Source of the DNA: Novosphingobium resinovorum
Lineage (GTDB): Bacteria > Pseudomonadota > Alphaproteobacteria > Sphingomonadales > Sphingomonadaceae
Assembly: GCF_001742225.1 (NCBI RefSeq)
Contig: NZ_CP017075.1
Location: 3,056,001-3,120,000 of the forward strand
DNA: 64,000 bases
Direction: 5' to 3'
Positions 1-64,000 of the stretch are shown in pieces (position 1 is the first letter of the stretch; each line of letters opens with the position of its first letter). Under the pieces are notes generated by a model. That model was not told where the DNA came from. It did no database searches and saw nothing but the letters and a program-made list of their open reading frames with translations. A program made the position numbers and the translations under genes.

Positions 1-34
1 TTGCATCGCGCGTGAACTGTCCGATCTGTGGCAT
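1..34 (-). CDS. DUF736 family protein, 5' end only
   Basis: Eleven codons are present (MPQIGQFTRDA) before the gene runs off the left edge. The start MPQIGxFTR is the usual opening of DUF736 proteins, small proteins common beside traF and parA in alphaproteobacterial conjugative elements. A good ribosome binding site (AGGAG) lies just upstream. It follows traF on the same strand with a gap of about 35 nt. A second, full-length DUF736 gene is at 7070-7396. The function of the family is not established. Confidence 0.6.
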   Translation of the reverse strand, partial: MPQIGQFTRDA

Positions 35-69
35 GATAAGTCTCCTGTAGTTGATGTTTAGGGGTGGGT

Positions 70-615
70 TCAGTGCGTGGCCGCGCGCCATTGGTAGCGG
101 CCATCGCCTTCCCCATCGGTCCAGAGCGGCAGCGCTCGGCCAATGACGGAACTGGCGGGAACAGGTCCGAAGTAACGGCCGTCCAGGCTGTCACGGACCT
201 CCCAATTCATGAGGAAGAGTTCGCGGTCGCGGATGATGCGGCAGCCCTGCCAGACCGGCAGATCGCGGCCCACGCGGTCGCGCTCCAGCGCGTCGCCCAT
301 TTCCACGCCGTCGACGGTGATGGTCACGCCGCTGCGGCAGACACGCTGTCCCGGCAGGCCGAGGACGCGCTTCAGGAGCGGCACGCCGCGACCGATATAG
401 CCGCGCTCGACCATGAACTGCTCCAGCTGTTCGGGCGGCATGAGGGCGACCAGTTCGGGCACTTCGAGCGCATCGGCGGGTTTGATGGTGTAGAAGCCGA
501 TGGGGGCACTGGCGGTGACATTCCAGACCAGCCGGGTCGGCAGATCAGCGACAGCCGTGGCGACAAGAGCGCCGACCGCCAGCGTCGCCAGAACAAGGAT
601 ATGGCGGCGGCTCAT
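70..615 (-). CDS. traF: TraF-type S26 signal peptidase
   Basis: A 181-residue protein with one N-terminal membrane segment (about residues 5-25) followed by an S26 peptidase fold. The SAPIGFY stretch holds the expected catalytic Ser and VPLLKRVLGLPG the expected catalytic Lys. Family knowledge: TraF proteases mature pilin or relaxase-associated proteins in conjugation and act at the inner membrane facing the periplasm. The start at 615 is chosen because its ATG overlaps the stop of the DUF2840 gene (ATGA); a start nine codons further upstream would overlap that gene more deeply. It is the last complete gene of the rdfS-repA-parA operon. Confidence 0.85.
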   Translation of the reverse strand: MSRRHILVLATLAVGALVATAVADLPTRLVWNVTASAPIGFYTIKPADALEVPELVALMPPEQLEQFMVERGYIGRGVPLLKRVLGLPGQRVCRSGVTITVDGVEMGDALERDRVGRDLPVWQGCRIIRDRELFLMNWEVRDSLDGRYFGPVPASSVIGRALPLWTDGEGDGRYQWRAATH

Positions 616-1130
616 GGCGCGAGCCTCCGGCGGCCGATCCACGCGGCATGGCGCTCCGGGGTGTAAGGGTTTGGCTCCTGACCCGCGCTCAGGCGGTTAT
701 GGACGTGCCGCCAGTAATCCGGCGATGCGTCAGCGGCATCGACGCTGAGTGCCTCCACGGCGTCGATCACGGCCAGCGCCCGCTGTACCTTTGGCCAGCC
801 ATCGATCCGCAACAGGATCTCGCCACCGGGGCGAACGAAGGGAACTGTCTGGAATGGTTCGCCGCGTCCGATGGCGCGCAGGATGTCGAGACGCGAAATG
901 ATGGTGCCGTAGTCGTTGGAAGCCCAACGGACAAAGGCGAAGATGCTCTCGGGTGCGAAGCCGACGATGCTGCGGCGGCGGTCGATGATCTGCTCAAAGC
1001 TCTTGCGGCCGAAACGTATCCAGTGTTCCACCTTCTGCTTCTGGAATGTCAGTTCGATCAATGTGGTGAAGGGCGCTGGCCCGTCCGGGAGCGGACGGCC
1101 ATGCGCATGGCATGCCATCTTTCCGGTCAT
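612..1130 (-). CDS. DUF2840 domain protein
   Basis: A 172-residue protein recognised as DUF2840 by the stretch TFQKQKVEHWIRFGRKSF and the later segment with SDYG-like (SNDYGTIISRLDILRA) and SPDYWRHVHNRLS. The ORF is open for 101 more codons upstream, but that part lies over the RHH gene in another frame; the ATG at 1130 overlaps the RHH stop (ATGA) and gives the normal length. Family knowledge: it sits between parA and traF in conjugative elements of Alphaproteobacteria, with no proven role. Translation is likely coupled to both neighbours. Confidence 0.8.
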   Translation of the reverse strand: MTGKMACHAHGRPLPDGPAPFTTLIELTFQKQKVEHWIRFGRKSFEQIIDRRRSIVGFAPESIFAFVRWASNDYGTIISRLDILRAIGRGEPFQTVPFVRPGGEILLRIDGWPKVQRALAVIDAVEALSVDAADASPDYWRHVHNRLSAGQEPNPYTPERHAAWIGRRRLAP

Positions 1131-1381
1131 GGTTGATCTCCTTCGGAGGATGGAAACTCGCGGTCGAGCAGTCCGCGGAGCATGACGGCGACGGTGATGC
1201 CCCGCCGGAAGGCGGCGACCTTGATGCGCCCGCGCAGCTCGGGGGTGATGTCGATGGTCAGGCGCGCGGTGAATGCCTCGCCGGCGCCTTTGCCGGTTGG
1301 CGGCGCATCCGCTGCCCTGATCCAACCATCGGGATCGCCCGGACGCGATGCGAAACGGGCCTTGGCGGGAGGACGTGTCAT
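1127..1381 (-). CDS. Small ribbon-helix-helix partition-type protein
   Basis: An 84-residue protein with a basic N-terminus and a C-terminal ribbon-helix-helix pattern (FTARLTIDITPELRGRIKVA, then FRRGITVAVMLRGLLDREF). It starts inside the end of parA (4-nt overlap) and ends in the DUF2840 start. Position next to parA suggests it is the DNA-binding partner of the ParA ATPase, as in other small ParAB pairs; that pairing is inference. The larger ParB at 25954-28095 belongs to a different operon. Confidence 0.7.
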   Translation of the reverse strand: MTRPPAKARFASRPGDPDGWIRAADAPPTGKGAGEAFTARLTIDITPELRGRIKVAAFRRGITVAVMLRGLLDREFPSSEGDQP

Positions 1382-2031
1382 GCCCGTGCCCTCCCGATCC
1401 CGAGGCCGTCGATCTCGGCCGCAAGCGTCGCAATCTCGCGCATGGCGCGTTCCCCGCTGTCGGTCTCGGAAACGAGCCGTCCGGTTTGCGCGCTCTCAGC
1501 GAAAGCCACGCGCTGGCCGATGGTAGTGACGAGCAAGGGAGGATCGTGATCGGCCAGCGTCTCGGCTGTCAGCCTGGCGATGACTGTGCGCGCGCCGCAG
1601 CGGTTGAGGACGAAGCGTGCGGCCAGTTCGGGCCGGTAGATCCGCGCCTCCGTCACCAGCGCCAGCATCTCTGCCGAAGCCCAGCCGTCGAAAGGTGATG
1701 GTTGGACCGGGATCAGCACCAGGTCGGCGGCGAGCAGCGCGGAGCGCATAAGACCGGCGACGCGGGGTGGCCCGTCGATGACGATGTGATCCGCATCACG
1801 CGCCAACTCCGGCGCTTCGCGATGCAATGTGTCGCGGGCCAGGCCGATAACGCTGAACAGCCTCGGCAGCCCTTCATGGCTGCGCCGCTGCGACCAGTCG
1901 AGCGCGGAGCCTTGCGGATCGGCGTCGATCAGGATGACGCGCTGCCCCTTCGCGGCCCAGGCCCCTGCGAGATGCAGCGCCAGCGTGGTCTTGCCCACGC
2001 CGCCCTTCTGATTGAGGAGAGCGACGATCAT
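1378..2031 (-). CDS. parA: ParA family partition ATPase
   Basis: A 217-residue protein. The deviant Walker A motif LNQKGGVGKTT is at residues 6-16, the A' motif LIDADPQGSALDW near residue 40, and Walker B as HIVIDGPPR near residue 87. This is the small ParA/MinD type without an N-terminal DNA-binding domain. Family knowledge: it drives segregation of plasmids and of excised replicating ICEs. It overlaps repA (upstream) and the RHH gene (downstream) by ATGA junctions, so the three are translated as a unit. Stable maintenance of the excised element circle is the likely role. Confidence 0.9.
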   Translation of the reverse strand: MIVALLNQKGGVGKTTLALHLAGAWAAKGQRVILIDADPQGSALDWSQRRSHEGLPRLFSVIGLARDTLHREAPELARDADHIVIDGPPRVAGLMRSALLAADLVLIPVQPSPFDGWASAEMLALVTEARIYRPELAARFVLNRCGARTVIARLTAETLADHDPPLLVTTIGQRVAFAESAQTGRLVSETDSGERAMREIATLAAEIDGLGIGRARA

Positions 2032-3173
2032 GGCCGCCCTCCCGGTTTGCCGAGAGGAAATTCAGCCGTGTTTGTCGGCGCGAGCGATTCTTGCTCTGGG
2101 GGGCTCAGCTTGCCTTTGTGGGCACCCATCCTGAGGGCCGCACCAGCCTGCGCGATGAGCTTTGCCACATCGCGCCGGCGCTCTTCAAAGTTAGATTCTG
2201 TGTTAGAGTCTAAGTTAAGGGCACGATTTTCGCTTTTATTCCCGTAGGATAAGCGCTGTTTGGGTTCCCGATAGCACGAGCCGCCGGTTCCTGATGGCAC
2301 GATAGTGCGGGTTCCCGATAGCACGAGACTATCCACAGGTTTTCCACAGGCGGGAACAGGCTCGAAAGCGAGCAGCATCCGGCCTCCGGTTTCGACCTCG
2401 GCGAATAGAGTGTAACCCGGCAGCGGCTGGCGGCGGATAATGTCGCGCAGCTCGAACGCGAAGCGCTTGAACGGCGACAGACTTCCCGATTTCTGGTGCA
2501 GGTGGCGGAAATCGAACCGCCAGCCGTTTTTCTGTCGTCCACCATGCTTGCGCACGAGACGATAAAGCCAGCGATCGAGCCCGCCGGTCAGGTCGAAATA
2601 AGCCCGGTCGATGGTGAGGATCAGCGCTTCATCCAGGACAGCACTGTAGAACCAGTCAGGAACGATCATCTCAATGCCGTCCGAGCGACCATTGGCATCG
2701 GTCCGCTCCCGCCATTCATTGATCCAGGAAAAGCGATGCCGCCGTCTGTTGGCGGGCTGGCGGATCGAGGTTGCGACCGTGGTCGATTGCAGCCGGTCGA
2801 GCGCTGCCTTCAGCCGCTGATAGTCCCGCTGCGAGGTTCCGCGCCCCGTGAAGGTGAGGATCTCATAGGGCGTTGCTGCCATCAGGCGCGAAGTGCGCAG
2901 GCCTGCATCGCGCGCCTCGACAATCTGGCTTGCGGCCCAGATCAGAATATCAGCGTCCCAGATCGTCGCCATGCCGTGGTCGGGAACAGCTTCGACGCGG
3001 ATCGAGACGTCGCCCGCGGCAAAATCAATCGGGCGGATGCGGTGTGATTTGGAAAGGGAGAAGAAGGGGTAAGCCATGAGATCCTGTGCGTCTCGTGGTG
3101 CGAATTCACCGGGAAGCGCCCGAAACAGATCGAGTTGTCCGCGTTCCGAGCCGGATCGGTGCTGAGGTGCCAT
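2028..3173 (-). CDS. repA: Replication initiator RepA (RPA family)
   Basis: A 381-residue protein of the plasmid replication initiator A family. The conserved block begins AYPFFSLSKSHRIRPIDF (about residue 34) and continues through IWDADILIWAASQI and TPYEILTFTGRGTSQRDY, with winged-helix-like segments to about residue 270. The last third is low in family signal and contains the iteron-like DNA at 2262-2327. Start: the ATG at 3173 follows the rdfS-like stop by 18 nt; there is no clear ribosome binding site, so coupling is likely. An initiator inside an integrative element implies autonomous replication after excision (inference). Confidence 0.88.
   Translation of the reverse strand: MAPQHRSGSERGQLDLFRALPGEFAPRDAQDLMAYPFFSLSKSHRIRPIDFAAGDVSIRVEAVPDHGMATIWDADILIWAASQIVEARDAGLRTSRLMAATPYEILTFTGRGTSQRDYQRLKAALDRLQSTTVATSIRQPANRRRHRFSWINEWRERTDANGRSDGIEMIVPDWFYSAVLDEALILTIDRAYFDLTGGLDRWLYRLVRKHGGRQKNGWRFDFRHLHQKSGSLSPFKRFAFELRDIIRRQPLPGYTLFAEVETGGRMLLAFEPVPACGKPVDSLVLSGTRTIVPSGTGGSCYREPKQRLSYGNKSENRALNLDSNTESNFEERRRDVAKLIAQAGAALRMGAHKGKLSPPEQESLAPTNTAEFPLGKPGGRP
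2191..2211. repeat. AT-rich direct repeats downstream of iterons
   Basis: TTAGATTCT (2191-2199) and TTAGAGTCT (2203-2211) match at 8 of 9 positions with 12-nt spacing, in a stretch much richer in A/T than its surroundings (about 2185-2243). Placed beside iteron-like repeats and DnaA-box-like sites within repA, it could be the duplex-unwinding element of the origin. This is a pattern call only. Confidence 0.4.
2262..2348. repeat. Iteron-like repeats and DnaA boxes inside repA (candidate oriV)
   Basis: GGGTTCCCGATAGCACGAG occurs exactly at 2262-2280 and 2309-2327, with a degenerate copy CGGTTCCTGATGGCACGAT at 2285-2303; starts are 23 and 24 nt apart. Directly beside them, CTATCCACA (2329-2337) and TTTTCCACA (2340-2348) each match the DnaA box TTATCCACA at 8 of 9. 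The first two copies encode LVLSGT and IVPSGT; the third is read in another frame as SCYREP. The conservation is therefore at the DNA level, as expected for initiator binding sites. Confidence 0.6.
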
Positions 3174-3191
3174 GAGGAGCTGCAGCCGCGT

Positions 3192-3473
3192 TCAGCGCGT
3201 AACGCGTTTGGGCGAGGTGAACGGTGTCACCGGCAGAGGTTTTGCCGGGAGAACCTGTCCACGCGGATCGGACGTGGAGGTAACGGATCCCCGCGCGACC
3301 CAGGCCGCCAGATCCTCGACCGAATAGACAACGCGGCCGCCGAGCTTGTGATAGGCAGGCCCCGTTCCGTAGGTCCTGTGCTTTTCCAGCGTGCGCGCTG
3401 ACAGGCTGAGGAAGTCGGCGGCTTCCTTGGTGCGCAGGTATCGTGGCGGCAAGGCGGCGAGATCAGGTCGCAT
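3192..3473 (-). CDS. AlpA/MerR-type HTH protein, RdfS-like excisionase
   Basis: A 93-residue protein with a helix_turn_helix_17 domain: RYLRTKEAADFLSLSARTLE, then GPAYHKLGGRVVYSVEDLAAWV. This is the architecture of recombination directionality factors. A strong ribosome binding site (GGAGG) precedes the ATG at 3473. It is the first gene of the repA-parA-traF operon and lies just downstream of the fseA-like gene. In ICEMlSymR7A of Mesorhizobium the excisionase RdfS, activated by FseA, heads a comparable operon. I infer the same role here, acting with the integrase at 47618-48973. Another AlpA-type regulator is the alternative. Confidence 0.7.
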   Translation of the reverse strand: MRPDLAALPPRYLRTKEAADFLSLSARTLEKHRTYGTGPAYHKLGGRVVYSVEDLAAWVARGSVTSTSDPRGQVLPAKPLPVTPFTSPKRVTR

Positions 3474-3501
3474 GGGGCGGGCCTCCGTGGTTGTGCAGGA
3501 T

Positions 3502-3520
3502 GCCGCTGACGATCAGCGGC
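3502..3520. promoter_or_regulatory. Dyad upstream of rdfS-like gene
   Basis: GCCGCTGA at 3502-3509 is a perfect inverted repeat of TCAGCGGC at 3513-3520 around CGA. It lies about 30 nt upstream of the rdfS-like start, in the region where an activator such as the FseA-like protein would have to bind or where the operon promoter should sit. It could also be a weak transcript hairpin. No T-run follows it. Confidence 0.4.
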
Positions 3521-3575
3521 GTGTCATGCGCACGGTGGCGAAGGAACGCCGGCATGGGGGATGAGGAAGATCGAA

Positions 3576-3594
3576 GGGGTGAAATCCTCACCCC
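3576..3594. other. Hairpin between fseA-like and rdfS-like genes
   Basis: GGGGTGA (3576-3582) pairs with TCACCCC (3588-3594) around a 5-nt loop, 17 nt past the stop of the fseA-like gene. It may reduce read-through from fseA into the rdfS operon. There is no U-run after it on the minus strand, so a classical intrinsic terminator is not supported. Confidence 0.35.
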
Positions 3595-3610
3595 CGATCA
3601 GGCGTCAGCG

Positions 3611-4376
3611 TCAGGGTTTGCGACGATGGCGCAAAAGGTCTTGATAGCCGCCATCGATGAGCGCGGCGGCGGATCGGACAAGGGCGATGACAGAGGCGCG
3701 CAAAGCCGATGTCTTCCACGGCTCGGCCCGTACGCGGTCCTCTCCGTAGATCGCGATGGCAATCGCGCGATAGGTCGCGTGGTTGGCATTTCCGTCAGCG
3801 GCTTGCATCATCAGGCGGAAGCGCCGGCGCTGATACGGCGTCATCCTGGGGTCTCGGCGCGCCGGTTTCGCAGTCAGCGTGTGCCAGAGCCTGAGAATGG
3901 CTTCGAGCCGGTCCGGCAGATCGTCGTCAAGCGGCAGAATGATCGCGGGCTGGGCATCAGCATCGGTGTCCGAGAGGATCACATATTGAACGCCATCCCG
4001 TGCGCGGCACGCACCGTACGCCCCCTCTGGCCCGCGGATGGCATCATGAGGTTCGACGGATAACGCGGCCGGCGAAGGGGTAAGAAAATCGGGGGTGGCG
4101 CCAAGCATCAGCACGGCCGGGTTGGCAAGCGGCGACCAGATGACCGGTTGGTTGAGCGCGGAATGCTTGGGGTCTGCCGGGAAATCGCAACCCCCAGCGA
4201 CGCTGGTCATCATCCGAAAGGGGAAGATGTCCGGCGTCTTGCGTTACAAGATCATCGAAGCTGGCTTGATAGGCAGCGTTACGGCGTAAGCATTCCCACG
4301 CAACGCCCTCAACGGGCAGCGCATCGTAGAATTCATATTGGCTCTGGTCTCGCCAGCGGGAAGTATCCGGCTTCAT
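3611..4376 (-). CDS. FseA-like excision activator (DUF6499-DUF2285), joined by +1 frameshift
   Basis: Frame 0 begins at the ATG at 4376 (ribosome binding site AGGAG) with MKPDTSRWRDQSQYEFYDAL, a DUF6499 domain, and reaches QRRWGLRF at codon 65. Continuing in frame 0 gives unrelated sequence to a stop at 4044 (110 aa). A +1 shift at TTT-C continues PADPKHSALNQPVIW into a DUF2285 domain ending at 3611, for about 254 residues in total. In the family the two domains form one protein. In ICEMlSymR7A the homologous pair msi172-msi171 is joined by low-level programmed +1 frameshifting to make FseA, which activates rdfS. Same gene order and target here. A pseudogene or a single-base sequencing error is the alternative, and the DUF2285 part also has its own possible ATG near 4213. 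Confidence 0.75.
4179..4184 (-). other. Candidate +1 ribosomal frameshift site TTT-CCC
   Basis: On the minus strand the 0-frame codons are CGA TTT CCC GGC. A Phe tRNA on TTT can re-pair with TTC after slipping one base forward, and the next codon becomes CCG, giving Phe-Pro-Ala-Asp in the DUF2285 frame. Perfect re-pairing of tRNA-Phe and a following CCC codon are features of known +1 shift sites. The exact slip position is inferred from where the two conserved frames meet. Confidence 0.6.
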
Positions 4377-4461
4377 TGCTCCGCTCCTGGTTGAAATTGC
4401 ACAGGTGGAGCGTGAAAAGATTGCGGCGTTCCTATACGGAAGGAAGCCAGATAGGGGACAT

Positions 4462-4488
4462 AGAATGATGCCCATAGGGCATCATTCT
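4462..4488. promoter_or_regulatory. Perfect 12-bp dyad between qseM-like and fseA-like genes
   Basis: AGAATGATGCCC (4462-4473) is a perfect inverted repeat of GGGCATCATTCT (4477-4488) around ATA. It lies 17 nt past the qseM-like stop and about 86 nt upstream of the fseA-like start. It is in the right place for an operator controlling fseA; in Mesorhizobium the comparable promoter carries a TraR-binding tra box, whose sequence this does not match. It could instead terminate the qseC-qseM transcript, although no U-run follows. Confidence 0.5.
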
Positions 4489-4504
4489 GGGGTCGGCGCC
4501 GAGG

Positions 4505-4780
4505 TCAGTCGCGATCCGTCGGACGGTGGAGCAGCTGGCGATAGCCGCTTTGCGTCATCCAGCGCGCCCGTGCCAGATGGCTGTCATGGATTTTCCTGGC
4601 GCGCTCGGGTTCCTGAACAGGGTCGATGCCGAACAGCACATCGACGGCTTCGCTCCATTCCGCGCCATCGTCGGCGGCATCGAGTAGCCGCATATAGAGC
4701 TTGATATGCGCGCGATCATACTCGGTGAGCTCGTCGCTAATGGGCGCAATGTCGTCGAAGGAGGGGGCCGCAGATGTCAT
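4505..4780 (-). CDS. QseM-like DUF2285 antiactivator
   Basis: A 91-residue single-domain DUF2285 protein. The C-terminal helices (EPERARKIHDSHLARARWMT, then GYRQLLHR) resemble the C-terminus of the DUF2285 half of the fseA-like product (ALRASVIALVR, then GYQDLLRHR). Known role of the family: QseM binds FseA and the quorum regulator TraR and blocks excision and transfer. The start at 4780 gives a normal domain length; the frame is open up to a TTG at 4840, directly after the qseC-like stop, so the true start is uncertain. It is co-directional with and downstream of the qseC-like gene. Confidence 0.65.
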   Translation of the reverse strand: MTSAAPSFDDIAPISDELTEYDRAHIKLYMRLLDAADDGAEWSEAVDVLFGIDPVQEPERARKIHDSHLARARWMTQSGYRQLLHRPTDRD

Positions 4781-4840
4781 GTCGAGGATCGCCGCAAGAC
4801 ACAGGCCGCCGCCGCAGATCGATGATGGGGCCTGCGCCAA

Positions 4841-5107
4841 TCAGCCGTCGTAGATCTGTCGGTGTCTCTTCTCGTCTTGGCCATGAACTAGCAACACTCC
4901 TTGCCCGCGATCCGTGGACAAGAGAACAATCCCTGCTGCTTCAAGCGCCCGGCGTACCTGATCCCGCGTTGTCTCATACACCTCGAGCCGGCTCTCGGAC
5001 TCAAGGCGCTTCAGGGCAGTCAGCGATATTCGGGCCTTGTCAGCGAGCGTCTCCTGCGTCCAACCCAGTAACGCGCGTGCGGCCCGCGACTGTCGAGCGG
5101 TGATCAT
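4841..5107 (-). CDS. QseC-like small XRE-family regulator
   Basis: An 88-residue protein with one HTH_3 domain at about residues 5-60 (SRAARALLGWTQETLADKAR, then ISLTALKRLESE). In ICEMlSymR7A the small XRE protein QseC represses or activates qseM and so sets the fraction of cells primed for transfer. Here it lies immediately upstream of the qseM-like gene and its start codon lies inside a 16-bp palindrome, consistent with autoregulation. GGAGG lies 9 nt before the ATG. Assignment rests on size, fold and gene order, not on a search. Confidence 0.65.
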   Translation of the reverse strand: MITARQSRAARALLGWTQETLADKARISLTALKRLESESRLEVYETTRDQVRRALEAAGIVLLSTDRGQGVLLVHGQDEKRHRQIYDG

Positions 5108-5116
5108 GCATGATCA
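5101..5116. promoter_or_regulatory. 16-bp palindrome over the qseC-like start (candidate operator)
   Basis: TGATCATGCATGATCA is a perfect palindrome covering the qseC-like start codon (5105-5107) and the spacer towards its ribosome binding site. A bound XRE dimer here would block both transcription and access to the start. A 16-bp perfect palindrome is unlikely by chance at one fixed spot in GC-rich DNA. It is a candidate autoregulatory operator. Confidence 0.55.
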
Positions 5117-5437
5117 CCTCCCATCGCGACCGGCGCGCATTCCAGAACTACGGCTATTTTAGTCGCTCTTTCCTTTTCTGCCAGATGAAATCGTCGAATC
5201 TGGGCAAGAGGTTATTTGCGCAGGACAACGCACAGGCCCGTCCGATTCGCCTGCCTCGGCAAGGTTGTGGGGCGCTGATACTCGGATCGGCATCCGCACC
5301 GGTCGGGCCACCAAAAGAGCCCCAAACGATCCAATTTCTCGAAGATGATATGTCTGAAGATCATATTCTTGGCATTCACGCCAGAGCATGATACGTTTCC
5401 AGATCAATGTCGTAGAAATGATCCGCAAAGGAATCAT
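5117..5437. promoter_or_regulatory. Divergent control region qseC-like / hipBA
   Basis: About 320 nt without a supported gene between the divergent qseC-like and hipB genes. It is more A/T-rich than its surroundings near 5335-5435. Around 5340-5370 there is an imperfect inverted repeat, AAGATGATATG against CATATTCTT, which could be the HipB operator. Promoters for both directions should lie here, but I cannot assign -35/-10 boxes with confidence. Confidence 0.4.
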
Positions 5438-5758
5438 ATGAAGATGGAAGCAGAAGCGCTCGGGTTGATCGGCGACCATTTTCGCCGCGCCCGACTGGCC
5501 GCCAGACTGACCCAGGAGCAGGTGGCCGATCTGGCCGGCATATCGCGTCCGCGCTACCGCGATGTTGAAACCGGGGCGGCGGCAGCACGCACCACGACCT
5601 TGATCAATATTGCCCGAGCGCTCGGTCTGGAAATGATGCTCGTTCCCCAGGCCATGGTGCCCGCCATCGAGGCGCTCTTGCGCCCTGAGGCTGAAGAGGA
5701 TCGCCCCGCCTTCAGCCCGCAACCGGAGAGCGACGATGATAGCCGCCCGCACCGCTGA
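5438..5758 (+). CDS. hipB: HipB-type XRE antitoxin
   Basis: A 106-residue protein with an HTH_3 domain at about residues 10-65 (FRRARLAARLTQEQVADLAG, then ISRPRYRDVETG). The start at 5438 has the ribosome binding site AAAGGA; upstream in-frame sequence is not protein-like. It overlaps hipA by 23 nt, the usual antitoxin-first order. Family knowledge: HipB binds HipA and represses the operon through inverted repeats upstream. In a mobile element the pair can act as an addiction module. Confidence 0.85.
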   Translation: MKMEAEALGLIGDHFRRARLAARLTQEQVADLAGISRPRYRDVETGAAAARTTTLINIARALGLEMMLVPQAMVPAIEALLRPEAEEDRPAFSPQPESDDDSRPHR

Positions 5759-6977
5759 GACCATCCCGTCACTGGACGTGTTCCTGAACAGTGTGAGGGT
5801 TGGCACGATTGTCAGAACACCCGGCGACTTCAACGCTTTCAGCCTTGACCCGGCGTACCGCGCCACAGGAGGTTACCCGGTTCTGAGCTTGTCGTTGCGT
5901 GCCGCGACGGGCGGCCTACGCAAAGACCCACGCCCGGTCGCAGGCGCGTTGCCGCCCTTCTTCGCCAATCTCCTGCCCGAAGACAGGCTGCGCGAGGCGA
6001 TGGAAAAACACCACGCCGCCCATGTTCGGCCAGGGAATGATTTCGATCTCCTCGCGGCTCTTGGTGCGGATCTGCCGGGCGCAGTGCGGGTTCTGCCCAG
6101 TGACGGCCAACCGGGTGCCGCTACGGCGGCATCTCCAGACAAGCCGAAAGCGCGCTTTTCGTTGGCGGGCGTGCAGATGAAACTCTCGGTGATGAAGAAC
6201 ACCGGCAAGGGCGGCGGGCTGACCTTGCCGCTCGGTGATGGCGAAGGGCAGTATATCGCCAAGTTCCCGTCCACGGCCTTTCCGGGTGTGTCGGAGAACG
6301 AGTTCGCGAACCTTGCGCTTGCTGAAGCCATCGGCATGGACGTGCCCGAGCGGGAACTGGTCGGCCGCGACCAGTTCGAGGGCATTCCCGAAGAGTTCGA
6401 GACGCTTGCCGAAGGGTTGGTCCTGCTGGTTCGGCGCTTCGATCGTGGAACCGATGGACAGCGCATCCATATCGAAGATTTCGCGCAGGTCTTCGGCCTG
6501 TACCCGGCGCGCAAATATGACGGGGCGGCCTCCCACGACATCGCATCCGTGCTGAACGTGGCGATCTCGCCCTTTGCCGCACTGGAGTTTGTCCGGCGAC
6601 TGACCTTCTCGGTGGTCATGGGCAATGGCGACATGCACCTCAAGAACTGGTCACTGATCTATCCGGGCGGTGGCGACACGCCCGCCCTTGCGCCGATCTA
6701 CGACATGCTTTCGACCGTGCCCTATATTCCAGCCGATGGGCTGGCGCTGTCACTCGGCGGCGAACGGGCATTCAAGGGTCTGACTCCGGCCCGCTGGAAG
6801 ACGTTTGCCAACCGGGCACGGCTTCCCGAGCCGGCCGTCCTCAAAGCCGTCGCCGAGACGGTGAGGCGCATCGATGCGCAGTGGTGGACCCTGCCAGAAC
6901 GCGAGGCCGTTCCCTCGGCCGTGCTGGAGCGGATCGACGCCCATGTGAAAGCCATGCTTCCGATCCTGACCGGCTGA
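5736..6977 (+). CDS. hipA: HipA-type serine/threonine kinase toxin
   Basis: A 413-residue protein. HipA N-terminal domain in residues 1-110 (with PVAGALPPFFANLLPE), nucleotide-binding loop RFSLAGVQMKLSV near residue 147, catalytic loop MGNGDMHLKNWSL near residue 290, and metal-binding IYDMLSTVPY near residue 315. Both expected catalytic aspartates are present, so it looks active. Known target of E. coli HipA is glutamyl-tRNA synthetase; the target here is unknown. The start has GGAGAG 5 nt upstream. Placement between the excision-control genes and the next element gene suggests a role in keeping the element. Confidence 0.9.
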   Translation: MIAARTAETIPSLDVFLNSVRVGTIVRTPGDFNAFSLDPAYRATGGYPVLSLSLRAATGGLRKDPRPVAGALPPFFANLLPEDRLREAMEKHHAAHVRPGNDFDLLAALGADLPGAVRVLPSDGQPGAATAASPDKPKARFSLAGVQMKLSVMKNTGKGGGLTLPLGDGEGQYIAKFPSTAFPGVSENEFANLALAEAIGMDVPERELVGRDQFEGIPEEFETLAEGLVLLVRRFDRGTDGQRIHIEDFAQVFGLYPARKYDGAASHDIASVLNVAISPFAALEFVRRLTFSVVMGNGDMHLKNWSLIYPGGGDTPALAPIYDMLSTVPYIPADGLALSLGGERAFKGLTPARWKTFANRARLPEPAVLKAVAETVRRIDAQWWTLPEREAVPSAVLERIDAHVKAMLPILTG

Positions 6978-7029
6978 GCGAATTTTCCCGGACAGGGATG
7001 TGGGCGTAATGGCTTGCCGCGGGTATGAG

Positions 7030-7059
7030 AAAGGCCCCGACCTTTCGGTCGGAGCCTTT
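7030..7059. terminator. Bidirectional terminator between hipA and DUF736
   Basis: AAAGGCCCCGACC (7030-7042) pairs with GGTCGGAGCCTTT (7047-7059) around a TTTC loop with one mismatch. It separates convergent hipA and DUF736, with A-run and T-run ends that suit termination on both strands. Confidence 0.8.
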
Positions 7060-7069
7060 GTGCCGCGCC

Positions 7070-7396
7070 TCAGTCGCCGCGGCGACCGTTGGGGCGGGAC
7101 CAGATGAGCGAGTGGCTCTCGCCATCCTCGTCGTCAAAGAGGTTGGCGTAGATCGGGGCGTTGAAGCTCGGATCGTCCAGCTTGAGGCCCAGATACTCGC
7201 GGCCCTCGTTCGAGCGCTTGGACCAGGCGGCACCGATCTCGGCGCGGCCGACCAGAACCCGGTGGCTCGGGGCGTTGTCACCAGTGGCGCGCAGTTCGGG
7301 AACGATGCGCACGCCCTTGGCCTGGACGCTGAGGGTGACGATTTCGCCGGTGAATTCGTTCGAGCCGGTTTTCTTGAAGGTGCCGATGGTCGCCAT
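7070..7396 (-). CDS. DUF736 family protein
   Basis: A 108-residue protein matching the DUF736 pattern: MATIGTFKKTGSNEFTGEI at the N-terminus, a central AEIGAAWSKRSNEGREYLGL segment, and DPSFNAPIYANLFDDEDG near the end. It is predicted to be a small soluble beta-rich protein; the function is unknown, but it is a hallmark of alphaproteobacterial conjugative elements. Ribosome binding site GGAGA. It is preceded by a long structured leader (7398-7567) that resembles the leader of the DUF2493 gene. It ends in a bidirectional terminator. Confidence 0.85.
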   Translation of the reverse strand: MATIGTFKKTGSNEFTGEIVTLSVQAKGVRIVPELRATGDNAPSHRVLVGRAEIGAAWSKRSNEGREYLGLKLDDPSFNAPIYANLFDDEDGESHSLIWSRPNGRRGD

Positions 7397-7397
7397 T

Positions 7398-7567
7398 TTA
7401 AGTCTCCGTTTTCCGTTTCCGAGCCCGCACCATTGCGGCCTCTATGGCGATCGACCGGCCGGAGACGAACGCTTCCGCACCCCCCGTTTGCGGGGGCTGG
7501 ACAGCACAGGAGAAACTTTCTTGGCGCGCGAGGAATGGCGGCTCTGCCGTCAGGGGAAGAAAGTTAT
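7398..7567 (-). promoter_or_regulatory. Structured leader of DUF736 with short upstream ORF
   Basis: In transcript order: an outer inverted repeat AACTTTCTT/AAGAAAGTT (7514-7522 and 7557-7565) enclosing an inner GGCGGCTCTGCCGTC hairpin; a second hairpin CCCCCGTTTGCGGGGG near 7480; and a short reading frame (MVRARKRKTET, 7398-7433) that stops one base before the DUF736 ATG. The same order of parts precedes the DUF2493 gene at 17263-17443. It could act by attenuation or translational coupling. Confidence 0.5.
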
Positions 7568-8216
7568 GACGACGCTGTTGCGTTAAAGCAGTCGAAGCGC
7601 TTGCGCTGGTCTTCGGCCAGATCAGGCCATTGAAGAGGCCGTTTGGAGCGGTTGAGACACGGAGGCTTAACGGAGACGTGCCGACATCGAGGTCCATCAG
7701 GATGACCAGACCGGCAACACCGGCATATACGCCTTGCGTTTCAGGCCATGCGCATCCTTCTTCCCGGCCTGCTCCAATGACCACGCCCCGGCTGACCCGG
7801 ACCTGCCCCCGCATATCGGCGTTGCCCGTCCAGCGATCCAACTCTGGCCGTGTCCTGACTAATACCGATCCGGGATCTACGCTCCGACGTTGTCTGCCTC
7901 CTGGCGAAGATGGCAGTTATCCGTGTCTGCATCCGATTCCCTCAACCGTCCACAGGCGCGCACAAGGCGATTCCGCCACCTTGCCCGCACCATATAGGAT
8001 AGCCGTTCGGCGCAGCAATTGGGACAAAACCGCCCTTACTGCTCACGACAGTGAATGACGAGTTTCGCGTCGGTCATTCGCGGGGCGTCGGACGGGATCG
8101 CTGCAGAGTGGGGATTCCCTTTTGGCGTTCAACCCCTCGGTGACGTCGGCGACGATGCAGCCGGTTGGAGTCGTCGGGCACTCCCTGTTGTGCAGGCCAC
8201 CACCGCGAACTCACGC
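7568..8216. other. No supported gene
   Basis: About 650 nt between the DUF736 leader and the cargo cassette. No frame shows a credible protein. A short minus-strand stretch around 7670-7760 reads GVYAGVAGLVILMD, faintly like a multicopper oxidase segment, but nothing around it supports that. The region looks like degraded DNA at a cargo insertion point. Confidence 0.4.
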
Positions 8217-8438
8217 CTATACCTGCGAGACGTAGCCGGTCTTCTCGTCGAGGCCGCCTAGTACCCTGTCCAGTACCTCGGCCGATTGCAGTGGATCACA
8301 GGTCGGGCCGCGCGAAAGATGCATCAGCGCGGTGGCGTCCACGAAGCGCAGCCCATCCGTCAATAAGCTGACCGCCGGCCACTCTGGCTTAGACTCCGGA
8401 AACAGTCCGGGCGGCACCGCTCTCAAGCCAGCGAGCAC
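8217..8438 (-). CDS. Hypothetical 73-aa ORF at the end of the SMC cassette
   Basis: A possible 73-residue protein starting at a GTG inside the last 16 nt of the YhaN-like gene, in the order expected for a coupled third gene. Its C-terminal half (LRFVDATALMHLSRGPTCDP and onward) has protein-like composition. No family is recognised and no strong ribosome binding site is seen. It may be a small real gene, the remnant of a longer one, or chance. Confidence 0.3.
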   Translation of the reverse strand: MLAGLRAVPPGLFPESKPEWPAVSLLTDGLRFVDATALMHLSRGPTCDPLQSAEVLDRVLGGLDEKTGYVSQV

Positions 8439-11400
8439 TCGGAGTGGACGTCAGCCCCGACTACCGAACGTGCGATCGACGCGAGATGGGGATGGTGAGT
8501 AAAGAACAGGACCTGCGTGGACTTGGCCAGGTCCGCGAGAACGCGGAAGCCGGCCTCCGACCGCTCGTCGTCGAAGTTGACGAAGAGATCGTCGGCGAGG
8601 AACGGCAGGCGGATGCCGGAAGCGACGGACTGCTCGACGGCGGCGAGGCGCAACGCCAGAAAAAGCTGATCCGTCGTGCCCTCGCTCATGGCGCCGATCT
8701 CGACCACCGCCCTGCCGTCGTCTCGTATCCCGAGCAGACGCGGCATGCCCGCGTCGTTGTCGATCCTCAGCGCAGCGTAGCGCCCGATCGTCAGGGTGGA
8801 GAAGAGTTCGGACGCGCGCAGCAGCATCGGATCCTGGTGGCGCTCGCGGTACTGCTCGATGGCCCAGCGCAGCGTGATCGCCTCGGCTCGCTTCAGGATG
8901 TACTGCTCGGAGAGGACGGCCAGTTCGGCGCGGGCATGGTCCGCGTCGGTCGCCGCGTCGACTGCGCTGTCACCCTCCTGCTCCAGGCTGGCGAATGCCC
9001 TTCGCGCGTCCCCATGTGCAGCCGCCGCAGCGTCCACTTCCGCGTTGAGGTCGGCGAGTTCCGACGAGAGGGTCTGCGTCCTGGACGCGAGACCATCCGG
9101 GTCGACGCCCTCGAGTGAACCGAGCAGTTCCTCCAGACCCTTGCCATCGCCGGCCGACTTGATCGCTGCGTCGGTGTCGGCGACTGACGCGCGCAGGGCA
9201 CGCACCGCCCGCGAGCGCTCGATCGCGCCGGTCAGCTCGTCGATGTCCGTTGCTCCCGTCTCCTCCATCAGGGCGGCCAGCGAATCCAGCGCCGCCGTCA
9301 ACTTCGCGTCCTCCGTCGCCATCTCCTCGTCGCGGTTGCTGACCGTCGCCTGCAGGCTGTCGAGTACGGTGGCGGTGGACCGCGCGGCCGTGAGCCTGGT
9401 GCGCATAATGGCCAGTCGATCGCCGGATTCCTTCGCCGCTGGGATGCCAAGAGCATCGGCCAACGCGACGACCCTGCCGTCGTGCTCACCGGCGTCCCGG
9501 ACCATGCCATCCAGTCGTCCCTTGAGGTCCGACTGGGCTGCGATCTCGACGCGCAGCTCCTCGAGCACGTCCAGCGTGGCGACCGCGCTCTCTATCTCGA
9601 GGCTGAGCCCGGTCTGCTCCAGCTGCTGGCGCCACTGGTCGGTACGGGTGGATGCGGCATCCTCGAGTCGTTTCCTACGCCGCCCGAGCGCTTCGGCGTC
9701 CTGCTCGATTCGGGCCGCCTCGGCTTCGTCGAGCCGCCGCTGCTGCTGCGCCGTCTCGAGGTCGGTCCTCAAGCGCGCGGCGGAGGCAAGCGCGGGAGCG
9801 ATCTCGACCCCCACACGTGCGACATCACCTTCCGGCAGGCACAAGGCGAGCCCCGCAAGGACGGACGCCCTCCGAGCGCTGGTCGCATCGGCCTCTTCGG
9901 CGGCGACGACGGACGCGGCGTGCGCCGATTCCGCCGCGACCCTTTCTGAGCTCCAGGCAAGAAAGCGGATCGGCTCCATGTCGGGATGGCCCGCAGCGGT
10001 GAGCTTCTTACCCCAAGCAGTTCGCGCTGCCTCCCGGCGCCCGGTGAAGGTCTGGGCCCGGATGTCCGCCTGATCGGCATCCAGCAGCAGCTTCGCTGCG
10101 CGGTTGCCCATGTCGGTAAGTCGGCTCGACTCGTCGGCTGCCGCGAACCTGAGATCGCTGCGCTCGTCGGCTTGAGCGAGGGTGGTCTCGAATGCGGCGA
10201 CGGCCTCATTGGGAGCGTCGAGGCGAATTTCAGAGAGCACGTGATCGCGCAGCGGACGCCAGCGTTCATCGCGTTCGGCCCGCGCGCTCGCGATCTCGTC
10301 GGCCGATACCGCCTTGCCTGACGCCAGTTGCTCCATATGGAGGCAGAGCGATGCGGCCTCCGCCTTAGAGCGGGCGGCGGTCGCCAGCTCGCGGTCGACC
10401 TCGGTGGTCAGATCGGAGACCATCTTGCGCACTTCGTCGACTTCGACCTGGCCGATCCTTGGAAGCTCGAGAAGTGACGACGCGCCGCCGCTCCACGGAG
10501 CGAGCCGGACGAGCGCCTGGGCGAGCGTGGTGGCGGCCGAGTCGGCGGTCCTACGCAGTTTCAGGCATCGGGCGTCGATGTCGGCACCGAGCGCGCGTGC
10601 TGCGTCGACGGCGGCGACCACCGTCTTCAGCTCATCCGGCGAGCCGTCGTCGACAGTCGACGTGTTCACTGGTGCAGCCCTCCGCCGCTCCTCGAGCTCC
10701 TGCTCGCTCTCGGCGATCTGACTCAGTGCCGACTTGTCCTCGATATGCGCGAGCGCCAGTTCGCGCAGCTTCGCGCTTGCGATCCGTGATGGTGGATCCG
10801 CCGCCAGTGCGCCGGCTTCCTCCCGGAGGCGCTCGATCCGGCCGGAGCGCGTGGCCTGCTCGGTCGTCAGCCGGACCATGTCGCTGCCAGCCTTTTCGAC
10901 CGCGCCCGATGCCGTCACCAGTTCGTCGATGAGGTCGGCCTGGGCGAGGGTCGCCGCGTCGGCCACCAGCGCCTTCATGCGTTCGGCCGCCTCTTCGGCT
11001 AGCTTGGCGGCAGCGGCCTTCGCCCTTGTCGCGAGCGCGGCGTCGGCCATCGCGGCCTCGGCCATGTCCTCGCGTTGTGCCGGGATGTCGACGGTGGCGC
11101 CGTACTCGGCCAGCGCCGTCAGATGATCTGTCCGAAGACGTGCCAAGGGAGCGATCCGCCGTAATCGCTCCGCTCGGCTGATCTCGGCAAGCAGTTCGTC
11201 CCGCCGTCCCCGCGCGTCTTCCAGCTTGGCCTGCGCCGTCGCCACCGCTGCCTTGCCGTCGAGCCAGGTCTTCGGCCTCAGCGAACGCTCGCGAATGGCC
11301 CGGGCATTTGTCTCGAGTTCTCGCTGCGCGACTGTGAACGACCTCTTGCTCGACGCCCGAGGCCCCCAGATCGCGTCGGCCTCCTGCTCGAGGCGCGCCA

Positions 11401-11881
11401 GTTCGTCGGAGATTCCCGTGAGGCCGGATCCGGCGGCGAACAGCGCCCTACCGAGATCATTGCGCGCCTCCACCATCGCCTTCCCGCCAGCCCGCAGGCC
11501 CTCCTGGTCTAGGCTGAATGACAGACCGAATGTCTCTCGCGTCTGACCTCGGAGCATCGCGAGCAGTGGCCCCTCGTCGATGGGTTTGTCGTCGGGGCCG
11601 AGCAGCGATCCGCTGAGCGCCTTCTTGCGCCGACAGGACATCGTCTGGCCCGCGTCTTCGAGTACGGCGCCGACCCTAAGCAGCGAGTAATCGTACATGA
11701 AGTTGTAGGGCGACCGGCCGGGGAAGCCGAACAGCAGGTCCGAGACCGCCGCCATCGACGTGGTCTTGCCGGCCTCGTTCGCGCCGTAGACCACGTGGAG
11801 GTCGGGTTCGCCGTTGCGGAATGTGAGCGTGCAGTCGTCGAAGTGACCGTAACGCTCGAGTGCGAGGGTAACGAAGCGCAT
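8423..11881 (-). CDS. YhaN/SbcC-like SMC-type ATPase
   Basis: A 1152-residue protein of the AAA_27 (YhaN) type. The head starts MRFVTLALERYGHFDD with Walker A VVYGANEAGKTTS near residue 35. Very long Ala/Glu/Arg-rich coiled coils follow (about residues 180-1000). Near the C-terminus are the ABC signature region GAMSEGTTDQLFLALRLA, Walker B PFLADDLFVNFDD and the switch histidine in FFTHHPHL. Family knowledge: YhaN/SbcC-type ATPases pair with an Mre11/SbcD-type phosphoesterase to open and cut DNA ends. The phosphoesterase gene is 2 nt upstream, so the two very likely form one complex. A role in defence against foreign DNA is inferred from cargo position. Confidence 0.85.
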   Translation of the reverse strand: MRFVTLALERYGHFDDCTLTFRNGEPDLHVVYGANEAGKTTSMAAVSDLLFGFPGRSPYNFMYDYSLLRVGAVLEDAGQTMSCRRKKALSGSLLGPDDKPIDEGPLLAMLRGQTRETFGLSFSLDQEGLRAGGKAMVEARNDLGRALFAAGSGLTGISDELARLEQEADAIWGPRASSKRSFTVAQRELETNARAIRERSLRPKTWLDGKAAVATAQAKLEDARGRRDELLAEISRAERLRRIAPLARLRTDHLTALAEYGATVDIPAQREDMAEAAMADAALATRAKAAAAKLAEEAAERMKALVADAATLAQADLIDELVTASGAVEKAGSDMVRLTTEQATRSGRIERLREEAGALAADPPSRIASAKLRELALAHIEDKSALSQIAESEQELEERRRAAPVNTSTVDDGSPDELKTVVAAVDAARALGADIDARCLKLRRTADSAATTLAQALVRLAPWSGGASSLLELPRIGQVEVDEVRKMVSDLTTEVDRELATAARSKAEAASLCLHMEQLASGKAVSADEIASARAERDERWRPLRDHVLSEIRLDAPNEAVAAFETTLAQADERSDLRFAAADESSRLTDMGNRAAKLLLDADQADIRAQTFTGRREAARTAWGKKLTAAGHPDMEPIRFLAWSSERVAAESAHAASVVAAEEADATSARRASVLAGLALCLPEGDVARVGVEIAPALASAARLRTDLETAQQQRRLDEAEAARIEQDAEALGRRRKRLEDAASTRTDQWRQQLEQTGLSLEIESAVATLDVLEELRVEIAAQSDLKGRLDGMVRDAGEHDGRVVALADALGIPAAKESGDRLAIMRTRLTAARSTATVLDSLQATVSNRDEEMATEDAKLTAALDSLAALMEETGATDIDELTGAIERSRAVRALRASVADTDAAIKSAGDGKGLEELLGSLEGVDPDGLASRTQTLSSELADLNAEVDAAAAAHGDARRAFASLEQEGDSAVDAATDADHARAELAVLSEQYILKRAEAITLRWAIEQYRERHQDPMLLRASELFSTLTIGRYAALRIDNDAGMPRLLGIRDDGRAVVEIGAMSEGTTDQLFLALRLAAVEQSVASGIRLPFLADDLFVNFDDERSEAGFRVLADLAKSTQVLFFTHHPHLASIARSVVGADVHSECSLA

Positions 11882-11883
11882 CT

Positions 11884-13149
11884 CTACGCCTCTCCGGTCA
11901 GGCGTGACTGGAGCGCGAGCGTCGCTGTCGCCAACACCGCAGTCCAGTCGCCATCGCTCGCGGACCGCCGCAGGCCCTCGTCGTCAGCCTCCTCCGGTAA
12001 TTGGCCCAGCGAGGTCTTCGCGGCTAGCAGAAACGGGGCGAGGTCCTCGGCGAGCAGGGCGGCGAGGGTCGGGTCGGTCGCCGCCTGTCCGATGAGCGAT
12101 GCGAGGTCGTCCCCGATCACCATCTGCTGCGCCTGCGCCGGCGAGGTGACCAGCACCTTCACCTTCTCGATGAACAGGTCTGGCGAGATCGATGCCGACA
12201 CCGCGCGGGCGTCGTCGCGGAGAGACCCCACCCCGTCGTGGAGGGCACCTGCGCCCGGGGTCTGCCCCGTCAGCGAGACCCGCGCGACGAGTGGCAGGCC
12301 AGCAGCGTTGCCCTGCCAAGCCGACAGAAGCGAGGCGCGCATGAGTGATGAGACGGCGTCCGCCGGGGCATCGGTGCATTCCACCTCAACACGCGCCCAG
12401 CGCAGAACGTCGAGCTCGACGCGCTCGATGGCGACGACCTGCGCATCCTCGACCGTCACGATCACGGCACCCTTCGGGCCGGTCTCCCGGATAGTGCGTC
12501 CCTGCGTATTGCCGGGGAACACGACGTACGGGTCCTCGCATACGATCTCGTGCTCGTGGACATGGCCTAGCGCCCAGTAGTCGTAATGCTTCGACTTGAG
12601 GTCATCGAGGCTGCACGGGGCGTACGCGGCGTGTCCCTGCCGGCCGGCCAGGGCAGTGTGAAGCATCCCGATATTGAAGTGGTGGTTTGTCGCGTCGGGG
12701 TAGGCGAGCACGAGGTTGTCCGTCACGGCAGGCGTCGCAAAGCTCTGGCCGTGCACAGCGACCGCGAGGTCGGGAAGCGTGTAGGTCTCGGGTCGCTTGG
12801 AGCCGAACAGCCTCACATTCGGTGGCCAAGGTATACTGCGCGTCAGCACAGACTCCGCGTCGTGGTTGCCCGAGAGAAGGAAGACCGGGATGTCGGCTTG
12901 GTTGAGTCGCCCCATGGCGCGGGCGAAGTAGAGCCCCGTGCCCATGTCCTTCCAATCGCCGTCGAACAGGTCGCCGGCGATCAGTACGAAGTCGACGGCC
13001 TCGTCGATGGCACGCTGTACGAGATTGTCGAAGGCGGCCCGGGTTGCGCCGCGGATATCGTCCTCCGGCATCCCCTCGTACCGCGACAGGCCACGGAGAG
13101 GGCTGTCGAGATGGATATCGGCGGCGTGTAGAAAACGAAATTCGGTCAT
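11884..13149 (-). CDS. Mre11/SbcD/YhaO-like metallophosphoesterase
   Basis: A 421-residue DNA-repair exonuclease type protein. All calcineurin-like motifs are visible: FLHAADIHLDSP (residues 6-17), FVLIAGDLFDGD, VFLLSGNHDAES, IGMLHTAL and YWALGHVHEHE. A C-terminal extension (about residues 280-421) would contact the ATPase partner. The ATG at 13149 is preferred to the GTG one codon earlier. It stands 2 nt before the YhaN-like ATPase and forms a two-gene Mre11-Rad50-type unit. It is not the chromosomal sbcD, judging by its setting in mobile cargo. Confidence 0.88.
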   Translation of the reverse strand: MTEFRFLHAADIHLDSPLRGLSRYEGMPEDDIRGATRAAFDNLVQRAIDEAVDFVLIAGDLFDGDWKDMGTGLYFARAMGRLNQADIPVFLLSGNHDAESVLTRSIPWPPNVRLFGSKRPETYTLPDLAVAVHGQSFATPAVTDNLVLAYPDATNHHFNIGMLHTALAGRQGHAAYAPCSLDDLKSKHYDYWALGHVHEHEIVCEDPYVVFPGNTQGRTIRETGPKGAVIVTVEDAQVVAIERVELDVLRWARVEVECTDAPADAVSSLMRASLLSAWQGNAAGLPLVARVSLTGQTPGAGALHDGVGSLRDDARAVSASISPDLFIEKVKVLVTSPAQAQQMVIGDDLASLIGQAATDPTLAALLAEDLAPFLLAAKTSLGQLPEEADDEGLRRSASDGDWTAVLATATLALQSRLTGEA

Positions 13150-13212
13150 CACTATTTATCCCCGGGAGCGCCAGTAAAAGCGCCTGCCTCCATCTGCACC
13201 GTCGTTGAGCGT

Positions 13213-15510
13213 TTAGCGGCAGAGGCTCTTCAGACGCTCGATGTGCTTGGAATCGACTTTCTCAATCATATCGAAGAGCGCGGCAGCCGCTCCCTTCGTT
13301 TCCTCCAGCGTCATAGTCGAGAAGGACAGCAAGTCGTCAATGTTGTCAGAGTGAGATTCGACCTGGGCGAGCCGCTCGAGGGCGGCCAGCTGCTCCCGAT
13401 CCAGCTCGGGGTAGTCGGTGCACAGCTTGTCGAGCTGTCCGGGCAGCCCACCGCCGCCTGGGCACTTGAAGGCCAGGAACACGTCGAGCACCCGCCGGAT
13501 CACGTTGGGGATCATGTAGCCATGGTCGTCGTAAGCGTCGGGCTGCTCTACGAACCTGAGCACGTGGCTGAAGAGGAAGTGGTATTCGGAATCGTACTCG
13601 CGGAGCAGCTTCGACATCTCGATGATCTTCGAGGACCGACGGGGCTGCCCCTCCGGGATCGTCACGTCGATGAAGAGGAACGTCGCCGTCGGGTCCTTGC
13701 CAGCCGGAGGACGGGCCCTGCCTTTCCAGGCCTTCCTGAACTCGTTCATGCACTGCAGGTTGTGGGTGAGGATGAACACCTGCGCGGCCTTTTCGAGGCG
13801 GGTCTTCACGAGGGAGCACGCGAAGTTTAGCGCCTTCGTGTCCAGGCTCGACACCGGATCGTCGACGACCACGATCACGTCCTTCAGCTTCCGATTGTCT
13901 GCCTCGATGGACGACAGAAAGTAGGATATCGCAATCGCGGTCTTCTCGCCCTCGCTCGGGGCGCCGGTGATCGGCGTGCCGTGCCGCTGGAGTTCGTAGC
14001 CCTCGTCGACGGGATTGATCGTGAGTTCGCCGTGTCCAAGATACGCCGCGATCAGCTTGTTGATTACCCCGGCGGCGGGTCCGTGTGTCCTTATCTGCTG
14101 GCGGAGTTCGCGAGCCTTCTCCCGCAGCGCCGCAGCACCGTCGGTTTCGACCTTCAGCTTATCCGTCGCGTCGTCGAGCTCCTTCGCCGTCTTCGCGTAG
14201 TCGTCGCGGCAGTCGACGATGAAGTGTCGCCGTATCGAGGTCTCGGCGGCTTCCTTGTGCTTCGCGAAATCGGTAACCGCCTGGTTGTGGGCCGCAATGG
14301 CCTCGTTGATGGTCGCGACGCCCGCAGCAAGCCGCTCCGCGGTGGCGAGGACATCCGCCTCTGCGGCGACATCCGTCATGTCGGCGGGCGTGGCTGGACG
14401 CTCCAGCTTCGCGGAGAGTACCGTCTGCAGCGTGCCTAGCTGCTTCGCGAGCAGGCGCACGTCCTTCGACACATTCTCACGGACATCCCTGAAAGCGGCC
14501 CGCAGCTCCGTCGCCAAATCGTCCAAGGCGGGTATCTTGGCGCCCATTTGGGTCGATGACTGGATGAGACCGCTCAGCCGCTCGGCAGTCTTATTGAGGC
14601 GTGCGACGAACTGATCGACCCTGTCGTCGAGGGCGGCGGCGAGGAGCCCGCGACGCTCGGCCGAGATCGCGTTACCGCAGAGGAGGCAGTCCGCGATCCC
14701 GCGAGTTTCGTGGTACTCATGCCCGTGCTTCAGCCAAAGCAGTATGTCGGGATACTGCTGCACCTCGTCGAGCGCCACCGTCGCCAGCGACTGGCCGCAG
14801 ACGTCGGCGATGAAGCGGTAGGCAGTCTCGATGGAGGCCTTTTCGAACGACATCGCTTCGAGGCGCGGCATCGGCTCTTCAAGCCGGCGCATGTCCTCGG
14901 CCGCCTTCAATTCGTCGTCCGTGAGTGCGGGCCGATCATCGTCCTTCCAGGCGTCGTAATCCTTGGCGAGAGCCGGCGCCTCGTACTTGCGGCTGCCGAG
15001 GTGGAGGCGGGATGCGACCGACTTGGCGCGCTCCCTCTTGTAGTTGGCGAACGTCTTCTCCGCTGCCGTCTCTGTTGCGGATGCAGTATCCCTCTTTGCA
15101 TCCGCCTGGATGATGTCGCCTTCGACCTTCGTCAGCTCGTTAGCGGCTTCAGCCTGGTCCGTGCCGATGTAGAACACAGGGTTCGCGCGCCCTGCGGCCC
15201 ATTGCAGGTTCTGCTCGATGTAGTCCGAGTTAAAGACCAGCAGCCGCTGCTCGAGGCCGATGGGATTGTTAGGGCATCCAAACGCTGAGCCATCGTCTAG
15301 CTCCACCTCGAATGTGCCACCCGCGGGGAGCTTGGGGTGCGGTCCGCCGGCCTCGAGACTCGCGAAGAGGCGAGACAGGGTGCTCTTCCCCGACCCATTG
15401 AATCCGTAGACGAGATTGTAGCGGCGGAACTGGAGAGAGGTCGAGCGAGCGCCGCGGTCGGCGTATATCCCCATTCCTTGCAATGATTTAATGTTTTTTA
15501 TGATCCCCAT
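13213..15510 (-). CDS. AAA_13 ATPase with CxxC hook, RloC/PrrC-like
   Basis: A 765-residue protein of the AAA_13 family. Walker A is YGFNGSGKSTLSR near residue 37; a coiled-coil middle contains CLLCG near residue 275, like the zinc hook of Rad50 and RloC; then the signature APSEGEKTAIAISYF, Walker B IVVVDDPVSSLD and ILTHNLQCMNEF. About 170 residues follow the ATPase core, including LLREYDSEYHFLF. RloC couples such an ATPase to a C-terminal anticodon nuclease; I cannot confirm the nuclease triad here, so the effector activity is open. It lies about 60 nt upstream of the phosphoesterase gene and is probably co-transcribed. Confidence 0.75.
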   Translation of the reverse strand: MGIIKNIKSLQGMGIYADRGARSTSLQFRRYNLVYGFNGSGKSTLSRLFASLEAGGPHPKLPAGGTFEVELDDGSAFGCPNNPIGLEQRLLVFNSDYIEQNLQWAAGRANPVFYIGTDQAEAANELTKVEGDIIQADAKRDTASATETAAEKTFANYKRERAKSVASRLHLGSRKYEAPALAKDYDAWKDDDRPALTDDELKAAEDMRRLEEPMPRLEAMSFEKASIETAYRFIADVCGQSLATVALDEVQQYPDILLWLKHGHEYHETRGIADCLLCGNAISAERRGLLAAALDDRVDQFVARLNKTAERLSGLIQSSTQMGAKIPALDDLATELRAAFRDVRENVSKDVRLLAKQLGTLQTVLSAKLERPATPADMTDVAAEADVLATAERLAAGVATINEAIAAHNQAVTDFAKHKEAAETSIRRHFIVDCRDDYAKTAKELDDATDKLKVETDGAAALREKARELRQQIRTHGPAAGVINKLIAAYLGHGELTINPVDEGYELQRHGTPITGAPSEGEKTAIAISYFLSSIEADNRKLKDVIVVVDDPVSSLDTKALNFACSLVKTRLEKAAQVFILTHNLQCMNEFRKAWKGRARPPAGKDPTATFLFIDVTIPEGQPRRSSKIIEMSKLLREYDSEYHFLFSHVLRFVEQPDAYDDHGYMIPNVIRRVLDVFLAFKCPGGGGLPGQLDKLCTDYPELDREQLAALERLAQVESHSDNIDDLLSFSTMTLEETKGAAAALFDMIEKVDSKHIERLKSLCR

Positions 15511-15758
15511 CGTTGGAGTTCATGCGTTGGCATGGCCGTTGTCAACTTTTCAATTCGAAAGTCCGAACGTTCAGGCCGTGCGCACCTCAAGATGAACAGC
15601 TTGTGGTTACGGTAGTCAGCCAGCCGCTCGACAAGCGACCGGTCCTAGTGAAACCTGCCGTTCCATAGCCTCACCTTCGAACGGCATGAGTTGCAAGCGG
15701 ACATACAAAGAGAGCAGCCGACTGGCAGCTAAGGGCTCTCCGCAACGGCATTGCCCCC
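15511..15758. other. Intergenic, no gene seen
   Basis: About 250 nt between the AAA_13 gene start and the end of the next minus-strand gene. It should hold the promoter of the SMC cassette. It is richer in A/T near 15530-15560. No hairpin or repeat stands out. Confidence 0.3.
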
Positions 15759-16199
15759 TCACATGCGGGCGAAGCTCCCGTCCGCAGGCGCGGTTGCAGC
15801 CATGCCCGCGACGCGCAGAAAGGCCGTCACGCCCACAGCGGCTGCGCCGATCACCGAAAAGATGATCTGCCAAGTTTCGGACGGCATCATGTGTTTGACG
15901 ATACCGAGCGTTGCATGAAACCCGGCAACACCAGCCGGTGCGACAAAGGCCAGCGCGATCAGCAGCCGCGCCCAGATCGGGCGGATCAGCATGAGCAAGC
16001 CCTGACCGACGGCCAGTGTCAGGCCAGCGGCGACGAGGCCGACGAGAATCGCGCCAAGCCAGCCAGAACCCGTGCCATAGGCCCAGGTGCCTGCGGTCAA
16101 GCCGATGAAGAACGGTAGGGAAAAGACGGCGAGATTGAACAGCAACCAGCACATGGTGCCGATGGCCGCGATGGAAACAAGAATTCCGAGAACGATCAT
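15759..16199 (-). CDS. Small integral membrane protein, unknown function
   Basis: A 146-residue protein with four predicted membrane segments, starting MIVLGILVSIAAIGTMCWLL, then PFFIGLTAGTWAYGTGSGWLGAILVGLVAAGLTLAVG, IWARLLIALAFVAPAGVAG and IIFSVIGAAAVGVTAFL. The ATG at 16199 is preferred to the one six codons earlier because GGAGA lies at the right distance. I do not recognise a named family, but such proteins are frequent beside DUF2493 genes in these elements. It is the first gene of the element core after the cargo cassette. Confidence 0.65.
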   Translation of the reverse strand: MIVLGILVSIAAIGTMCWLLFNLAVFSLPFFIGLTAGTWAYGTGSGWLGAILVGLVAAGLTLAVGQGLLMLIRPIWARLLIALAFVAPAGVAGFHATLGIVKHMMPSETWQIIFSVIGAAAVGVTAFLRVAGMAATAPADGSFARM

Positions 16200-16349
16200 G
16201 GTGGTGTCTCCGTGCAAGGGATTGAACGGTTGCGCCTTCCACCACCACCATGGCGCAAGGCGGAATATAGCATGAACATGCTTGCCGGCGCGAGCCAGAA
16301 TGATCGGTGGTTTCGACCATCCGGCTTATGGCAATGGGAAAGGCAGCGC

Positions 16350-17276
16350 TCACGCGCTGCCCGTTCCGAAGCGATAGACCGGGATGCCCATCTTGCGGGC
16401 CTTGTCGGCCAGGTTGTCCTGAATGCCGGTGCCGGGAAAGATGATGACGCCGATCGGCATGATGCCAAGCATCTGGTCGTTGCGCTTGAAGGGCGCGGCC
16501 TTGGCGTGTTTTGTCCAGTCGGGCTTGAAGGCGACCTGCGCGACCTTGCGATTATTGGCCCAGGTGGCCGCGATGCGCTCGGAGCCTTTCGGCGATCCAC
16601 CATGCATGAGCACCATGTCCGGGTGTTTGGTATGGATCTGATCGAGCTTGGCCCAGATCGTCTTGTGATCGGTGGTGTCGCCGCCCGAAAAGGCGATCTT
16701 CGGTCCGGCGGGCAGCAGCACCTCGTTATCGGCCCGGCGTTTGGCGGCGATGAAGTCGCGGCTGTCGATCATGGCCGAGGTCATCTGGCGATGGTTGACC
16801 CGTGAGCCGGAGCGCTGTGACCAGGGCGTGCCGGTGGTGCGCAGATAGATGTCGGCAGCGGTGTCGCGGAAGGTCTCCATGCTGTCGCGGCGCTCGATCA
16901 GGCTTTGACCCGCGCCGATCAGGGTCTCCAACTGGACGGATTTGACCTCGCTGCCGTCCTGTTCGCGCTGAAGGCGCTTCTGGGCTTGCTCGTTATCGTC
17001 GAGTTTGCGTTCGATTCGCTCCACGGCACGGTGGAAGGTGTTCACGGTGGACCACATGATCTCGTCGAGGTCGAAATCGAGGCTGGTGTCGGCCATGGTG
17101 GAAATCAGGGCATCGAAGATGTCGGCGACCGCGCCCTGGATGACATTGTCTTCAGGCGTGATCCGGGGATCGGCCTCGTCCTCGGTGGGACGGTAGCCAT
17201 AGAGTTCGAGGTCTTCGATGACATGGCCGGTCGGGGATGTGCTGTGATCGCGTTCAAATTCGTCATGTGCGTCCAT
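16350..17276 (-). CDS. DUF2493 (SLOG-type) domain protein
   Basis: A 308-residue protein. The N-terminal 170 residues are helical and acidic (IQGAVADIFDALISTMADTS and onward, with a QREQDGSEVKS linker). The C-terminal domain from about residue 190 is DUF2493/YspA-type SLOG: KIAFSGGDTTDHKTIWAKLD, LMHGGSPKGSERIAATWA and IGVIIFPGTGIQDNL. SLOG folds bind nucleotides or related ligands; the role in conjugative elements is not known. The gene overlaps a short upstream reading frame (17263-17319) and follows a structured leader like that of DUF736. Confidence 0.82.
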   Translation of the reverse strand: MDAHDEFERDHSTSPTGHVIEDLELYGYRPTEDEADPRITPEDNVIQGAVADIFDALISTMADTSLDFDLDEIMWSTVNTFHRAVERIERKLDDNEQAQKRLQREQDGSEVKSVQLETLIGAGQSLIERRDSMETFRDTAADIYLRTTGTPWSQRSGSRVNHRQMTSAMIDSRDFIAAKRRADNEVLLPAGPKIAFSGGDTTDHKTIWAKLDQIHTKHPDMVLMHGGSPKGSERIAATWANNRKVAQVAFKPDWTKHAKAAPFKRNDQMLGIMPIGVIIFPGTGIQDNLADKARKMGIPVYRFGTGSA

Positions 17277-17443
17277 GGGATGCGTCCTTCGGTTGGACCG
17301 CGACCGTCGCGGCCTTCATGGCGACGAAAGCCCACGGGTGCTCCGGTCTGGCAGCCCGAGCCCTTTGCGAGGGCCTTGATGGCAAAGCCCGGCTGATTTG
17401 TTTCGCGCTGTAAAGGCGGCTCTGCCGCCGACGGAAATCAGTC
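17263..17443 (-). promoter_or_regulatory. Structured leader of DUF2493 with short upstream ORF
   Basis: In transcript order: an outer repeat CTGATTT/AAATCAG (17393-17399 and 17435-17441) enclosing GGCGGCTCTGCCGCC; a second hairpin GCCCTTTGCGAGGGC near 17365; and an 18-codon frame MKAATVAVQPKDASHGRT (17263-17319) that overlaps the DUF2493 start by 14 nt. The nested hairpin is about 115 nt from the gene start, as in the DUF736 leader. The two upstream frames also share an (I/M)xAA(M/T)V core. Confidence 0.5.
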
Positions 17444-17582
17444 GGGCGCCGCCATTGCCGGACCGGAGTGTTTGTGGGCCGATCGCCCTCTCAGAAGGCC
17501 AAGGCGTGGTCCTCTGCCGATGATGGTGCAGCCCCGCGCTCATGACAGGATCGATCCTGCCCGATCACGGCCCCGGTGGCGG

Positions 17583-18629
17583 CTATGGCGTCAGGGCCAT
17601 GAAGCGGCTGACATCCTCGGGGGCGATCTGCACCCGGATCTGTGCCCGAAGCGCATCCAGCCCGCGGGCGGTAAGATCGTCGTTGAAGTCCCCCAGCATG
17701 GGCGAGAGCGTGATCGCCTCGATTCCGGCCTCGATGGCCCGGTCCACCAAACTATCCCGCGCGCTGTCGCCTGCGGGATCGTTGTCGCGAACGATATAGA
17801 GCCTGCGCAGATGCGGCGGGAACAGGATTGCTGTGAGATGTCCGGCCGAGAGCGCGGAGACTAACGGCATCATTGGCACGGCCTGCCGCAGCGACAGGAT
17901 GGTCTCGATGCCTTCCCCCGCTGCCAGTACATCCTGCGTATCGCCAAACCGGACGGCGTGCCCGAGCAAGTCTCCCATCGCTTTCCTCGGCGGATCGACA
18001 GGCGCCTTGCCGGACCCGTCGCGGGCGAGCCAGGTGCGGTGTGCGCCAGTGATCCTGCCATCGAGGTCGGTGACGGCAGCAATCATGGCGGGCCAGACTT
18101 GCGTCGGACCATCGCCCTCGGGTCGCCAGTAGCAGTTCGGATGAAAGCGCAGATTTGCGGTTCCGCGTAAATCCGTAATACCGCGTCGGCGTAAATACGT
18201 CTCTGCGACGGAGCTGATCAGTGGCTGCGTCATGCGCCAGAGCCTGCGTGCTGCCTCGGATGATCCCGATGGCGCGAGCGGTGTTCGAGACTGCCGGGCT
18301 GGTGGCTCCGGCTCGGGATGCGGCAGGCTGAGGAAGCGTCGGGCTTCCTCAGCAATATCAGCGAAGTCGGTCAGACCGAGGCTTTCGCGGATGACGTCGA
18401 GCAAGTCGCCATATTCACCGCTTTGCGCATCGCTCCATTTTCCCGCCGCCCCCTTGCCGGATTCCGGCCCGGTAAGGCGAACGAACATCGACCGGCCCGA
18501 ATTGTTCTGCACATCGCCAACCTGCCAGTAGTTGCCGTGCTTGCGACCGTTCGACAGATAATGGCGGCATACCGCCTCGGCCTGTCGACCGAGACGCTGC
18601 GCCAGTTCGGTGGCGCTGAGACGCGCCAT
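17583..18629 (-). CDS. Toprim-domain primase-like protein (DUF7146)
   Basis: A 348-residue protein. An N-terminal domain (residues 1-100) contains NGRKHGNYWQVGD and GKWSDAQSGEYGDLLD; the middle is DUF7146-like (WRMTQPLISSVAETYLRRRG); the toprim core has the acidic motif LAAGEGIETILSL near residue 220 and YIVRDNDPAGDSARD near residue 268. It should synthesise primers for element DNA replication or for the transferred strand. Its ATG overlaps the last base of the helicase gene stop, so the two are coupled. Confidence 0.82.
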   Translation of the reverse strand: MARLSATELAQRLGRQAEAVCRHYLSNGRKHGNYWQVGDVQNNSGRSMFVRLTGPESGKGAAGKWSDAQSGEYGDLLDVIRESLGLTDFADIAEEARRFLSLPHPEPEPPARQSRTPLAPSGSSEAARRLWRMTQPLISSVAETYLRRRGITDLRGTANLRFHPNCYWRPEGDGPTQVWPAMIAAVTDLDGRITGAHRTWLARDGSGKAPVDPPRKAMGDLLGHAVRFGDTQDVLAAGEGIETILSLRQAVPMMPLVSALSAGHLTAILFPPHLRRLYIVRDNDPAGDSARDSLVDRAIEAGIEAITLSPMLGDFNDDLTARGLDALRAQIRVQIAPEDVSRFMALTP

Positions 18630-21600
18630 TACGCTGCCTCCCGCTCACCAATGCGCTCGACCGGGAAGCGGTCGAAGAGCTTGCCGGTGATCTCCGGCCC
18701 GGATGCCCCCACCGGCACGAAGAAGCGCAGTTTCCACGAGATAATCTCGCTGAAGAGGCCGTAAGCCCGCAGCCGATCCCGCATCGCGTCGGTGAATCCG
18801 GTCAGCTCGATACGGTTCGCGCCCATGACGCGGACACGGCGCAGTTGCAGTCCCTCCGCCAGATCGAGGATGGTCCGGCCTTCGAGCAGCGCGGCATGGG
18901 CGGCGTCTGGTGTCAGGGTATTGCTGACACCGCTGGTCGAGGCATTGGCGGCCCATGCGGGGGAGACGCGGCGACCGATGATGCGCTCACCTTCATCGCT
19001 CTGAAGGCGATAGACGCGGGAGGATTCCTGCGGCAGGCGCTTCCAGATCGGCAGAAGCAGCCCCGTCACCATATGCAGGATATTATCGGTGAATTCCGGC
19101 ACCTCGGCCAGTTCTGCGGTCCAGGCCGAGGCGAAGGCAGCACGGTCGGTCTCAACCCAATGGGTCTCGCCCATTGCGCGCACAGGAATATTCATCGCCT
19201 CCATCGGCCGGATCAGTCGGACGCGGCGTTCGATCTCGCCATCATCCAGCATGACGCTGGTGGTCGGGATCTGTACGGCAGCGCGGCCAGAGCGCTCGTT
19301 GACCAGCAGCTTTGCGCGCGGATCATCGCGTTCAGCCAGCGCCGCATCCAGCGTCACCGGCTGGTTGCGCTTACGCTCGGTGACGGTCAGGAGCCGTGTC
19401 TCCGCTCCGGTGCCCGGATGGGTGTGGATTACCTGCCGGTCGGTGACGTTGAAGCTTTCGGCCCGAAGCGTTTCCAGCCCCATGTCATAGGTGCCCGAAG
19501 CAATCGCCCCGTCGATCCGGGCTTGTAGAAGCTGCTCGAAGGCTGAAAACAGGATGCCCTGAAGCTCGATGGTCAGGGCCAGCAGCCGGTTGAGGAAGGT
19601 GGTGATCGGCGGCAGATCGTCCTTCACGCCATTGCTGTCCATCAGCTTCAGGCCCGTCGCGGTCTCGAAGCGTTCCAGCGAGCACCCCTCGACCTTGCCG
19701 CGCACTATCAGCAGGTAGAGTTGGCGCAGAGCATCGCGGGCATAGGTGGATTCCAGATTGTCCTCGGGCCGGAACAGGCCCTGGCCGCCGGTCTGGCGCT
19801 GGCCGCGCGTGATGGCCCCCAGCGTGTCGAGGCGGCGGGCAATCGTGCTGAGGAACCGCTTCTCGGCTTTGACGTCCGTGGCGATAGGCCGGAACAAGGG
19901 CGGCTGCGCCTGATTGGTGCGGTTGGTGCGCCCCAGCCCCTGAATGGCGGCATCCGCCTTCCAGCCCGGTTCCAGCAGGTAATGTACCCTGAGTCGCTGG
20001 TTCCGCGCCGAGAGCTCGGCGTGATAGCTGCGCCCGGTGCCGCCAGCATCGCTGAACACGAGGATGCGCTTCTGGTCATCCATGAAGGCCGAAGTTTCGG
20101 CAAGGTTCGCGGAAGGCGCGCGGTTCTCGACCGCCAGGCGTGCAGCCGCACCTTCACCGCGACGAACGATCCGCCGGGAACGCCCCGTGACCTCGGCCAC
20201 GATGTCGGTACCGAAGCGCTGCACGATCTGATCAAGTGCCCCCGGCACGGGTGGCAGCGAGCACAGTTGCTCAAGCATTTCATTTCGCCGGGCGACGGCT
20301 TCGCGGCATTCCACCGGCTGACCGTCGCGGAAAACCGGCCGTGACGACAGATTTCCCTCGCCGTCGGTGAACGGCTCATAGAGCTGCACCGGGAAGGAAT
20401 GCTGCAAATACGATCCTACATACTCCCTCGGCGTGACATCCACGGAAATGTCATTCCATTCATCGGTCGGGATCTCGGCCAGCCGCCGCTCCATCAGTGC
20501 CTCGCCGGTTGAGACGATCTGGATCACAGCGGCATGGCCCGCTTCCAGATCGACCTCGATGGACCGGGTCAGGGTCGGCGTCTTCATGGACGTCAGAAGA
20601 TGACCGAAGAAGCGCTGCTTCGTGCTCTCGAAAGCCGAGCGCGCGGCGGATTTGGCCTGCCGGTTCAGCGTCCCCTCGCTGCCGGTGATGTTTGTGGCCT
20701 CCATCGCCGCGTCGAGATTGTTGTGAATGACGGCGAAGGCCCCGGCATAGGCGTCATAGATACGGCGCTGTTCGTCGGTGAGCGGGTGCTCGACCAGTTC
20801 ATATTCAACGCCATCATAGGAGAGCGACCGGGAAGTATAGAGGCCGAGGGACCGCAGATCGCGGGCCAGTACCTCCATCGCTGCCACGCCGCCAGCCTCG
20901 ATCGCCTCGACGAACTCGGCCCTGGTCGCGAAGGGGAAATCCTCCCCGCCCCAGAGACCGAGCCGCTGGGCATAGGCGAGATTGTGGACAGTAGTGGCAC
21001 CGGTTGCCGAGACATAGACCACGCGGGCATCGGGCAAGGCGTGCTGGAACCGCAGACCCGCACGGCCCTGCTGCGAGGCGGCGACATCGCCGCGTTCTCC
21101 CTTGCCGCCACCGGCATTCTGCATGGCATGGCTCTCGTCGAAGATGATTGCTCCATCGAAATCGGACCCCAACCAATCGACGATCTGACGCACGCGGGAA
21201 ACCTTCTCGCCCCGGTCGTCGGAGCGGAGCGTGGCATAGGTGGTAAAAAGGACGCCTTCTGACAGCGTGATCGGCTTGCCCTGTGGGAATCGTGACAGCG
21301 GCGTGACCAGCAGACGTTCCATGCCGAGCGCCGACCAGTCGCGCTGTGCGTCCTCGATCAGCTTGTCGGATTTGGAGATCCAGACCGCCTTACGCCGTCC
21401 GCGCAACCAGTTGTCGAGGATGATCGCGGCAGACTGGCGGCCTTTACCCGCGCCGGTCCCATCACCGAGCATGAAGCCCCGGCGAAACCGGACAGAACCG
21501 GTAGCATCTTCTGGCGCAGCGCTCACATTGTCGAAATGCTCGTCCACGGTCCAGGCGCCGGCGAGATGATCGGCATGGGCTTCGCCTGCATAGATCGCGG

Positions 21601-22951
21601 TCTCAAGCTGGGCATCGGACAGGCGCGCGCAGATGTCGGCGGGCAGCATGGGCCGATAGGAGGGCTTGGGCGGTGCGACCGATGCCATTGCGGCGGATTG
21701 CACCAGCTTGGTCGGATGCGGCTGCGCGCCGGGGATGCGCAGCGATTGCAGTGCATATTCCTCGTAGATCGCATCCGACAGACGTGCGCCTTCGGGCGGC
21801 GTCCAGTCCACTATCTCATAGGCAAGTTCCACGCCTTCGGGATCATTGGCCGGCGCAGCGACAGATCGGGAGACTGCCGAGCGCGCGAGATAGCCGCGCA
21901 CGGTCTTCGCCGCAGCGACCGGAGCCGATACGGCAAGCTTCGGCAACTCGACCGACAGGCGCGGCGGAACTTGGCACCCGATCCAGCCAATGAGGGTCGC
22001 GATATCGAGCGCGATGCCCGGCGAGCCCGGAAAGCTGGCCGGATCGTCGGCGGGCAGTTTGTCGATCACGGTCAACCGCGTGTCGATGCGGGTGCCGTGT
22101 TTTGCATAGACCGTACCGTCGATGGCGGCAGTAAACACGACGCGCCCACGTTCCTGCAGGCGGATGAAAGCGCCCCGCCAGGCCGGAGCTTCGGGGCTGA
22201 AGCCTGCGCCGGTAATTGTGACCAGCCGTCCGCCAGGGGCGAGACGGGCCAATGCCGAAGCGACATGCCGGTATGCGGCGTCAGTGACGCGGCCACTGAC
22301 ATTGGCCATGACCGAAAATGGCGGGTTCATCAGCACCACGGACGGGATGGCATCCGGGGCCAGATGATCGTCGATCTGGGCGGCATCGAAGCGTGTGACG
22401 GGAGAGGCCGGAAAGAGCGAGGCGAGACAATCGGCGCGGGTCTCAGTCAGTTCGTTGAGGATCAGCGAACCGCCAGCGGTCTGCGCGAGGATCGCCATGA
22501 GGCCGGTGCCTGCCGAGGGTTCCAGCACCACGTCATCAGGCGTAATCGCGGCTGCCGACAGTGCGGCCAGGCCGAGAGGCAGAGGCGTCGAGAACTGCTG
22601 GAAGTTCTGGCTTTCCTCGGAGCGGCGGGTCTGCGTCGGCAATAGCCCCGCGATCTTAGCCAGTACGGGAGCTCGTGCAGCCGGAGAATCGGCTTTACGG
22701 AAAAGTGCTTTTCCGTATTTGCGCAGGAACAGCACCGTGGCGACCTCGCAAGCCTCATAGGCCAGTTTCCAGTCCCAGGCGCCGGTCGCATCGGACGCAC
22801 CGAAGGCCGTTTCCATCGCTGCTCGCAGCGTTGCGGCGTCGATGCGCTGGCCGCGCTCAATATGGGGAAGTAGAAGATTGGCAGCAGTCAGGACCGCAGG
22901 CGCAGCCGCCAGCGGCGTGACCGGATCGGCCACGGGGAACACCATGTTCAT
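18629..22951 (-). CDS. Strawberry-notch-type helicase fused to N6-adenine methyltransferase
   Basis: A 1440-residue protein. Residues about 130-300 form a class I methyltransferase with DVVLEPSAGTGLMAIL (motif I) and VVLMNPPFSVMA (the NPPF catalytic motif of amino-methyltransferases). From about residue 480 follows an SF2 helicase: LGDGTGAGKGRQSAA, AIIFDESHAMQNAGG, VYVSATGATT, and the C-terminal QGLGRTNRTNQAQPP. These fusions are standard in large alphaproteobacterial plasmids and ICEs and may protect or process incoming element DNA. Start at 22951 with GAGG upstream; a second ATG lies two codons later. It heads an operon with the primase. Confidence 0.9.
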   Translation of the reverse strand: MNMVFPVADPVTPLAAAPAVLTAANLLLPHIERGQRIDAATLRAAMETAFGASDATGAWDWKLAYEACEVATVLFLRKYGKALFRKADSPAARAPVLAKIAGLLPTQTRRSEESQNFQQFSTPLPLGLAALSAAAITPDDVVLEPSAGTGLMAILAQTAGGSLILNELTETRADCLASLFPASPVTRFDAAQIDDHLAPDAIPSVVLMNPPFSVMANVSGRVTDAAYRHVASALARLAPGGRLVTITGAGFSPEAPAWRGAFIRLQERGRVVFTAAIDGTVYAKHGTRIDTRLTVIDKLPADDPASFPGSPGIALDIATLIGWIGCQVPPRLSVELPKLAVSAPVAAAKTVRGYLARSAVSRSVAAPANDPEGVELAYEIVDWTPPEGARLSDAIYEEYALQSLRIPGAQPHPTKLVQSAAMASVAPPKPSYRPMLPADICARLSDAQLETAIYAGEAHADHLAGAWTVDEHFDNVSAAPEDATGSVRFRRGFMLGDGTGAGKGRQSAAIILDNWLRGRRKAVWISKSDKLIEDAQRDWSALGMERLLVTPLSRFPQGKPITLSEGVLFTTYATLRSDDRGEKVSRVRQIVDWLGSDFDGAIIFDESHAMQNAGGGKGERGDVAASQQGRAGLRFQHALPDARVVYVSATGATTVHNLAYAQRLGLWGGEDFPFATRAEFVEAIEAGGVAAMEVLARDLRSLGLYTSRSLSYDGVEYELVEHPLTDEQRRIYDAYAGAFAVIHNNLDAAMEATNITGSEGTLNRQAKSAARSAFESTKQRFFGHLLTSMKTPTLTRSIEVDLEAGHAAVIQIVSTGEALMERRLAEIPTDEWNDISVDVTPREYVGSYLQHSFPVQLYEPFTDGEGNLSSRPVFRDGQPVECREAVARRNEMLEQLCSLPPVPGALDQIVQRFGTDIVAEVTGRSRRIVRRGEGAAARLAVENRAPSANLAETSAFMDDQKRILVFSDAGGTGRSYHAELSARNQRLRVHYLLEPGWKADAAIQGLGRTNRTNQAQPPLFRPIATDVKAEKRFLSTIARRLDTLGAITRGQRQTGGQGLFRPEDNLESTYARDALRQLYLLIVRGKVEGCSLERFETATGLKLMDSNGVKDDLPPITTFLNRLLALTIELQGILFSAFEQLLQARIDGAIASGTYDMGLETLRAESFNVTDRQVIHTHPGTGAETRLLTVTERKRNQPVTLDAALAERDDPRAKLLVNERSGRAAVQIPTTSVMLDDGEIERRVRLIRPMEAMNIPVRAMGETHWVETDRAAFASAWTAELAEVPEFTDNILHMVTGLLLPIWKRLPQESSRVYRLQSDEGERIIGRRVSPAWAANASTSGVSNTLTPDAAHAALLEGRTILDLAEGLQLRRVRVMGANRIELTGFTDAMRDRLRAYGLFSEIISWKLRFFVPVGASGPEITGKLFDRFPVERIGEREAA

Positions 22952-22976
22952 GTCAAGGAACCTCAGGAGAGCGGGA

Positions 22977-23020
22977 GGGACAAGCCCGGACAGCGCTCTC
23001 TCTCAACCGCTCGGACTTAA
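22977..23020 (-). ncRNA. Weak radC-like leader upstream of the methyltransferase-helicase
   Basis: On the transcript, AAGTCC and GGGCTT can pair around a loop containing GGTTGAGAGAGAG, which matches the central part of the leaders at 24776, 28105 and 30186. The closing stem differs from those copies. It lies directly upstream of the gene start. Listed as a divergent member of the same motif. Confidence 0.35.
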
Positions 23021-23063
23021 CCCCTTCCGGCCCCCCTCTGGCTCTCCAACGGCCATATGAGAA

Positions 23064-23092
23064 AAGCGCCCCAGCCGGATGGTGGGGCGCTT
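23064..23092 (-). terminator. Terminator after the 214-aa gene
   Basis: AAGCGCCCC (23064-23072) pairs with GGGGCGCTT (23084-23092) around an 11-nt loop. On the minus strand the hairpin is followed by TTTTC. It lies 8 nt past the stop at 23100 and separates that operon from the methyltransferase-helicase operon. Confidence 0.75.
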
Positions 23093-23099
23093 GTCATCA

Positions 23100-23744
23100 T
23101 CACCCGAAGCGGCGACCGGCCTCGGTGAAGGTGTAATCATTGGCAGCGATGGTCTCATCGACCGCCTCGTCCGAAGACAGATGGTCGTATTCGCGTTCAA
23201 GCTGGCGGTAGAGCCAGCGCGCCAGATCGCGCAGCGCCTCGATGACCGTCTCCTCGGCATCGGCGGTCATGTCCTGATATGTCGGACTGTCGCGCTCGAC
23301 CGAGATCGCCATGCAATATTCGTGATAGTAGTGACCGCGATGGCTGGCCTCGGCGCGAAGCTGGTAGAAATTGCGCCGCTGGATCGCCTGCAAGGCATCG
23401 GCGATCCGGTGCAGCTCGGCGTCCTGCGGCGCATATTCCCTGATCCGGTGCGGAGCGCCTTTCCGGTGGGCATAGAAGGTCTCAAAACACGCGCCATCCC
23501 CTTGCGACCAGAAGCCCCGAAACCAGATGCAGGGTTCTTGCCGGATGCCGCCCCCCATGAGCCGGACGGATCGGGTCTTGAGGTCCAGGCCGAGGATTTC
23601 CGCGATGCGCTGGAAATCCTCATAGACGGCATCGTACCAGTCGTAGTCGAAGCCGCCTTCGCGATACCAAGTGCGCGCCTTGTCCTTCGCCGCATCCGAT
23701 AGTTCGTCGAGGCGATAGACGGTGGTTTCGATGATCTCACTCAT
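23100..23744 (-). CDS. Conserved element protein, antitoxin-like annotation family
   Basis: A 214-residue soluble protein beginning MSEIIETTVYRLDELSDAAK, with a Tyr-rich middle (WYREGGFDYDWYDAVYEDF) and an acidic C-terminal half. Relatives in alphaproteobacterial elements are often labelled antitoxin of a toxin-antitoxin stability system, a label without evidence that I know of. The ATG at 23744 overlaps the preceding gene's stop by 8 nt; the ORF's further upstream part overlays that gene and is rejected. Function unknown. Confidence 0.7.
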   Translation of the reverse strand: MSEIIETTVYRLDELSDAAKDKARTWYREGGFDYDWYDAVYEDFQRIAEILGLDLKTRSVRLMGGGIRQEPCIWFRGFWSQGDGACFETFYAHRKGAPHRIREYAPQDAELHRIADALQAIQRRNFYQLRAEASHRGHYYHEYCMAISVERDSPTYQDMTADAEETVIEALRDLARWLYRQLEREYDHLSSDEAVDETIAANDYTFTEAGRRFG

Positions 23745-24153
23745 AGGGATCGCCTCCCTCCAGCACGGTGGAAAGCCAGCCATCGGTATAAATCCAGTCC
23801 ACCGTCTCGCCGGTGGCGAGGTCGAGGACATGAGCGCCGCCGCCGAACCCGTCGATGCGGGGCTTCGAGCAGCTATTGGCGTATTGCATCCCCCACAGGC
23901 CGGTCAGGCCGAACTCTTTCGCGCAGCGTTTGACGAACTGGATGACGTGCTCGGGATCGCCGGTAACGTCATCGCGCACCCAGAGCTGCGTGCCGCCATG
24001 TTCGGGCTGGATCGAGAGCAGGAATCCGTCCGAGGGCGGATCTTCGGCGGCATTTTCACCCGCCAGCGTATTGTAGAGGTCGAGCGCGCGAGCGGCGTTT
24101 TCGGGTGTGCCCACGTCGAGCAGGCAGGAGAAATGGGTGTAATAATCGGCCAT
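23737..24153 (-). CDS. Conserved element protein, unknown function
   Basis: A 138-residue protein starting MADYYTHFSCLLDVGTPENA, with LWVRDDVTGDPEHVIQFVKR and ending VDWIYTDGWLSTVLEGGDPYE. The start at 24153 leaves a normal length; the longer frame upstream runs antisense-like through the neighbouring gene and is rejected. It overlaps the 214-aa gene and is likely translated with it. I recognise it as a recurrent member of this element type, without a known role. Confidence 0.7.
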   Translation of the reverse strand: MADYYTHFSCLLDVGTPENAARALDLYNTLAGENAAEDPPSDGFLLSIQPEHGGTQLWVRDDVTGDPEHVIQFVKRCAKEFGLTGLWGMQYANSCSKPRIDGFGGGAHVLDLATGETVDWIYTDGWLSTVLEGGDPYE

Positions 24154-24172
24154 GACGGTCTCCGGACATGAC

Positions 24173-24195
24173 AAGGCCCGGTGCGTGACCGGGCC
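24173..24195 (-). terminator. Hairpin after the 182-aa gene
   Basis: GGCCCGGT (24175-24182) pairs with ACCGGGCC (24188-24195) around GCGTG; the minus-strand tail is TTGTC. It lies between the 182-aa gene (ends 24218) and the following gene start at 24153. A moderate intrinsic terminator or attenuator. Confidence 0.55.
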
Positions 24196-24217
24196 GGATG
24201 AATGGAACAGGTGAAGC

Positions 24218-24766
24218 TCAGGCGGCCTGCGGCAGACGGAGCAGATCGGCCGCGGCTTCGCGCCAGAAGGGATCGACCAGCCGGGTTTCCAGCACAGCGG
24301 CCCGGTAGCGAAGCTCACGAGCCTCGGCAGGCGCGGACGTTCTGAAGGCAAGGCCGCGCAACCGGCTGGCCTCGGTGACAATCCGGCGGGCCTCGGCGTG
24401 CGAGGTGACAGGCTGTTGCCAGAGAATAACGCTCGCGCGGATTTCGCCGGCGAGGACCAATCCATGATCGCGGTCCCGGATGAGCATGATGCGCGGGCGG
24501 AAATGGGGGAAGCTGTCCGGCCCGGTGCAGATGTCGCTGCGCGACAGGCGCAAGGCCGCAAAACGCATGGCTTCTTCCGGCGATGGGCATTCCCCGAGCG
24601 GGATCATGCGGTCGAAACTGCCGGCATCATCACCGGCACCGGTGCTGGCCACGCCGAGGCAGGAGATGCGCAGCGGCAGCTTTTGCGCCCGGTAGAGCGC
24701 GGGCAGCACATCGATCGCTAGTATCTGGCCGATCGGGCGAAAAGTATCATGGCGGGAAAGGATCAT
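24218..24766 (-). CDS. Conserved element protein, unknown function
   Basis: A 182-residue soluble protein (MILSRHDTFRPIGQILAID at the N-terminus, SPEEAMRFAALRLSRSDICT in the middle). No domain is recognised. The ATG at 24766 is preferred over a GTG at 24775: GGAG is 8 nt upstream of the ATG, the same spacing seen in the other genes that carry this leader. It is preceded by a radC-type RNA leader and followed by a hairpin. Confidence 0.65.
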   Translation of the reverse strand: MILSRHDTFRPIGQILAIDVLPALYRAQKLPLRISCLGVASTGAGDDAGSFDRMIPLGECPSPEEAMRFAALRLSRSDICTGPDSFPHFRPRIMLIRDRDHGLVLAGEIRASVILWQQPVTSHAEARRIVTEASRLRGLAFRTSAPAEARELRYRAAVLETRLVDPFWREAAADLLRLPQAA

Positions 24767-24775
24767 CGGGATCAC

Positions 24776-24826
24776 TCCATGACGGGCGCCGGAAAGCCTC
24801 TCTCTCCAGCCTTCAACCCGTCACGG
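24776..24826 (-). ncRNA. radC-type RNA leader, copy A
   Basis: Transcript order: CGTGACGGGTTGA, then TGGAGAGAGAG, then CCGGCGCCCGTC, then GGAG and the ATG of the 182-aa gene. GACGGG pairs with CCCGTC (24781-24786 with 24817-24822). It shares sequence and geometry with copies at 28105 and 30186. It resembles the radC RNA motif described by comparative genomics upstream of radC and anti-restriction genes; this identification is from memory. Confidence 0.6.
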
Positions 24827-24964
24827 CCGAACGGCCCGCACTCTTCCTCTCTGACCGGGGCCGTCCCCGGTTCCGCTGCCGGCGATGGGTAACCATCGCA
24901 GGGCTAAAGGCCCGTTCGCGGGACTACCGCGTCCGGGCCATCGGGGATGAGGCGCATTTGCGCC

Positions 24965-25129
24965 TCAGGCAAAGGGATCCAGCTCCAGCTTCACCATGTC
25001 GTCGTCGCCGTCGAATTCGGCGGCGGGGCAAGCGGCGTGGGTGCCGTCACCGGCTTGAAACACGACGATCACGACCATCAGCGTGGAGGCGAGGCTGGCG
25101 GCAAAGGCGGTGGCATCTGCATAGGACAT
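24965..25129 (-). CDS. Small 54-aa protein with one membrane-like segment
   Basis: A short frame of 54 residues: MSYADATAFAASLASTLMVV, then a hydrophobic IVVFQ stretch, then an acidic tail ending DDMVKLELDPFA. One possible membrane helix (about residues 8-25). It starts with ATG and its stop codon lies within the right arm of a palindrome (24948-24967, TGAGGCGCA/TGCGCCTCA) that may end the transcript. It is on the same strand as its neighbours in an otherwise empty stretch. Unknown function. Confidence 0.5.
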   Translation of the reverse strand: MSYADATAFAASLASTLMVVIVVFQAGDGTHAACPAAEFDGDDDMVKLELDPFA

Positions 25130-25555
25130 GGGTTCCGGCTCCTGTCTTTGGGAGGCGGGGGATTATCCCCCGCGCGACAGGCGCCCGAAGTGTCTGACCG
25201 GATCTGCAATCACCCGAGGGCGTTCGGACTCTTTTTCCGAATCCCCGAGGGCGGCACGTGCGCGTAAGCCGACCCTTTACGGGTTGATTGATGAAGAGAC
25301 GGATCGGACCAAGGTTTGCGAATGGAAGCGGGGGTGGTTCATCGCATCTGACAGGTGCCGGATACCCATCGCAGATGCTCTGCCGCGCCAGCCTTGCCAC
25401 CATGCTGTCAGCAGGATCGTGTTCCCTTCAGGCCGGGATCGGCAGCCGCTTGCCCGGGTACGAAAACGACAAACTTCATGGTGAAGCTGGAGATGGACCC
25501 CGTTCGGGCGATACCATCCCATGCTGACGGTTCGAGACCAGAACGACCGGGGTCT
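25130..25555. other. Intergenic with strong hairpin, no gene seen
   Basis: About 425 nt on the minus strand between the 101-aa gene and the 54-aa gene. It holds a strong hairpin, GCGGGGGA/TCCCCCGC at 25155-25173 with a TTA loop, about 25 nt upstream of the 54-aa start, which could be an attenuator or terminator. Remaining sequence shows no credible frame. Confidence 0.45.
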
Positions 25556-25861
25556 TCAGCCCCAAAGCCCATCGGCGATTTCGCGGGCGATCATCGCGCG
25601 CGCCTTCATCATCAGGTCATCGCCTGACGTGTTGATATGACCAAAAAATCGGGCACGACCGCCATGTGCTGTCCATTCGACGTAGCGGCAATATTCGCGG
25701 GCATCGAGCCAGAACGCCCGCATGTCTTCGGCCCAATGGGGTTTCGGTTCCACGATGACGGTGAGGCCGTCGCGGGTCTCTTCCCAGGGCAGTGTGCGCT
25801 CCGTTGGGGGATTCTCCCGATCTTCACGGAAGATCTGGTCGATGTTGATGGTCGCGGGCAT
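25556..25861 (-). CDS. Conserved small element protein, unknown function
   Basis: A 101-residue protein starting MPATINIDQIFREDRENPP and ending MMKARAMIAREIADGLWG; Trp-rich middle (HWAEDMRAFWLDAREYCRY). The ATG at 25861 is preferred over one ten codons upstream that would start inside the terminator region. It follows parB, separated by an intrinsic terminator. No family recognised. Confidence 0.6.
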   Translation of the reverse strand: MPATINIDQIFREDRENPPTERTLPWEETRDGLTVIVEPKPHWAEDMRAFWLDAREYCRYVEWTAHGGRARFFGHINTSGDDLMMKARAMIAREIADGLWG

Positions 25862-25881
25862 CGCTGGCCTCCAAAGAAAAA

Positions 25882-25902
25882 GCCCGGTCACAAGGACCGG
25901 GC
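25882..25902 (-). terminator. Intrinsic terminator after parB
   Basis: GCCCGGTC (25882-25889) is a perfect inverted repeat of GACCGGGC (25895-25902) around ACAAG; on the minus strand it is followed by TTTTTCTTT. It lies about 50 nt past the parB stop. Confidence 0.85.
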
Positions 25903-25953
25903 GAGTTGCGGAAACGGAGTGGACGGGGCGACCGAAGCCGCCCCGTTTGAGGG

Positions 25954-28095
25954 TTATTCAGCGGCGACCATGTGCTGCTCTTCCTCGTCGTCAGCCGGAT
26001 CGTCCTCCTCACCATCGCCCGAGAGGAAATCGGGCAGATCGTCGGCTTCAGCGTCGGTGGCCTGCGCCACGTCCGCCTCGATATCCACATCCACCATACG
26101 CAGCGGCTCGGGCAGCCAGCCGGTATCGGCCAGCAGACGCTCGGCTTCTTTCGCCATGTCGCCCTTCTTCAGATGCTCGATCAGCTCAGCAGCACGGTCA
26201 CCGGCGCCTTCGCGGACGGCCTCAATGATACGCGGCTTGGTCACGCGGCCGAGATAATTGCCGACCGTCGGCTGCCAGCCCACCGCCACCATGTCGAGGC
26301 CGGTCGAACGCGCCAGCCGGTCGGCCTGCGAAAGGCGGATCTCCAGCCCGTGCTGGCTGACGCCCATGCCGCTATAAGGGTTCGGCTTCTCGTAGAGCGC
26401 GTTGACGCCGAAGCTCACGCAATGGGCGAGCAGGTCCATGCGGGATCCGTCGTCCAGATCGACCAGCCAATCCCAGAGCGCCGCATCATCGGCCGGGATA
26501 TGATCGCCCCAGCGTTCATGCCGGTCCTGGATTGCCTTGGCCGAGGCGCTGTCGCGCAGATCCTCGGCCTGCGCCGGGAAATGCACCTCGCGGACCTGCG
26601 CCTCCAGGCAGCCCTTGGTGGAATGCGGCAGGAAGCAATCCGTCACCAGCCGGTGCAACAGCGCTGTCATCGCGACATGCGGGCTCGATGCCACGGCATC
26701 GCGCAGCGCCAGCGTGCGATGGGCGGTCAGCTCGCTGACCAGCCGGTCGGGCAGCGGCTTGATGGCATCGATCTCGTCTTCCTCTTCCGGCTCGGGGGAT
26801 TGGCCGCCGAGCATGATGACCGCGCGCTGGTGGCTGGCCTGCGGTTCGGCCCGTTGAAGGACTTCCCCGGTCTCGGGATCGACGACTTCCGCCTCCGGTT
26901 CCGCCGGCGCTTCATCCTCGGGGCGAACATAGCCGCGTTCGACCAGCAAGATGCCATCGGCATCAATGCTGATGAAGACGCCTGCCTTACAGATCTGGTC
27001 CGGGTCGAAGGTCATCGGACGGCGCTCGAAAGCCTCCAGCGCCTGCTCGATCTCGCCCAGACGGGTATCGATCTCGTCGGGCAATTCATCGGCCTCGGCA
27101 TATTCGGCTTCGAGCCGGTCATATTCCTCGCGCAACGCCTCGCGGGTGGCGCGCTCGTCCTCGGCCAGATCGACCGTGGTGCCTACAAGCTGGCGAAGGC
27201 CATGATCGTGACCGTAGGGGAAGGTCATGGCGACCTCGACCCACTTCCAGCCCTCGGTGGCGATGGTTTCCGCTTCGGATTGCAGCTTCTCGTTCGCCAG
27301 CCGGTCGAGCAGCACCGGGTCCTGGAGCCAACCGCCATCATCCTGCTGGAACAGATCGCGCAGTACACAGCCACCGGCTTCCTCATAGGCGTCGATGCCG
27401 ACAAGCACCGCCCGCTTGTCGGCGGCACGCACCGTGGTCTCGGTCAGCAGTCGGCGGATGGTATATGGCTCTTTCTGCCAGCCGTCTTTGATCGCCTCCC
27501 AGACCTGTTCCTGGCGGGCATGGTTAGAGGTGACGGTAAAGGCCATGAGCTGTTCCAGCGTCATGCCGTCCTCGGCATAGATGTCGAGCAGAGTGGGTGA
27601 GACCGAAGCCAGTCGCAGGCGCTGTTTCACCACCTTGGCATCAACGAAGAAGGCGGCCGCGATGGCTTCCTCGGTCATGCCCTTCTCGCGCATGGTCTGG
27701 AAGGCGCGGAACTGGTCGAGCGGATGCAGCGGGGCGCGTTCGATATTCTCGGCCAGTGACACCTCGTCGATCAGCACATCGCCGGTTACCTCGGACACCA
27801 CGCAGGGCACCGGGGCGACCTTGGCGAGGCGCTTTTGCTTCACCAGCAGTTCCAGCGCCCGGAAGCGCCGGCCGCCGGCGGGCACCTCGAACATGCCGGT
27901 CTCCACGCCATCGTCATTCAGCACCGGGCGGACATGCAACGACTGGATCAGACCGCGGCGGGCAATGGACTCGGCCAGTTCCTCGACCGAGACACCGGCC
28001 CTGACGCGCCGGACGTTGGACTGGGAAAGCACCAGCTTGTTGAACGGAATGTCGCGCGAGGACGACAGGGTGATCTTCTGAACGGCAGTGGCCAT
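25954..28095 (-). CDS. Large ParB/RepB/Spo0J-family protein
   Basis: A 713-residue protein. The ParB N-terminal domain has FNKLVLSQSNVRR (about residue 19), the arginine-rich VPAGGRRFRALELL near residue 70 and the CTP-binding-type SLAENIERAPLHPLDQF near residue 113, followed by the HTH segment (MTEEAIAAAFFVDAKVVKQR). The long C-terminal half is specific to alphaproteobacterial plasmid and ICE ParB-like proteins, with a highly acidic tail. No parA is adjacent; the ParA at 1378 has its own small partner. Role may be nuclease-like or regulatory rather than partition. It carries a radC-type leader. Confidence 0.85.
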   Translation of the reverse strand: MATAVQKITLSSSRDIPFNKLVLSQSNVRRVRAGVSVEELAESIARRGLIQSLHVRPVLNDDGVETGMFEVPAGGRRFRALELLVKQKRLAKVAPVPCVVSEVTGDVLIDEVSLAENIERAPLHPLDQFRAFQTMREKGMTEEAIAAAFFVDAKVVKQRLRLASVSPTLLDIYAEDGMTLEQLMAFTVTSNHARQEQVWEAIKDGWQKEPYTIRRLLTETTVRAADKRAVLVGIDAYEEAGGCVLRDLFQQDDGGWLQDPVLLDRLANEKLQSEAETIATEGWKWVEVAMTFPYGHDHGLRQLVGTTVDLAEDERATREALREEYDRLEAEYAEADELPDEIDTRLGEIEQALEAFERRPMTFDPDQICKAGVFISIDADGILLVERGYVRPEDEAPAEPEAEVVDPETGEVLQRAEPQASHQRAVIMLGGQSPEPEEEDEIDAIKPLPDRLVSELTAHRTLALRDAVASSPHVAMTALLHRLVTDCFLPHSTKGCLEAQVREVHFPAQAEDLRDSASAKAIQDRHERWGDHIPADDAALWDWLVDLDDGSRMDLLAHCVSFGVNALYEKPNPYSGMGVSQHGLEIRLSQADRLARSTGLDMVAVGWQPTVGNYLGRVTKPRIIEAVREGAGDRAAELIEHLKKGDMAKEAERLLADTGWLPEPLRMVDVDIEADVAQATDAEADDLPDFLSGDGEEDDPADDEEEQHMVAAE

Positions 28096-28104
28096 GTCAG
28101 TTAC

Positions 28105-28155
28105 TCCATGACGGACGCCGGGGAGCCTCTCTCTCCGGCTATCAGCCCGTCACGA
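28105..28155 (-). ncRNA. radC-type RNA leader, copy B (upstream of parB)
   Basis: Transcript order: CGTGACGGGCTGA, GGAGAGAGAGG, CCCCGGCGTCCGTC, then GGAG 8 nt before the parB ATG. CCGTC at 28147-28151 (plus strand) and GACGG at 28110-28114 form the closing stem. Same layout as copies A and D. Confidence 0.6.
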
Positions 28156-28209
28156 AAATCCCATCCCTCCTTTTCCTCTCCTGGCTGCCGCCCGCCAAAT
28201 CCCCGTCCA

Positions 28210-28698
28210 TCAGATCTCACCGCGGCTCCGCAGGCTGACCTCCCGTCTGCCACCCACGATGATATGATCATGCAGCGCCACGCCCAGGACCTTGCAGGCC
28301 TTCTGGATTTCCTTGGTCATCGCCAGATCCGCAGCCGAAGGCTCGGGATCGCCGGATGGGTGATTGTGGACGATGATCAGCGCACTGGCGTTGAGTGCCA
28401 GGCCCCGCCGCAGCACTTCCCGGGGATAGACCGGGGCATGATCAACCGTGCCTATGGCAAGACATTCGTCCGAGATGAGCCGGTTCTTCCGGTCGAGATA
28501 GAGGACATGGAAGCGCTCGACATCACCCCGGATGGTCAGCGCGCAATAGTCCAGAACCGCCTGCCATGTGGATAGAACCGGATTCTGGTTGAGATGGCGC
28601 AGCAGGATCTGGCGCGCCTCGTAGACAACGGCCTGCTCCTGCGCTGAAAACTGGCACGGCTGCCGATTGATAGCGAGTTTGCTCATGTGTCGCGTCAT
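28210..28698 (-). CDS. radC: RadC family JAMM-domain protein
   Basis: A 162-residue protein made of the RadC JAB/MPN domain: EVLRRGLALNASALIIVHNH then PSGDPEPSAADLAMT holds the metal-binding HxH...S...D set near residues 112-125. It lacks the N-terminal HhH domain of chromosomal RadC, as is usual for mobile-element copies. A zinc peptidase or DNA-processing role is suggested by the fold; the function is unproven. ATG at 28698; a second ATG four codons later is possible. It has its own structured leader. Confidence 0.85.
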   Translation of the reverse strand: MTRHMSKLAINRQPCQFSAQEQAVVYEARQILLRHLNQNPVLSTWQAVLDYCALTIRGDVERFHVLYLDRKNRLISDECLAIGTVDHAPVYPREVLRRGLALNASALIIVHNHPSGDPEPSAADLAMTKEIQKACKVLGVALHDHIIVGGRREVSLRSRGEI

Positions 28699-28705
28699 GA
28701 TCGTG

Positions 28706-28756
28706 GTTCCCGACGGGCAGCCGGCCCGGCGCCGGAACTTTCACCACGTCACGACG
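28706..28756 (-). ncRNA. radC-type RNA leader, copy C (upstream of radC)
   Basis: Transcript order: CGTGACGTGGTGA, AAGTTCCGGCGCCGG, CTGCCCGTCGGGA, then the radC start. CGTC (28747-28750) and GACG (28712-28715) form the outer stem. It lacks the central GGAGAGAG of the other copies, so it is a variant. Confidence 0.5.
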
Positions 28757-28849
28757 AGAGACGCCGCCCTCTACCTCCGAGAGAGCGGCGCAAAACGCAA
28801 AGCCAGACAGCCGGATCTCAGGCTTTCCGGCTTTCTGTATCGGTGGGAT

Positions 28850-29221
28850 TCAAGGTCCGTGCAGTATCACTGCGGAACCGGCGGACAGGATTTTCTCGGC
28901 TGCGCGAATGCTGCCAGCCATGCGCGCAGCTTCAGCCCAGACCGAGATCGGGAATATGCCGGTAAAAAGCACGTCCCGCTCGATCCCCATGCCGAAGGGG
29001 AGCCGGATCGCCTCCAGCTCACCGAAGCACCAGCTACCGAGTTCGGGATAGCCGATGTCGGCCAGACCAAACATGATGTCGCCGTCCTCGTCCAGCTCGG
29101 TCGCAAGCCAGACGCCTGCGCCAAGGGGATTGTAGAATTTGACGACGGGGATGTGATCCACATCGCTCTGCCGGCCATTGGCGAGGAGCTGCGCGCGCTG
29201 TGTGCGGGTCAGGAGGATCAT
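28850..29221 (-). CDS. DUF2958 domain protein
   Basis: A 123-residue protein matching DUF2958: LLANGRQSDVDHIPVVKFYN, then PLGAGVWLATELDEDGDIMF and GLADIGYPELGSWCFGELE. Found beside ArdC genes in many proteobacterial elements; function unknown. Its ATG overlaps the ardC stop (ATGA), so it is translated with ardC and may belong with anti-restriction. Confidence 0.85.
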   Translation of the reverse strand: MILLTRTQRAQLLANGRQSDVDHIPVVKFYNPLGAGVWLATELDEDGDIMFGLADIGYPELGSWCFGELEAIRLPFGMGIERDVLFTGIFPISVWAEAARMAGSIRAAEKILSAGSAVILHGP

Positions 29222-30177
29222 GCCGCAGCCCTCCGCTCGATGAGATTGTCGTGCGGTTCGGCATGCTCCTCATCGGGCAAATGCGCCAACAGCCAGTCGG
29301 CCGCCTTGCTGGCCTGAGAGGCGGCGCGGACGATGGCGCGATTATCCTCGCGCAGCACTTCGAGCCAGGAACCGATATAATCGGCATGGCGCACGGTCGG
29401 CACGATTCCGAGCGAGGCGCAGCAGAAAGCCGCGTTCATCTCGGCTACCAGTTCCTCGAAGGCGTATTTCTTGGTGCCGAAGCTGCCCGAAAAATCCCGC
29501 CCCAACCGCGAGGCATGACCCGTGGCGTGGCCCATCTCGTGCAGGGCGGTCCTGTGCCAATTGATGGACTCGAAATAGGCAGCCGGCGGTGGCACCTGGA
29601 CGTAGTCGAGCGACGGGACATAGAAGGCACGATCGCCGCCGATGCGGACGTCGATGCCGGTTGCGCCGATCAGTGCCTCGACTCTCGGCTCGATCATGCC
29701 GGGCGGCGGTGGTGGCGCTTCAACGGCAATGTCCTCGGGCAAACCCTCGCACTGCGCCGCGTTGAACACGGTAAAGCGCTTCAGGAAGGGAATGCTGCCT
29801 GCTTCTTCGCCTGTTTCCCTGGCGCGGCGTTTCTCGTCCTCGGGGGTGAAACGGTCGGCATAGACCACGGTGGTGCCACGCTCGCCCTTGCGGACATTGC
29901 CGCCGAGCGACAGGGCCTGGCGGAAGGTGAGCCAATGTTGGGTCGGATAGCCGTATTGGACCACGGCGCCCCAGAGGATCAGGACGTTGATCCCGGAATA
30001 CTGCCGCGCCGTCGCGGCGTTCCTCGGCATGGCCAGCGGTGCTTTCGCCGCCGCCGTCCCCCAGGGCTGGACCCAGGGCAGCCGCCCGTCCTCCAGCTCG
30101 CCGATGATCTTGTTGGTGATGTCGTCGTGGAGATTGCTGCGGGCGCCGCCTGCGCGCGCGCTGTCCTGTCTGGCCAT
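29218..30177 (-). CDS. ardC: ArdC-type anti-restriction protein
   Basis: A 319-residue protein. The N-terminal ssDNA-binding domain includes LHDDITNKIIGELEDGRLPW and QYSGINVLILWGAVVQYGYP; the C-terminal zincin domain has the metallopeptidase motif RTALHEMGHATGHASRL (HEMGH) near residue 220 and the third ligand region FEELVAEMNAAF. Family knowledge: ArdC protects entering plasmid DNA in the recipient from restriction. The ATG at 30177 has GGAG 8 nt upstream, directly after the radC-type leader. It is the last core gene before the second cargo block. Confidence 0.9.
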   Translation of the reverse strand: MARQDSARAGGARSNLHDDITNKIIGELEDGRLPWVQPWGTAAAKAPLAMPRNAATARQYSGINVLILWGAVVQYGYPTQHWLTFRQALSLGGNVRKGERGTTVVYADRFTPEDEKRRARETGEEAGSIPFLKRFTVFNAAQCEGLPEDIAVEAPPPPPGMIEPRVEALIGATGIDVRIGGDRAFYVPSLDYVQVPPPAAYFESINWHRTALHEMGHATGHASRLGRDFSGSFGTKKYAFEELVAEMNAAFCCASLGIVPTVRHADYIGSWLEVLREDNRAIVRAASQASKAADWLLAHLPDEEHAEPHDNLIERRAAA

Positions 30178-30185
30178 CGGAATGT

Positions 30186-30236
30186 CTCCGCGACGGGCGC
30201 CGGAGGCCACTCCTCCAACCCTCAACCCGTCACGGA
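30186..30236 (-). ncRNA. radC-type RNA leader, copy D (upstream of ardC)
   Basis: Transcript order: CCGTGACGGGTTGA, TTGGAGGAGTGG, CCGGCGCCCGTC, GGAG, 8 nt, ATG. GACGGG (30192-30197) pairs with CCCGTC (30226-30231). It is closest to copy A. Confidence 0.6.
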
Positions 30237-30459
30237 AAACCCGTCTGCACTCTCACTCTCGGGGCGTTGCGGGGCGCCCCCGCAGAAGGGGTCGGCCGAG
30301 ACCTTGGCTCGGCCGCAGGGGAAGGCTTTCCCCTCAAGTCTTTGCCAGTCTCGGTGCGCTCACGGGCGGATGCTTTATGCCCCTCTGGTTTCAAGCCAGG
30401 CGCGAAGATGACTGATCGATCTCGTGCTGCGCTGGAGGTGCCCCTCTCTGCGTGCTGTG
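30237..30459. other. Core/cargo boundary, no gene seen
   Basis: About 220 nt between the ardC leader and the last gene of the five-gene cargo operon. It contains GC-rich inverted stretches near 30285-30330 (GGCCGAGACC...GGCTCGGCC). The ardC promoter should lie here. No frame is credible. Confidence 0.35.
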
Positions 30460-33400
30460 TCAGTTTGGCCTAAGCGATATCTGAAGCTCCGATAATTCTT
30501 GGATAAAGTCGTCGTCCATACCCGAGAAGAGGCTAATCAATTCATCTTGGCGCGGTTGGCCAAAGGCCAGCCGGTAAGTGGCCAGAGATGTGATGAGATC
30601 CTTGTAGCGTTCCTTCTCGCGGCTGAAGGGCGGAATGAGGACGACCCGCTCAATCTTGTGATTACCTGGGTAGACCCAGAACGGAATGATGTCTCCCGAG
30701 CGGCCCTTTGAAACCTCATCAGCTTGCGCTGCCTCAAACATGGAGACCCATGGTGATTGCCTGCTCTGCGCAGCGAGAGGAGTGGCCGAAAAAGCAGCGA
30801 CGACATTGCGCCGAACAGCATGGTTTTTGTAACGATGGACCCGTCCTTCACGCTGCTCGATATCAACAGGGTTCCTCGGGAGGTTCCAATGCACAATCCG
30901 GGAGCAGTAGGGATGAAAATCCAATCCTTCCTGTCCAATCGACGTGGAAGCGAGAACAAATGGCCGAAACGGCGACTTGAAAGCTGCCTGGACCACGGAT
31001 GTTCGGCGTACACCCTTTTCTTCCTCGGCTTTTGTTGCAAAACGCATGGCGAAACGGGCGCGCACTTCGAATGTCTGATCATACAGACGACCCGCTTTTG
31101 TCGACCAGTGGTCCAACGTGATCTGGGCAGGGCGCAAGGCGACCACAGCAATCACGTTTGATGCAATGATCTTCGCGCGATCCTGCGGGGCTAAGTTTTC
31201 GGCGCGCTCGCTTTCCAGGACGAGCTGAAGATATTCGTCCAAAACCGCCGGAAGGTCGTTTCGCGCGGCGTGCTCTATGATATCGCGCCAATAATTGAGA
31301 GGCGAGGTTTCAGCGAGCAATGCGCGGGTTTCGGGTTGATTGTATAGGCTGCGAAAACCGAGCGCGATCCCGATTGATGCACTGATCAATACGGGGTCGT
31401 CTGTGGCGATCTCCGGGCAAAGTCGCGAAAGTGCACGCAGCGCACATACCGCAGGCGAGCCAAGCGCAAGGCTGGCGAGCTTTTCGATCACTGTGTCAGG
31501 GTCGACATCGCCCTGATGCTCGTCAGTTTGGAGTGCATCGCGAAGTGTGGCGATGGTCCGAGACATCGCTCCATGTTCGTCGTGCGCCTCATGGTCAACG
31601 ACGCCGACATTCGACCATTCCACTTCGCGCTCGAGCGTCCTGTCCAGGGCAAGTGCGAGGAGCCGGTCACTTGTTTGAGCGAATTCTGCGATGGCGTCCA
31701 CCGCAAGCTGTTCACGCAGAACCATGCAGGCTTGAGCGTGCAAAATATCGTAGCTTTCAGCGCGGCCGAACCGCCGCTCCAAAGCGAGAGGATCAACAAG
31801 CTCTGCCAACGACGGCGACGGGTAGAGCATCGGCATAAGCTCATCGACGCCAATCGGCCTGCTGGTCCGGCTGACAAGATCCGGCGACATACCCATTCGG
31901 CGGCTCGCCTCGTGCGAAAGCAAAGCCGCGATCGCATCCGGCACCATTGACCAATCTGAGAAGACCAATGCCTTTGTGGCCGACCTTGGCGTGCCGAATG
32001 AGGGACGCGATGGCGGGATCCAGAGCGATCGATCAAGGGCGTCATTGAACGCCAGATCCGCAAGGGCACGCATCCTCCCATTGCGAAATGGAATCGCCGC
32101 GTAGTCCTCAACCTGTTTTTTGCTGATGAAGTGCGTTGAGGCCTCTCTAATGGCCTTGCACAGTTCTGCGGCCGGCTTGGGTTTCAATGCCTGAAGCCGG
32201 TCGCGCAGCTTGTACCCCCTCATGAAGTTCAACAGGTAAGGAGCCGATTTCCAGTACTCGACGATGCTGGGAGCACCTACGAGTTCTGCAACTTTCGCTA
32301 CTGCCTTCGCCTCTCGCAGATCATCGGTGGCGATCGCTACCTCGGGCATGACTTCTTGGACGAGCGAATTGCGATCTTCGGTAGAATCAACGCGTTCAGT
32401 GCGGGCAATGACCTGGCTCAGGATACCATGTAGTCTGTCTCGTTGCGCTACTGCTGCCGCTCGGGCATCTGGCATCGACTGGAGCGATCGCCTGAACTTG
32501 ATGAGCTCGCTCTTCAATTCCTCTACGCGAGCCGGGCCTTCAGCATCGCCGAACAGAAAGCGCATTGTCCGTAAAAAGTCGTCGTAATGCTCGCCCTCTT
32601 CCGGCGCATCGCTGCTCAGCGTTAGCATGCGATAAGGCGTGGCGGACAGAAGCAGGAGCCTCGCCTTCGACCCATCCTCCCCATTGTATGAGAACAAGGC
32701 CCGCGCCAATTCTGCGGCAGCTGCCTTTTCAGGCGCTACCTCGACATCATGATCGTGCAGGAGTTCAGCGAAGCGCTGGAATTCGTCGAGAATGATGAGG
32801 TCCGGCGTCAATGCGTCCACACAGATCTTCGCAAGCATTCGGCGCAACTCACCGATCATCGCTGCGGGGCGCTGGTCGTCGGGGTAATGGGGATGCTTGT
32901 GCCTTCTGGCGAGATCTGCCGCCTCACGAATCCTTTCGATAAATGTATCATCGACCACCCGGTTAAACTTATCAGCGATATCTCGCGAAATCCGTTCGCT
33001 TCGGATCCATGCCGTCCAGCCCGGCCAGTTCTCATCGGAAACGCCGCCACGGAACACTCGTTGGATGCCGCGATGGCGCAGACCGATACGCTCACGGAGC
33101 ATTTCAAAGATCAGCGCCCGTTCCGGTGCAGTCCCAAGGGATGACTTAAGGTCTAGCGCCGTTCCAGGGGTGAGGCTGATCAGATTGATGGTTCGCGAAG
33201 CAATCCCGCCTTCCTTCTCGATCTCAAGCGGCAACAGCGTAAGGCGGGTATTGAGTGGCTTGGTTGCAGAGCCCAGCCCATTGAGCGACTTGATGTTCTG
33301 TTCAGCAATCGCCTGATTGGAGCAGATGTAAACGATGTCGATGCGGTCGACCTTGCCCAGCAGGTGTTCGATGGTCTTCGCAATCACGCCGCGGGCAACC

Positions 33401-33546
33401 ATGGTTTTCCCGAGCCCGACCTCGTCAGCGACTAGGAACTGATCTGTCGGTGATTTATCCGTGAACAGCCTTCGAAAGACGTAGTCGACAGTCGTTTGCT
33501 GAAACGGCTTCAGCAACGCAAGGTGCTCGACAGCGCTGTAAGTCAC
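30460..33546 (-). CDS. SNF2/RapA-type helicase, cargo operon gene 5
   Basis: A 1028-residue SF2 helicase. Walker A VADEVGLGKTMVARG near residue 40; DEAD-box-like LIILDEFQRFAELL near residue 255; motif III LLLLSATPYRM near residue 300; C-terminal STSIGQEGLDFH and IEQREGRVHRYKNH (motifs V and VI) near residue 900. Between them is a long helical insert. The GTG at 33546 overlaps the preceding stop (GTGA), so I prefer it to an ATG 15 codons earlier inside the PLD gene. Last gene of a tightly packed operon. Likely translocates on DNA to deliver or regulate the nuclease partners (inference). Confidence 0.82.
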   Translation of the reverse strand: MTYSAVEHLALLKPFQQTTVDYVFRRLFTDKSPTDQFLVADEVGLGKTMVARGVIAKTIEHLLGKVDRIDIVYICSNQAIAEQNIKSLNGLGSATKPLNTRLTLLPLEIEKEGGIASRTINLISLTPGTALDLKSSLGTAPERALIFEMLRERIGLRHRGIQRVFRGGVSDENWPGWTAWIRSERISRDIADKFNRVVDDTFIERIREAADLARRHKHPHYPDDQRPAAMIGELRRMLAKICVDALTPDLIILDEFQRFAELLHDHDVEVAPEKAAAAELARALFSYNGEDGSKARLLLLSATPYRMLTLSSDAPEEGEHYDDFLRTMRFLFGDAEGPARVEELKSELIKFRRSLQSMPDARAAAVAQRDRLHGILSQVIARTERVDSTEDRNSLVQEVMPEVAIATDDLREAKAVAKVAELVGAPSIVEYWKSAPYLLNFMRGYKLRDRLQALKPKPAAELCKAIREASTHFISKKQVEDYAAIPFRNGRMRALADLAFNDALDRSLWIPPSRPSFGTPRSATKALVFSDWSMVPDAIAALLSHEASRRMGMSPDLVSRTSRPIGVDELMPMLYPSPSLAELVDPLALERRFGRAESYDILHAQACMVLREQLAVDAIAEFAQTSDRLLALALDRTLEREVEWSNVGVVDHEAHDEHGAMSRTIATLRDALQTDEHQGDVDPDTVIEKLASLALGSPAVCALRALSRLCPEIATDDPVLISASIGIALGFRSLYNQPETRALLAETSPLNYWRDIIEHAARNDLPAVLDEYLQLVLESERAENLAPQDRAKIIASNVIAVVALRPAQITLDHWSTKAGRLYDQTFEVRARFAMRFATKAEEEKGVRRTSVVQAAFKSPFRPFVLASTSIGQEGLDFHPYCSRIVHWNLPRNPVDIEQREGRVHRYKNHAVRRNVVAAFSATPLAAQSRQSPWVSMFEAAQADEVSKGRSGDIIPFWVYPGNHKIERVVLIPPFSREKERYKDLITSLATYRLAFGQPRQDELISLFSGMDDDFIQELSELQISLRPN

Positions 33547-35405
33547 CGGCGCCCCCTCTTGCTCGTTACAAGCGGCTTGAAATTCTGCCACAGTGCCAGA
33601 AACTCCTTGGGAACAATGGTTTCTCCACCGTCTGGGTCTTCAAGCCGTTCGATTAGCCGGCCGATCTCTTCTAGCTCGCCGCTTTCTAGACTGAGCGCCC
33701 GCATCATCGGCTCGAGAAGCGAGGTGTTTCCCTCGCCCAAGCGACGAAGCCACTGACCTTCGCCGCCCGTGTCGCTTTCCAGAAAGCTTCCTTCACCAAG
33801 CGTGCCGAGCAGCAGACTGAGATAACGGAAGAAGTTGTCCACGTTCGCGATGTGGGCACGAAGAACAGCTGCGTCCCGGCCTTCTGGAACGCCGACCAAG
33901 CGCGCACCAAGTGTGAACGTCAGTTCCACCTTCGTCGCTTCATCGAGCAGCCGAATTCCGAGCCAGCGCGTAACGTCGCCAAGAGGAACAGCACCCAATG
34001 CAAGCTCTGTATCGGAGCCACACAGCAACCTGCCTACATCATATCCGCGTTCATTAGGGACTGTGATCGCCCGCACGAAGCACCTGACGCCATCCGGCAG
34101 CAGAACGTGCTTTTCTTTGGTGGCAATCTGCAGTTCAAGGTGGATCAGGTCGTCCTCTTCGGAACAGTGGAGATCAAGTGGCAGCGCCGAGATGTCTGAC
34201 CGCATCTTCTCCAGCGCCTTTTCCGCCGCCATGGCCGCGTCCTGCGTCGGTGGTTCGCTCGGCGTGTAGGTGGCGAGCAGCCGCTGGAACGCCTCGGAGA
34301 ACAGGACGTTGTCGATCGTACCCATGCGCGTCTTCGGACCGTCCAATGTTGCCATCACCTCGACATTTTGCGTCTTCCCGCGCTTGGTGGGAATCATCGC
34401 AGCCGTGGTAGCATTTGCCGAACCGAGGTGGATCTGGAGGCGCGATCCTCGCTCGACGAGGTAGGCTTTCGCATGAAGTCCCTCGAGATCGGCCGAACTT
34501 GGCCCATCCACTCCTTCAGCCTCATACTCCGTTGCACGCTCATCGAGAGTCGAGATCGTGAAAAGCTCGCGTGTCTCGGGATCTATCCAGTCGAGTTCCT
34601 CTGCTCTCGAGATGAGCCGGAGATTATCTCGCGAGCCGTATCCGTCGGACAGCCTTTTCAGCGCGGGAGCAGAGATAAAAGGTGAAAGAACCGCCAGCTT
34701 CTCGCCTCGGGGAAGCGCCCAGCCGTCACCATCAAGACCATTGACGGCGAAGCTGACCTTTGTTGCGCCAGCAGGCAGGCCCTCCCACCAGGTTCGTTCC
34801 AAATCCGAGATCAGCGAAGGCAGGAACTTGGGCGGCGCAGGCCGGGTGGCTGGATTGGCTAGCCTGGGCAGGGCCCGCAGCAACTTCGTCAGCGCGCGGT
34901 TATTCTCATTCTCCTCATCGTGTACTGCACCATCGAGAGCCAAAGCGAGATCCCAGCAACGATCATTTGTGAGGTTCCTCGACAGGATTGCCACTCTCAT
35001 TCGAACGGGATCGGTTTTCTTTTCGGGCTCGAAACGAATACACCACAGCTTCGGATGGAAGGCGCCTCCACCCGGCGCCGCAACTTCCACAATCGTCTTC
35101 TCGTAAAGTGCCATCAGCCTCGCAGCATTCGGGTGAGCCTCCTTGATGCGGCCCCGATCGCAATAGACGGCAATGCGGTCGGCCATCCGCTCGACACTCT
35201 GCAGCAACGCGAGAGGGCTTCGCAGCATTTCGTCTCTGTTCTCAGCATCGCGGAACACGATGCTGATCGGAATGGCAAGCGCCGTCTCAAAATCGAGTGA
35301 GTACGTCGTAGCGACGGCATGCCCGAACCTGTACCCATCCGGGGCACGAACAAGTGCAGTATAAAGCTCACGGTTCTCAGGGTCGAAAGACGAATCAGCC
35401 GACAT
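33543..35405 (-). CDS. Phospholipase D-like protein, cargo operon gene 4
   Basis: A 620-residue protein with two PLD half-sites. The first is GGAFHPKLWCIRF (H117, K119) followed by LSRNLT near 142; the second is LEGLHAKAYLVERG followed by HLGSANATT in the middle of the protein. PLD-fold proteins with HxK motifs in such settings are usually DNA nucleases, as in DISARM DrmC, rather than lipases. The ATG at 35405 overlaps the DUF6361 stop by 11 nt; the longer ORF start lies within the DUF6361 gene. Partners on both sides suggest a nuclease-helicase complex. Confidence 0.78.
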   Translation of the reverse strand: MSADSSFDPENRELYTALVRAPDGYRFGHAVATTYSLDFETALAIPISIVFRDAENRDEMLRSPLALLQSVERMADRIAVYCDRGRIKEAHPNAARLMALYEKTIVEVAAPGGGAFHPKLWCIRFEPEKKTDPVRMRVAILSRNLTNDRCWDLALALDGAVHDEENENNRALTKLLRALPRLANPATRPAPPKFLPSLISDLERTWWEGLPAGATKVSFAVNGLDGDGWALPRGEKLAVLSPFISAPALKRLSDGYGSRDNLRLISRAEELDWIDPETRELFTISTLDERATEYEAEGVDGPSSADLEGLHAKAYLVERGSRLQIHLGSANATTAAMIPTKRGKTQNVEVMATLDGPKTRMGTIDNVLFSEAFQRLLATYTPSEPPTQDAAMAAEKALEKMRSDISALPLDLHCSEEDDLIHLELQIATKEKHVLLPDGVRCFVRAITVPNERGYDVGRLLCGSDTELALGAVPLGDVTRWLGIRLLDEATKVELTFTLGARLVGVPEGRDAAVLRAHIANVDNFFRYLSLLLGTLGEGSFLESDTGGEGQWLRRLGEGNTSLLEPMMRALSLESGELEEIGRLIERLEDPDGGETIVPKEFLALWQNFKPLVTSKRGRR

Positions 35406-36561
35406 CGACAAGCTCCCCGAGATAACGCCGCGCAATTCCCCAGCGGAAATCCAGCCGTGCGAGACCTGAAGCGCCTGACCAGCGTTCGAGGGGTGCATCG
35501 TGGAGCAGCCGGGCCTTCATCCGCTTCAGCGACTGTTCGCGCTTTCTGAGCAGATCGATGGCTTCGTGGTCTGTCTCCAACGACTTAGAGCTTTGCAGCG
35601 CAATGGCGAGCCAGCCTCTAACGAACTCCCGAGAGGACTGGGTAAGGTTGTGAGTGGTCAATCCAACGATCTGGAAAAGGTCGTCCAAGTCCCAGCTTTG
35701 CAGCGCGAGGTGCTGAAGATCTCCGCGCCAATCCTCAAGTAATTGGCGGTAATCTTCGATCAATGCGGATGCTTCGCCATGGGTTTTGGCATTCGGGCGC
35801 TCCGCCGCTCGCAATGCAAGCAGCAGATTGTAGAGGAGGCTTGCACCGTGCATCACGCCCGAGAAGCGTTCCGCATGGCGGAGAATGGATCGATTGCGGT
35901 CTGACACGGTGTCCTCGCGGACCTGCCATGCCCAATCCTCGCTGAAGTTCTTCTGCTTAGAGGCAAGTTCGTTCAGCAAACTTGCCTTGGCACTGCCAGC
36001 AATACGATCGCGCAGGAAACCAACTTCCTCAGGCAACAGTGTAAAGCTCGTTTGCTCGAACAGGTTCTCGGGCGCATTGGGAAGGCCCGTGCCCCATAAT
36101 CTGAGATCATGATCCTTCAAACTCTCCCGCCCATAGGACAAGAATGTTGCCTGATTGCCCGCTAGCGTGCGGATGCCAAGCGTATGCATGCCAGCCCAAT
36201 AAACGCTCGACGCGAGTCTCTTCAGGCTCCTTCCGGCAAGGCGGCCAATCACATCTTCGCGCTCTCCGCCGCGCAAAAGCGCTTCACTCAGTTCGAACTC
36301 AAGATCCCGGGCGATAATCGTTCGCTCTGCTTGACTGGCCTTGCGCTGCTGTGCTTCCCGATAGATCCAGGGAACGAACAGCATGTAGCGTAGCCGTGTC
36401 TGAATAGTGCTGGTGCCCGGGAAAAGGAGATCAGCCAGCCCGTCCCTGATCGTACCCAGGCCAAGCTCGTCACGTGCCTCTGGCTGCTTGAACAGATCGA
36501 TGAGGGTCTGAGCTCTCCGCCGTTCTTCAGGGTCAAAATCAATCCAGGCAAGGTAGGACAT
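35395..36561 (-). CDS. DUF6361 family protein, cargo operon gene 3
   Basis: A 388-residue protein starting MSYLAWIDFDPEERRRAQTL and containing GTIRDGLADLLFPGTSTIQT and RYMLFVPWIYREAQQ, the pattern I associate with DUF6361. Mainly helical, no catalytic motif seen. The family tends to occur beside PLD-like and helicase genes, so it may be a sensor or scaffold. It begins 4 nt after the AddA-like stop and overlaps the PLD gene, linking the two halves of the operon. Confidence 0.7.
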   Translation of the reverse strand: MSYLAWIDFDPEERRRAQTLIDLFKQPEARDELGLGTIRDGLADLLFPGTSTIQTRLRYMLFVPWIYREAQQRKASQAERTIIARDLEFELSEALLRGGEREDVIGRLAGRSLKRLASSVYWAGMHTLGIRTLAGNQATFLSYGRESLKDHDLRLWGTGLPNAPENLFEQTSFTLLPEEVGFLRDRIAGSAKASLLNELASKQKNFSEDWAWQVREDTVSDRNRSILRHAERFSGVMHGASLLYNLLLALRAAERPNAKTHGEASALIEDYRQLLEDWRGDLQHLALQSWDLDDLFQIVGLTTHNLTQSSREFVRGWLAIALQSSKSLETDHEAIDLLRKREQSLKRMKARLLHDAPLERWSGASGLARLDFRWGIARRYLGELVDVG

Positions 36562-36565
36562 CGGG

Positions 36566-39500
36566 CTACTCGTTGGGTGAAAGTGGTTCGGCGGCGTCCG
36601 GCGACCCGCTGCCGGCCTGTGGCCCGGCCAGTTCTAGCCGCCCGTGGTCGACCCAGAACACCGCCACCCCTTTCAGCGGGTGGTGCGGGAACAGCTTTGC
36701 CACCAGTGCCACATAGCTTGACAGCTGTGGCCAGTAGGAACCGAAACCCTCGCCCCCGCCGCCGGATTTATGGTCGATAAGTATGCATCCCCCTGATCCA
36801 ACGGCCAGAAGATCGATGGTGCCGGGGATTTCGGCCCCCTCTGGCGAGAACCCAAGGACCGGGATTTCGGCGCGCAGGTCGGTATAGCCCTCGGCCGCCA
36901 GCCAGTTTCTCAACGTCTCGGCGCGCTCGGAAACCAGCGTGATCGTGGTTTCCTCGAGCCCGGTGGCAGCGGCCAGTGCCGGGATGAGTTCAGGCCGGGT
37001 CAGGCAGGTACGCAAGGCCAGATGGAGGGCCGTGCCGCGTGTGGCGTCGTTAAGCGTCTTGGGCCATGGCGCACCAAGGTCGATACTGCAGGTTTCCGGC
37101 GCAGCACCCGCACTGCGGGTTTGTGACGGTTGCAGTCGCCAGGGCGTCAGGGGCGCTGCGGGCAAAGCCGTCGCCGGACCGAAGCGGGAAGCCACAGTGG
37201 TCGCCCCATTCGCATATTCGGTAAAGCCCGCCTGGTCGGGCAGTTGCGTGATGACCGCAGGGCAGTCCACGCCACCGATCCGCAGGCAGCCGGCCGCGAT
37301 CTGCGGGGCGCAACTGTCCTCAAGAAGGTGGAACAGGTTTTTTGCCTCGAGCGCGTCTTCCTCGCGATCCTTGAGAAAGCCTGGCCATTCCAGCACCAGC
37401 CGGTCACGGGCACGGGTCAGCGCGACATAAATGAGATTTTTCGCATTGGCCTCAAAATCCGGGCGGCGGTCTTCGATGAAGCGACGCTCGGCCTCGGGGG
37501 CCGCAAACCCAGGCGTGTGGATCAGCGCGGCAGAGCCAAGCACAACGGCCATATCGTCGATCCGGTCGAGCGCATCGAAACGCGTTGCGGTAGAGCCGGC
37601 CCATTCCTCGATGCCATTGTCGAACTCGGCCACTACGGTGATCGGCCATTCGCGCCCCTTTGAGGCATGCCAGGTCACGATCTCGACCGCCTCGGCACTG
37701 TTGGCTGCCGGATCAGGACGGCGGTCGAAGTCACGCTCATCCGCGCGGGCATCGAGCCAACCGAGGAACACTTTCGCGGTCTCGCCATGGAAGCCCGAGG
37801 CAGCCTTGAGGTCGCGATGCGCGGCCTCGAACTCACCGGCCTCGGCCTCGAGGCGCAAAAGATCAGCGCGGGACTGGGCCGCATCGGGCTGGCTATCGGC
37901 CCAAAGCCGCAGGTCGGCGGCATCAAGCACCAGATCGAGGCCCGCAGCAACCGGCAGACTTGCCAGCCGGGCCGACAGGGCTACAAGCCGCATCAGCACC
38001 GGATCATCCGCCAACCGCCCTTCGATCTGTGAGGAAAGCGCCGCTTGCAGGGGCAGCGGATCGGGGCCAAGCGTGCGCAACAAGAGCCCCGAATGAATGT
38101 CGGCGGGGTTCGCGGCAAAGGCCAGCGCGGCGCGGGCTGCGGTAACGACGGGGCTTTGTGCCCAGCCATCTTCACTGATGCGCACGGGAACGCCGCGAGC
38201 GCGCAGCTCCTCGGCATAGCGGGCGGCGGTAGTGTGGCGGCATACGAGGAGCGCGATATCCGAGGGCCGTACCGGGCGCGTCGCCTGCGTGTAACGATCG
38301 GTGATGGTATCGCCGTCGGTCAGGATGCGGGCGACACGCTCGGCGATATGCTCCTGCGGCTTCGATGCTGTACGTACGCCGCGCGATTTGGCCGCATTCA
38401 GCACTTCAATGGCAGGACCAGCGACCGGATCGCGGGTTGGCACCAGGGGATTGTAGCCCGCACCAAAGAGGCTCGCACCCATCGCATTGACGAAGTCCAT
38501 CACCGCAGGCGTCGATCGCCAGTTGCGGTCCAACGGCTGCGTTGCATCGGGGTTCGCCGCCGCCAAGGCCTGCGAAAGCCGCGCATCGGCACCCTGAAAG
38601 CCCATGATTGACTGTTTCACATCGCCCACCAGCAGCGTGCGAGGCGCATGCGCCCCGAGTTGCCACAAAAGCGCGAATTGCACGGGGTTGGTGTCCTGGA
38701 ATTCATCGATGATGACACAATCGATTTCATCCAGCACGGCCCGCCGCACAGCCGGATCTGTCCGTAAGAGCCGCTCGGCCCCCACGATCATGTCGGCGAA
38801 ATCGATTAGGCTAAAGGCCTTCTTGCGGGCATCATAGGCCTCCATCACCTCTTGCGCACAGGCGATCAGACACGACAGATGCAGCTTCGCATCCGCAAGC
38901 GGACCGGGATGGGCGTGCAGGACATCAGCTGCCTCGATGATGGCGGTCGCCAGATCGTCATAGCCGTCGGGTGTTTTCGTGCGGCCGTTCGAGGTGAACA
39001 ATCCGCGCAGGCCTTGCCAGAGGCCCCAGTCCCGGCCGAGCAGCCCTGGATCACGGGACACGCGGCGGAAAAGAACAAGGTTCTTCTCAAGCGTCTCACG
39101 CGGGCCTTTGGCGGTAACGGTGGCCATGCCGCCTTCGGGAAAGGCCGCGACCATCGCCAGAACTGCGGCAGTCAGCGCAGCACCGGCGGAAGTAGGATCC
39201 GTCAGCACTTCGCCGTAAACCTCATCAAGCCGCGAGAGCGCTTGCGCGATCAGACCGGGATCTCGCCCCTTGTCACCAAGGCCGCGCAGAAGGTCGATCA
39301 TCGAAAGCACCCTACCGCGCAAGTTGTCCTCGACTGTCGCGCCTTTTTGCCAGTTCGCCTCATAGCCGAAACGCTCGGGCTCGGCCTTGATCGGGTCGAG
39401 CGATTTGGCATGGGCCAGGGCCTGACGGATCAAAAGGTCACGCTCGGCATCGCCCAGATGGCGCGGCTGCGGTGAGGCACCCGCCGCCAGCGCGTGCTCA

Positions 39501-39769
39501 GTCAGAAGCCTGAGGCCAAGCCCGTGGATCGTGGAGACATAGGCACGTTCAACCGCCATTGCCTCGGAAACCAATCCATCAGCCAAAAGCCCGGCGCGGA
39601 TCCGTTCGCGCAACTCGCCCGCTGCGGCCTCAGTGAAGGTGACAGCAAGGATGCGTTCAGGCCGCACCACGCCGCGCTTCACCCAGTCGGAAAGCTGGGT
39701 CTTGATGCGATGGGTTTTGCCCGCGCCCGCGCCGGCGGGGACGATGACCAGTCCCTGATCCATGGTCAT
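36566..39769 (-). CDS. AddA-like UvrD helicase with RecB nuclease domain, cargo operon gene 2
   Basis: A 1067-residue SF1A protein. Walker A IVPAGAGAGKTHRIKT at residues 9-24; ILAVTFTEAAAGELRERI; Walker B CVIIDEFQDTNPVQF; LLVGDVKQSIMGFQGAD; PLDRNWRST; VTWHASKGREWPI; and YVALTRARDRLVLEW. The C-terminus carries a RecB-type nuclease: IPGTIDLLAV, CILIDHKSGG and YWPQLSSYVALV. It pairs by a 4-nt overlap with the AddB-like gene. Chromosomal AddAB repairs breaks; this copy sits in mobile cargo with divergent partners, so a defence role is inferred. Confidence 0.85.
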   Translation of the reverse strand: MTMDQGLVIVPAGAGAGKTHRIKTQLSDWVKRGVVRPERILAVTFTEAAAGELRERIRAGLLADGLVSEAMAVERAYVSTIHGLGLRLLTEHALAAGASPQPRHLGDAERDLLIRQALAHAKSLDPIKAEPERFGYEANWQKGATVEDNLRGRVLSMIDLLRGLGDKGRDPGLIAQALSRLDEVYGEVLTDPTSAGAALTAAVLAMVAAFPEGGMATVTAKGPRETLEKNLVLFRRVSRDPGLLGRDWGLWQGLRGLFTSNGRTKTPDGYDDLATAIIEAADVLHAHPGPLADAKLHLSCLIACAQEVMEAYDARKKAFSLIDFADMIVGAERLLRTDPAVRRAVLDEIDCVIIDEFQDTNPVQFALLWQLGAHAPRTLLVGDVKQSIMGFQGADARLSQALAAANPDATQPLDRNWRSTPAVMDFVNAMGASLFGAGYNPLVPTRDPVAGPAIEVLNAAKSRGVRTASKPQEHIAERVARILTDGDTITDRYTQATRPVRPSDIALLVCRHTTAARYAEELRARGVPVRISEDGWAQSPVVTAARAALAFAANPADIHSGLLLRTLGPDPLPLQAALSSQIEGRLADDPVLMRLVALSARLASLPVAAGLDLVLDAADLRLWADSQPDAAQSRADLLRLEAEAGEFEAAHRDLKAASGFHGETAKVFLGWLDARADERDFDRRPDPAANSAEAVEIVTWHASKGREWPITVVAEFDNGIEEWAGSTATRFDALDRIDDMAVVLGSAALIHTPGFAAPEAERRFIEDRRPDFEANAKNLIYVALTRARDRLVLEWPGFLKDREEDALEAKNLFHLLEDSCAPQIAAGCLRIGGVDCPAVITQLPDQAGFTEYANGATTVASRFGPATALPAAPLTPWRLQPSQTRSAGAAPETCSIDLGAPWPKTLNDATRGTALHLALRTCLTRPELIPALAAATGLEETTITLVSERAETLRNWLAAEGYTDLRAEIPVLGFSPEGAEIPGTIDLLAVGSGGCILIDHKSGGGGEGFGSYWPQLSSYVALVAKLFPHHPLKGVAVFWVDHGRLELAGPQAGSGSPDAAEPLSPNE

Positions 39770-42312
39770 TCCTCCTCGATCTGACGGATGAAGGCGGTGA
39801 CGAAGGCCGAGCCATCAGTCAGCGCATAGGGGGTGAAGCCGGCCTCTTTCTTGAAGAAGGCTTCATCCTCGGATGTGTTTAGCACCACCCGGCCTGCGCC
39901 GAGTTCCTCCAGCCGCTCGGCCAGTTTTTCTACAGCGCCTTCATTCACTGCATCGCCCATGTCGCGGGCAGGCGAGCCATCAGTCAGCGGCAGGCCGGAT
40001 GTCAAAAGACCGCCGTCATTCATCAGATGATAGGCAACGGCGACCTTGCGGCCGATCAAGGGATCCATCCCGTCGCCCTCGCGCCGATGCGGTCGCGCGA
40101 TCATGTCCCGATAAAGGCCTGCCTGCAGATCCCAACCCGCTTCCATCCGCTTACGCCGCCCCGAAGTGCTGCTTTTCTTGTGGTCAACGATCAGCAGCGC
40201 GCCATCCGGCAGCTCGATGATCGCATCCGCCTTGCCATGCAGGCTGATGCCATGCGCCTCACCGGCCAGCCAGATCTCGTTACCGATAATCTTTGCCTTG
40301 AGCGCCAGCAGATGGTCGCGCCAGCGCAGAGCGGCGGCCATGATCTCGCGCTCAAGCCCCCTGCGCTCCATCTCCCATGACGGGCTGCGCAGGTAGCCGG
40401 CATGGCGGATCAGAGCGCGCTCATAGGCTTCGGGCACCGCGGCGGCCAATGTGTCGGGGTCCGGGATGGACAGATCCTTCAGGAAGACATGTTCGAAAAC
40501 GTCATGCGCGATATTGCCCTTGGCCATGACGTCCAGTTCCTCGGCCGACCAGGACATGTCCTCCGCCCCCACCTCGCCCAGGAGCCAGGCGAGCGGACTG
40601 ACCAGCAGCGTTTCCAGCCGCGAGGGCGATTGCGGTTTCGCCGTGCCATCATCCTTGCGCCGCAAGGAGAGTAGGTCTTGGCCCGCAAAATCCAGCGCCT
40701 CAGGCAGTTCGAGAGCCTCAGCCAAAGGCGGCAGATGATGATGCGCGACCGGCCAGTCGCCGGGTGAAAGACGCGACAGATCGGTGATCAGGTCGCTGGC
40801 ATCCTCGACGCCGGAGATGGCCCGCGCCACTAGCGAAAGCCCCGCCGAGGGTTGCAAGCGCCCACCCGACAGATCGCGCCACGGAACGAGGAAGGTGATG
40901 CTGTCCGTCACCGCCTGCAGCTGCTGGTCGAAGAGCGAAAGCCCCTGCGCCAGCCCCTCGGCCCGGCCACGCAATGCTAGGCCGGTGGCTTCGCGGAGCG
41001 CAGCAATCTCGCTGTCCAGAAACAATGGGTTGGCGCGCGGCCGGGTGGGGTAAAGCCCGTCGGTGAAATCGGTCACGATCAGGTGCCGACAGGACCGCCA
41101 AGGACTTTCATGGGCGGCCCACAGGCTGACGCCTTCCAGATTGCGGTCCGGCTCCGCGCTGGTGTGCGGCATGACCTGAATACCGCGCAAGATCGCCTCC
41201 CAGTCGGGGGCGCCTTCGCCCGGCGGGACCGGCAGACGCGCCCGGACCTGATCGCCCTGCGCAAGCTGATCGCAAATGCGATCGAGCAGAAAACGCAACT
41301 GCGCCAAGCTGCTAGCCGAGGCGCGGATGTCGTCCCAAAGTTCCTTGTGCGCAGGAGTGGCGGTCAAGATCGCGCCGCGGAAGTCACCGCCCATCAGACT
41401 TTCGGACAGATCGCGCCCGGTCTGGGCGGACCACGGCATCAATGGCGAAAGCGCGAGGCTCGCCAGTACCATCGCTGGGGTCGGCGGGCGTTTGGCCAGC
41501 GTCAGATGCAGCGCGGTCTCACCGATGATATCGCGTTGGGGCAAAGCTGCGGGCAGACCCGAGAGCGGCACGCCCTGGGCGGCAAAAGCGCGGGCGATCT
41601 GGCGCGGATCACCTGCGGTAAGCACGGAAATCTCGCGCGCCGGAAGGCCGTCATCGATCAGCGCACGGGCGCGGGCGGCAGAGAAGTCGGCCGCAGCCGC
41701 CGGATCGCGCAGACCGAAGAAAGCGAGGCTGCCATCGAGAGGCGCGGCTTCGAGCTGCTGTGCGGTCACCCCGCCCTGTAGGGCGTGGAGCCGGCTGCCG
41801 AGTGCCGCCGCTCGGAGTCGAGGGGAAGCCGGAACCGAACCGAACTCCTCCTTCAACCGGGCATAAAGCGTCTGCATCGCGGCAGGCGCCAGCGGATCGA
41901 TCGAGCCTTCGACCACCGGAACCGGGTCGAGAAAGCGCCCATTGGAGAGGTTCAGCACATGGCGCAGCGGTGCAAGACCTTCGGGCAGACCGTCCCCCAA
42001 TGTCCGCCATAGACCGATCAGTGCCGAGAGATGCCGCTTTGCCCGGCTGTCAGACAGGTGATCGACTACAGGCACCCGCAAGTCAGGCGTGGCCAGCACC
42101 AGATCTTCCAGCGCCGTCGTCACCGCCGAAATCGTCTCGACCGGTGCATTGGCGAGGCTATCCGCCCAGACAGGATCAGGCACCTCGGATATGGCGCGCC
42201 CCGGCGACCACTCCGGCGGGATCGGAGCCAGAGATAGCTCGGCCAAGCCGGTATCTGTCAGCCGATACTGCAAACCGGAACGTGGATCGATGACGAGGAA
42301 CGGGTAATGCAT
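39766..42312 (-). CDS. AddB-like PD-(D/E)XK nuclease, cargo operon gene 1
   Basis: An 848-residue protein. The C-terminal 200 residues hold a RecB-type nuclease: SLHGKADAIIELPDGALLIV, then DHKKSSTSGRRKRM and WDLQAGLYRDM, i.e. the D...DxK...Q..Y set. The N-terminal 600 residues resemble the inactivated helicase part of AddB (for example HLIVTDFTDGLYPTRPRANP), with no Walker A found. First gene of the operon; start ATG at 42312 with a 335-nt region upstream. It overlaps the AddA-like gene by ATGA. Confidence 0.8.
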   Translation of the reverse strand: MHYPFLVIDPRSGLQYRLTDTGLAELSLAPIPPEWSPGRAISEVPDPVWADSLANAPVETISAVTTALEDLVLATPDLRVPVVDHLSDSRAKRHLSALIGLWRTLGDGLPEGLAPLRHVLNLSNGRFLDPVPVVEGSIDPLAPAAMQTLYARLKEEFGSVPASPRLRAAALGSRLHALQGGVTAQQLEAAPLDGSLAFFGLRDPAAAADFSAARARALIDDGLPAREISVLTAGDPRQIARAFAAQGVPLSGLPAALPQRDIIGETALHLTLAKRPPTPAMVLASLALSPLMPWSAQTGRDLSESLMGGDFRGAILTATPAHKELWDDIRASASSLAQLRFLLDRICDQLAQGDQVRARLPVPPGEGAPDWEAILRGIQVMPHTSAEPDRNLEGVSLWAAHESPWRSCRHLIVTDFTDGLYPTRPRANPLFLDSEIAALREATGLALRGRAEGLAQGLSLFDQQLQAVTDSITFLVPWRDLSGGRLQPSAGLSLVARAISGVEDASDLITDLSRLSPGDWPVAHHHLPPLAEALELPEALDFAGQDLLSLRRKDDGTAKPQSPSRLETLLVSPLAWLLGEVGAEDMSWSAEELDVMAKGNIAHDVFEHVFLKDLSIPDPDTLAAAVPEAYERALIRHAGYLRSPSWEMERRGLEREIMAAALRWRDHLLALKAKIIGNEIWLAGEAHGISLHGKADAIIELPDGALLIVDHKKSSTSGRRKRMEAGWDLQAGLYRDMIARPHRREGDGMDPLIGRKVAVAYHLMNDGGLLTSGLPLTDGSPARDMGDAVNEGAVEKLAERLEELGAGRVVLNTSEDEAFFKKEAGFTPYALTDGSAFVTAFIRQIEEE

Positions 42313-42647
42313 GCTTGTTTCAGTCCGAATGTGGGGCGCGCCGGCGCTATGGATCAGTCAATCACCGGATAATGGGCGGCGCCCCAGTCCCAATCAGCTG
42401 CAGATTTCATGGTGTCGATGAAAATCTATCAAGCACCGGGTCCTGATCACGAAGACACCGCAACTTTTCGCGAAAGTAATCGAATTGAGACATATGTTTA
42501 AACAGCTCTTTTTGAAATGTCTTGCTTCTTTCATGAAGCGTATCCGGCGCGCGAGGGTCAATACAGAAAGCGGCGTGATAAGTGGCGTTTGACGCGTCAT
42601 CTCACCGGCGGTTGTTGCCCGCAAGTTCTTGCAGACCTGGCATTTGA
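42313..42647. promoter_or_regulatory. Upstream region of the five-gene operon
   Basis: About 335 nt, clearly more A/T-rich (especially 42415-42590) than the genes around it, between the phosphatase-ADP-ribosylhydrolase stop and the AddB-like start. It should hold the operon promoter. A 76-codon minus-strand frame exists (42394-42624) but has no ribosome binding site or recognisable content. Confidence 0.45.
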
Positions 42648-44216
42648 TTACCCCCCCGGATAGAATTCGAATAGTGCATCGGCTGCGTCCGGACGGTGTA
42701 ACAGCCGGTCATGATCGCGCGCGAGGCGGCCGATAATATCGGCACCCTGAATGACGGTCGCCCATGGATGCGACAGCACGGCATCGGGGGTCATGACGCC
42801 CAACATATTGCCTGCAATCGCGCCGGTGGAATCGCTGTCGCCGCCGTGGGTCACCGCGATGCGCAGGCACTCGTCCAGGCCGCTCCCCCGGAGGCAGGCG
42901 TAAAGTGCGATGGCCAGCGCCTCATCGGCCGTCCAGCCGCCGCCCAGGCTTTCGACGGTTTCGGGCCGCCCGTCTTGCCTCGCCGTAAGAGCTGCGTGAA
43001 TGGCGTGGGCGGTCTCATCGCCACCGTCCAGCCGGGCATACTCCGTGGCGATCCGCTCGGCGGCCCGCTCCAGCGGCTCGCCCGCTGCGACATCGGCCAG
43101 CATCTCCGCCCAGGCGGCGGCTGCGAGTTGGCCGGTGATATGGCCATGGGTCAGGGCCGAGGTCTCGATCGCCCAGGCTCTCACCTGATCGCGCGGCGCG
43201 ATCAGAGCAACTGGGGCGACCCGCATGATCGTGCCGCAGCCCTTGCTGTCATTGCGGGCCGGGTCGCCGAAACGGCCGCTGGCACCCAGGGCCGACATAC
43301 ATGTCATGCCCGGGGCGCATTTTGACCAAAGCCTGCGGTCCTCGATCAGACCTATATCATCTGTCTCTGCTCGCGAATGCCCTTCCTGCGTCCGGTACCA
43401 TCGCAGCAGCGCGTGATGAACGACGGAAGGCGGGTGACAAATGCCGCGCAACTGGCCTCGGATCCGTGCGCGGATCATGCCCTCGGCGGTGAAGAATGTC
43501 ATCTGCGTGTCATCGGTAATAGCGCCCCGCTGTCCGCCATAGGGGGGCAAGTCGGTGAGCCCCGCCGGAAAGCGCGCCTGGATGGCCACCAGAGAGTGGA
43601 ATTCGATGTCGGCGCCGAGACTGTCCCCCATGGCGCCGCCCAGCAAGCAAGCCTGCAAGGTCTTGGCGCTGTCGCTCGACCCACTGGCCTGATCCCGCAA
43701 CCATTGCTCTTGTGCGCGGGTTTCAACGGCGCCGGGCCGAACAGAACGCACTTCTGCGATAGCCCGCGCCGCGCTCTGTCCCCGTTCGATCATCAGCAGG
43801 GCCGCGATCGTCCCGGCACGGCCCAGACCGCCCCGGCAATGGATTAGAACCTTGCCGCCACGTTCGAGTCTGTCATGGATCCGGCGCGACAGCCCGCGCC
43901 AGAGTCCTGCACTGTCGGCGGCAGGCACATCGACATCACGGATCGGGAAATGCAGCCATTCCATGCCGCGCGCTTTCAACGCCTCGCCCAGCCCGCGGAC
44001 GGCCAGCATGTCGAACTCGTGGTCCTCGATCAGCGTGAGCACCATATCTGCGCCCCAGGACGCAACCGCATCAAGATCAAGCGCCAGATCACGGGCCCAA
44101 GCTGCGCCGAACACGCTGTCCCCCTGCTTGCCTGGGCAAAGTGTGAGGCCGATCTGGCCGTTTGCAAGCGGCAGGCTGTCAATGCGAAGGGGGTGGGTGG
44201 TGCTCGTGCGGGACAA
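42648..44216 (-). CDS. Dual-specificity phosphatase fused to ADP-ribosylglycohydrolase
   Basis: A 522-residue two-domain protein. Residues 1-170 are a tyrosine/dual-specificity phosphatase with the active loop LIHCRGGLGRAGTIAALLM (HCx5R) near residue 125. Residues about 185-510 are an ADP-ribosylglycohydrolase of the DraG/ARH type: LLGGAMGDSLGADIEF, AITDDTQMTFFTAEG and GGDSDSTGAIAGNMLG, which supply the two-magnesium site. It may reverse ADP-ribosylation and phosphorylation, for example on ADP-ribosyl-1-phosphate-like or doubly modified substrates (inference). It follows WYL and AAA+ genes on the same strand with 143 nt between. Confidence 0.85.
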   Translation of the reverse strand: MSRTSTTHPLRIDSLPLANGQIGLTLCPGKQGDSVFGAAWARDLALDLDAVASWGADMVLTLIEDHEFDMLAVRGLGEALKARGMEWLHFPIRDVDVPAADSAGLWRGLSRRIHDRLERGGKVLIHCRGGLGRAGTIAALLMIERGQSAARAIAEVRSVRPGAVETRAQEQWLRDQASGSSDSAKTLQACLLGGAMGDSLGADIEFHSLVAIQARFPAGLTDLPPYGGQRGAITDDTQMTFFTAEGMIRARIRGQLRGICHPPSVVHHALLRWYRTQEGHSRAETDDIGLIEDRRLWSKCAPGMTCMSALGASGRFGDPARNDSKGCGTIMRVAPVALIAPRDQVRAWAIETSALTHGHITGQLAAAAWAEMLADVAAGEPLERAAERIATEYARLDGGDETAHAIHAALTARQDGRPETVESLGGGWTADEALAIALYACLRGSGLDECLRIAVTHGGDSDSTGAIAGNMLGVMTPDAVLSHPWATVIQGADIIGRLARDHDRLLHRPDAADALFEFYPGG

Positions 44217-44359
44217 ATGTATCTCCTTGAACCGGGTCTCTGCTTAATAGAGCAGGGATACGTCAAATCCGGTCGTATGAATCTTTGCCACGGCATTGAT
44301 GCGAGCACAATCGCAGGGCATTCTCTGGGTCACGTGGTTCGCTGAAGACTTATCTCCGA

Positions 44360-45298
44360 CTATCCTGGCGATAGGACCTCCACCCGATCCCCCCATCGAG
44401 CCAGATACCACTCCATTTCCTGCCGTCCACCGGCCCTGAACCGCACGACCAGCGATCGATCCTCCAGCCGTTCCAATGTCTGCTTCGGGTGGAACACATA
44501 TCCCGCCGCCTCGTCCGCCACGTCTGGCAGGAAACGCCATTCGACATCCTGTGGATCATTATCGCGCCAGATACCGAAGCTTTCGGACAGCCATTCCTGC
44601 AAATCAAACCCTGCGGGCCGGGTATAGACGTCAGGCTCCAGCGAAACCCGCTCAAACCCGGCCAGAGCGAACAGGCGCAGATCATCCTGGTACTCACTCC
44701 AGGCCAGCAGGTATTGGCGGCCTTGCCCGAAGAGCATGGCGACAGGACCAAGGCGGGCGTTGCGTGACAGTTTGCCCGTGCTGCGAGCGCGGTGGTCGGT
44801 CGAAACCATGACGCCCGCAAGAATTGCCTCGCGCAGGGCCGAGAGTATCTCGGGTGCGATTTTCTCGCGTGGACCTGGGCGGAAGGCGACCCCATCGGCC
44901 ATAAGCTGAGCCTCCAGATCGGCCGCAACCGTCCGGCGTCGATCTGCACGAAACATTGCCTGCACCTTCGCAAGCAGACGCTCCAGCGTTTCGGCGGTCA
45001 AATCATCGCCTTCACGCCGTGCGATGGCGGCTGCCCTGTGTCCGGCGGTCAGTTCGTCCAGTGTCGGCTCAACCATTTTTCCCAAAGAACCCGGCGGAAA
45101 GCGCCAGTATTTCCGACCGCTGTCGCCGAGGATTTCCTCGATCTGCGGATAGGTATTGCGCACAGCGTCGCGCATGCGTTCTGCCGTCCGGCGCGACACG
45201 CCGAATTCCCGCTCGATATCGACAAGGCAAATCCCTTCGGCCGAGCCCTGCATCGTCAGAGCCAGTTTCTGCAGATCTTCCTGACGGGCGTAGCGCAT
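44360..45298 (-). CDS. WYL-domain transcriptional regulator
   Basis: A 312-residue protein: N-terminal HTH_11 (CLVDIEREFGVSRRTAERMR, residues 29-48), a central linker, then a WYL domain (RARSTGKLSRNARLGPVAML, GQGRQYLLAWSEYQDDLRLF) and a C-terminal WCX-like part. WYL proteins bind nucleic acids or nucleotides and commonly control defence islands. GGAGG precedes the ATG at 45298. It sits between the AAA+ ATPase and the phosphatase-ADP-ribosylhydrolase, and probably senses damage or infection to regulate them. Confidence 0.85.
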   Translation of the reverse strand: MRYARQEDLQKLALTMQGSAEGICLVDIEREFGVSRRTAERMRDAVRNTYPQIEEILGDSGRKYWRFPPGSLGKMVEPTLDELTAGHRAAAIARREGDDLTAETLERLLAKVQAMFRADRRRTVAADLEAQLMADGVAFRPGPREKIAPEILSALREAILAGVMVSTDHRARSTGKLSRNARLGPVAMLFGQGRQYLLAWSEYQDDLRLFALAGFERVSLEPDVYTRPAGFDLQEWLSESFGIWRDNDPQDVEWRFLPDVADEAAGYVFHPKQTLERLEDRSLVVRFRAGGRQEMEWYLARWGDRVEVLSPG

Positions 45299-45349
45299 GG
45301 TGCCTCCGGCCAAATACCGCGCCAGCTTCGCGGCGCGGCATAGGGGGTG

Positions 45350-47353
45350 TCAACGGCCAAAGCCGATTGGGCGCGTCGCCCCTTCTTTTGCTTCCGCTTC
45401 GCGGGCCAGTTCCCGCAGGATTTCCCGCGGGCGGGTCTCGTCCAATGCGTGCATCCTGCGGGCCACATTCGCGAAATCACCCGGCGCAAGCCGGTCGAGA
45501 CGTAACAGCCCATCGGGGATTGGCAGGGGAAAATGGGCGCGCCATGCCGAATCGAGTTGATCGCCCGAGAGATGGTCGAACCGGATGCGAAAGGTGAAAC
45601 GGCGCTGCGTTGCGGCGTCCAGCTTTTCGACTAGGTTGGTGGTGCAGACGAATGGCAGGGGGTGGCTTTCCATCCAGGTTAGCATCTCGTTGACTTGGCT
45701 GACCTCCCAGCTGCGCTCAGCATTACGGCGATCCGCAAGCAGGCTGTCCGCCTCGTCGAAGATCAACATTGCACCATCTGCACGGGCATCGGCAAAGGCG
45801 CGCGCGATATTCTGCTCGCTCTCACCCAGCCATTTCGAGATCAGATCTGATGCGCGCTTTTCGATCACCGGCATGCCGATAGTGCGGGCCAGTTGCCGCG
45901 CCCAGGCACTTTTGCCGGTGCCGGCCGGACCGTCGAGACAGAAGCTGACCCGCCGCGGTGCGTCGGGTGCCGCCAGCCGCGTCTCGATCAGGCGCAGGTC
46001 GAGATCGGCATTGGCGAGTTCGGGGCTCCACGGCGCCTCGGAATGGTGGCGCGGTGCCGGGTCGGCACCGCCCCTTGCCAGCCGTGTCGCCGCATCGAGC
46101 ACCCGTGTGACCATCTGATCGCCGCCATCGCAAAGCCGGGCGACGCGCATCGCATCCGAGACCAGCGCAGGTGCCTGATCATGTCGCTCGGCGAGGTCCG
46201 GCAGGCTGGCCATGGGGATACCGACCGCGTGGCGGGTTTCCAGTCGCTGCCAGATCCGCGCCCGCACTCGTCCGGAAGGTGGACGCATCAGCGCGGAATA
46301 GCTCATCCTGCGCAGGAAGGCTGGATCGCAGGCTTCCACCGAGTTCGTGGTCCAGATCACAGGGATCGGGTTGGTCTCCAGCATCCGGTTGGCATGGACT
46401 TTGGATGGGCGGTCATTGCCGTAGAAGGGGTTGGCGCCCCCGAACAGATCCTCCATCTCATCGAAAAGCAGGATCGTGTCAGACCGCTCGCCCAGCATCC
46501 GGCAGGCCATGCCCATCTCGGCCAAACGTTCTCGGCGGGAGGGCTCACCACCTTCATCATCGGCTTCCCCCACGGCACGAAGCTCGGCACCGATCTGGCT
46601 GGCCAGCACCTTGGCGAATTCGGTCTTGCCTGTGCCGGGCGGACCATAGAGCAGGATGTTCACACCCCGAGCCCGGCTGGCCAGAGCCCGGACGGTCAGG
46701 TCGCGCATGATTTCGGCTTGATGCCCCAGCCCCTCGAAATCCTGCCATTCTGCTTGCGGAGGTTGCGCAGTCGGGAACATGATGCCGATCAGGTCGCCAA
46801 CACCGCTCACATCCGCCATGAGCGCCGTCAGCAGCCTTTCCGACAGATCGAATGGCATGCGATTGTAACGCCCGCCACGATTGCGCTGCACCAGCCCCGA
46901 CGCAACGAGTCTCCCCGATGGCCGCAGTGCCGCCCGGATTTCGGGCTCCACCGCCCCGCAGAACCAAGACAGCAGAAGCGGGAGGGTAACCTCCTTCGTG
47001 TCCAGCGCGCCATCGACGACATGCTCAAATCCGTCGAACACCTTGTAGTGCGCGGCGAAGGTCAGAATTCCGACATCAACCTGCGACAGGCCGAAATGTG
47101 CGCCCAGTGCGCCGCAGTTTCGGTTCAGGATTTCTCCATCACCGCCACCGGCCTTCGGCACCAGATTGCGGCTGATCTGGCGGAACTTCGTCCACCAGAT
47201 CGCACCGGGGCGTGAGCGGGGGCGTTCAGGGCAGTCGACCTCGGTCAGATATTCGAGCCAACCGGGCAGTTCTTTCGCCACGCGGCTTGTCGGGCCAAAG
47301 CGCCCCGCCAAGCGGGCGATCAGATCGAGGGTCAAATATTGTTCGTGGCTCAT
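45350..47353 (-). CDS. Tandem AAA+ ATPase
   Basis: A 667-residue protein with two AAA+ modules. Module 1: Walker A LLYGPPGTGKTEFAKVL near residue 235 and Walker B ILLFDEMEDLFGG. Module 2: CLDGPAGTGKSAWARQL near residue 475 and MLIFDEADSLLADRRN, followed by the sensor CTTNLVEKLDAATQRRF. The N-terminal 200 residues are helical and lack a known domain. Start at 47353 (GGAG 6 nt upstream); an alternative ATG is at 47365. First gene of a three-gene set with the WYL regulator and the ADP-ribosylhydrolase fusion. Confidence 0.82.
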   Translation of the reverse strand: MSHEQYLTLDLIARLAGRFGPTSRVAKELPGWLEYLTEVDCPERPRSRPGAIWWTKFRQISRNLVPKAGGGDGEILNRNCGALGAHFGLSQVDVGILTFAAHYKVFDGFEHVVDGALDTKEVTLPLLLSWFCGAVEPEIRAALRPSGRLVASGLVQRNRGGRYNRMPFDLSERLLTALMADVSGVGDLIGIMFPTAQPPQAEWQDFEGLGHQAEIMRDLTVRALASRARGVNILLYGPPGTGKTEFAKVLASQIGAELRAVGEADDEGGEPSRRERLAEMGMACRMLGERSDTILLFDEMEDLFGGANPFYGNDRPSKVHANRMLETNPIPVIWTTNSVEACDPAFLRRMSYSALMRPPSGRVRARIWQRLETRHAVGIPMASLPDLAERHDQAPALVSDAMRVARLCDGGDQMVTRVLDAATRLARGGADPAPRHHSEAPWSPELANADLDLRLIETRLAAPDAPRRVSFCLDGPAGTGKSAWARQLARTIGMPVIEKRASDLISKWLGESEQNIARAFADARADGAMLIFDEADSLLADRRNAERSWEVSQVNEMLTWMESHPLPFVCTTNLVEKLDAATQRRFTFRIRFDHLSGDQLDSAWRAHFPLPIPDGLLRLDRLAPGDFANVARRMHALDETRPREILRELAREAEAKEGATRPIGFGR

Positions 47354-47617
47354 GCGGCTCTCCATCGTTCCAGACAGAGATAATGGGGCAATGCGACAGA
47401 TATGGACGTATCAGTCAGCGCGGCGGCACACGGAGACAGTGACCGTCATGTGGGACACGACGAATCCAAAATGCTGCGCAAGCTTTACGAATGGAACCAA
47501 CCAATCCATCGCGTGCGTGGCCGGTTCTAGAGATGTTTGGAACATGGAGGTGTTCTTACTGCTTGCGCGAACACGATGGCGAGGTCTTGCCAAAGCCGCC
47601 TGTCCTCCATCAGCAGG

Positions 47618-48973
47618 CTAGGCAGCAAGTCGTTGCTCTCCGACTTTCAGCGCATCTTCCCCACTGGCCTTGCGGAGGAAAAGCGCGAGCGCGGCCTTCC
47701 GAGAATCCCGGTCAAGCGCATAGGTAGTCTGCCTAAATTTGACCCCATCGAGCAGCCCTTGGATATAACCTGAGATCGTGTCGGCAGCCATAATGAGGGC
47801 CGTGTCGAGCGTGTGAATGTACTTGCTCGTGACCGTGCCCTTGGAGTGACCGACCAGTGCGGCGATCGTAACTTCGGTGAAGCCAAGATCATTTGCGATG
47901 CTCGCGAAGCTATGGCGCAGGACATGCGGCGTCACATCGGACAGCGGGGAGTCTCTAAAAATTTGCCTCCAATGGTTGGGAAAGCCGCCGAAGGCGTTGT
48001 CCTCTCCCTGGCCGGGAAAGACATACGTACCCGTCGCGGTCTTGCGGCGTTCTTCCAGATACTCGACCACAGCAAGCCCGATGGGACGAACCGAGGCACC
48101 TTCCTTGCTGTCCACGAGACGCATGCAACTCGCGTCGGTGTCTGCTTCGGTCCACATGAGACCGATTATCTCGCTGCGGCGGCAGCCAGTAAGCGCGATC
48201 TGGCGAATGATTTCGACGGTCATTTCAAATTTCGGGGTTGCAGCCGCTTCGCGAAGAATCTCGCCCAGGATCCGGTACTCGGCTTCGATGAGACGACGAT
48301 CGCGTACATTGTCCTTGGGCTTGCGGATGCCGTGTGCCGGATTGGTGATAATGATCCCGGCTTCCATTGCATAGGTGAAGATGCCGCCAAGAAGTCCAAT
48401 CGTTCGTGTGGCCGTGCCGGCGCCGCCTGTTACAACGGCCTTGCCGCGTAGCTTCTTCGTCTTCACCGACACCGCCGTCTTGCCAGCCATGATGTCCTTC
48501 AAAACCTTGGCGATGTCGGCTTTCGCCAGGTCCTTAACCCGACGGCTGCCGATGAGCGGGATGATGTGCCGATGAATCCGACCGGTGTCGGTGATAATGG
48601 TGGTTGCCTTCTTCGGTCGACCACCTTTCCCGAGGATGAGACCGGCTTCGAGATCTTTGAGATACATCGCGCACAGCTCTTTGACAGTGACTGCCTGATG
48701 ATCGAGCAGGCGTTCCTCCGAGGGGTTATCACCCTGCGCAACGCGGCCGAGCTGCACCTTCGCCTCTTGCCGCGCCGTCTCCGCCGTCCAGATGCCATGG
48801 AAACCGATCGTGTAGCGACGGGTTCGACCTGCGGCTCGATATTGGATAAGGTAGCTGCGTTTTCCGGACGCGAAAACGCGAAGGCCGAAGCCTGGCAGCT
48901 CGTCGTCCCAGATGAAGTAGTCCTTCACACGGACCGCGGCTGCGTCCACGACGCGCTTCGTCAGCTTGGCCAT
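47618..48973 (-). CDS. int: Tyrosine integrase of the element
   Basis: A 451-residue phage-type integrase. DUF4102 arm-binding domain at residues 1-90 (DELPGFGLRVFASGKRSYLI), core-binding domain with VTVKELCAMYLKDL, catalytic domain with the first Arg in ALTGCRRSEIIGL, the HxxR box in TPHVLRHSFASIAND and the nucleophile Tyr in SKYIHTLDTA. The ATG at 48973 has AAGGAGG upstream; the longer ORF start is not needed. It lies about 185 nt from the tRNA-Arg fragment that marks the att site, the usual arrangement for tRNA-targeting ICEs. The RdfS-like protein at 3192 is its likely directionality factor. Confidence 0.93.
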   Translation of the reverse strand: MAKLTKRVVDAAAVRVKDYFIWDDELPGFGLRVFASGKRSYLIQYRAAGRTRRYTIGFHGIWTAETARQEAKVQLGRVAQGDNPSEERLLDHQAVTVKELCAMYLKDLEAGLILGKGGRPKKATTIITDTGRIHRHIIPLIGSRRVKDLAKADIAKVLKDIMAGKTAVSVKTKKLRGKAVVTGGAGTATRTIGLLGGIFTYAMEAGIIITNPAHGIRKPKDNVRDRRLIEAEYRILGEILREAAATPKFEMTVEIIRQIALTGCRRSEIIGLMWTEADTDASCMRLVDSKEGASVRPIGLAVVEYLEERRKTATGTYVFPGQGEDNAFGGFPNHWRQIFRDSPLSDVTPHVLRHSFASIANDLGFTEVTIAALVGHSKGTVTSKYIHTLDTALIMAADTISGYIQGLLDGVKFRQTTYALDRDSRKAALALFLRKASGEDALKVGEQRLAA

Positions 48974-49115
48974 TACGCGTTTCCTCCTTGGAGAGCCGGT
49001 TGCCTCCACGGAAGCACCACGGAAGCAGGCGGATGAAAGTTGGAGCGAAGTTCCGGATACAGATTTCGGCGGGGGAAACCGAATTGTCCATACATTTCAA
49101 GGCAGTGTAGTATCA

Positions 49116-49132
49116 TAGCGTGTCCTAGCGTG
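49116..49132. repeat. Short direct repeat between int and the att site
   Basis: TAGCGTG occurs twice, at 49116-49122 and 49126-49132, separated by three bases, between the integrase gene and the tRNA fragment. It may be an arm-type binding site for the integrase or directionality factor. Short, so weak evidence. Confidence 0.3.
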
Positions 49133-49157
49133 CTTTTCGGATAGCCAGGACAAATTG

Positions 49158-49202
49158 CTCCGAAGGCAGAGGCCACAGGTTCGAATCCTGTCGGGTGCAC
49201 CA
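49158..49202 (+). other. Attachment site: 3' fragment of tRNA-Arg(CCG)
   Basis: CTCCGAAGGCAG matches the anticodon loop (anticodon CCG) and 3' anticodon stem; ACAGGTTCGAATCCTGT is a complete T-arm; CGGGTGCACCA is the 3' acceptor strand plus CCA. The 5' half (D-arm and 5' acceptor) is missing, and upstream sequence does not fold with it. This is the attachment core left at the distal element end after insertion into the 3' part of a tRNA gene. The intact tRNA should lie at the other end of the element, left of the window. Chromosomal DNA begins here. Confidence 0.85.
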
Positions 49203-49332
49203 TATCCCCACATTGACGTCTCATCGCCCCGCGCAGTTCATCGCGTTCATGGCGCTGTCTGCCGTTAACATGCGTTAACACCTGCATCTTGCGCGTGCGT
49301 TGCCGCGTTGCAGCAGGCAGTATCCGCAAGTC

Positions 49333-49509
49333 ATGAGCCGCACATTGTCCAATGTTCAACGTGCCCATTTCTGGGGCATCAAGGCCGCGCAGGCCGGTAT
49401 TCCGCTTTCGAGCAATCCTTACGCCAGTCCCCAGCAGAGAGCCGCATGGGAAGCCGGCTATCGCCACGATCCGTTTGCGCAGGATCGGCGACATTCACTG
49501 CCCAATTGA
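49333..49509 (+). CDS. Rmf/CrpP-like small protein
   Basis: A 58-residue basic protein starting MSRTLSNVQRAHFWGIKAAQ. NPYASPQQRAAWEAGYRHD follows the NPY...R.AW..GW pattern of the ribosome modulation factor/CrpP family. The ATG at 49333 is preferred to a longer frame from 49300. It is the first chromosomal gene next to the att site and is convergent with cobU. It could bind ribosomes in stationary phase; assigned from the short motif only. Confidence 0.6.
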   Translation: MSRTLSNVQRAHFWGIKAAQAGIPLSSNPYASPQQRAAWEAGYRHDPFAQDRRHSLPN

Positions 49510-49521
49510 GGCGGAATTTCT

Positions 49522-50031
49522 CTATTTCAGCTTGAGCGGCAGCCCCGCAGCGACGAATTCGACTTCATCGACCGTCGCGGCGATGGTCTGGTTCAGGCGT
49601 CCCGCTTCGTCGCGGAAGCGCCGGGCGAGGGCGTTCTCGGGGACGATGCTCAGGCCCACCTCGTTGGATACCAGCGCCAGCGGGACCGGGCAGCGACGGA
49701 TCGCCTCCTGCAAAGCTGTGACCGGCCCGTCCAGCGGCAGGTCCGCCAGCATCAGGTTCGATAGCCACAGCGTCAGGCAGTCGACGAGCACCGCGTCCGC
49801 CCCCCGCGCGGCCCTGTCGATGGCGCCTGCCAGATCGAGCGGTTCCTCCAGCGTGGTCCAGCGCGGCCCGCGATCCTCGCGGTGCCGGGCGATGCGTTCG
49901 GTCATTTCACCGTCGAATGCCTGCCCGGTGGCGATGTAGCAAAGGCGGCCGGGCTGCGCTTCTATGCGCGCCTGCGCATGGCGGCTCTTGCCCGAACGGG
50001 CGCCGCCCAAGACCAGAAGGCTGCGCATCAT
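49522..50031 (-). CDS. cobU: Adenosylcobinamide kinase / guanylyltransferase
   Basis: A 169-residue protein. P-loop [15 protein letters not shown] at residues 6-20, [20 protein letters not shown] near 31, [11 protein letters not shown] near 84 and [16 protein letters not shown] near 122, the standard CobU/CobP set. It phosphorylates adenosylcobinamide and transfers GMP to make adenosylcobinamide-GDP. Last gene of the cobalamin operon, overlapping cobQ by ATGA. Confidence 0.94.
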
Positions 50032-51485
50032 AAGGTAACTCCCGCCAGGGCGAGCAGCCCGTCAATGTCCAGATGGCGCTCCATCGTCTCGGCCAGCGCA
50101 TCGAGTGCGGCATCGACGCGGGCGTCGTTGTCGAAGCCGTCCGACTGCGCGCCGATTCGTGCGAGCAGGGCGCCGCGAAGGCCCGGCTTGGCGAGCAGGC
50201 CGTGGCAGTAGGTGCCGAAAGTCCGCCCGTCTCGCCCGATGGCGCCGTCCGCGCGGCCCTGCGCCAGTCGTGCGAAAGGCCGGGCGGCGTCAGGCCCCTC
50301 GGTCACGCCCATGTGCATCTCGTAGCCGGTGAACGGGGCGTTCATCGCCGTGCCCTCGACCTGCTGCAGCGTCTTGCGGCCTGCCAGCACCGTCGTCACG
50401 TCGAGCAGACCGAGCCCGGCGACTTCGCCCGGAGGCCCCTCGATGCCGTGGGGGTCTGCAATACTGCGGCCGAGCATCTGGTAGCCGCCGCAGATGCCCA
50501 GTACCGCCCCGCCGCGCCGGTGGTGGGCGAGGACGTCGATGTCCCAGCCCTGTGTTCGAAGGAAGGCCATGTCGGCGATCGTCGCCTTGGAGCCGGGCAG
50601 GACGATCAGCGCCGCCTCGGCCGGGATCGGGGTGCCGGGCGGGATCATCGCGACGTCCACGCCGCTCTCCTGCCGCAGCGGGTCGAGGTCGTCGAAGTTG
50701 GCGATGCGCGGCAGGATCGGGCAGGCGACCAGCAGCTTGCCCGGCTTCGCGCCGAGCCCGCGTTCGAGGATCACGGCGTCCTCGCTCGGCAGCTGTGCGA
50801 CGGCGGGCTCCCACGGCAGGACGCCGAAGCCGCGCCAGCCGGACAGGCGCTCGATCGCCTCGTAGCCGTCGGTGAAGAGCGCGGGATCGCCGCGGAACTT
50901 GTTGATGATGAAGCCGTGGATCATCGCCGCGTCCTCGGGATCGATCACCGCGCGGGTGCCGACCACGGCGGCGATGACGCCGCCCCGGTCGATGTCGCCC
51001 GCCAGCACCACCGGCACCCCGGCCGTGCGCGCGAAGCCCATGTTGGCGATGTCGCCGCTGCGCAAGTTGATCTCGGCGGGAGAGCCCGCGCCTTCGACGA
51101 GAACGAGGTCGCAGCGAGCCTCCAGCCGGCGGTAGCTTTCGAGCACTTCGCCGAGCAGCGGGCGGCGCGCCTCGCGGAAGTTGGCGGCGCCCAGCGTGCC
51201 GCGCACCTTCCCGTGGACGATCAGCTGCGAGGTGCGGTCGGCCTGGGGCTTCAGGAGCACCGGGTTCATGTCGACATGGAGCGGCGCGCGCGCGGCGATG
51301 GCCTGCAGCGCCTGCGCGCGGCCGATCTCGCCGCCCTCGGGCGTGACGGCGGCATTGTTCGACATGTTCTGTGGCTTGAACGGCAGGACGCGAAGGCCCC
51401 GGTTGGCGGCGGCGCGGCAGAGCCCTGCGACCAGCACCGACTTGCCGACGTCGGAGCCGGTTCCCTGCAGCATCAGGCCAGCCAT
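50028..51485 (-). CDS. cobQ: Cobyric acid synthase (glutamine-hydrolysing)
   Basis: A 485-residue protein. The ATP-binding domain has [20 protein letters not shown] at the N-terminus and [17 protein letters not shown]; the glutamine amidotransferase domain has the nucleophile in [15 protein letters not shown] and the His in GTYCHGLL. It amidates four side chains of adenosylcobyrinate a,c-diamide to give cobyric acid. Overlaps cbiB by 13 nt and cobU by 4 nt. Confidence 0.95.
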
Positions 51486-52420
51486 GCGATTCCCATAGCG
51501 ATCAGTCCCAGTATCAGGCAGGCGCGTCGGTAGATCGTTAGCGCGCGGGAGAGGTGGTGCGGTGCCGCGATGCCGCCTTCACCGATCCACGGCTTGTCGG
51601 CAAGCACGCCGTCGTAGGCGATCGGACCGGCGAGGCGGATGCCCAGCGCGCCCGCCATCGCCGCCTCGGGCCAGCCCGCGTTGGGCGAGGCGTGGCGGGC
51701 GTGGTCGCGGGCCATCACGCGCCAGCCCTTGAGCCCGGCCCCCATGCCCGCAACGCACAGCAGCATTCCGGCGAGGCGGGCGGGTATCAGCATGACGAGA
51801 TCGTCTAGGCGCGCGGCGGCCCAGCCGTAAGGGCCGTAAGGCTCCTCGCGGTGGCCGATCATGCTGTCGGCGGTGTTGATCGCCTTGAGCATCCACGCGC
51901 CCGGCAGGCCCAGCAGGAGCAGCCAGAACAGCGGCGCGACGACGCCGTCGCAGAAGCTCTCGGCCAGGCTCTCGATGGCGGCGCGGGCGGTGGCGGGCGC
52001 GTCGAGGTTGCGGGTGTCGCGGCCGACGATCATGCCGACGGTGCGGCGGGCCTCGGGCAAGTCGCCGCGTAGCAGGGCGTCGCGGATCGGGCGGACGTGG
52101 TCGTCGAGGCTGCGCGCGGCCATCGCGGGCCAGGCGAGCAGGGCGAGGATCGGCCAAGCCCATGCGCCTGCGAAGGCGCGGACGGCGATCTCGATCGCGA
52201 GAGTGAGGCCGCCGGTGAGGGCGACGAGCAGCGCAGTGGCAAGGACACCCGCGAGGCGGCGCTGCGCGGGCGAGGCGTCACGGCGGTTGAGGCGGCGCTC
52301 GCAAGCGCGGATGATCCGGGCGAAGAGGCCGACCGGGTGGCCGGTCAGGGCATGGAGCCGGGCGGGCCAGCCGAGCGCGGCCTCGATCGCGAGCGCGGCG
52401 GCGGCGATGGGTTCAGCCAT
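51473..52420 (-). CDS. cbiB: Adenosylcobinamide-phosphate synthase
   Basis: A 315-residue membrane protein with several hydrophobic segments ([34 protein letters not shown] and others). Family blocks include [39 protein letters not shown] and [20 protein letters not shown]. It attaches aminopropanol or its phosphate to cobyric acid. The ATG at 52420 overlaps cobD by 8 nt; a TTG two codons earlier is less likely. Also called cobD in some naming schemes. Confidence 0.92.
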
Positions 52421-53396
52421 CACCAAGCGCCCGGTCGAGGCGGTCCAGCGCGGCGGGATCGGCGGGGACGCCGAGGCGCAGGGTGTCGGGGCGCTCGGCG
52501 AAGGGACGGGTGAGGATGCGAGCCTTGGCCAGCCGTTCGAACAGCGCGCCTGCGTCCACGCCCGAGAGGTAGCGGAACAGCGGGCAGGCGCCTTGCGGGG
52601 ACAGGCCGTGGCGCTCCAGCACCGCGTCGAGCGCGGCGGCCCGGCCGGGGAGTTCGGCGCGGGTGCGCTCTATCCACGCGGCGTCGGCATAGGCGGCGCT
52701 GCCGAGTTCGAGCGCGGCGGTGTGGAGGGGCCAGCTGCCGGTCAGGGCGCGCAGGCGGTCCAGCACGTGCCTCGGCGCGATCACGAAGCCGAGGCGCAGG
52801 CCTGCAAGGCCGAAGAACTTGCCGAAAGAGCGCAGGACGATGAGGCGGCGGTCGTCGGCGACGTGGCGGGCGGCGCTGGCTTGCGGGTGGCAGTCGGCGA
52901 AGGCTTCGTCGGCGATCAGCCAGCCACCTTGCGCGGCGATGGCGTCGTGCCAGTCGAGCACGGCGGCGGGTTCGCGCAACAGGCCGTCAGGGTTGTTGGG
53001 GTTGGCGAGGACGACGGCCTCGGCACCCTCGGCCGGCGCGGCGAAGGTGATCGGACGGGAGCGGGCGAAGGCCTCGGCATGGGTGCGGTAGGCGGGGGCC
53101 AGCGCGCGGCCGGGCAGGTCCAAGATTCCGGCGAGCAGGCGCAGCGCGGTCTCGCTGCCGGGGACGGCGCAGACGTGGCGGGGCTCGGCGCCGAAATGGC
53201 GGGCGGCGGTCCGTTCGAGGGCGGCGAGCGCTTCGGGATCGGGCAGGGCGTGCCAGTCTATGCGCAAGTCTTCGGGCGGGCTCCACGGCGCGGGATTGAG
53301 GCCGGTGGAGAGGTCCAGCCACTGCGCCGGATCGCCGCCGTAAAGGCGCGCGGCTTCGGCGAGGCGGCCGCCGTGGTGGAGCAGGTCGGGGGTCAC
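52413..53396 (-). CDS. cobD: L-threonine-O-3-phosphate decarboxylase
   Basis: A 327-residue class I/II PLP-dependent aminotransferase-fold protein: LHHGGRLAEAARLYG, WLDLSTGLNPAPWS, VLANPNNPDGLL, WLIADEAFADCHP, and the PLP-lysine region LRSFGKFFGLAGLRLGF. It provides aminopropanol phosphate for the nucleotide loop. The start is a GTG at 53396 whose second and third bases begin the cobS stop (GTGA); the longer frame upstream lies over cobS. Named cobC in the Pseudomonas scheme. Confidence 0.92.
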   Translation of the reverse strand: MTPDLLHHGGRLAEAARLYGGDPAQWLDLSTGLNPAPWSPPEDLRIDWHALPDPEALAALERTAARHFGAEPRHVCAVPGSETALRLLAGILDLPGRALAPAYRTHAEAFARSRPITFAAPAEGAEAVVLANPNNPDGLLREPAAVLDWHDAIAAQGGWLIADEAFADCHPQASAARHVADDRRLIVLRSFGKFFGLAGLRLGFVIAPRHVLDRLRALTGSWPLHTAALELGSAAYADAAWIERTRAELPGRAAALDAVLERHGLSPQGACPLFRYLSGVDAGALFERLAKARILTRPFAERPDTLRLGVPADPAALDRLDRALGDG

Positions 53397-54115
53397 GGCA
53401 GCAGCACCAGCGCGAGCAGCAGGGCGGTCTCGACAAGCTCGATCCCGGCGCCGTGGCCGTCGCCCGAGATGCCGCCGAGCTTCGCGCGCAGCCACCAGCC
53501 CCAGAGCGGCACGGCGACGAACAGCGCCAGCAGCGCGGGCGAGGTCAGCACGGCGGCGAGGATCGCGGCGAGGCTCCAGCCGATCAGGTGCAGGCGGCTG
53601 ACGCCCTCGCGGAAGCGGGAGCCGAGGCCGGAGTGCAGCGGCGGCAGGAACAGCGTCCAGCCGATCGGGGCGATGCGCGCCAGCACCGGCACCATGACCA
53701 GCGCGGGCCATTGCGCGGGCGCCAGCGCGTGGAGCAGCACCAGCTTGGCGAGCAGCTGCAGGCCGATCGCGACGACGGCGAAGCTGCCGACGTGCGGGTC
53801 GGCCATGACGGCGGAGAGGCGCGCGCGGTCGCCGTGGGCGGCTCCCGCACCGTCCGCCACGTCACCGAGGCCGTCGAGATGCAGCGCGCCGGTGATCGCC
53901 ACCCAACCGGCAAGCGCGGCCAGAGCGCCCAGCCACGGATCGCGCGGCTGGAGCAGCCACCCCAAAAACCACCAGGGCAGAGCCACCGCCACGCCCACCG
54001 CCAGCCCGGCGACCGGGAACCAGCGCATGGCTTTGGCGAAATCCTGCGCGTCGGCCTGAACGGCGGGGAGCGGCAGGCGGGTGAGGAACTGAAGGGCGAG
54101 GACGAGGTGCTTCAT
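53393..54115 (-). CDS. cobS: Adenosylcobinamide-GDP ribazoletransferase
   Basis: A 240-residue integral membrane protein. FLTRLPLP near the N-terminus, LHLDGLGDVADGAGAAHGDR near residue 75 (the conserved Asp-rich block), PHVGSFAVVAIGLQLLAKL, and several membrane segments to the C-terminus. It joins adenosylcobinamide-GDP and alpha-ribazole. ATG at 54115; an in-frame start four codons earlier is possible. A 119-bp palindromic element separates it from cobC upstream. Confidence 0.93.
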   Translation of the reverse strand: MKHLVLALQFLTRLPLPAVQADAQDFAKAMRWFPVAGLAVGVAVALPWWFLGWLLQPRDPWLGALAALAGWVAITGALHLDGLGDVADGAGAAHGDRARLSAVMADPHVGSFAVVAIGLQLLAKLVLLHALAPAQWPALVMVPVLARIAPIGWTLFLPPLHSGLGSRFREGVSRLHLIGWSLAAILAAVLTSPALLALFVAVPLWGWWLRAKLGGISGDGHGAGIELVETALLLALVLLP

Positions 54116-54130
54116 GAAGGCGCACACTCC

Positions 54131-54249
54131 CGTCGTCCCGGACTTGATCCGGGACCGGTGGCTGTCTTCAGGCGCGCGCGCTCGGCAGGGCGCCTGCAGC
54201 CCGGTGGGTTGTTCACGGCCAGCGGTCCCGAAGCAAGTCCGGGACGACG
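54131..54249. repeat. 119-bp palindromic element between cobS and cobC
   Basis: CGTCGTCCCGGACTTG (54131-54146) is a perfect 16-bp inverted repeat of CAAGTCCGGGACGACG (54234-54249). The left end also contains its own hairpin GTCCCGGA/TCCGGGAC. Such elements with GTCCCGGACTTGATCCGGGAC ends are dispersed in sphingomonad and related genomes, as far as I recall. It lies inside an operon, so it may affect mRNA stability or partial termination. Confidence 0.65.
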
Positions 54250-54266
54250 AGGACGCAGGCAGGCCA

Positions 54267-54824
54267 TTACGACAACCCCACGATCTGCGCGCCTTCGCCG
54301 GGCCAGAGGCGCAGGCTCAGCAAGCTCGCATAGGGCAGGTCGAAGGCCCAGACTTGCGGCTGCTCCATGTGGAACAGTACCGCCAGCGCCGCGCGCATCG
54401 CGCCGCCGTGAGTCAGTACGAGGCTCGGCACCGTGATCCCCGCCAGTGCCCGCTCCACCCGCGCGCGCAGGGCCGACCAACGCTCGCCGCCTGGCGGGGC
54501 GTGGGCGTCGGGGTCCTGCCAGAAGCGTGCATAGGCGGCAGGGTCGACCTCTGCGGCGGCAAGGCCGGTCCAGTCGCCGAAATCCAGCTCGCGCCAGTCG
54601 GGATCGACGCGGTGCTCCAGCCCCCGCGCGGCGGCGATGCGCGCGGCGGGATCGTGCGTGCGCGAGAGGTCGGAGGAGATCACCCGATCGAACGTCAGCC
54701 CCTCGGCGCGCGCGACGCAGCGGGCGGTCTCGGACGGCAATGCGGGCTCGTCCCGGTGGCCCAGCAGCAGGCCCGGTCTTGCCGGGGCGCCGTGGCGCAT
54801 CAGGTGGAGCGCGATGCCGCTCAT
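54267..54824 (-). CDS. cobC: Alpha-ribazole phosphatase (histidine phosphatase family)
   Basis: A 185-residue protein with the RHG motif LHLMRHGAPARPG at residues 7-19, VISSDLSRTHDPAARIAA near 48, and the C-terminal LVLTHGGAMRAAL. Histidine phosphatase family; the cobalamin setting points to dephosphorylation of alpha-ribazole phosphate (or adenosylcobalamin phosphate). It overlaps cobT by 4 nt. Confidence 0.88.
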   Translation of the reverse strand: MSGIALHLMRHGAPARPGLLLGHRDEPALPSETARCVARAEGLTFDRVISSDLSRTHDPAARIAAARGLEHRVDPDWRELDFGDWTGLAAAEVDPAAYARFWQDPDAHAPPGGERWSALRARVERALAGITVPSLVLTHGGAMRAALAVLFHMEQPQVWAFDLPYASLLSLRLWPGEGAQIVGLS

Positions 54825-55837
54825 GCCTTATCGGTTACCGCCGCTTCGTCGAACGTCGCCATCCGGTTGTGCGTCGCCAGAGCCCCGCGCACGATCGGCA
54901 CCGCCAGCGCCGCGCCGGTGCCTTCGCCCAGCCGCAGGCCGAGGTGGAGCAGCGGCTCCAGCCCCAGCTTGTCCAGCAGCAGCACATGGCCCGCCTCGGC
55001 CGAGCAGTGTGCGGCGATGCAATGATCGGTGAAGCGCGGGTTGTCCCGCAGCAGCGGCAGGATCGCGGCCGAGGCGATGAACCCGTCGAGCAGCACCGGC
55101 ACCCGCGCCAGCCGCGCGGCGAGGATCGCCCCCGCCATCGCGGCGATCTCGCGCCCGCCGAGAAGGCGCAGCGTTTCGAAGGCGTCGGTGGCGGCGCCGG
55201 AGTGCAGCGCCACGGCTGCCTCCACCGCCACCGCCTTGCGCGAGAGGCCGAGGTCGTCGATCCCGGTGCCGCGTCCGACCCAGTCCTGCGCGGAGCCGCC
55301 CAGCACGGCGGCGCAGAGCGCGGCGGCGGGCGTGGTGTTGCCGATGCCCATCTCGCCCACCAGCAGCAGCCGGGTATCGGCGCCTAGCGCGGCGGCGCCC
55401 TGGTTCAGCGCGTCGAGGCATTCCTCCGCGCTCATGGCCGCCTCGCGGGTGATGTCGCCGGTCGGCCGGTCGAGATCGAGCGCCACCACCGAGAGCCGCG
55501 CGCCGCACGCCGCCGTCAGGGCGTTGATCGCCGCGCCGCCCGCCTCGAAGTTGGCGACCATCTGGACGGTGACTTCGGGCGGGTAGGCGCTGACGCCCTG
55601 CGCGGTGACGCCGTGGTTTCCCGCGAAGACGACCGCCTGCACCGGGTCCGCCTCGGGGCGCTCGCTGCCCTGCCATCCGGCCATGAACACCGCGATGTCC
55701 TCCAGTCGGCCGAGCGCGCCGGTCGGCTTGGTGAGGCGGGCCTGACGGTTCAGCGCGGCGGTGCGGCTGGCCTCGTCGGGTTCGGGCAGCGCGGCAAGGG
55801 CAGCGGCGAAGGAGGCGGGATCGGCGAAACGGGTCAT
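54821..55837 (-). CDS. cobT: Nicotinate-nucleotide--dimethylbenzimidazole phosphoribosyltransferase
   Basis: A 338-residue protein. LTKPTGALGRLEDIAVFMAG, VVFAGNHGVTAQGVSAYP, VGEMGIGNTTPAAALCAA and the C-terminal LRLGEGTGAALAVPI with the catalytic Glu all fit CobT. It activates the lower ligand base. ATG at 55837 overlaps the DUF1636 stop (ATGA), which decides against the longer ORF start. Confidence 0.95.
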   Translation of the reverse strand: MTRFADPASFAAALAALPEPDEASRTAALNRQARLTKPTGALGRLEDIAVFMAGWQGSERPEADPVQAVVFAGNHGVTAQGVSAYPPEVTVQMVANFEAGGAAINALTAACGARLSVVALDLDRPTGDITREAAMSAEECLDALNQGAAALGADTRLLLVGEMGIGNTTPAAALCAAVLGGSAQDWVGRGTGIDDLGLSRKAVAVEAAVALHSGAATDAFETLRLLGGREIAAMAGAILAARLARVPVLLDGFIASAAILPLLRDNPRFTDHCIAAHCSAEAGHVLLLDKLGLEPLLHLGLRLGEGTGAALAVPIVRGALATHNRMATFDEAAVTDKA

Positions 55838-56241
55838 GTGCAGACGTAGCCTTCCGGGGGCGTGCGGGTGATGAAGTGGCCCTTCACGCCTTGCGGCCAT
55901 TCCTTGAAGGGCACGCAGCCGTGCTCGCTTTCGGCATGGCGCGCGGCATATTCGAGGATGGCGCGGGCGGCGTCTTCGTCCGGCGTGAAGTCGCCCAGCA
56001 CGTAGCCGACTTTGCCCGGTGCGCGGATGTGGACGGTGCAGTGGCGGCTGCAGGCGAAGAGGCAGGGCATGGCCTGGATCTGCACGCCCTGCAGTTCGGG
56101 GTCGGCGGCCTGAACGCTGCGCATCGCCGCTTCGAGCAGGGCGCCGCCCCGCTGGCCGGTCTCGTCCTCGCGGGCGTCGGCGGTGTGGCGGCAGGTATTG
56201 CAGACGACCACCGAAGGGCCGGGAGGTACGGGCGTCAGCAT
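55834..56241 (-). CDS. DUF1636 metal-binding protein
   Basis: A 135-residue protein. The cysteine pattern is VVVCNTCRHTAD near residue 13 and MPCLFACSRHCTVHIRAP near residue 58, typical of DUF1636, a thioredoxin-like ferredoxin-type fold. It is regularly found in cobalamin operons; a role in cobalt handling or redox in the pathway is suspected but unproven. First gene after btuB, from which it is separated by a set of hairpins. Confidence 0.82.
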   Translation of the reverse strand: MLTPVPPGPSVVVCNTCRHTADAREDETGQRGGALLEAAMRSVQAADPELQGVQIQAMPCLFACSRHCTVHIRAPGKVGYVLGDFTPDEDAARAILEYAARHAESEHGCVPFKEWPQGVKGHFITRTPPEGYVCT

Positions 56242-56249
56242 GGGGGTGT

Positions 56250-56385
56250 CACCTTGGTATTGGTGGTGAGGCCCACCCCGCTGCGACTAGGCAGCAAGCT
56301 GCCTAGTCTCGCGGCCCTCCCGCAAACGGGAGGGCTGTGCTTCTCCCCTCCCGCTTGCGGGAGGGGGCGGGGGTGGGCCTTCCTT
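56250..56385. repeat. Cluster of inverted repeats between btuB and DUF1636
   Basis: Three hairpins in about 135 nt: GACTAGGCAGC/GCTGCCTAGTC (11 bp, 56285-56308), CCCTCCCG/CGGGAGGG (56315-56334) and a similar CCCCTCCCGC/GCGGGAGGGG near 56345-56367, all enclosed by GAGGCCCACCCC and GGGGTGGGCCTT. They look like a REP-type dispersed element. On the minus strand they would lower expression of the genes after btuB or protect the btuB mRNA end. Confidence 0.6.
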
Positions 56386-56389
56386 GTCA

Positions 56390-58363
56390 TCAGAACCGGC
56401 TGCGCACGCCGACGTAGACCGTGCGTCCCAGTGCGGAATAGCCCGCCGCCGTCTGGTAGTCCTTGTCGGTCAGGTTCTCGACGCGGCCTTGCAGCATCAG
56501 GTTCTCCTTGATCCGCACTTGCGCGCGAAAGTCGATCAGCCAGTAGTCGTCCAGCTTCGCGGTGCCGGTGGCGGCGTTGAAGGTCTCGCCCGAGTAGCGC
56601 GCCGCGACGCTGGCGCGAAGCCCTTGCGGCAGGTCGATGCCCGCTTCGGCATTGGCCATGTGGCGCGGTACGCGCTGCAGCTGACGGCCATAAGTCGAGG
56701 CGCCCTCAGTGCGGTCCTCGGCGCGGGTCCAGCTGTAGTTGCCCTCGGCGAAAAGCACGCCCAGCTTCGCCGACGCGGCGAGTTCCAGGCCGCTGGCCTT
56801 CGCCGTCTTGACGTTGGCGTAGTAGCCGAAGCGCGTGGTCGTGGTGCCGGGGATGTAGCACGCGGCGGGCAGGGTGCCGCTGGTCGGGCAGTAGGCGAAG
56901 TCGATCAGGTTGTCGGTGTCGCGCTGGAACCACGTGGCGGTGAGGCGCAGCGCCTCGCCGAAGTTCTGCTCGGCGCCCACTTCCCAGCCCTTCGCCTTCT
57001 GCGGGGCGAGGTCGGCGGTGCCGTAGGCGCTGTACATCTGGTAGAGCGAGGGGGCCTTGAAACCCTCGTCATAGCTGGCGCGCAGCACCGTGGCGCCTTC
57101 GTTGGGGGTATAGGCCGCGCCTGCGCTCCACACGGTCTGCCCGCCGAAGCGCGACTGGTGATCGTAGCGCGCGCCGCCGTCGAGGGTGAGGCCCTTGACC
57201 GGGCTCACGCGCAGTTCGGCGTAGAGGCTGTCCATGTCCACCGAGTAGGGCGTCAGCGTGTAGGGCGCGGCGGAGTTCGTCGGCGAGGCGGTGGTCATCC
57301 GCTGCTCCTCGCGCTCGGCGCCGAACACGGCCTGGATCGCGTCGCTGAAGGTGTAGGTGCCCTGGTACTCGTAGCGGCGCAGGCGGCCGTGCGCGTCGAA
57401 GGTGATCGCGCGGATCGAGCGGGTGGGGTCGAAGTTCTCCCGGTCGGTGACGTTCTGCAGCACCGCGACGCGGTTGACGAGCTTGCCGTCCAGCAGCGCG
57501 AAGTTGAGGCCCGCGTAACCCGACCATTCCTTCGTGGTGCCATAAGCGAGGGTGTCGCCCGAAGTGCCGTCGAAATCGTTCTTCCCGTCGGCCCAGTAGC
57601 CGCGCAGGTCGAGGCTGACGCCGGGGACGACGCGCACCGTGACGGTGCCGCTGGCGGCGCTGCGCTGGAAACCGTCGGCCTCGGTCCCGTTCGCGCGGGC
57701 GGAGATACCGTCGGTGGTGAAACGCGAGGCGGAGAGGCGCCAGTCGATGAGGTCCGAGGTGCCGCCCACGCCCGCGCGGGCGGAGACGGTGTCATGGGTT
57801 CCGGCCTCAACGGCGAAGCTGCCTTCGAGCCGCTCGGTCGGGCGGCGGGTGCGCACGTTGACGACACCGCCGGTCGCGTCGCTGCCCCACAGGATCGACT
57901 GCGGCCCGCGCAGGATCTCGATCCGGTCGACGTCGTCGAGCAGCAGGTTGGAGAAGCCGTAGCCGCCCGCCGTCGCCGAGGGGTCGGACAGGCGCATGCC
58001 GTCGATCACCATGACGGTCTCGCCCGCATCGGCGCCGCGGATGCGCAGCGAGGTGGTGGTGCCGTAGCCGCCGTTGCGCGACATCGAGACGCCGGGGGTG
58101 CGCAGCAGGGCATCGGTCAGGGCGATGGGCTGCAGGGCGACGATCGCGGGCTCGCCCAGCACGGTCACGGTGGCGGAGACGCGCTCGATCGCGACGGGGG
58201 TGCGAAGCGCGCCGACGACGATGTTGTCATCTTGCCGAGTGTCGCCGTCGGTATCGCCAGGTGCCGTTGTGGTATCGTTGGGTGCCGCTGTGTCGGCGAA
58301 TGCCGGAGAGGCCGAAGCGAGCAGTGCGATGGCGGCGGTGGTAATGATAAGATACTGTTTCAC
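56390..58363 (-). CDS. btuB: TonB-dependent cobalamin receptor BtuB
   Basis: A 657-residue outer-membrane receptor. Signal peptide MKQYLIITTAAIALLASASPAFA; TonB box-like DDNIVVGALRTPV; plug domain with LLRTPGVSMSRNGGYGTTTS and GPQSILWGSDATGGVVNVRT; a 22-strand barrel ending YVGVRSRF with terminal Phe. The start is a GTG at 58363 with AAGGA upstream; 70 further codons of open frame are riboswitch sequence and are rejected. Controlled by the cobalamin riboswitch 180 nt upstream. First gene of the cobalamin operon. Confidence 0.92.
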   Translation of the reverse strand: MKQYLIITTAAIALLASASPAFADTAAPNDTTTAPGDTDGDTRQDDNIVVGALRTPVAIERVSATVTVLGEPAIVALQPIALTDALLRTPGVSMSRNGGYGTTTSLRIRGADAGETVMVIDGMRLSDPSATAGGYGFSNLLLDDVDRIEILRGPQSILWGSDATGGVVNVRTRRPTERLEGSFAVEAGTHDTVSARAGVGGTSDLIDWRLSASRFTTDGISARANGTEADGFQRSAASGTVTVRVVPGVSLDLRGYWADGKNDFDGTSGDTLAYGTTKEWSGYAGLNFALLDGKLVNRVAVLQNVTDRENFDPTRSIRAITFDAHGRLRRYEYQGTYTFSDAIQAVFGAEREEQRMTTASPTNSAAPYTLTPYSVDMDSLYAELRVSPVKGLTLDGGARYDHQSRFGGQTVWSAGAAYTPNEGATVLRASYDEGFKAPSLYQMYSAYGTADLAPQKAKGWEVGAEQNFGEALRLTATWFQRDTDNLIDFAYCPTSGTLPAACYIPGTTTTRFGYYANVKTAKASGLELAASAKLGVLFAEGNYSWTRAEDRTEGASTYGRQLQRVPRHMANAEAGIDLPQGLRASVAARYSGETFNAATGTAKLDDYWLIDFRAQVRIKENLMLQGRVENLTDKDYQTAAGYSALGRTVYVGVRSRF

Positions 58364-58544
58364 TTGTATTCCTTCATGCGAACGGCGGTGCTCCGTCGGC
58401 CGGTGAAGGATATTGGGACAGTGGGCGCGGACAGGCAGCGCAACACCTCCCGCAAGCCCCCTCAGGCCGCCGGAACGATGGCTGTCGTTGCGCGAGGAAT
58501 GCACTTCCCCCGTTCGTCCGGCACACCCTGTCCGGTCGAAGAAC

Positions 58545-58725
58545 GACGGCGACGGGCAGGTCTCCTGGCTCACGGGTCGTCGCCGATTTCGGCCGCCTTC
58601 TCAGGGGCTTGCACCCCCAATGGCATGTGGCAGAACGGCTCTCCGCTTACAGTTGCAGGGGCAGCCCGGGTATCTCACCCGCGTTCCCTTTCAATCCCCT
58701 CGCGGGGAACCTGTCGCGGCGCGGC
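58545..58725 (-). promoter_or_regulatory. Cobalamin riboswitch
   Basis: Read on the minus strand, the hallmark parts occur in order: GGTTCCCCGCGAGGGGATT and AAAGGGAACGCGGG, GCTGCCCCTGCAACTGTAAG, GCCACATGCCATT, GAGAAGGCGG, and the 3' block GAGCCAGGAGACCTGCC. This is the classical B12 element. It should repress btuB and the downstream cob genes when adenosylcobalamin is high. It is not on the strand of the divergent cobB gene. Confidence 0.95.
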
Positions 58726-58801
58726 AAGTATCGTGCGCCGGGGCGCCGCGCAAGAGGCCAATGCTTGCGCCGACCTGCCGGAAACCATAGGTGCGGGGGC
58801 G

Positions 58802-60121
58802 ATGGACACTCCGCGCCAAGAAGATGCCCCCGCCTGCCCGGCGTACCTGATCAGCGCTCCGTCCTCGGGTCAGGGCAAAACGCTGGTGACTGCCGCTCTG
58901 GCCCGAAGACACCGCAACGCGGGCAGAAAAGTGCGCGTTTTCAAGGTTGGGCCGGACTTCCTCGACCCCATGGTGCTCGAAGTCGCGAGCGGCGCGCCGG
59001 TCCATCAGCTCGACCTGTTCATGTGCGGAGAGGCGCAGTGCCGCGCCCTCCTGCACGAAGCGGCGCGCGAGGCCGACCTGATCCTCGTCGAAGGCGCGAT
59101 GGGCCTGTTCGACGGTGACCCCAGCGCCGCCGACCTCGCCGAACGCTTCGGCTTTCCGGTGCTGGCGGTGGTCGATGGATCGGCGATGGCGCAGACGTTC
59201 GGCGCCCTGGTCCACGGCCTCGCGACCTACCGGCCGGGGCTGGAGGTCCATGCGGTGATCGCCAACCGCGTCGGCAGCGCGCGGCACGCGGAATTGCTGG
59301 AGCAGGGCGTGCCTGCGTCGGTGAAGTGGCTGGGCACTTTCCCGCGCGAGGCCGGAGTGACGCTGCCCGAGCGGCACCTCGGGCTGGTGCAGGCAGCCGA
59401 GGTCGCGGATCTCGGCGCGCGACTGGATCGGGCGGCGAGCCTGCTGTCTGATGCCGTGCTGGACCTGCCGCCGCCGGTGAGCTTCCCGGCGCCTGAGGTC
59501 CCGGAGGAGAGCCCCAATCTGGCGGGTCTGCGCATCGCCATCGCGCGGGACGAGGCTTTCGCCTTCATCTACCACGCCAACTTGCGATGGCTGGAACGGG
59601 CAGGCGCGCAGCTCGCCTTCTTCTCACCGCTTCATGACGCGCGATTGCCCGATTGCGAGGCGATCTGGCTCCCCGGAGGTTATCCGGAACTGCATCTGCA
59701 GACGCTTGCCGCCAATGCGCCGATGCTGGAAGCGATCCGGGCACATCATGCGGCGGACAGGCCGATTCTCGCCGAGTGCGGGGGCATGCTCTACGCCTGT
59801 GCATCGCTGACGGACGTAGAGGGGTATCGGGCCGATCTGCTCGGATTGCTGGAGGGGCACGCCGCGATGCAGCGGCGTTTCGCCGCCCTCGGCATGCAGC
59901 ACATCGCGCTGCCGGGAGGGACCTTGCGCGGGCACACGTTTCATTATTCGCGGCTGGAAACCGGGCTCGTCCCGGAGGCTCGCGCCAGCACGCCGGACGG
60001 GCGGGACGGGGAAGCGCTCTATCGCGTCGGCTCGCTCACGGCGAGCTACATGCATGGCTACTTCCCGTCCGCTCCCGAAGCGGCGGCGCGGTTTTTCGTT
60101 CAGGCTTCGACCAGCGACTGA
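58802..60121 (+). CDS. cobB: Cobyrinate a,c-diamide synthase
   Basis: A 439-residue protein. P-loop AYLISAPSSGQGKTLVTAAL at residues 14-33, VRVFKVGPDFLDPMVLEV, LVEGAMGLFDGDPSAADLA, then a C-terminal glutamine amidotransferase with WLPGGYPELHLQTLAANAP, the nucleophile in ILAECGGMLYAC and the His in YMHGYFPSAPEA. It amidates the a and c side chains of cobyrinate. The frame is open for 806 codons upstream, antisense to btuB, but that part is not protein-like. No strong ribosome binding site. Its end overlaps opgH on the other strand by 22 nt. Also known as cbiA. Confidence 0.93.
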   Translation: MDTPRQEDAPACPAYLISAPSSGQGKTLVTAALARRHRNAGRKVRVFKVGPDFLDPMVLEVASGAPVHQLDLFMCGEAQCRALLHEAAREADLILVEGAMGLFDGDPSAADLAERFGFPVLAVVDGSAMAQTFGALVHGLATYRPGLEVHAVIANRVGSARHAELLEQGVPASVKWLGTFPREAGVTLPERHLGLVQAAEVADLGARLDRAASLLSDAVLDLPPPVSFPAPEVPEESPNLAGLRIAIARDEAFAFIYHANLRWLERAGAQLAFFSPLHDARLPDCEAIWLPGGYPELHLQTLAANAPMLEAIRAHHAADRPILAECGGMLYACASLTDVEGYRADLLGLLEGHAAMQRRFAALGMQHIALPGGTLRGHTFHYSRLETGLVPEARASTPDGRDGEALYRVGSLTASYMHGYFPSAPEAAARFFVQASTSD

Positions 60122-61932
60122 CCTTCGGTGAGGATCGCGGCCTCCTTGCGCGGATCTTCGCTGGCCTCGACGATGCCAGGTTCGGGCACGCGGAAAACCT
60201 TGGCCGCGTCCGCCTTGTCGCCGAGGTTCTCGCTAGACGACAGGCTGATAAGCCAGGGCGAGAGGAACAGGCCGACGATGATCGGCGAGAGCCAGATCGC
60301 CGTCGTCATGTCGAGGAACGCGGTCGCCGTCAGGCCCGCGCCGAGCAGCAGGTGCTCGCGCAAGTCGGGCAGCACCTCGCGCACGGTGATGCGGCGGGCA
60401 TCGCGGGTCTGGGTGTTCCAGCCCGCCGAGATGCCCAGCAGCAGGCCGAGCAGCGCCTTGGTCTGGGTCACCATGGTGATCGGCGCGAGCAGCATCGCCA
60501 GTACCGTCTCCAGCAGGACCGAGCGGACGGCCGCGAAGCCGCCGCCGAAGCTGCGGCGCCGCTCGCCGTCGGCCAGGACCCAGATCAGCCCCATGATCTT
60601 GGGGCCGAACAGCAGCATCACCGTCAGCGCCAGCACGCTTGGCGGGGCGAGGGTGACGAAGCCGCCATCGCCATGCGTCGCGACCTGGCCGATCATCGTC
60701 AGGATCAGCAGCAGCCAGCCCGGCGAGGTGAGGTAGGCCGAGGCGCCAATCAGCAGGTGCAGGCGGCTCGCCCAGTGCAGGCCCGAGGCGCCGAGGAGCT
60801 GCAGGTGCTGCAGGTTGCCCTGCATCCAGCGCCGGTCGCGGATCGCCATGTCGATGATCGTGGGCGGGAATTCCTCGTAGGAACCACCGATCATGACCAT
60901 GTGGACGGCCCAGCCGCGCCGGCGCAGCAGGGCGGATTCGAGCATGTCGTGGCTGAGGATATGGCCGCCGAACGGAGCCTTGCCGGGAAGCTCGGGAAGA
61001 CCGCAGGCCTCGGCGAAGGCGCGGGTGCGCACGATCGCGTTATGGCCCCAGAAGTTGGCCTCCGAGCCCGACCACCACAGCAGTCCGGCGCTCGCGATCG
61101 GGCCGTAGGCTTCGCTTGCGAACTGCATCCAGCGCTGGAACAGGGTCCGGGCGTTGGTGATCATCGGCACCGTCTGGAGCAGGCCGATCGAGGGGCGCTC
61201 CTCCATGATCGAGGCCATGCCCACGATCGTCTCGCCGCTCATCATCGAGTCGGCGTCGAGGATCAGCATGTTCTCGTAGGCGCCGCCGAAACGCTTGACC
61301 CATTCGGCGATATTGCCGGGCTTGCGCGCGATGTTCTTCTCGCGGCGGCGGTAGTAGATCTTGATCGGCGCGTGATCGGCCAGTTCGTGCCAGGCGGCTT
61401 CCTCGCGCTTGCCGTGGAAGGGGTTGGAATCGCTGAGGACGAAGAAGTCGATCCATGGCGCGCCGCCGGCTTCGGCGATCGAGTAGGCCATGGCGCGCAC
61501 GCGGGCGAAGACTTCCTCGACGCCCTCGTTGTAGACCGGCATCAGCACGGCAGTCTTGTGGCGCAGGCTGGAAGCCGGGCTGGGCAGCGCGGTGAAGCCG
61601 GGATGCTCGCCGGTGATGAGCTTGAGGAAGCCCATCGTCGCGGTGACGAAGCCGAACGAGATCCAGCAGAACAGCGGCACGAAGAACACCAGCAGCAGCG
61701 CTTCGACCCAGTCGAGCCCGTCGCGCGAGAGTTCCATGCGGACCGTGCTCGATGCGGCGAGGCCGATGGCGGCAGTGAGCGCGAGCAGCAGCAGGCGCTT
61801 GACCAGCATCCCGTGCGGCGCGGTCTTCACCTCGCGCGCGCCGGGCGGATTGCCCCACAGGTTCTGGATCGGCATCGCCATGGGCGATTCGGCCGGAAGC
61901 ATCGGCGAATGGTTCATCGGCGTCGCACTCAC
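60100..61932 (-). CDS. opgH: Glucan biosynthesis glucosyltransferase OpgH
   Basis: A 610-residue inner-membrane GT2 enzyme. Two N-terminal membrane segments, cytoplasmic domain with VLMPVYNEGVEEVFARV, FFVLSDSNP, MLILDADSMMSG, LSHDMLESALLRRRGW and RDRRWMQGNLQHL (the QxxRW-type site), then several membrane segments. It makes the beta-1,2-glucan backbone of osmoregulated periplasmic glucans from UDP-glucose. Shorter than E. coli OpgH (847 aa), mainly at the termini. Overlaps opgG by ATGA. Confidence 0.92.
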   Translation of the reverse strand: MSATPMNHSPMLPAESPMAMPIQNLWGNPPGAREVKTAPHGMLVKRLLLLALTAAIGLAASSTVRMELSRDGLDWVEALLLVFFVPLFCWISFGFVTATMGFLKLITGEHPGFTALPSPASSLRHKTAVLMPVYNEGVEEVFARVRAMAYSIAEAGGAPWIDFFVLSDSNPFHGKREEAAWHELADHAPIKIYYRRREKNIARKPGNIAEWVKRFGGAYENMLILDADSMMSGETIVGMASIMEERPSIGLLQTVPMITNARTLFQRWMQFASEAYGPIASAGLLWWSGSEANFWGHNAIVRTRAFAEACGLPELPGKAPFGGHILSHDMLESALLRRRGWAVHMVMIGGSYEEFPPTIIDMAIRDRRWMQGNLQHLQLLGASGLHWASRLHLLIGASAYLTSPGWLLLILTMIGQVATHGDGGFVTLAPPSVLALTVMLLFGPKIMGLIWVLADGERRRSFGGGFAAVRSVLLETVLAMLLAPITMVTQTKALLGLLLGISAGWNTQTRDARRITVREVLPDLREHLLLGAGLTATAFLDMTTAIWLSPIIVGLFLSPWLISLSSSENLGDKADAAKVFRVPEPGIVEASEDPRKEAAILTEGQSLVEA

Positions 61933-63419
61933 GATTCTAGAGCCTTGATAACGGTCTCACTGAGCGCGGAGTTGCCGCGCTTGAGGAAAAGTCGGAACTG
62001 GGGCTGGGTCAGGGCGGCGGATCGCACGTCGATCATCGCTCGCCAGCGCCCGTCAGACCGCGCCACCGGATAGGCGACGGCGGAGACCACCGCAGCCTTG
62101 GGCAAGTCGGTATCGGGCGTGACGCCGCTGGTCCGGTCGAGGCCCGCCAGCGCGGGACCGGAGAAATCGAACACGAACTTGCGCACGCCTTCCAGCGGCG
62201 GCGAACCCGGACTGCCGCCGGGGCCTTCGAAGACATCGACGCAGCGTGAGCCGCCATCGATGGTCGGGTCCTTGGACGTCCAGGTCAGTCGATAGGCGAA
62301 ATCGCGGCGCTGCCCGGCCTTGGCGGGACGGTCGGGGCGCCAGAACAGCGCGATGTTGTCGAGCGTCTCGCTGCCCGTCGGCATTTCATAGAGGCCGACC
62401 GCGCCCGCGCCCCAGTCTCCCTTGGGCTCGACCCAGAGCGAGGGGCGACGGTCGTAGAATACGCCGTCGTCCTGATAGTGATCGAAAGCCTGGTCGCGCT
62501 GCAGCAGGCCGAAGCCCTTTGGCGAATCCGAACGCAGCGCATGAAGCCGCGCCACCGCGGGATTTTCCAGCGGCCGCCAGACCCGCTCGCCATTGCCCGA
62601 CCAGATCGCGAGGCCGTCCGAATCGTGGATTTCCGGCCGCCAGTCGCCGCGCGCGCGGGCGGGGCTCGACTGGTCGTACCAGAACATGCTCGACGCGGCG
62701 CCGAGGCCCAGTTGCTTGACGTCCTTGCGCAGAAACAGCGCGGCAGTGACGTCCTGCGTCACCCCGTTCGCCGTCTTGCGGCAATCGAAGGCATAGGCGC
62801 CGGCAAGGCTCGGCCCGTCGAGCAGGGCATGGATGCGCACGCTGTCGGCGCCGGTCTGCTCGATCCAGAAGCGGGTGAAGTCGGGAAACTCCTCGCCGGT
62901 GGCAAGGCCGGTGTCGATGGCGATGGCGCGCGCCGAGAGGCCATACTGGTCGCGGTCGCCGGAGGAGCGGAAATAGCTCGCGCCCTGAAAGGCCAGCCAG
63001 TCGCTGCGGCCGGTCGCGTCCATGACGCGGAAGCCTACGGCGTCGGTGTTGTGACCGCCGACGAACAGATCGCTGGTATCGACGATCGCGCGCGCCTGCC
63101 CGCCCTCGACCACCGCGATCGTCACTGGTTTGGGCGCGGTGCCGCGCACGGCGGGGAACAGCCGCACGTTGCCCGCAACCATCGGGGCATCGCCGTAAGT
63201 CAGCTTCCCGGCCGCATCGTAGTCGGCGGCGGCGCGCGTGGATTCGGCGATCGGCGCATAAGGCTTGCGGGCGAGATCGCGGGCCTGTGCCACCAGGCGA
63301 TCCCACGAAAACGGCTCGGGCGTACCGAGACGCCCGCCCGTCGCGGCCTTCACCCCGTCAGGCAGGGCGCTTGCCGCTGCGAGCGCCGCCATCAGCCCCA
63401 TGGCCGTGCGGCGCGACAT
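61929..63419 (-). CDS. opgG: Periplasmic glucan biosynthesis protein OpgG
   Basis: A 496-residue protein. MSRRTAMGLMAALAAASALP looks like a Tat-type signal (SRRTAM). Family blocks: FSWDRLVAQARDLARKPYAP, FRVMDATGRSDWLAFQGASY, YGLSARAIAIDTG, GEEFPDFTRFWIEQ, DSDGLAIWSGNGERVWRPLE and AVGLYEMPTGSETLDNIALF. It modifies or releases nascent glucan in the periplasm with OpgH. The start at 63419 is chosen for the signal peptide; upstream in-frame codons lack ATG/GTG with a ribosome binding site. Confidence 0.9.
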   Translation of the reverse strand: MSRRTAMGLMAALAAASALPDGVKAATGGRLGTPEPFSWDRLVAQARDLARKPYAPIAESTRAAADYDAAGKLTYGDAPMVAGNVRLFPAVRGTAPKPVTIAVVEGGQARAIVDTSDLFVGGHNTDAVGFRVMDATGRSDWLAFQGASYFRSSGDRDQYGLSARAIAIDTGLATGEEFPDFTRFWIEQTGADSVRIHALLDGPSLAGAYAFDCRKTANGVTQDVTAALFLRKDVKQLGLGAASSMFWYDQSSPARARGDWRPEIHDSDGLAIWSGNGERVWRPLENPAVARLHALRSDSPKGFGLLQRDQAFDHYQDDGVFYDRRPSLWVEPKGDWGAGAVGLYEMPTGSETLDNIALFWRPDRPAKAGQRRDFAYRLTWTSKDPTIDGGSRCVDVFEGPGGSPGSPPLEGVRKFVFDFSGPALAGLDRTSGVTPDTDLPKAAVVSAVAYPVARSDGRWRAMIDVRSAALTQPQFRLFLKRGNSALSETVIKALES

Positions 63420-63519
63420 CTGCGCGTCGTCGTTCAGAATGCTGCTTACCCTTGTTGCCTCGGATTTTCCGTCGAATGCCCATACGCACGGACGCGGCAA
63501 TTGTTGCAGGAGGAACCTT

Positions 63520-64000
63520 TCATCCGCCTGACTGGCCGCCTCCGGCCGTCGCGTCCCGCCAACCGATGATCGCGCGATCGCCGGGTTTGAGGTCGTTCGC
63601 GAAGACTTCGGTGCGCTTGCCGTCGCTGGCGCCGACGGTGACGTAGACCCGGCGCGGCTCGCCGCCGTCGAGCACGAAGATGCGCTCGCGCCGCTGCGGT
63701 CCACGCGCGCCCGGCTCGAATTCCAGCGCGGCATTGGGGACCAGCAGCACGTTCTGCCGCTCGGGCAGTTCGATCTCGACGGTGGCCTTCATGCCGGGAC
63801 GGACTTGCGGGCCGGGCTTCTCGATCGTGAACACGGCAAGCGGGGGCGTGGTCTGCGGCGGGGGAGACACGCGCATCAGCGTCAGCGTGGCCGATTGCGG
63901 CGCGTCGGGCAGGGTATCGAGCCGGATATTCGCAAGCGTTCCCGCCTTGATCGGCTCTGCCCTGTGGGTGTCGAGCGGCACCTCGATCGTCAGCGGGGCG
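63520..64000 (-). CDS. Efflux RND periplasmic adaptor (HlyD type), 3' part
   Basis: The last 160 codons of a gene that runs off the right edge. The beta-barrel and membrane-proximal parts are visible: GTLANIRLDTLPDAPQSATL, PGPQVRPGMKATVEIELPER, VLLVPNAALEFEPG and RRVYVTVGASDGKRTEVFAN. The ending of the frame is intact. Typical of MacA/AcrA-like adaptors that link an inner-membrane pump to an outer-membrane channel. No signal peptide can be judged as the 5' end is missing. Confidence 0.8.
   Translation of the reverse strand, partial: APLTIEVPLDTHRAEPIKAGTLANIRLDTLPDAPQSATLTLMRVSPPPQTTPPLAVFTIEKPGPQVRPGMKATVEIELPERQNVLLVPNAALEFEPGARGPQRRERIFVLDGGEPRRVYVTVGASDGKRTEVFANDLKPGDRAIIGWRDATAGGGQSGG

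Follow-up and report, generated by a model that had tools for sequence, protein, structure and literature searches.

Azaca has been described as a three-gene system, and a PLD protein and an SNF2 helicase are also components of DISARM. A PLD domain is listed for Azaca in a passage that cites Millman et al. 2022 (PMC10952713), and Azaca is named in genome surveys. Among openly accessible papers, our literature search gave none on the mechanism of Azaca and no report of an AddAB-like accessory with Azaca; a search on ZacA, ZacB, ZacC and DUF6361 gave no relevant paper. A preprint (PMC13192584) describes a synergy between Druantia III and Zorya II for which intact RecBCD is required, as a DNA-processing hub common to both, and which Gam and Gp5.9 block. 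The locus analysed here joins Azaca to an AddB-AddA pair (AddBA); the Azaca trio was already known, and the fusion with AddBA is a new form of it.

The window is a stretch of 64,000 nt from Novosphingobium resinovorum (contig NZ_CP017075.1, positions 3,056,001 to 3,120,000). An operon at 30460-42312 on the minus strand consists of five intact, tightly coupled ORFs, transcribed in the order AddB, AddA, ZacA, ZacB, ZacC:

39766-42312, minus strand: AddB-like protein of lineage m, with a C-terminal RecB-family PD-(D/E)XK nuclease (848 aa)
36566-39769, minus strand: AddA-like UvrD helicase with a C-terminal nuclease motif (1067 aa)
35395-36561, minus strand: ZacA, a DUF6361 protein (388 aa)
33543-35405, minus strand: ZacB, a PLD-fold protein with two HxK motifs (probably 620 aa; the ORF frame to 35498 gives 651 aa)
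30460-33546, minus strand: ZacC, an SNF2/DEAD-type helicase (probably 1028 aa; the ORF frame to 33591 gives 1043 aa)

None of the five ORFs has an internal stop. AddB and AddA overlap by 4 nt (ATGA), and a 4-nt gap separates AddA from ZacA. Judging from its relatives, ZacB more likely starts at 35405 than at 35498, which gives an 11-nt overlap with ZacA. ZacC more likely starts at the GTG at 33546 than at 33591, which gives a 4-nt GTGA overlap with ZacB. Relative to the nearest relative, L003, dN/dS is 0.11-0.22 in all five genes, and they therefore look maintained. Promoter and terminator scans gave signal at the shuffle level only. The coordinates and junctions (4- and 11-nt overlaps and one 4-nt gap) confirm the five coupled genes of the initial annotation, which had also placed the operon in mobile cargo beside an ArdC gene and an integrase gene, both of which were located. 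Its limits for the operon were too narrow, since three further codirectional genes lie ahead of AddB. The genes around the operon are as follows:

29218-30225, minus strand: ArdC-type protein, next to the ZacC end (ArdcN 144.6 bits, MPTase-PolyVal 170 bits)
42648-44216, minus strand: ADP-ribosylglycohydrolase fused to a dual-specificity-phosphatase-like domain (ADP_ribosyl_GH 207.6 bits)
44360-45313, minus strand: WYL-domain regulator (WYL 34 bits, WCX 37.5 bits)
45350-47365, minus strand: AAA ATPase (AAA 129.7 bits; weak resemblance to IetA, 95 bits)
47618-49009, minus strand: tyrosine integrase (Phage_integrase 56.8 bits)

The block of AAA ATPase, WYL and ADP-ribosylglycohydrolase genes (42648-47365) accompanies lineage-m AddBA both at loci with Azaca and at loci with the t2A trio described below, and the ADP-ribosylglycohydrolase gene precedes AddB in L002-L005, L007, L014 and L017. 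Elsewhere in the window are genes for a replication initiator RPA (2028-3173, minus strand), a HipA-type toxin (5736-6977, plus strand) and a Strawberry-notch-type helicase (18629-22951, minus strand), which give the region the look of a plasmid or conjugative element that has integrated. The same element also carries a member of the candidate defence family PDC-S06 (13213-15510, minus strand, 500 bits).

The DUF6361/PLD/SNF2 trio is Azaca, a known phage-defence system, and protection by this copy is predicted from its sequence. The three genes are adjacent on one strand in the ZacA-ZacB-ZacC order, and their products match the PADLOC profiles at near full length: ZacA with 381 bits (residues 2-385 of 388 on profile positions 3-391 of 396), ZacB with 530.9 bits (profile 2-584 of 586) and ZacC with 1025.8 bits (profile 7-1016 of 1019). 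ZacA also matches Pfam DUF6361 with 666 bits. ZacB gave an empty Pfam domain search; its HxK motifs are FHPK at 147 and LHAK at 341 in the 651-aa frame, and the histidine that the initial annotation called H117 of the PLD protein is that of FHPK in the 620-aa ZacB. ZacC has a Pfam Helicase_C match of 30.8 bits and, in the 1043-aa frame, the motifs DEVGLGKT at about residues 56-63 and QREGRVHR at 913; a pattern scan did not find a DEAH-box motif. A single match to ZacB (26%) was found among phage sequences. In the PDB, sequence searches gave nothing for ZacA, ZacC or AddB, helicase-core matches only for AddA, and one weak match for ZacB (7clg, E 0.006). The window differs from Azaca as modelled in that AddB-AddA is joined directly upstream of ZacA, whereas the PADLOC models listed for Azaca are limited to ZacA, ZacB and ZacC, and the pair is missing from the distant Azaca loci L028-L031. 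The Zac genes have a lower GC content than AddBA in most of the loci compared (near equal in L008), so this step is not special to the window, and the idea that the trio was recently inserted as low-GC DNA was rejected.

The AddB-AddA pair, on the other hand, fits no named system. AddB matches Pfam PDDEXK_1 (62 bits) with intact motifs (GKAD...DHK at 693, QAGLY at 730), and it has no Walker A motif by pattern scan and no PADLOC family match. AddA matches the UvrD helicase of Pfam (151 bits), its C-terminal PDDEXK_1 match is just below the cut-off (20.9 of 22 bits), and its motifs are GAGAGKT at 13, IDEFQD at 354, GTID...DHK at 983 and QLSSY at 1015. Among the best 25 of 45 families, the PADLOC matches of AddA are to the helicase core only, in families other than its own kind. 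As in canonical AddAB, AddA has helicase motifs and both subunits have RecB-family nuclease motifs. Profile comparison aligned AddA along most of the canonical AddA of the host (99.85% probability over 957 columns) and the C-terminal part of AddB with the canonical AddB (94% probability, 154 columns). Unlike the housekeeping enzyme, AddA scored 144.5 bits against addA_alphas, where the cut-off is 860.75, and is therefore not the housekeeping AddA; the NCBIfam matches of AddB include no addB family. The possibility that the pair is the housekeeping AddAB was rejected, as canonical AddAB is found elsewhere in the host genome, at C1:513849-520240, with 978 bits for AddA and 741 bits for AddB, above the family cut-offs. 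A genome-wide search with addB_alphas passed this canonical locus and gave 23 bits for a second AddBA copy of the host on C2.

Gabija resembles the pair in combining a nuclease with a UvrD-type helicase, and AddA matches GajB over the helicase core with up to 114 bits among its best 25 of 45 families. The window AddB, however, is a PD-(D/E)XK protein without a PADLOC match, and GajA, the OLD-family nuclease, has no match in the five proteins, for AddA among the best 25 of 45 families. Membership in Gabija was therefore rejected. DISARM, with which the initial annotation had compared the locus, is not the nearest relative, because ZacC matches DrmD with 45 bits, in its C-terminal helicase part, and the Azaca model with 1026 bits; ZacB likewise matches its Azaca model far better. 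DrmABC had no match above the weak helicase-core level in the five proteins, among the matches listed, and membership in DISARM was rejected since the similarity of ZacC to DrmD and DrmA is confined to the helicase core at 45 bits or less. Shango shares with Azaca a directly attached AddBA, of the r lineage, beside its SngABC trio; it is here only a fellow partner of AddBA. The defence reading of the locus stands, but it was incomplete, as the trio is a named system, Azaca.

The pair and the trio occur together far more often than by accident. In 23 of 36 unique ZacA loci, a codirectional AddA gene ends at a distance of -1 to 191 nt ahead of ZacA, and this arrangement is absent in the other 13. 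The 36 loci came from genome contigs (12), plasmids (12, fetched from 47 records), class and phylum samples (ZacA in 8 of 385 and 5 of 329 genomes, respectively) and an AddA search. Duplicates (L001, L034-L039, L044, L054, L074) and G257 (22 bits) were excluded, one of 19 Cronobacter records was taken, and ZacA of L012 is fragmentary. By source, the arrangement was found in 10/12 genome contigs, 7/12 plasmids, 2/5 new class-sample loci (present in L053 and L055, absent in L056, L057 and L058) and 1/4 new phylum-sample loci (L079), and also in the window, L075 and L076. These last three are not found through a ZacA search alone, and without them the figure is 20/33. Three plasmid records outside the 36 (H14, H16, H18) have r-lineage AddB at the same distance by coordinates.

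Loci without the arrangement include Halomarina, Cronobacter, B. elkanii and Haliscomenobacter; one archaeal, one gammaproteobacterial and one Bacteroidota plasmid (L028, L029, L031) are among these exceptions. In L010, AddA lies downstream of ZacA in opposite orientation, L013 carries AddBA nearby on the opposite strand, and in L022 a short ZacA is immediately preceded by an IS21 element. Among genome-contig ZacA loci of more than 80% identity, all seven carry lineage-m AddA, as far as the contigs extend. In the reverse direction, this AddA type was found in 3/296 genomes of the order (E<=1e-100), and all three have a copy that adjoins ZacABC. Plasmid records of lineage-m and lineage-3 AddB had Azaca in 0/9, with the t2A trio in four and neither in five. 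In the class sample, AddBA and Azaca lie on separate contigs in G060, G065 and G288, and G175 and G271 belong to one genus; a hypergeometric value of 1.3e-10 for co-occurrence in this sample (7 ZacA and 9 AddB genomes of 385) mixes searches (one of 372 genomes), assumes that the same genomes were drawn and ignores kinship, and was not relied on. As a control, the ORF families found within 10 kb of ZacABC were counted at 17 representative loci; apart from the Zac genes, AddA came first (9/17, seven of the nine codirectional upstream). AddB is found in 8/17, as four m/3 and four r proteins that do not cluster together, and the next families are WYL (5/17) and one family in three loci. Rarity of the pair and the trio together would have spoken against the initial annotation; with 23/36, it was not observed. 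Azaca also occurs alone, however, 13/36 loci being without the arrangement, and the pair also stands beside other systems or has no recognised partner, so that the locus consists of two modules joined rather than one candidate five-gene system. A wholly new five-gene system was likewise rejected because the trio matches Azaca. Overall, the earlier interpretation is partly supported.

Three lineages of AddB lie upstream of ZacA: m (the window, L002-L007, L012), lineage 3, which is about 36-38% identical to m (L075, L076), and r (L008, L009, L011, L023-L027, L032, L033, L053, L055). The AddA tree places L079 together with L021 and lineage 3 (support 0.93), although its best profile is m. Blastp among 13 AddBs gave no match between r and m/3, and profile comparison of r with the other lineages gave 80% over 307 columns. 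The AddB nuclease motif is present in 14/14 sequences (four m, including the window, four lineage 3 and six r), and the AddA nuclease pattern in 4/4 m, 0/3 lineage-3 and 5/6 r sequences. Scans with both AddB alignments found no relatives in viral contigs. The ZacC tree requires at least three changes of AddBA type among the 20 tips with the codirectional arrangement, and five when L010 and L013 are included (22 tips). Both numbers are lower than in any of 1000 shuffles, which indicates inheritance of the AddBA type inside a clade and switches from one clade to another. Between the window and L005, dS is 1.16 for AddB and 1.38 for AddA, against 0.50 for ZacA, 0.15 for ZacB and 0.11 for ZacC; the AddBA and Zac halves have therefore recombined even within lineage m.

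AddBA also has other partners. In L014, L017, L018 and L052, the lineage-m pair precedes a trio without a name, which consists of t2A (a protein of about 400 aa without Pfam or PADLOC match), a PLD protein with two HKD motifs and an SNF2 helicase; in L021 this trio comes before the pair. The second gene of this trio, like ZacB, is of the PLD kind (96.1%). Homology of t2A to ZacA was rejected (hhalign probability 0.1), and 104 t2A homologues were found. L052 is the host's second AddBA copy (C2:1528000-1547900, 82% identical), located directly after BREX genes; BREX also stands beside the lineage-m pair in L018. The second gene of the trio is interrupted by opposite-strand ORFs in L052, and in Pantoea L066 a t2A trio occurs without AddBA, with AAA-ATPase-like and WYL genes.

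For the r pair, 15 of 64 plasmid records were taken. SngC of Shango stops 2 nt before r AddB in L060 and L087, the placement in L069 is near-identical, and in L082 the pair is convergent to Shango (called by PADLOC in L060, by match to the L060 proteins in L069 and L082, and by annotation in L087). The r pair also stands beside BREX (L061; L072, BrxC 1318 bits), CBASS (L064, cyclase 437 bits), Hma (L068, HmaA 1593 bits), a DrmD-like helicase (L081, 616 bits), type III restriction-like genes (L062, L067) and ubiquitin-like genes (L065, L073). On the AddA tree, copies with non-Azaca partners are interspersed among Azaca-linked copies. No recognised partner was seen for m/3 copies in L015, L016, L019, L020 and L086 and for r copies in L063, L084 and L085. 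A DEAD/DEAH-type helicase of about 1112 aa lies 14 nt after r AddA in L060 (18062-21400) and L061 (18062-21403) and is adjacent in L068 (2408-5749); it may belong to the r module as a third gene. Genes for multiubiquitin, ThiF and DUF6527 recur beside r AddBA, though by annotation or search some loci have fewer than three of them; they were seen upstream of r AddBA in L009, L011, L023-L025, L032 and L033 and downstream in L087 and L073.

We consider the locus to be, with a probability of roughly 55%, Azaca with a translationally joined, mobile end-processing pair of the AddAB/RecBCD type that would enhance DNA-acting defences. The sequences themselves show the identity of the trio, the intact motifs, the coupling, the recurrence upstream of ZacA in three lineages, the exchange of the pair and its other defence partners. 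The canonical AddAB that the host already has, and the rank of AddA as the commonest neighbour family, also favour this reading. Since the pair recurs beside Azaca and other defence systems, it may be a portable helper that attacks viral DNA, and since both modules also occur apart, it would be an enhancer rather than an obligatory part. ZacA, ZacB and ZacC might recognise phage DNA that invades or replicates; ZacC, as a helicase, might remodel it or translocate along it, and ZacB, as a PLD nuclease, might nick or cut it. AddBA could then load on the ends made by ZacABC, or on phage replication ends, and unwind and degrade the DNA. Such a portable pair, dedicated to the AddAB/RecBCD step, would be useful where phages inhibit the host enzyme, either by bypassing this inhibition or by raising the dosage. 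By analogy, the dependence of Druantia III-Zorya II on RecBCD is the nearest precedent for such a helper. The 13 of 36 ZacA loci without the arrangement, and three of the four new phylum-sample loci among them, count against the helper reading. So do the nine plasmid records of lineage-m and lineage-3 AddB that lack Azaca, the r copies with no recognised partner, the three lineage-3 AddAs that lack the nuclease pattern, and the separate contigs of the two modules in G060, G065 and G288. Genes of defence islands can also come to lie side by side without working together.

The main rival is that AddBA is an independent two-gene defence, Gabija-like or a stand-alone RecB-like system, which shares promoters and islands and works alone. 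This view is simpler than that of a helper, and it fits the GajB/UvrD-type matches of AddA, the copies without a recognised partner and those whose partners are divergent or convergent and thus not on one transcript (L061, L065, L068, L081, L082). Sharing of islands does not, however, predict that three lineages keep one order and strand with almost no gap ahead of ZacA, nor AddA as the most recurrent family across ZacABC loci, and we regard this rival as rather unlikely. Translational coupling across all five genes, together with the constant presence of lineage-m AddA at the genome-contig loci of more than 80% identity, would also agree with a single obligate five-gene complex, of which canonical Azaca would be a reduced form. 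Such a complex is improbable: unrelated AddB lineages replace one another upstream of ZacA, the two halves each occur apart, and the dS values of the window and L005 (1.16 and 1.38 for AddB and AddA versus 0.15 and 0.11 for ZacB and ZacC) show that they differ in history. Least probable by far is a DNA-repair or maintenance enzyme of the mobile element with no defence role. The ArdC, ParB-like and integrase genes of the element would suit it, but the host already has AddAB, and the recurrent neighbours of AddBA are defence genes on many replicons.

Beyond the enhancement of Azaca, we tentatively suggest a wider role, which we hold to be somewhat less probable than not. AddBA may be a portable end-processing hub, a substitute for AddAB/RecBCD that exists in at least two deeply separated lineages and is plugged into at least eight kinds of defence, counted as Azaca, the Azaca-like trio, Shango, BREX, CBASS, Hma, DISARM-like and type III restriction-like systems. 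It would supply degradation of ends or ssDNA intermediates and so free these defences from a host enzyme that phages inhibit. A shared helper of this kind, if true, would account for the source of end-processing in unrelated defences while RecBCD or AddAB is blocked by phages, and there would be one active-site pair whose loss bears on several defence systems. Gene lists drawn from minimal defence operons may miss such detachable partners.
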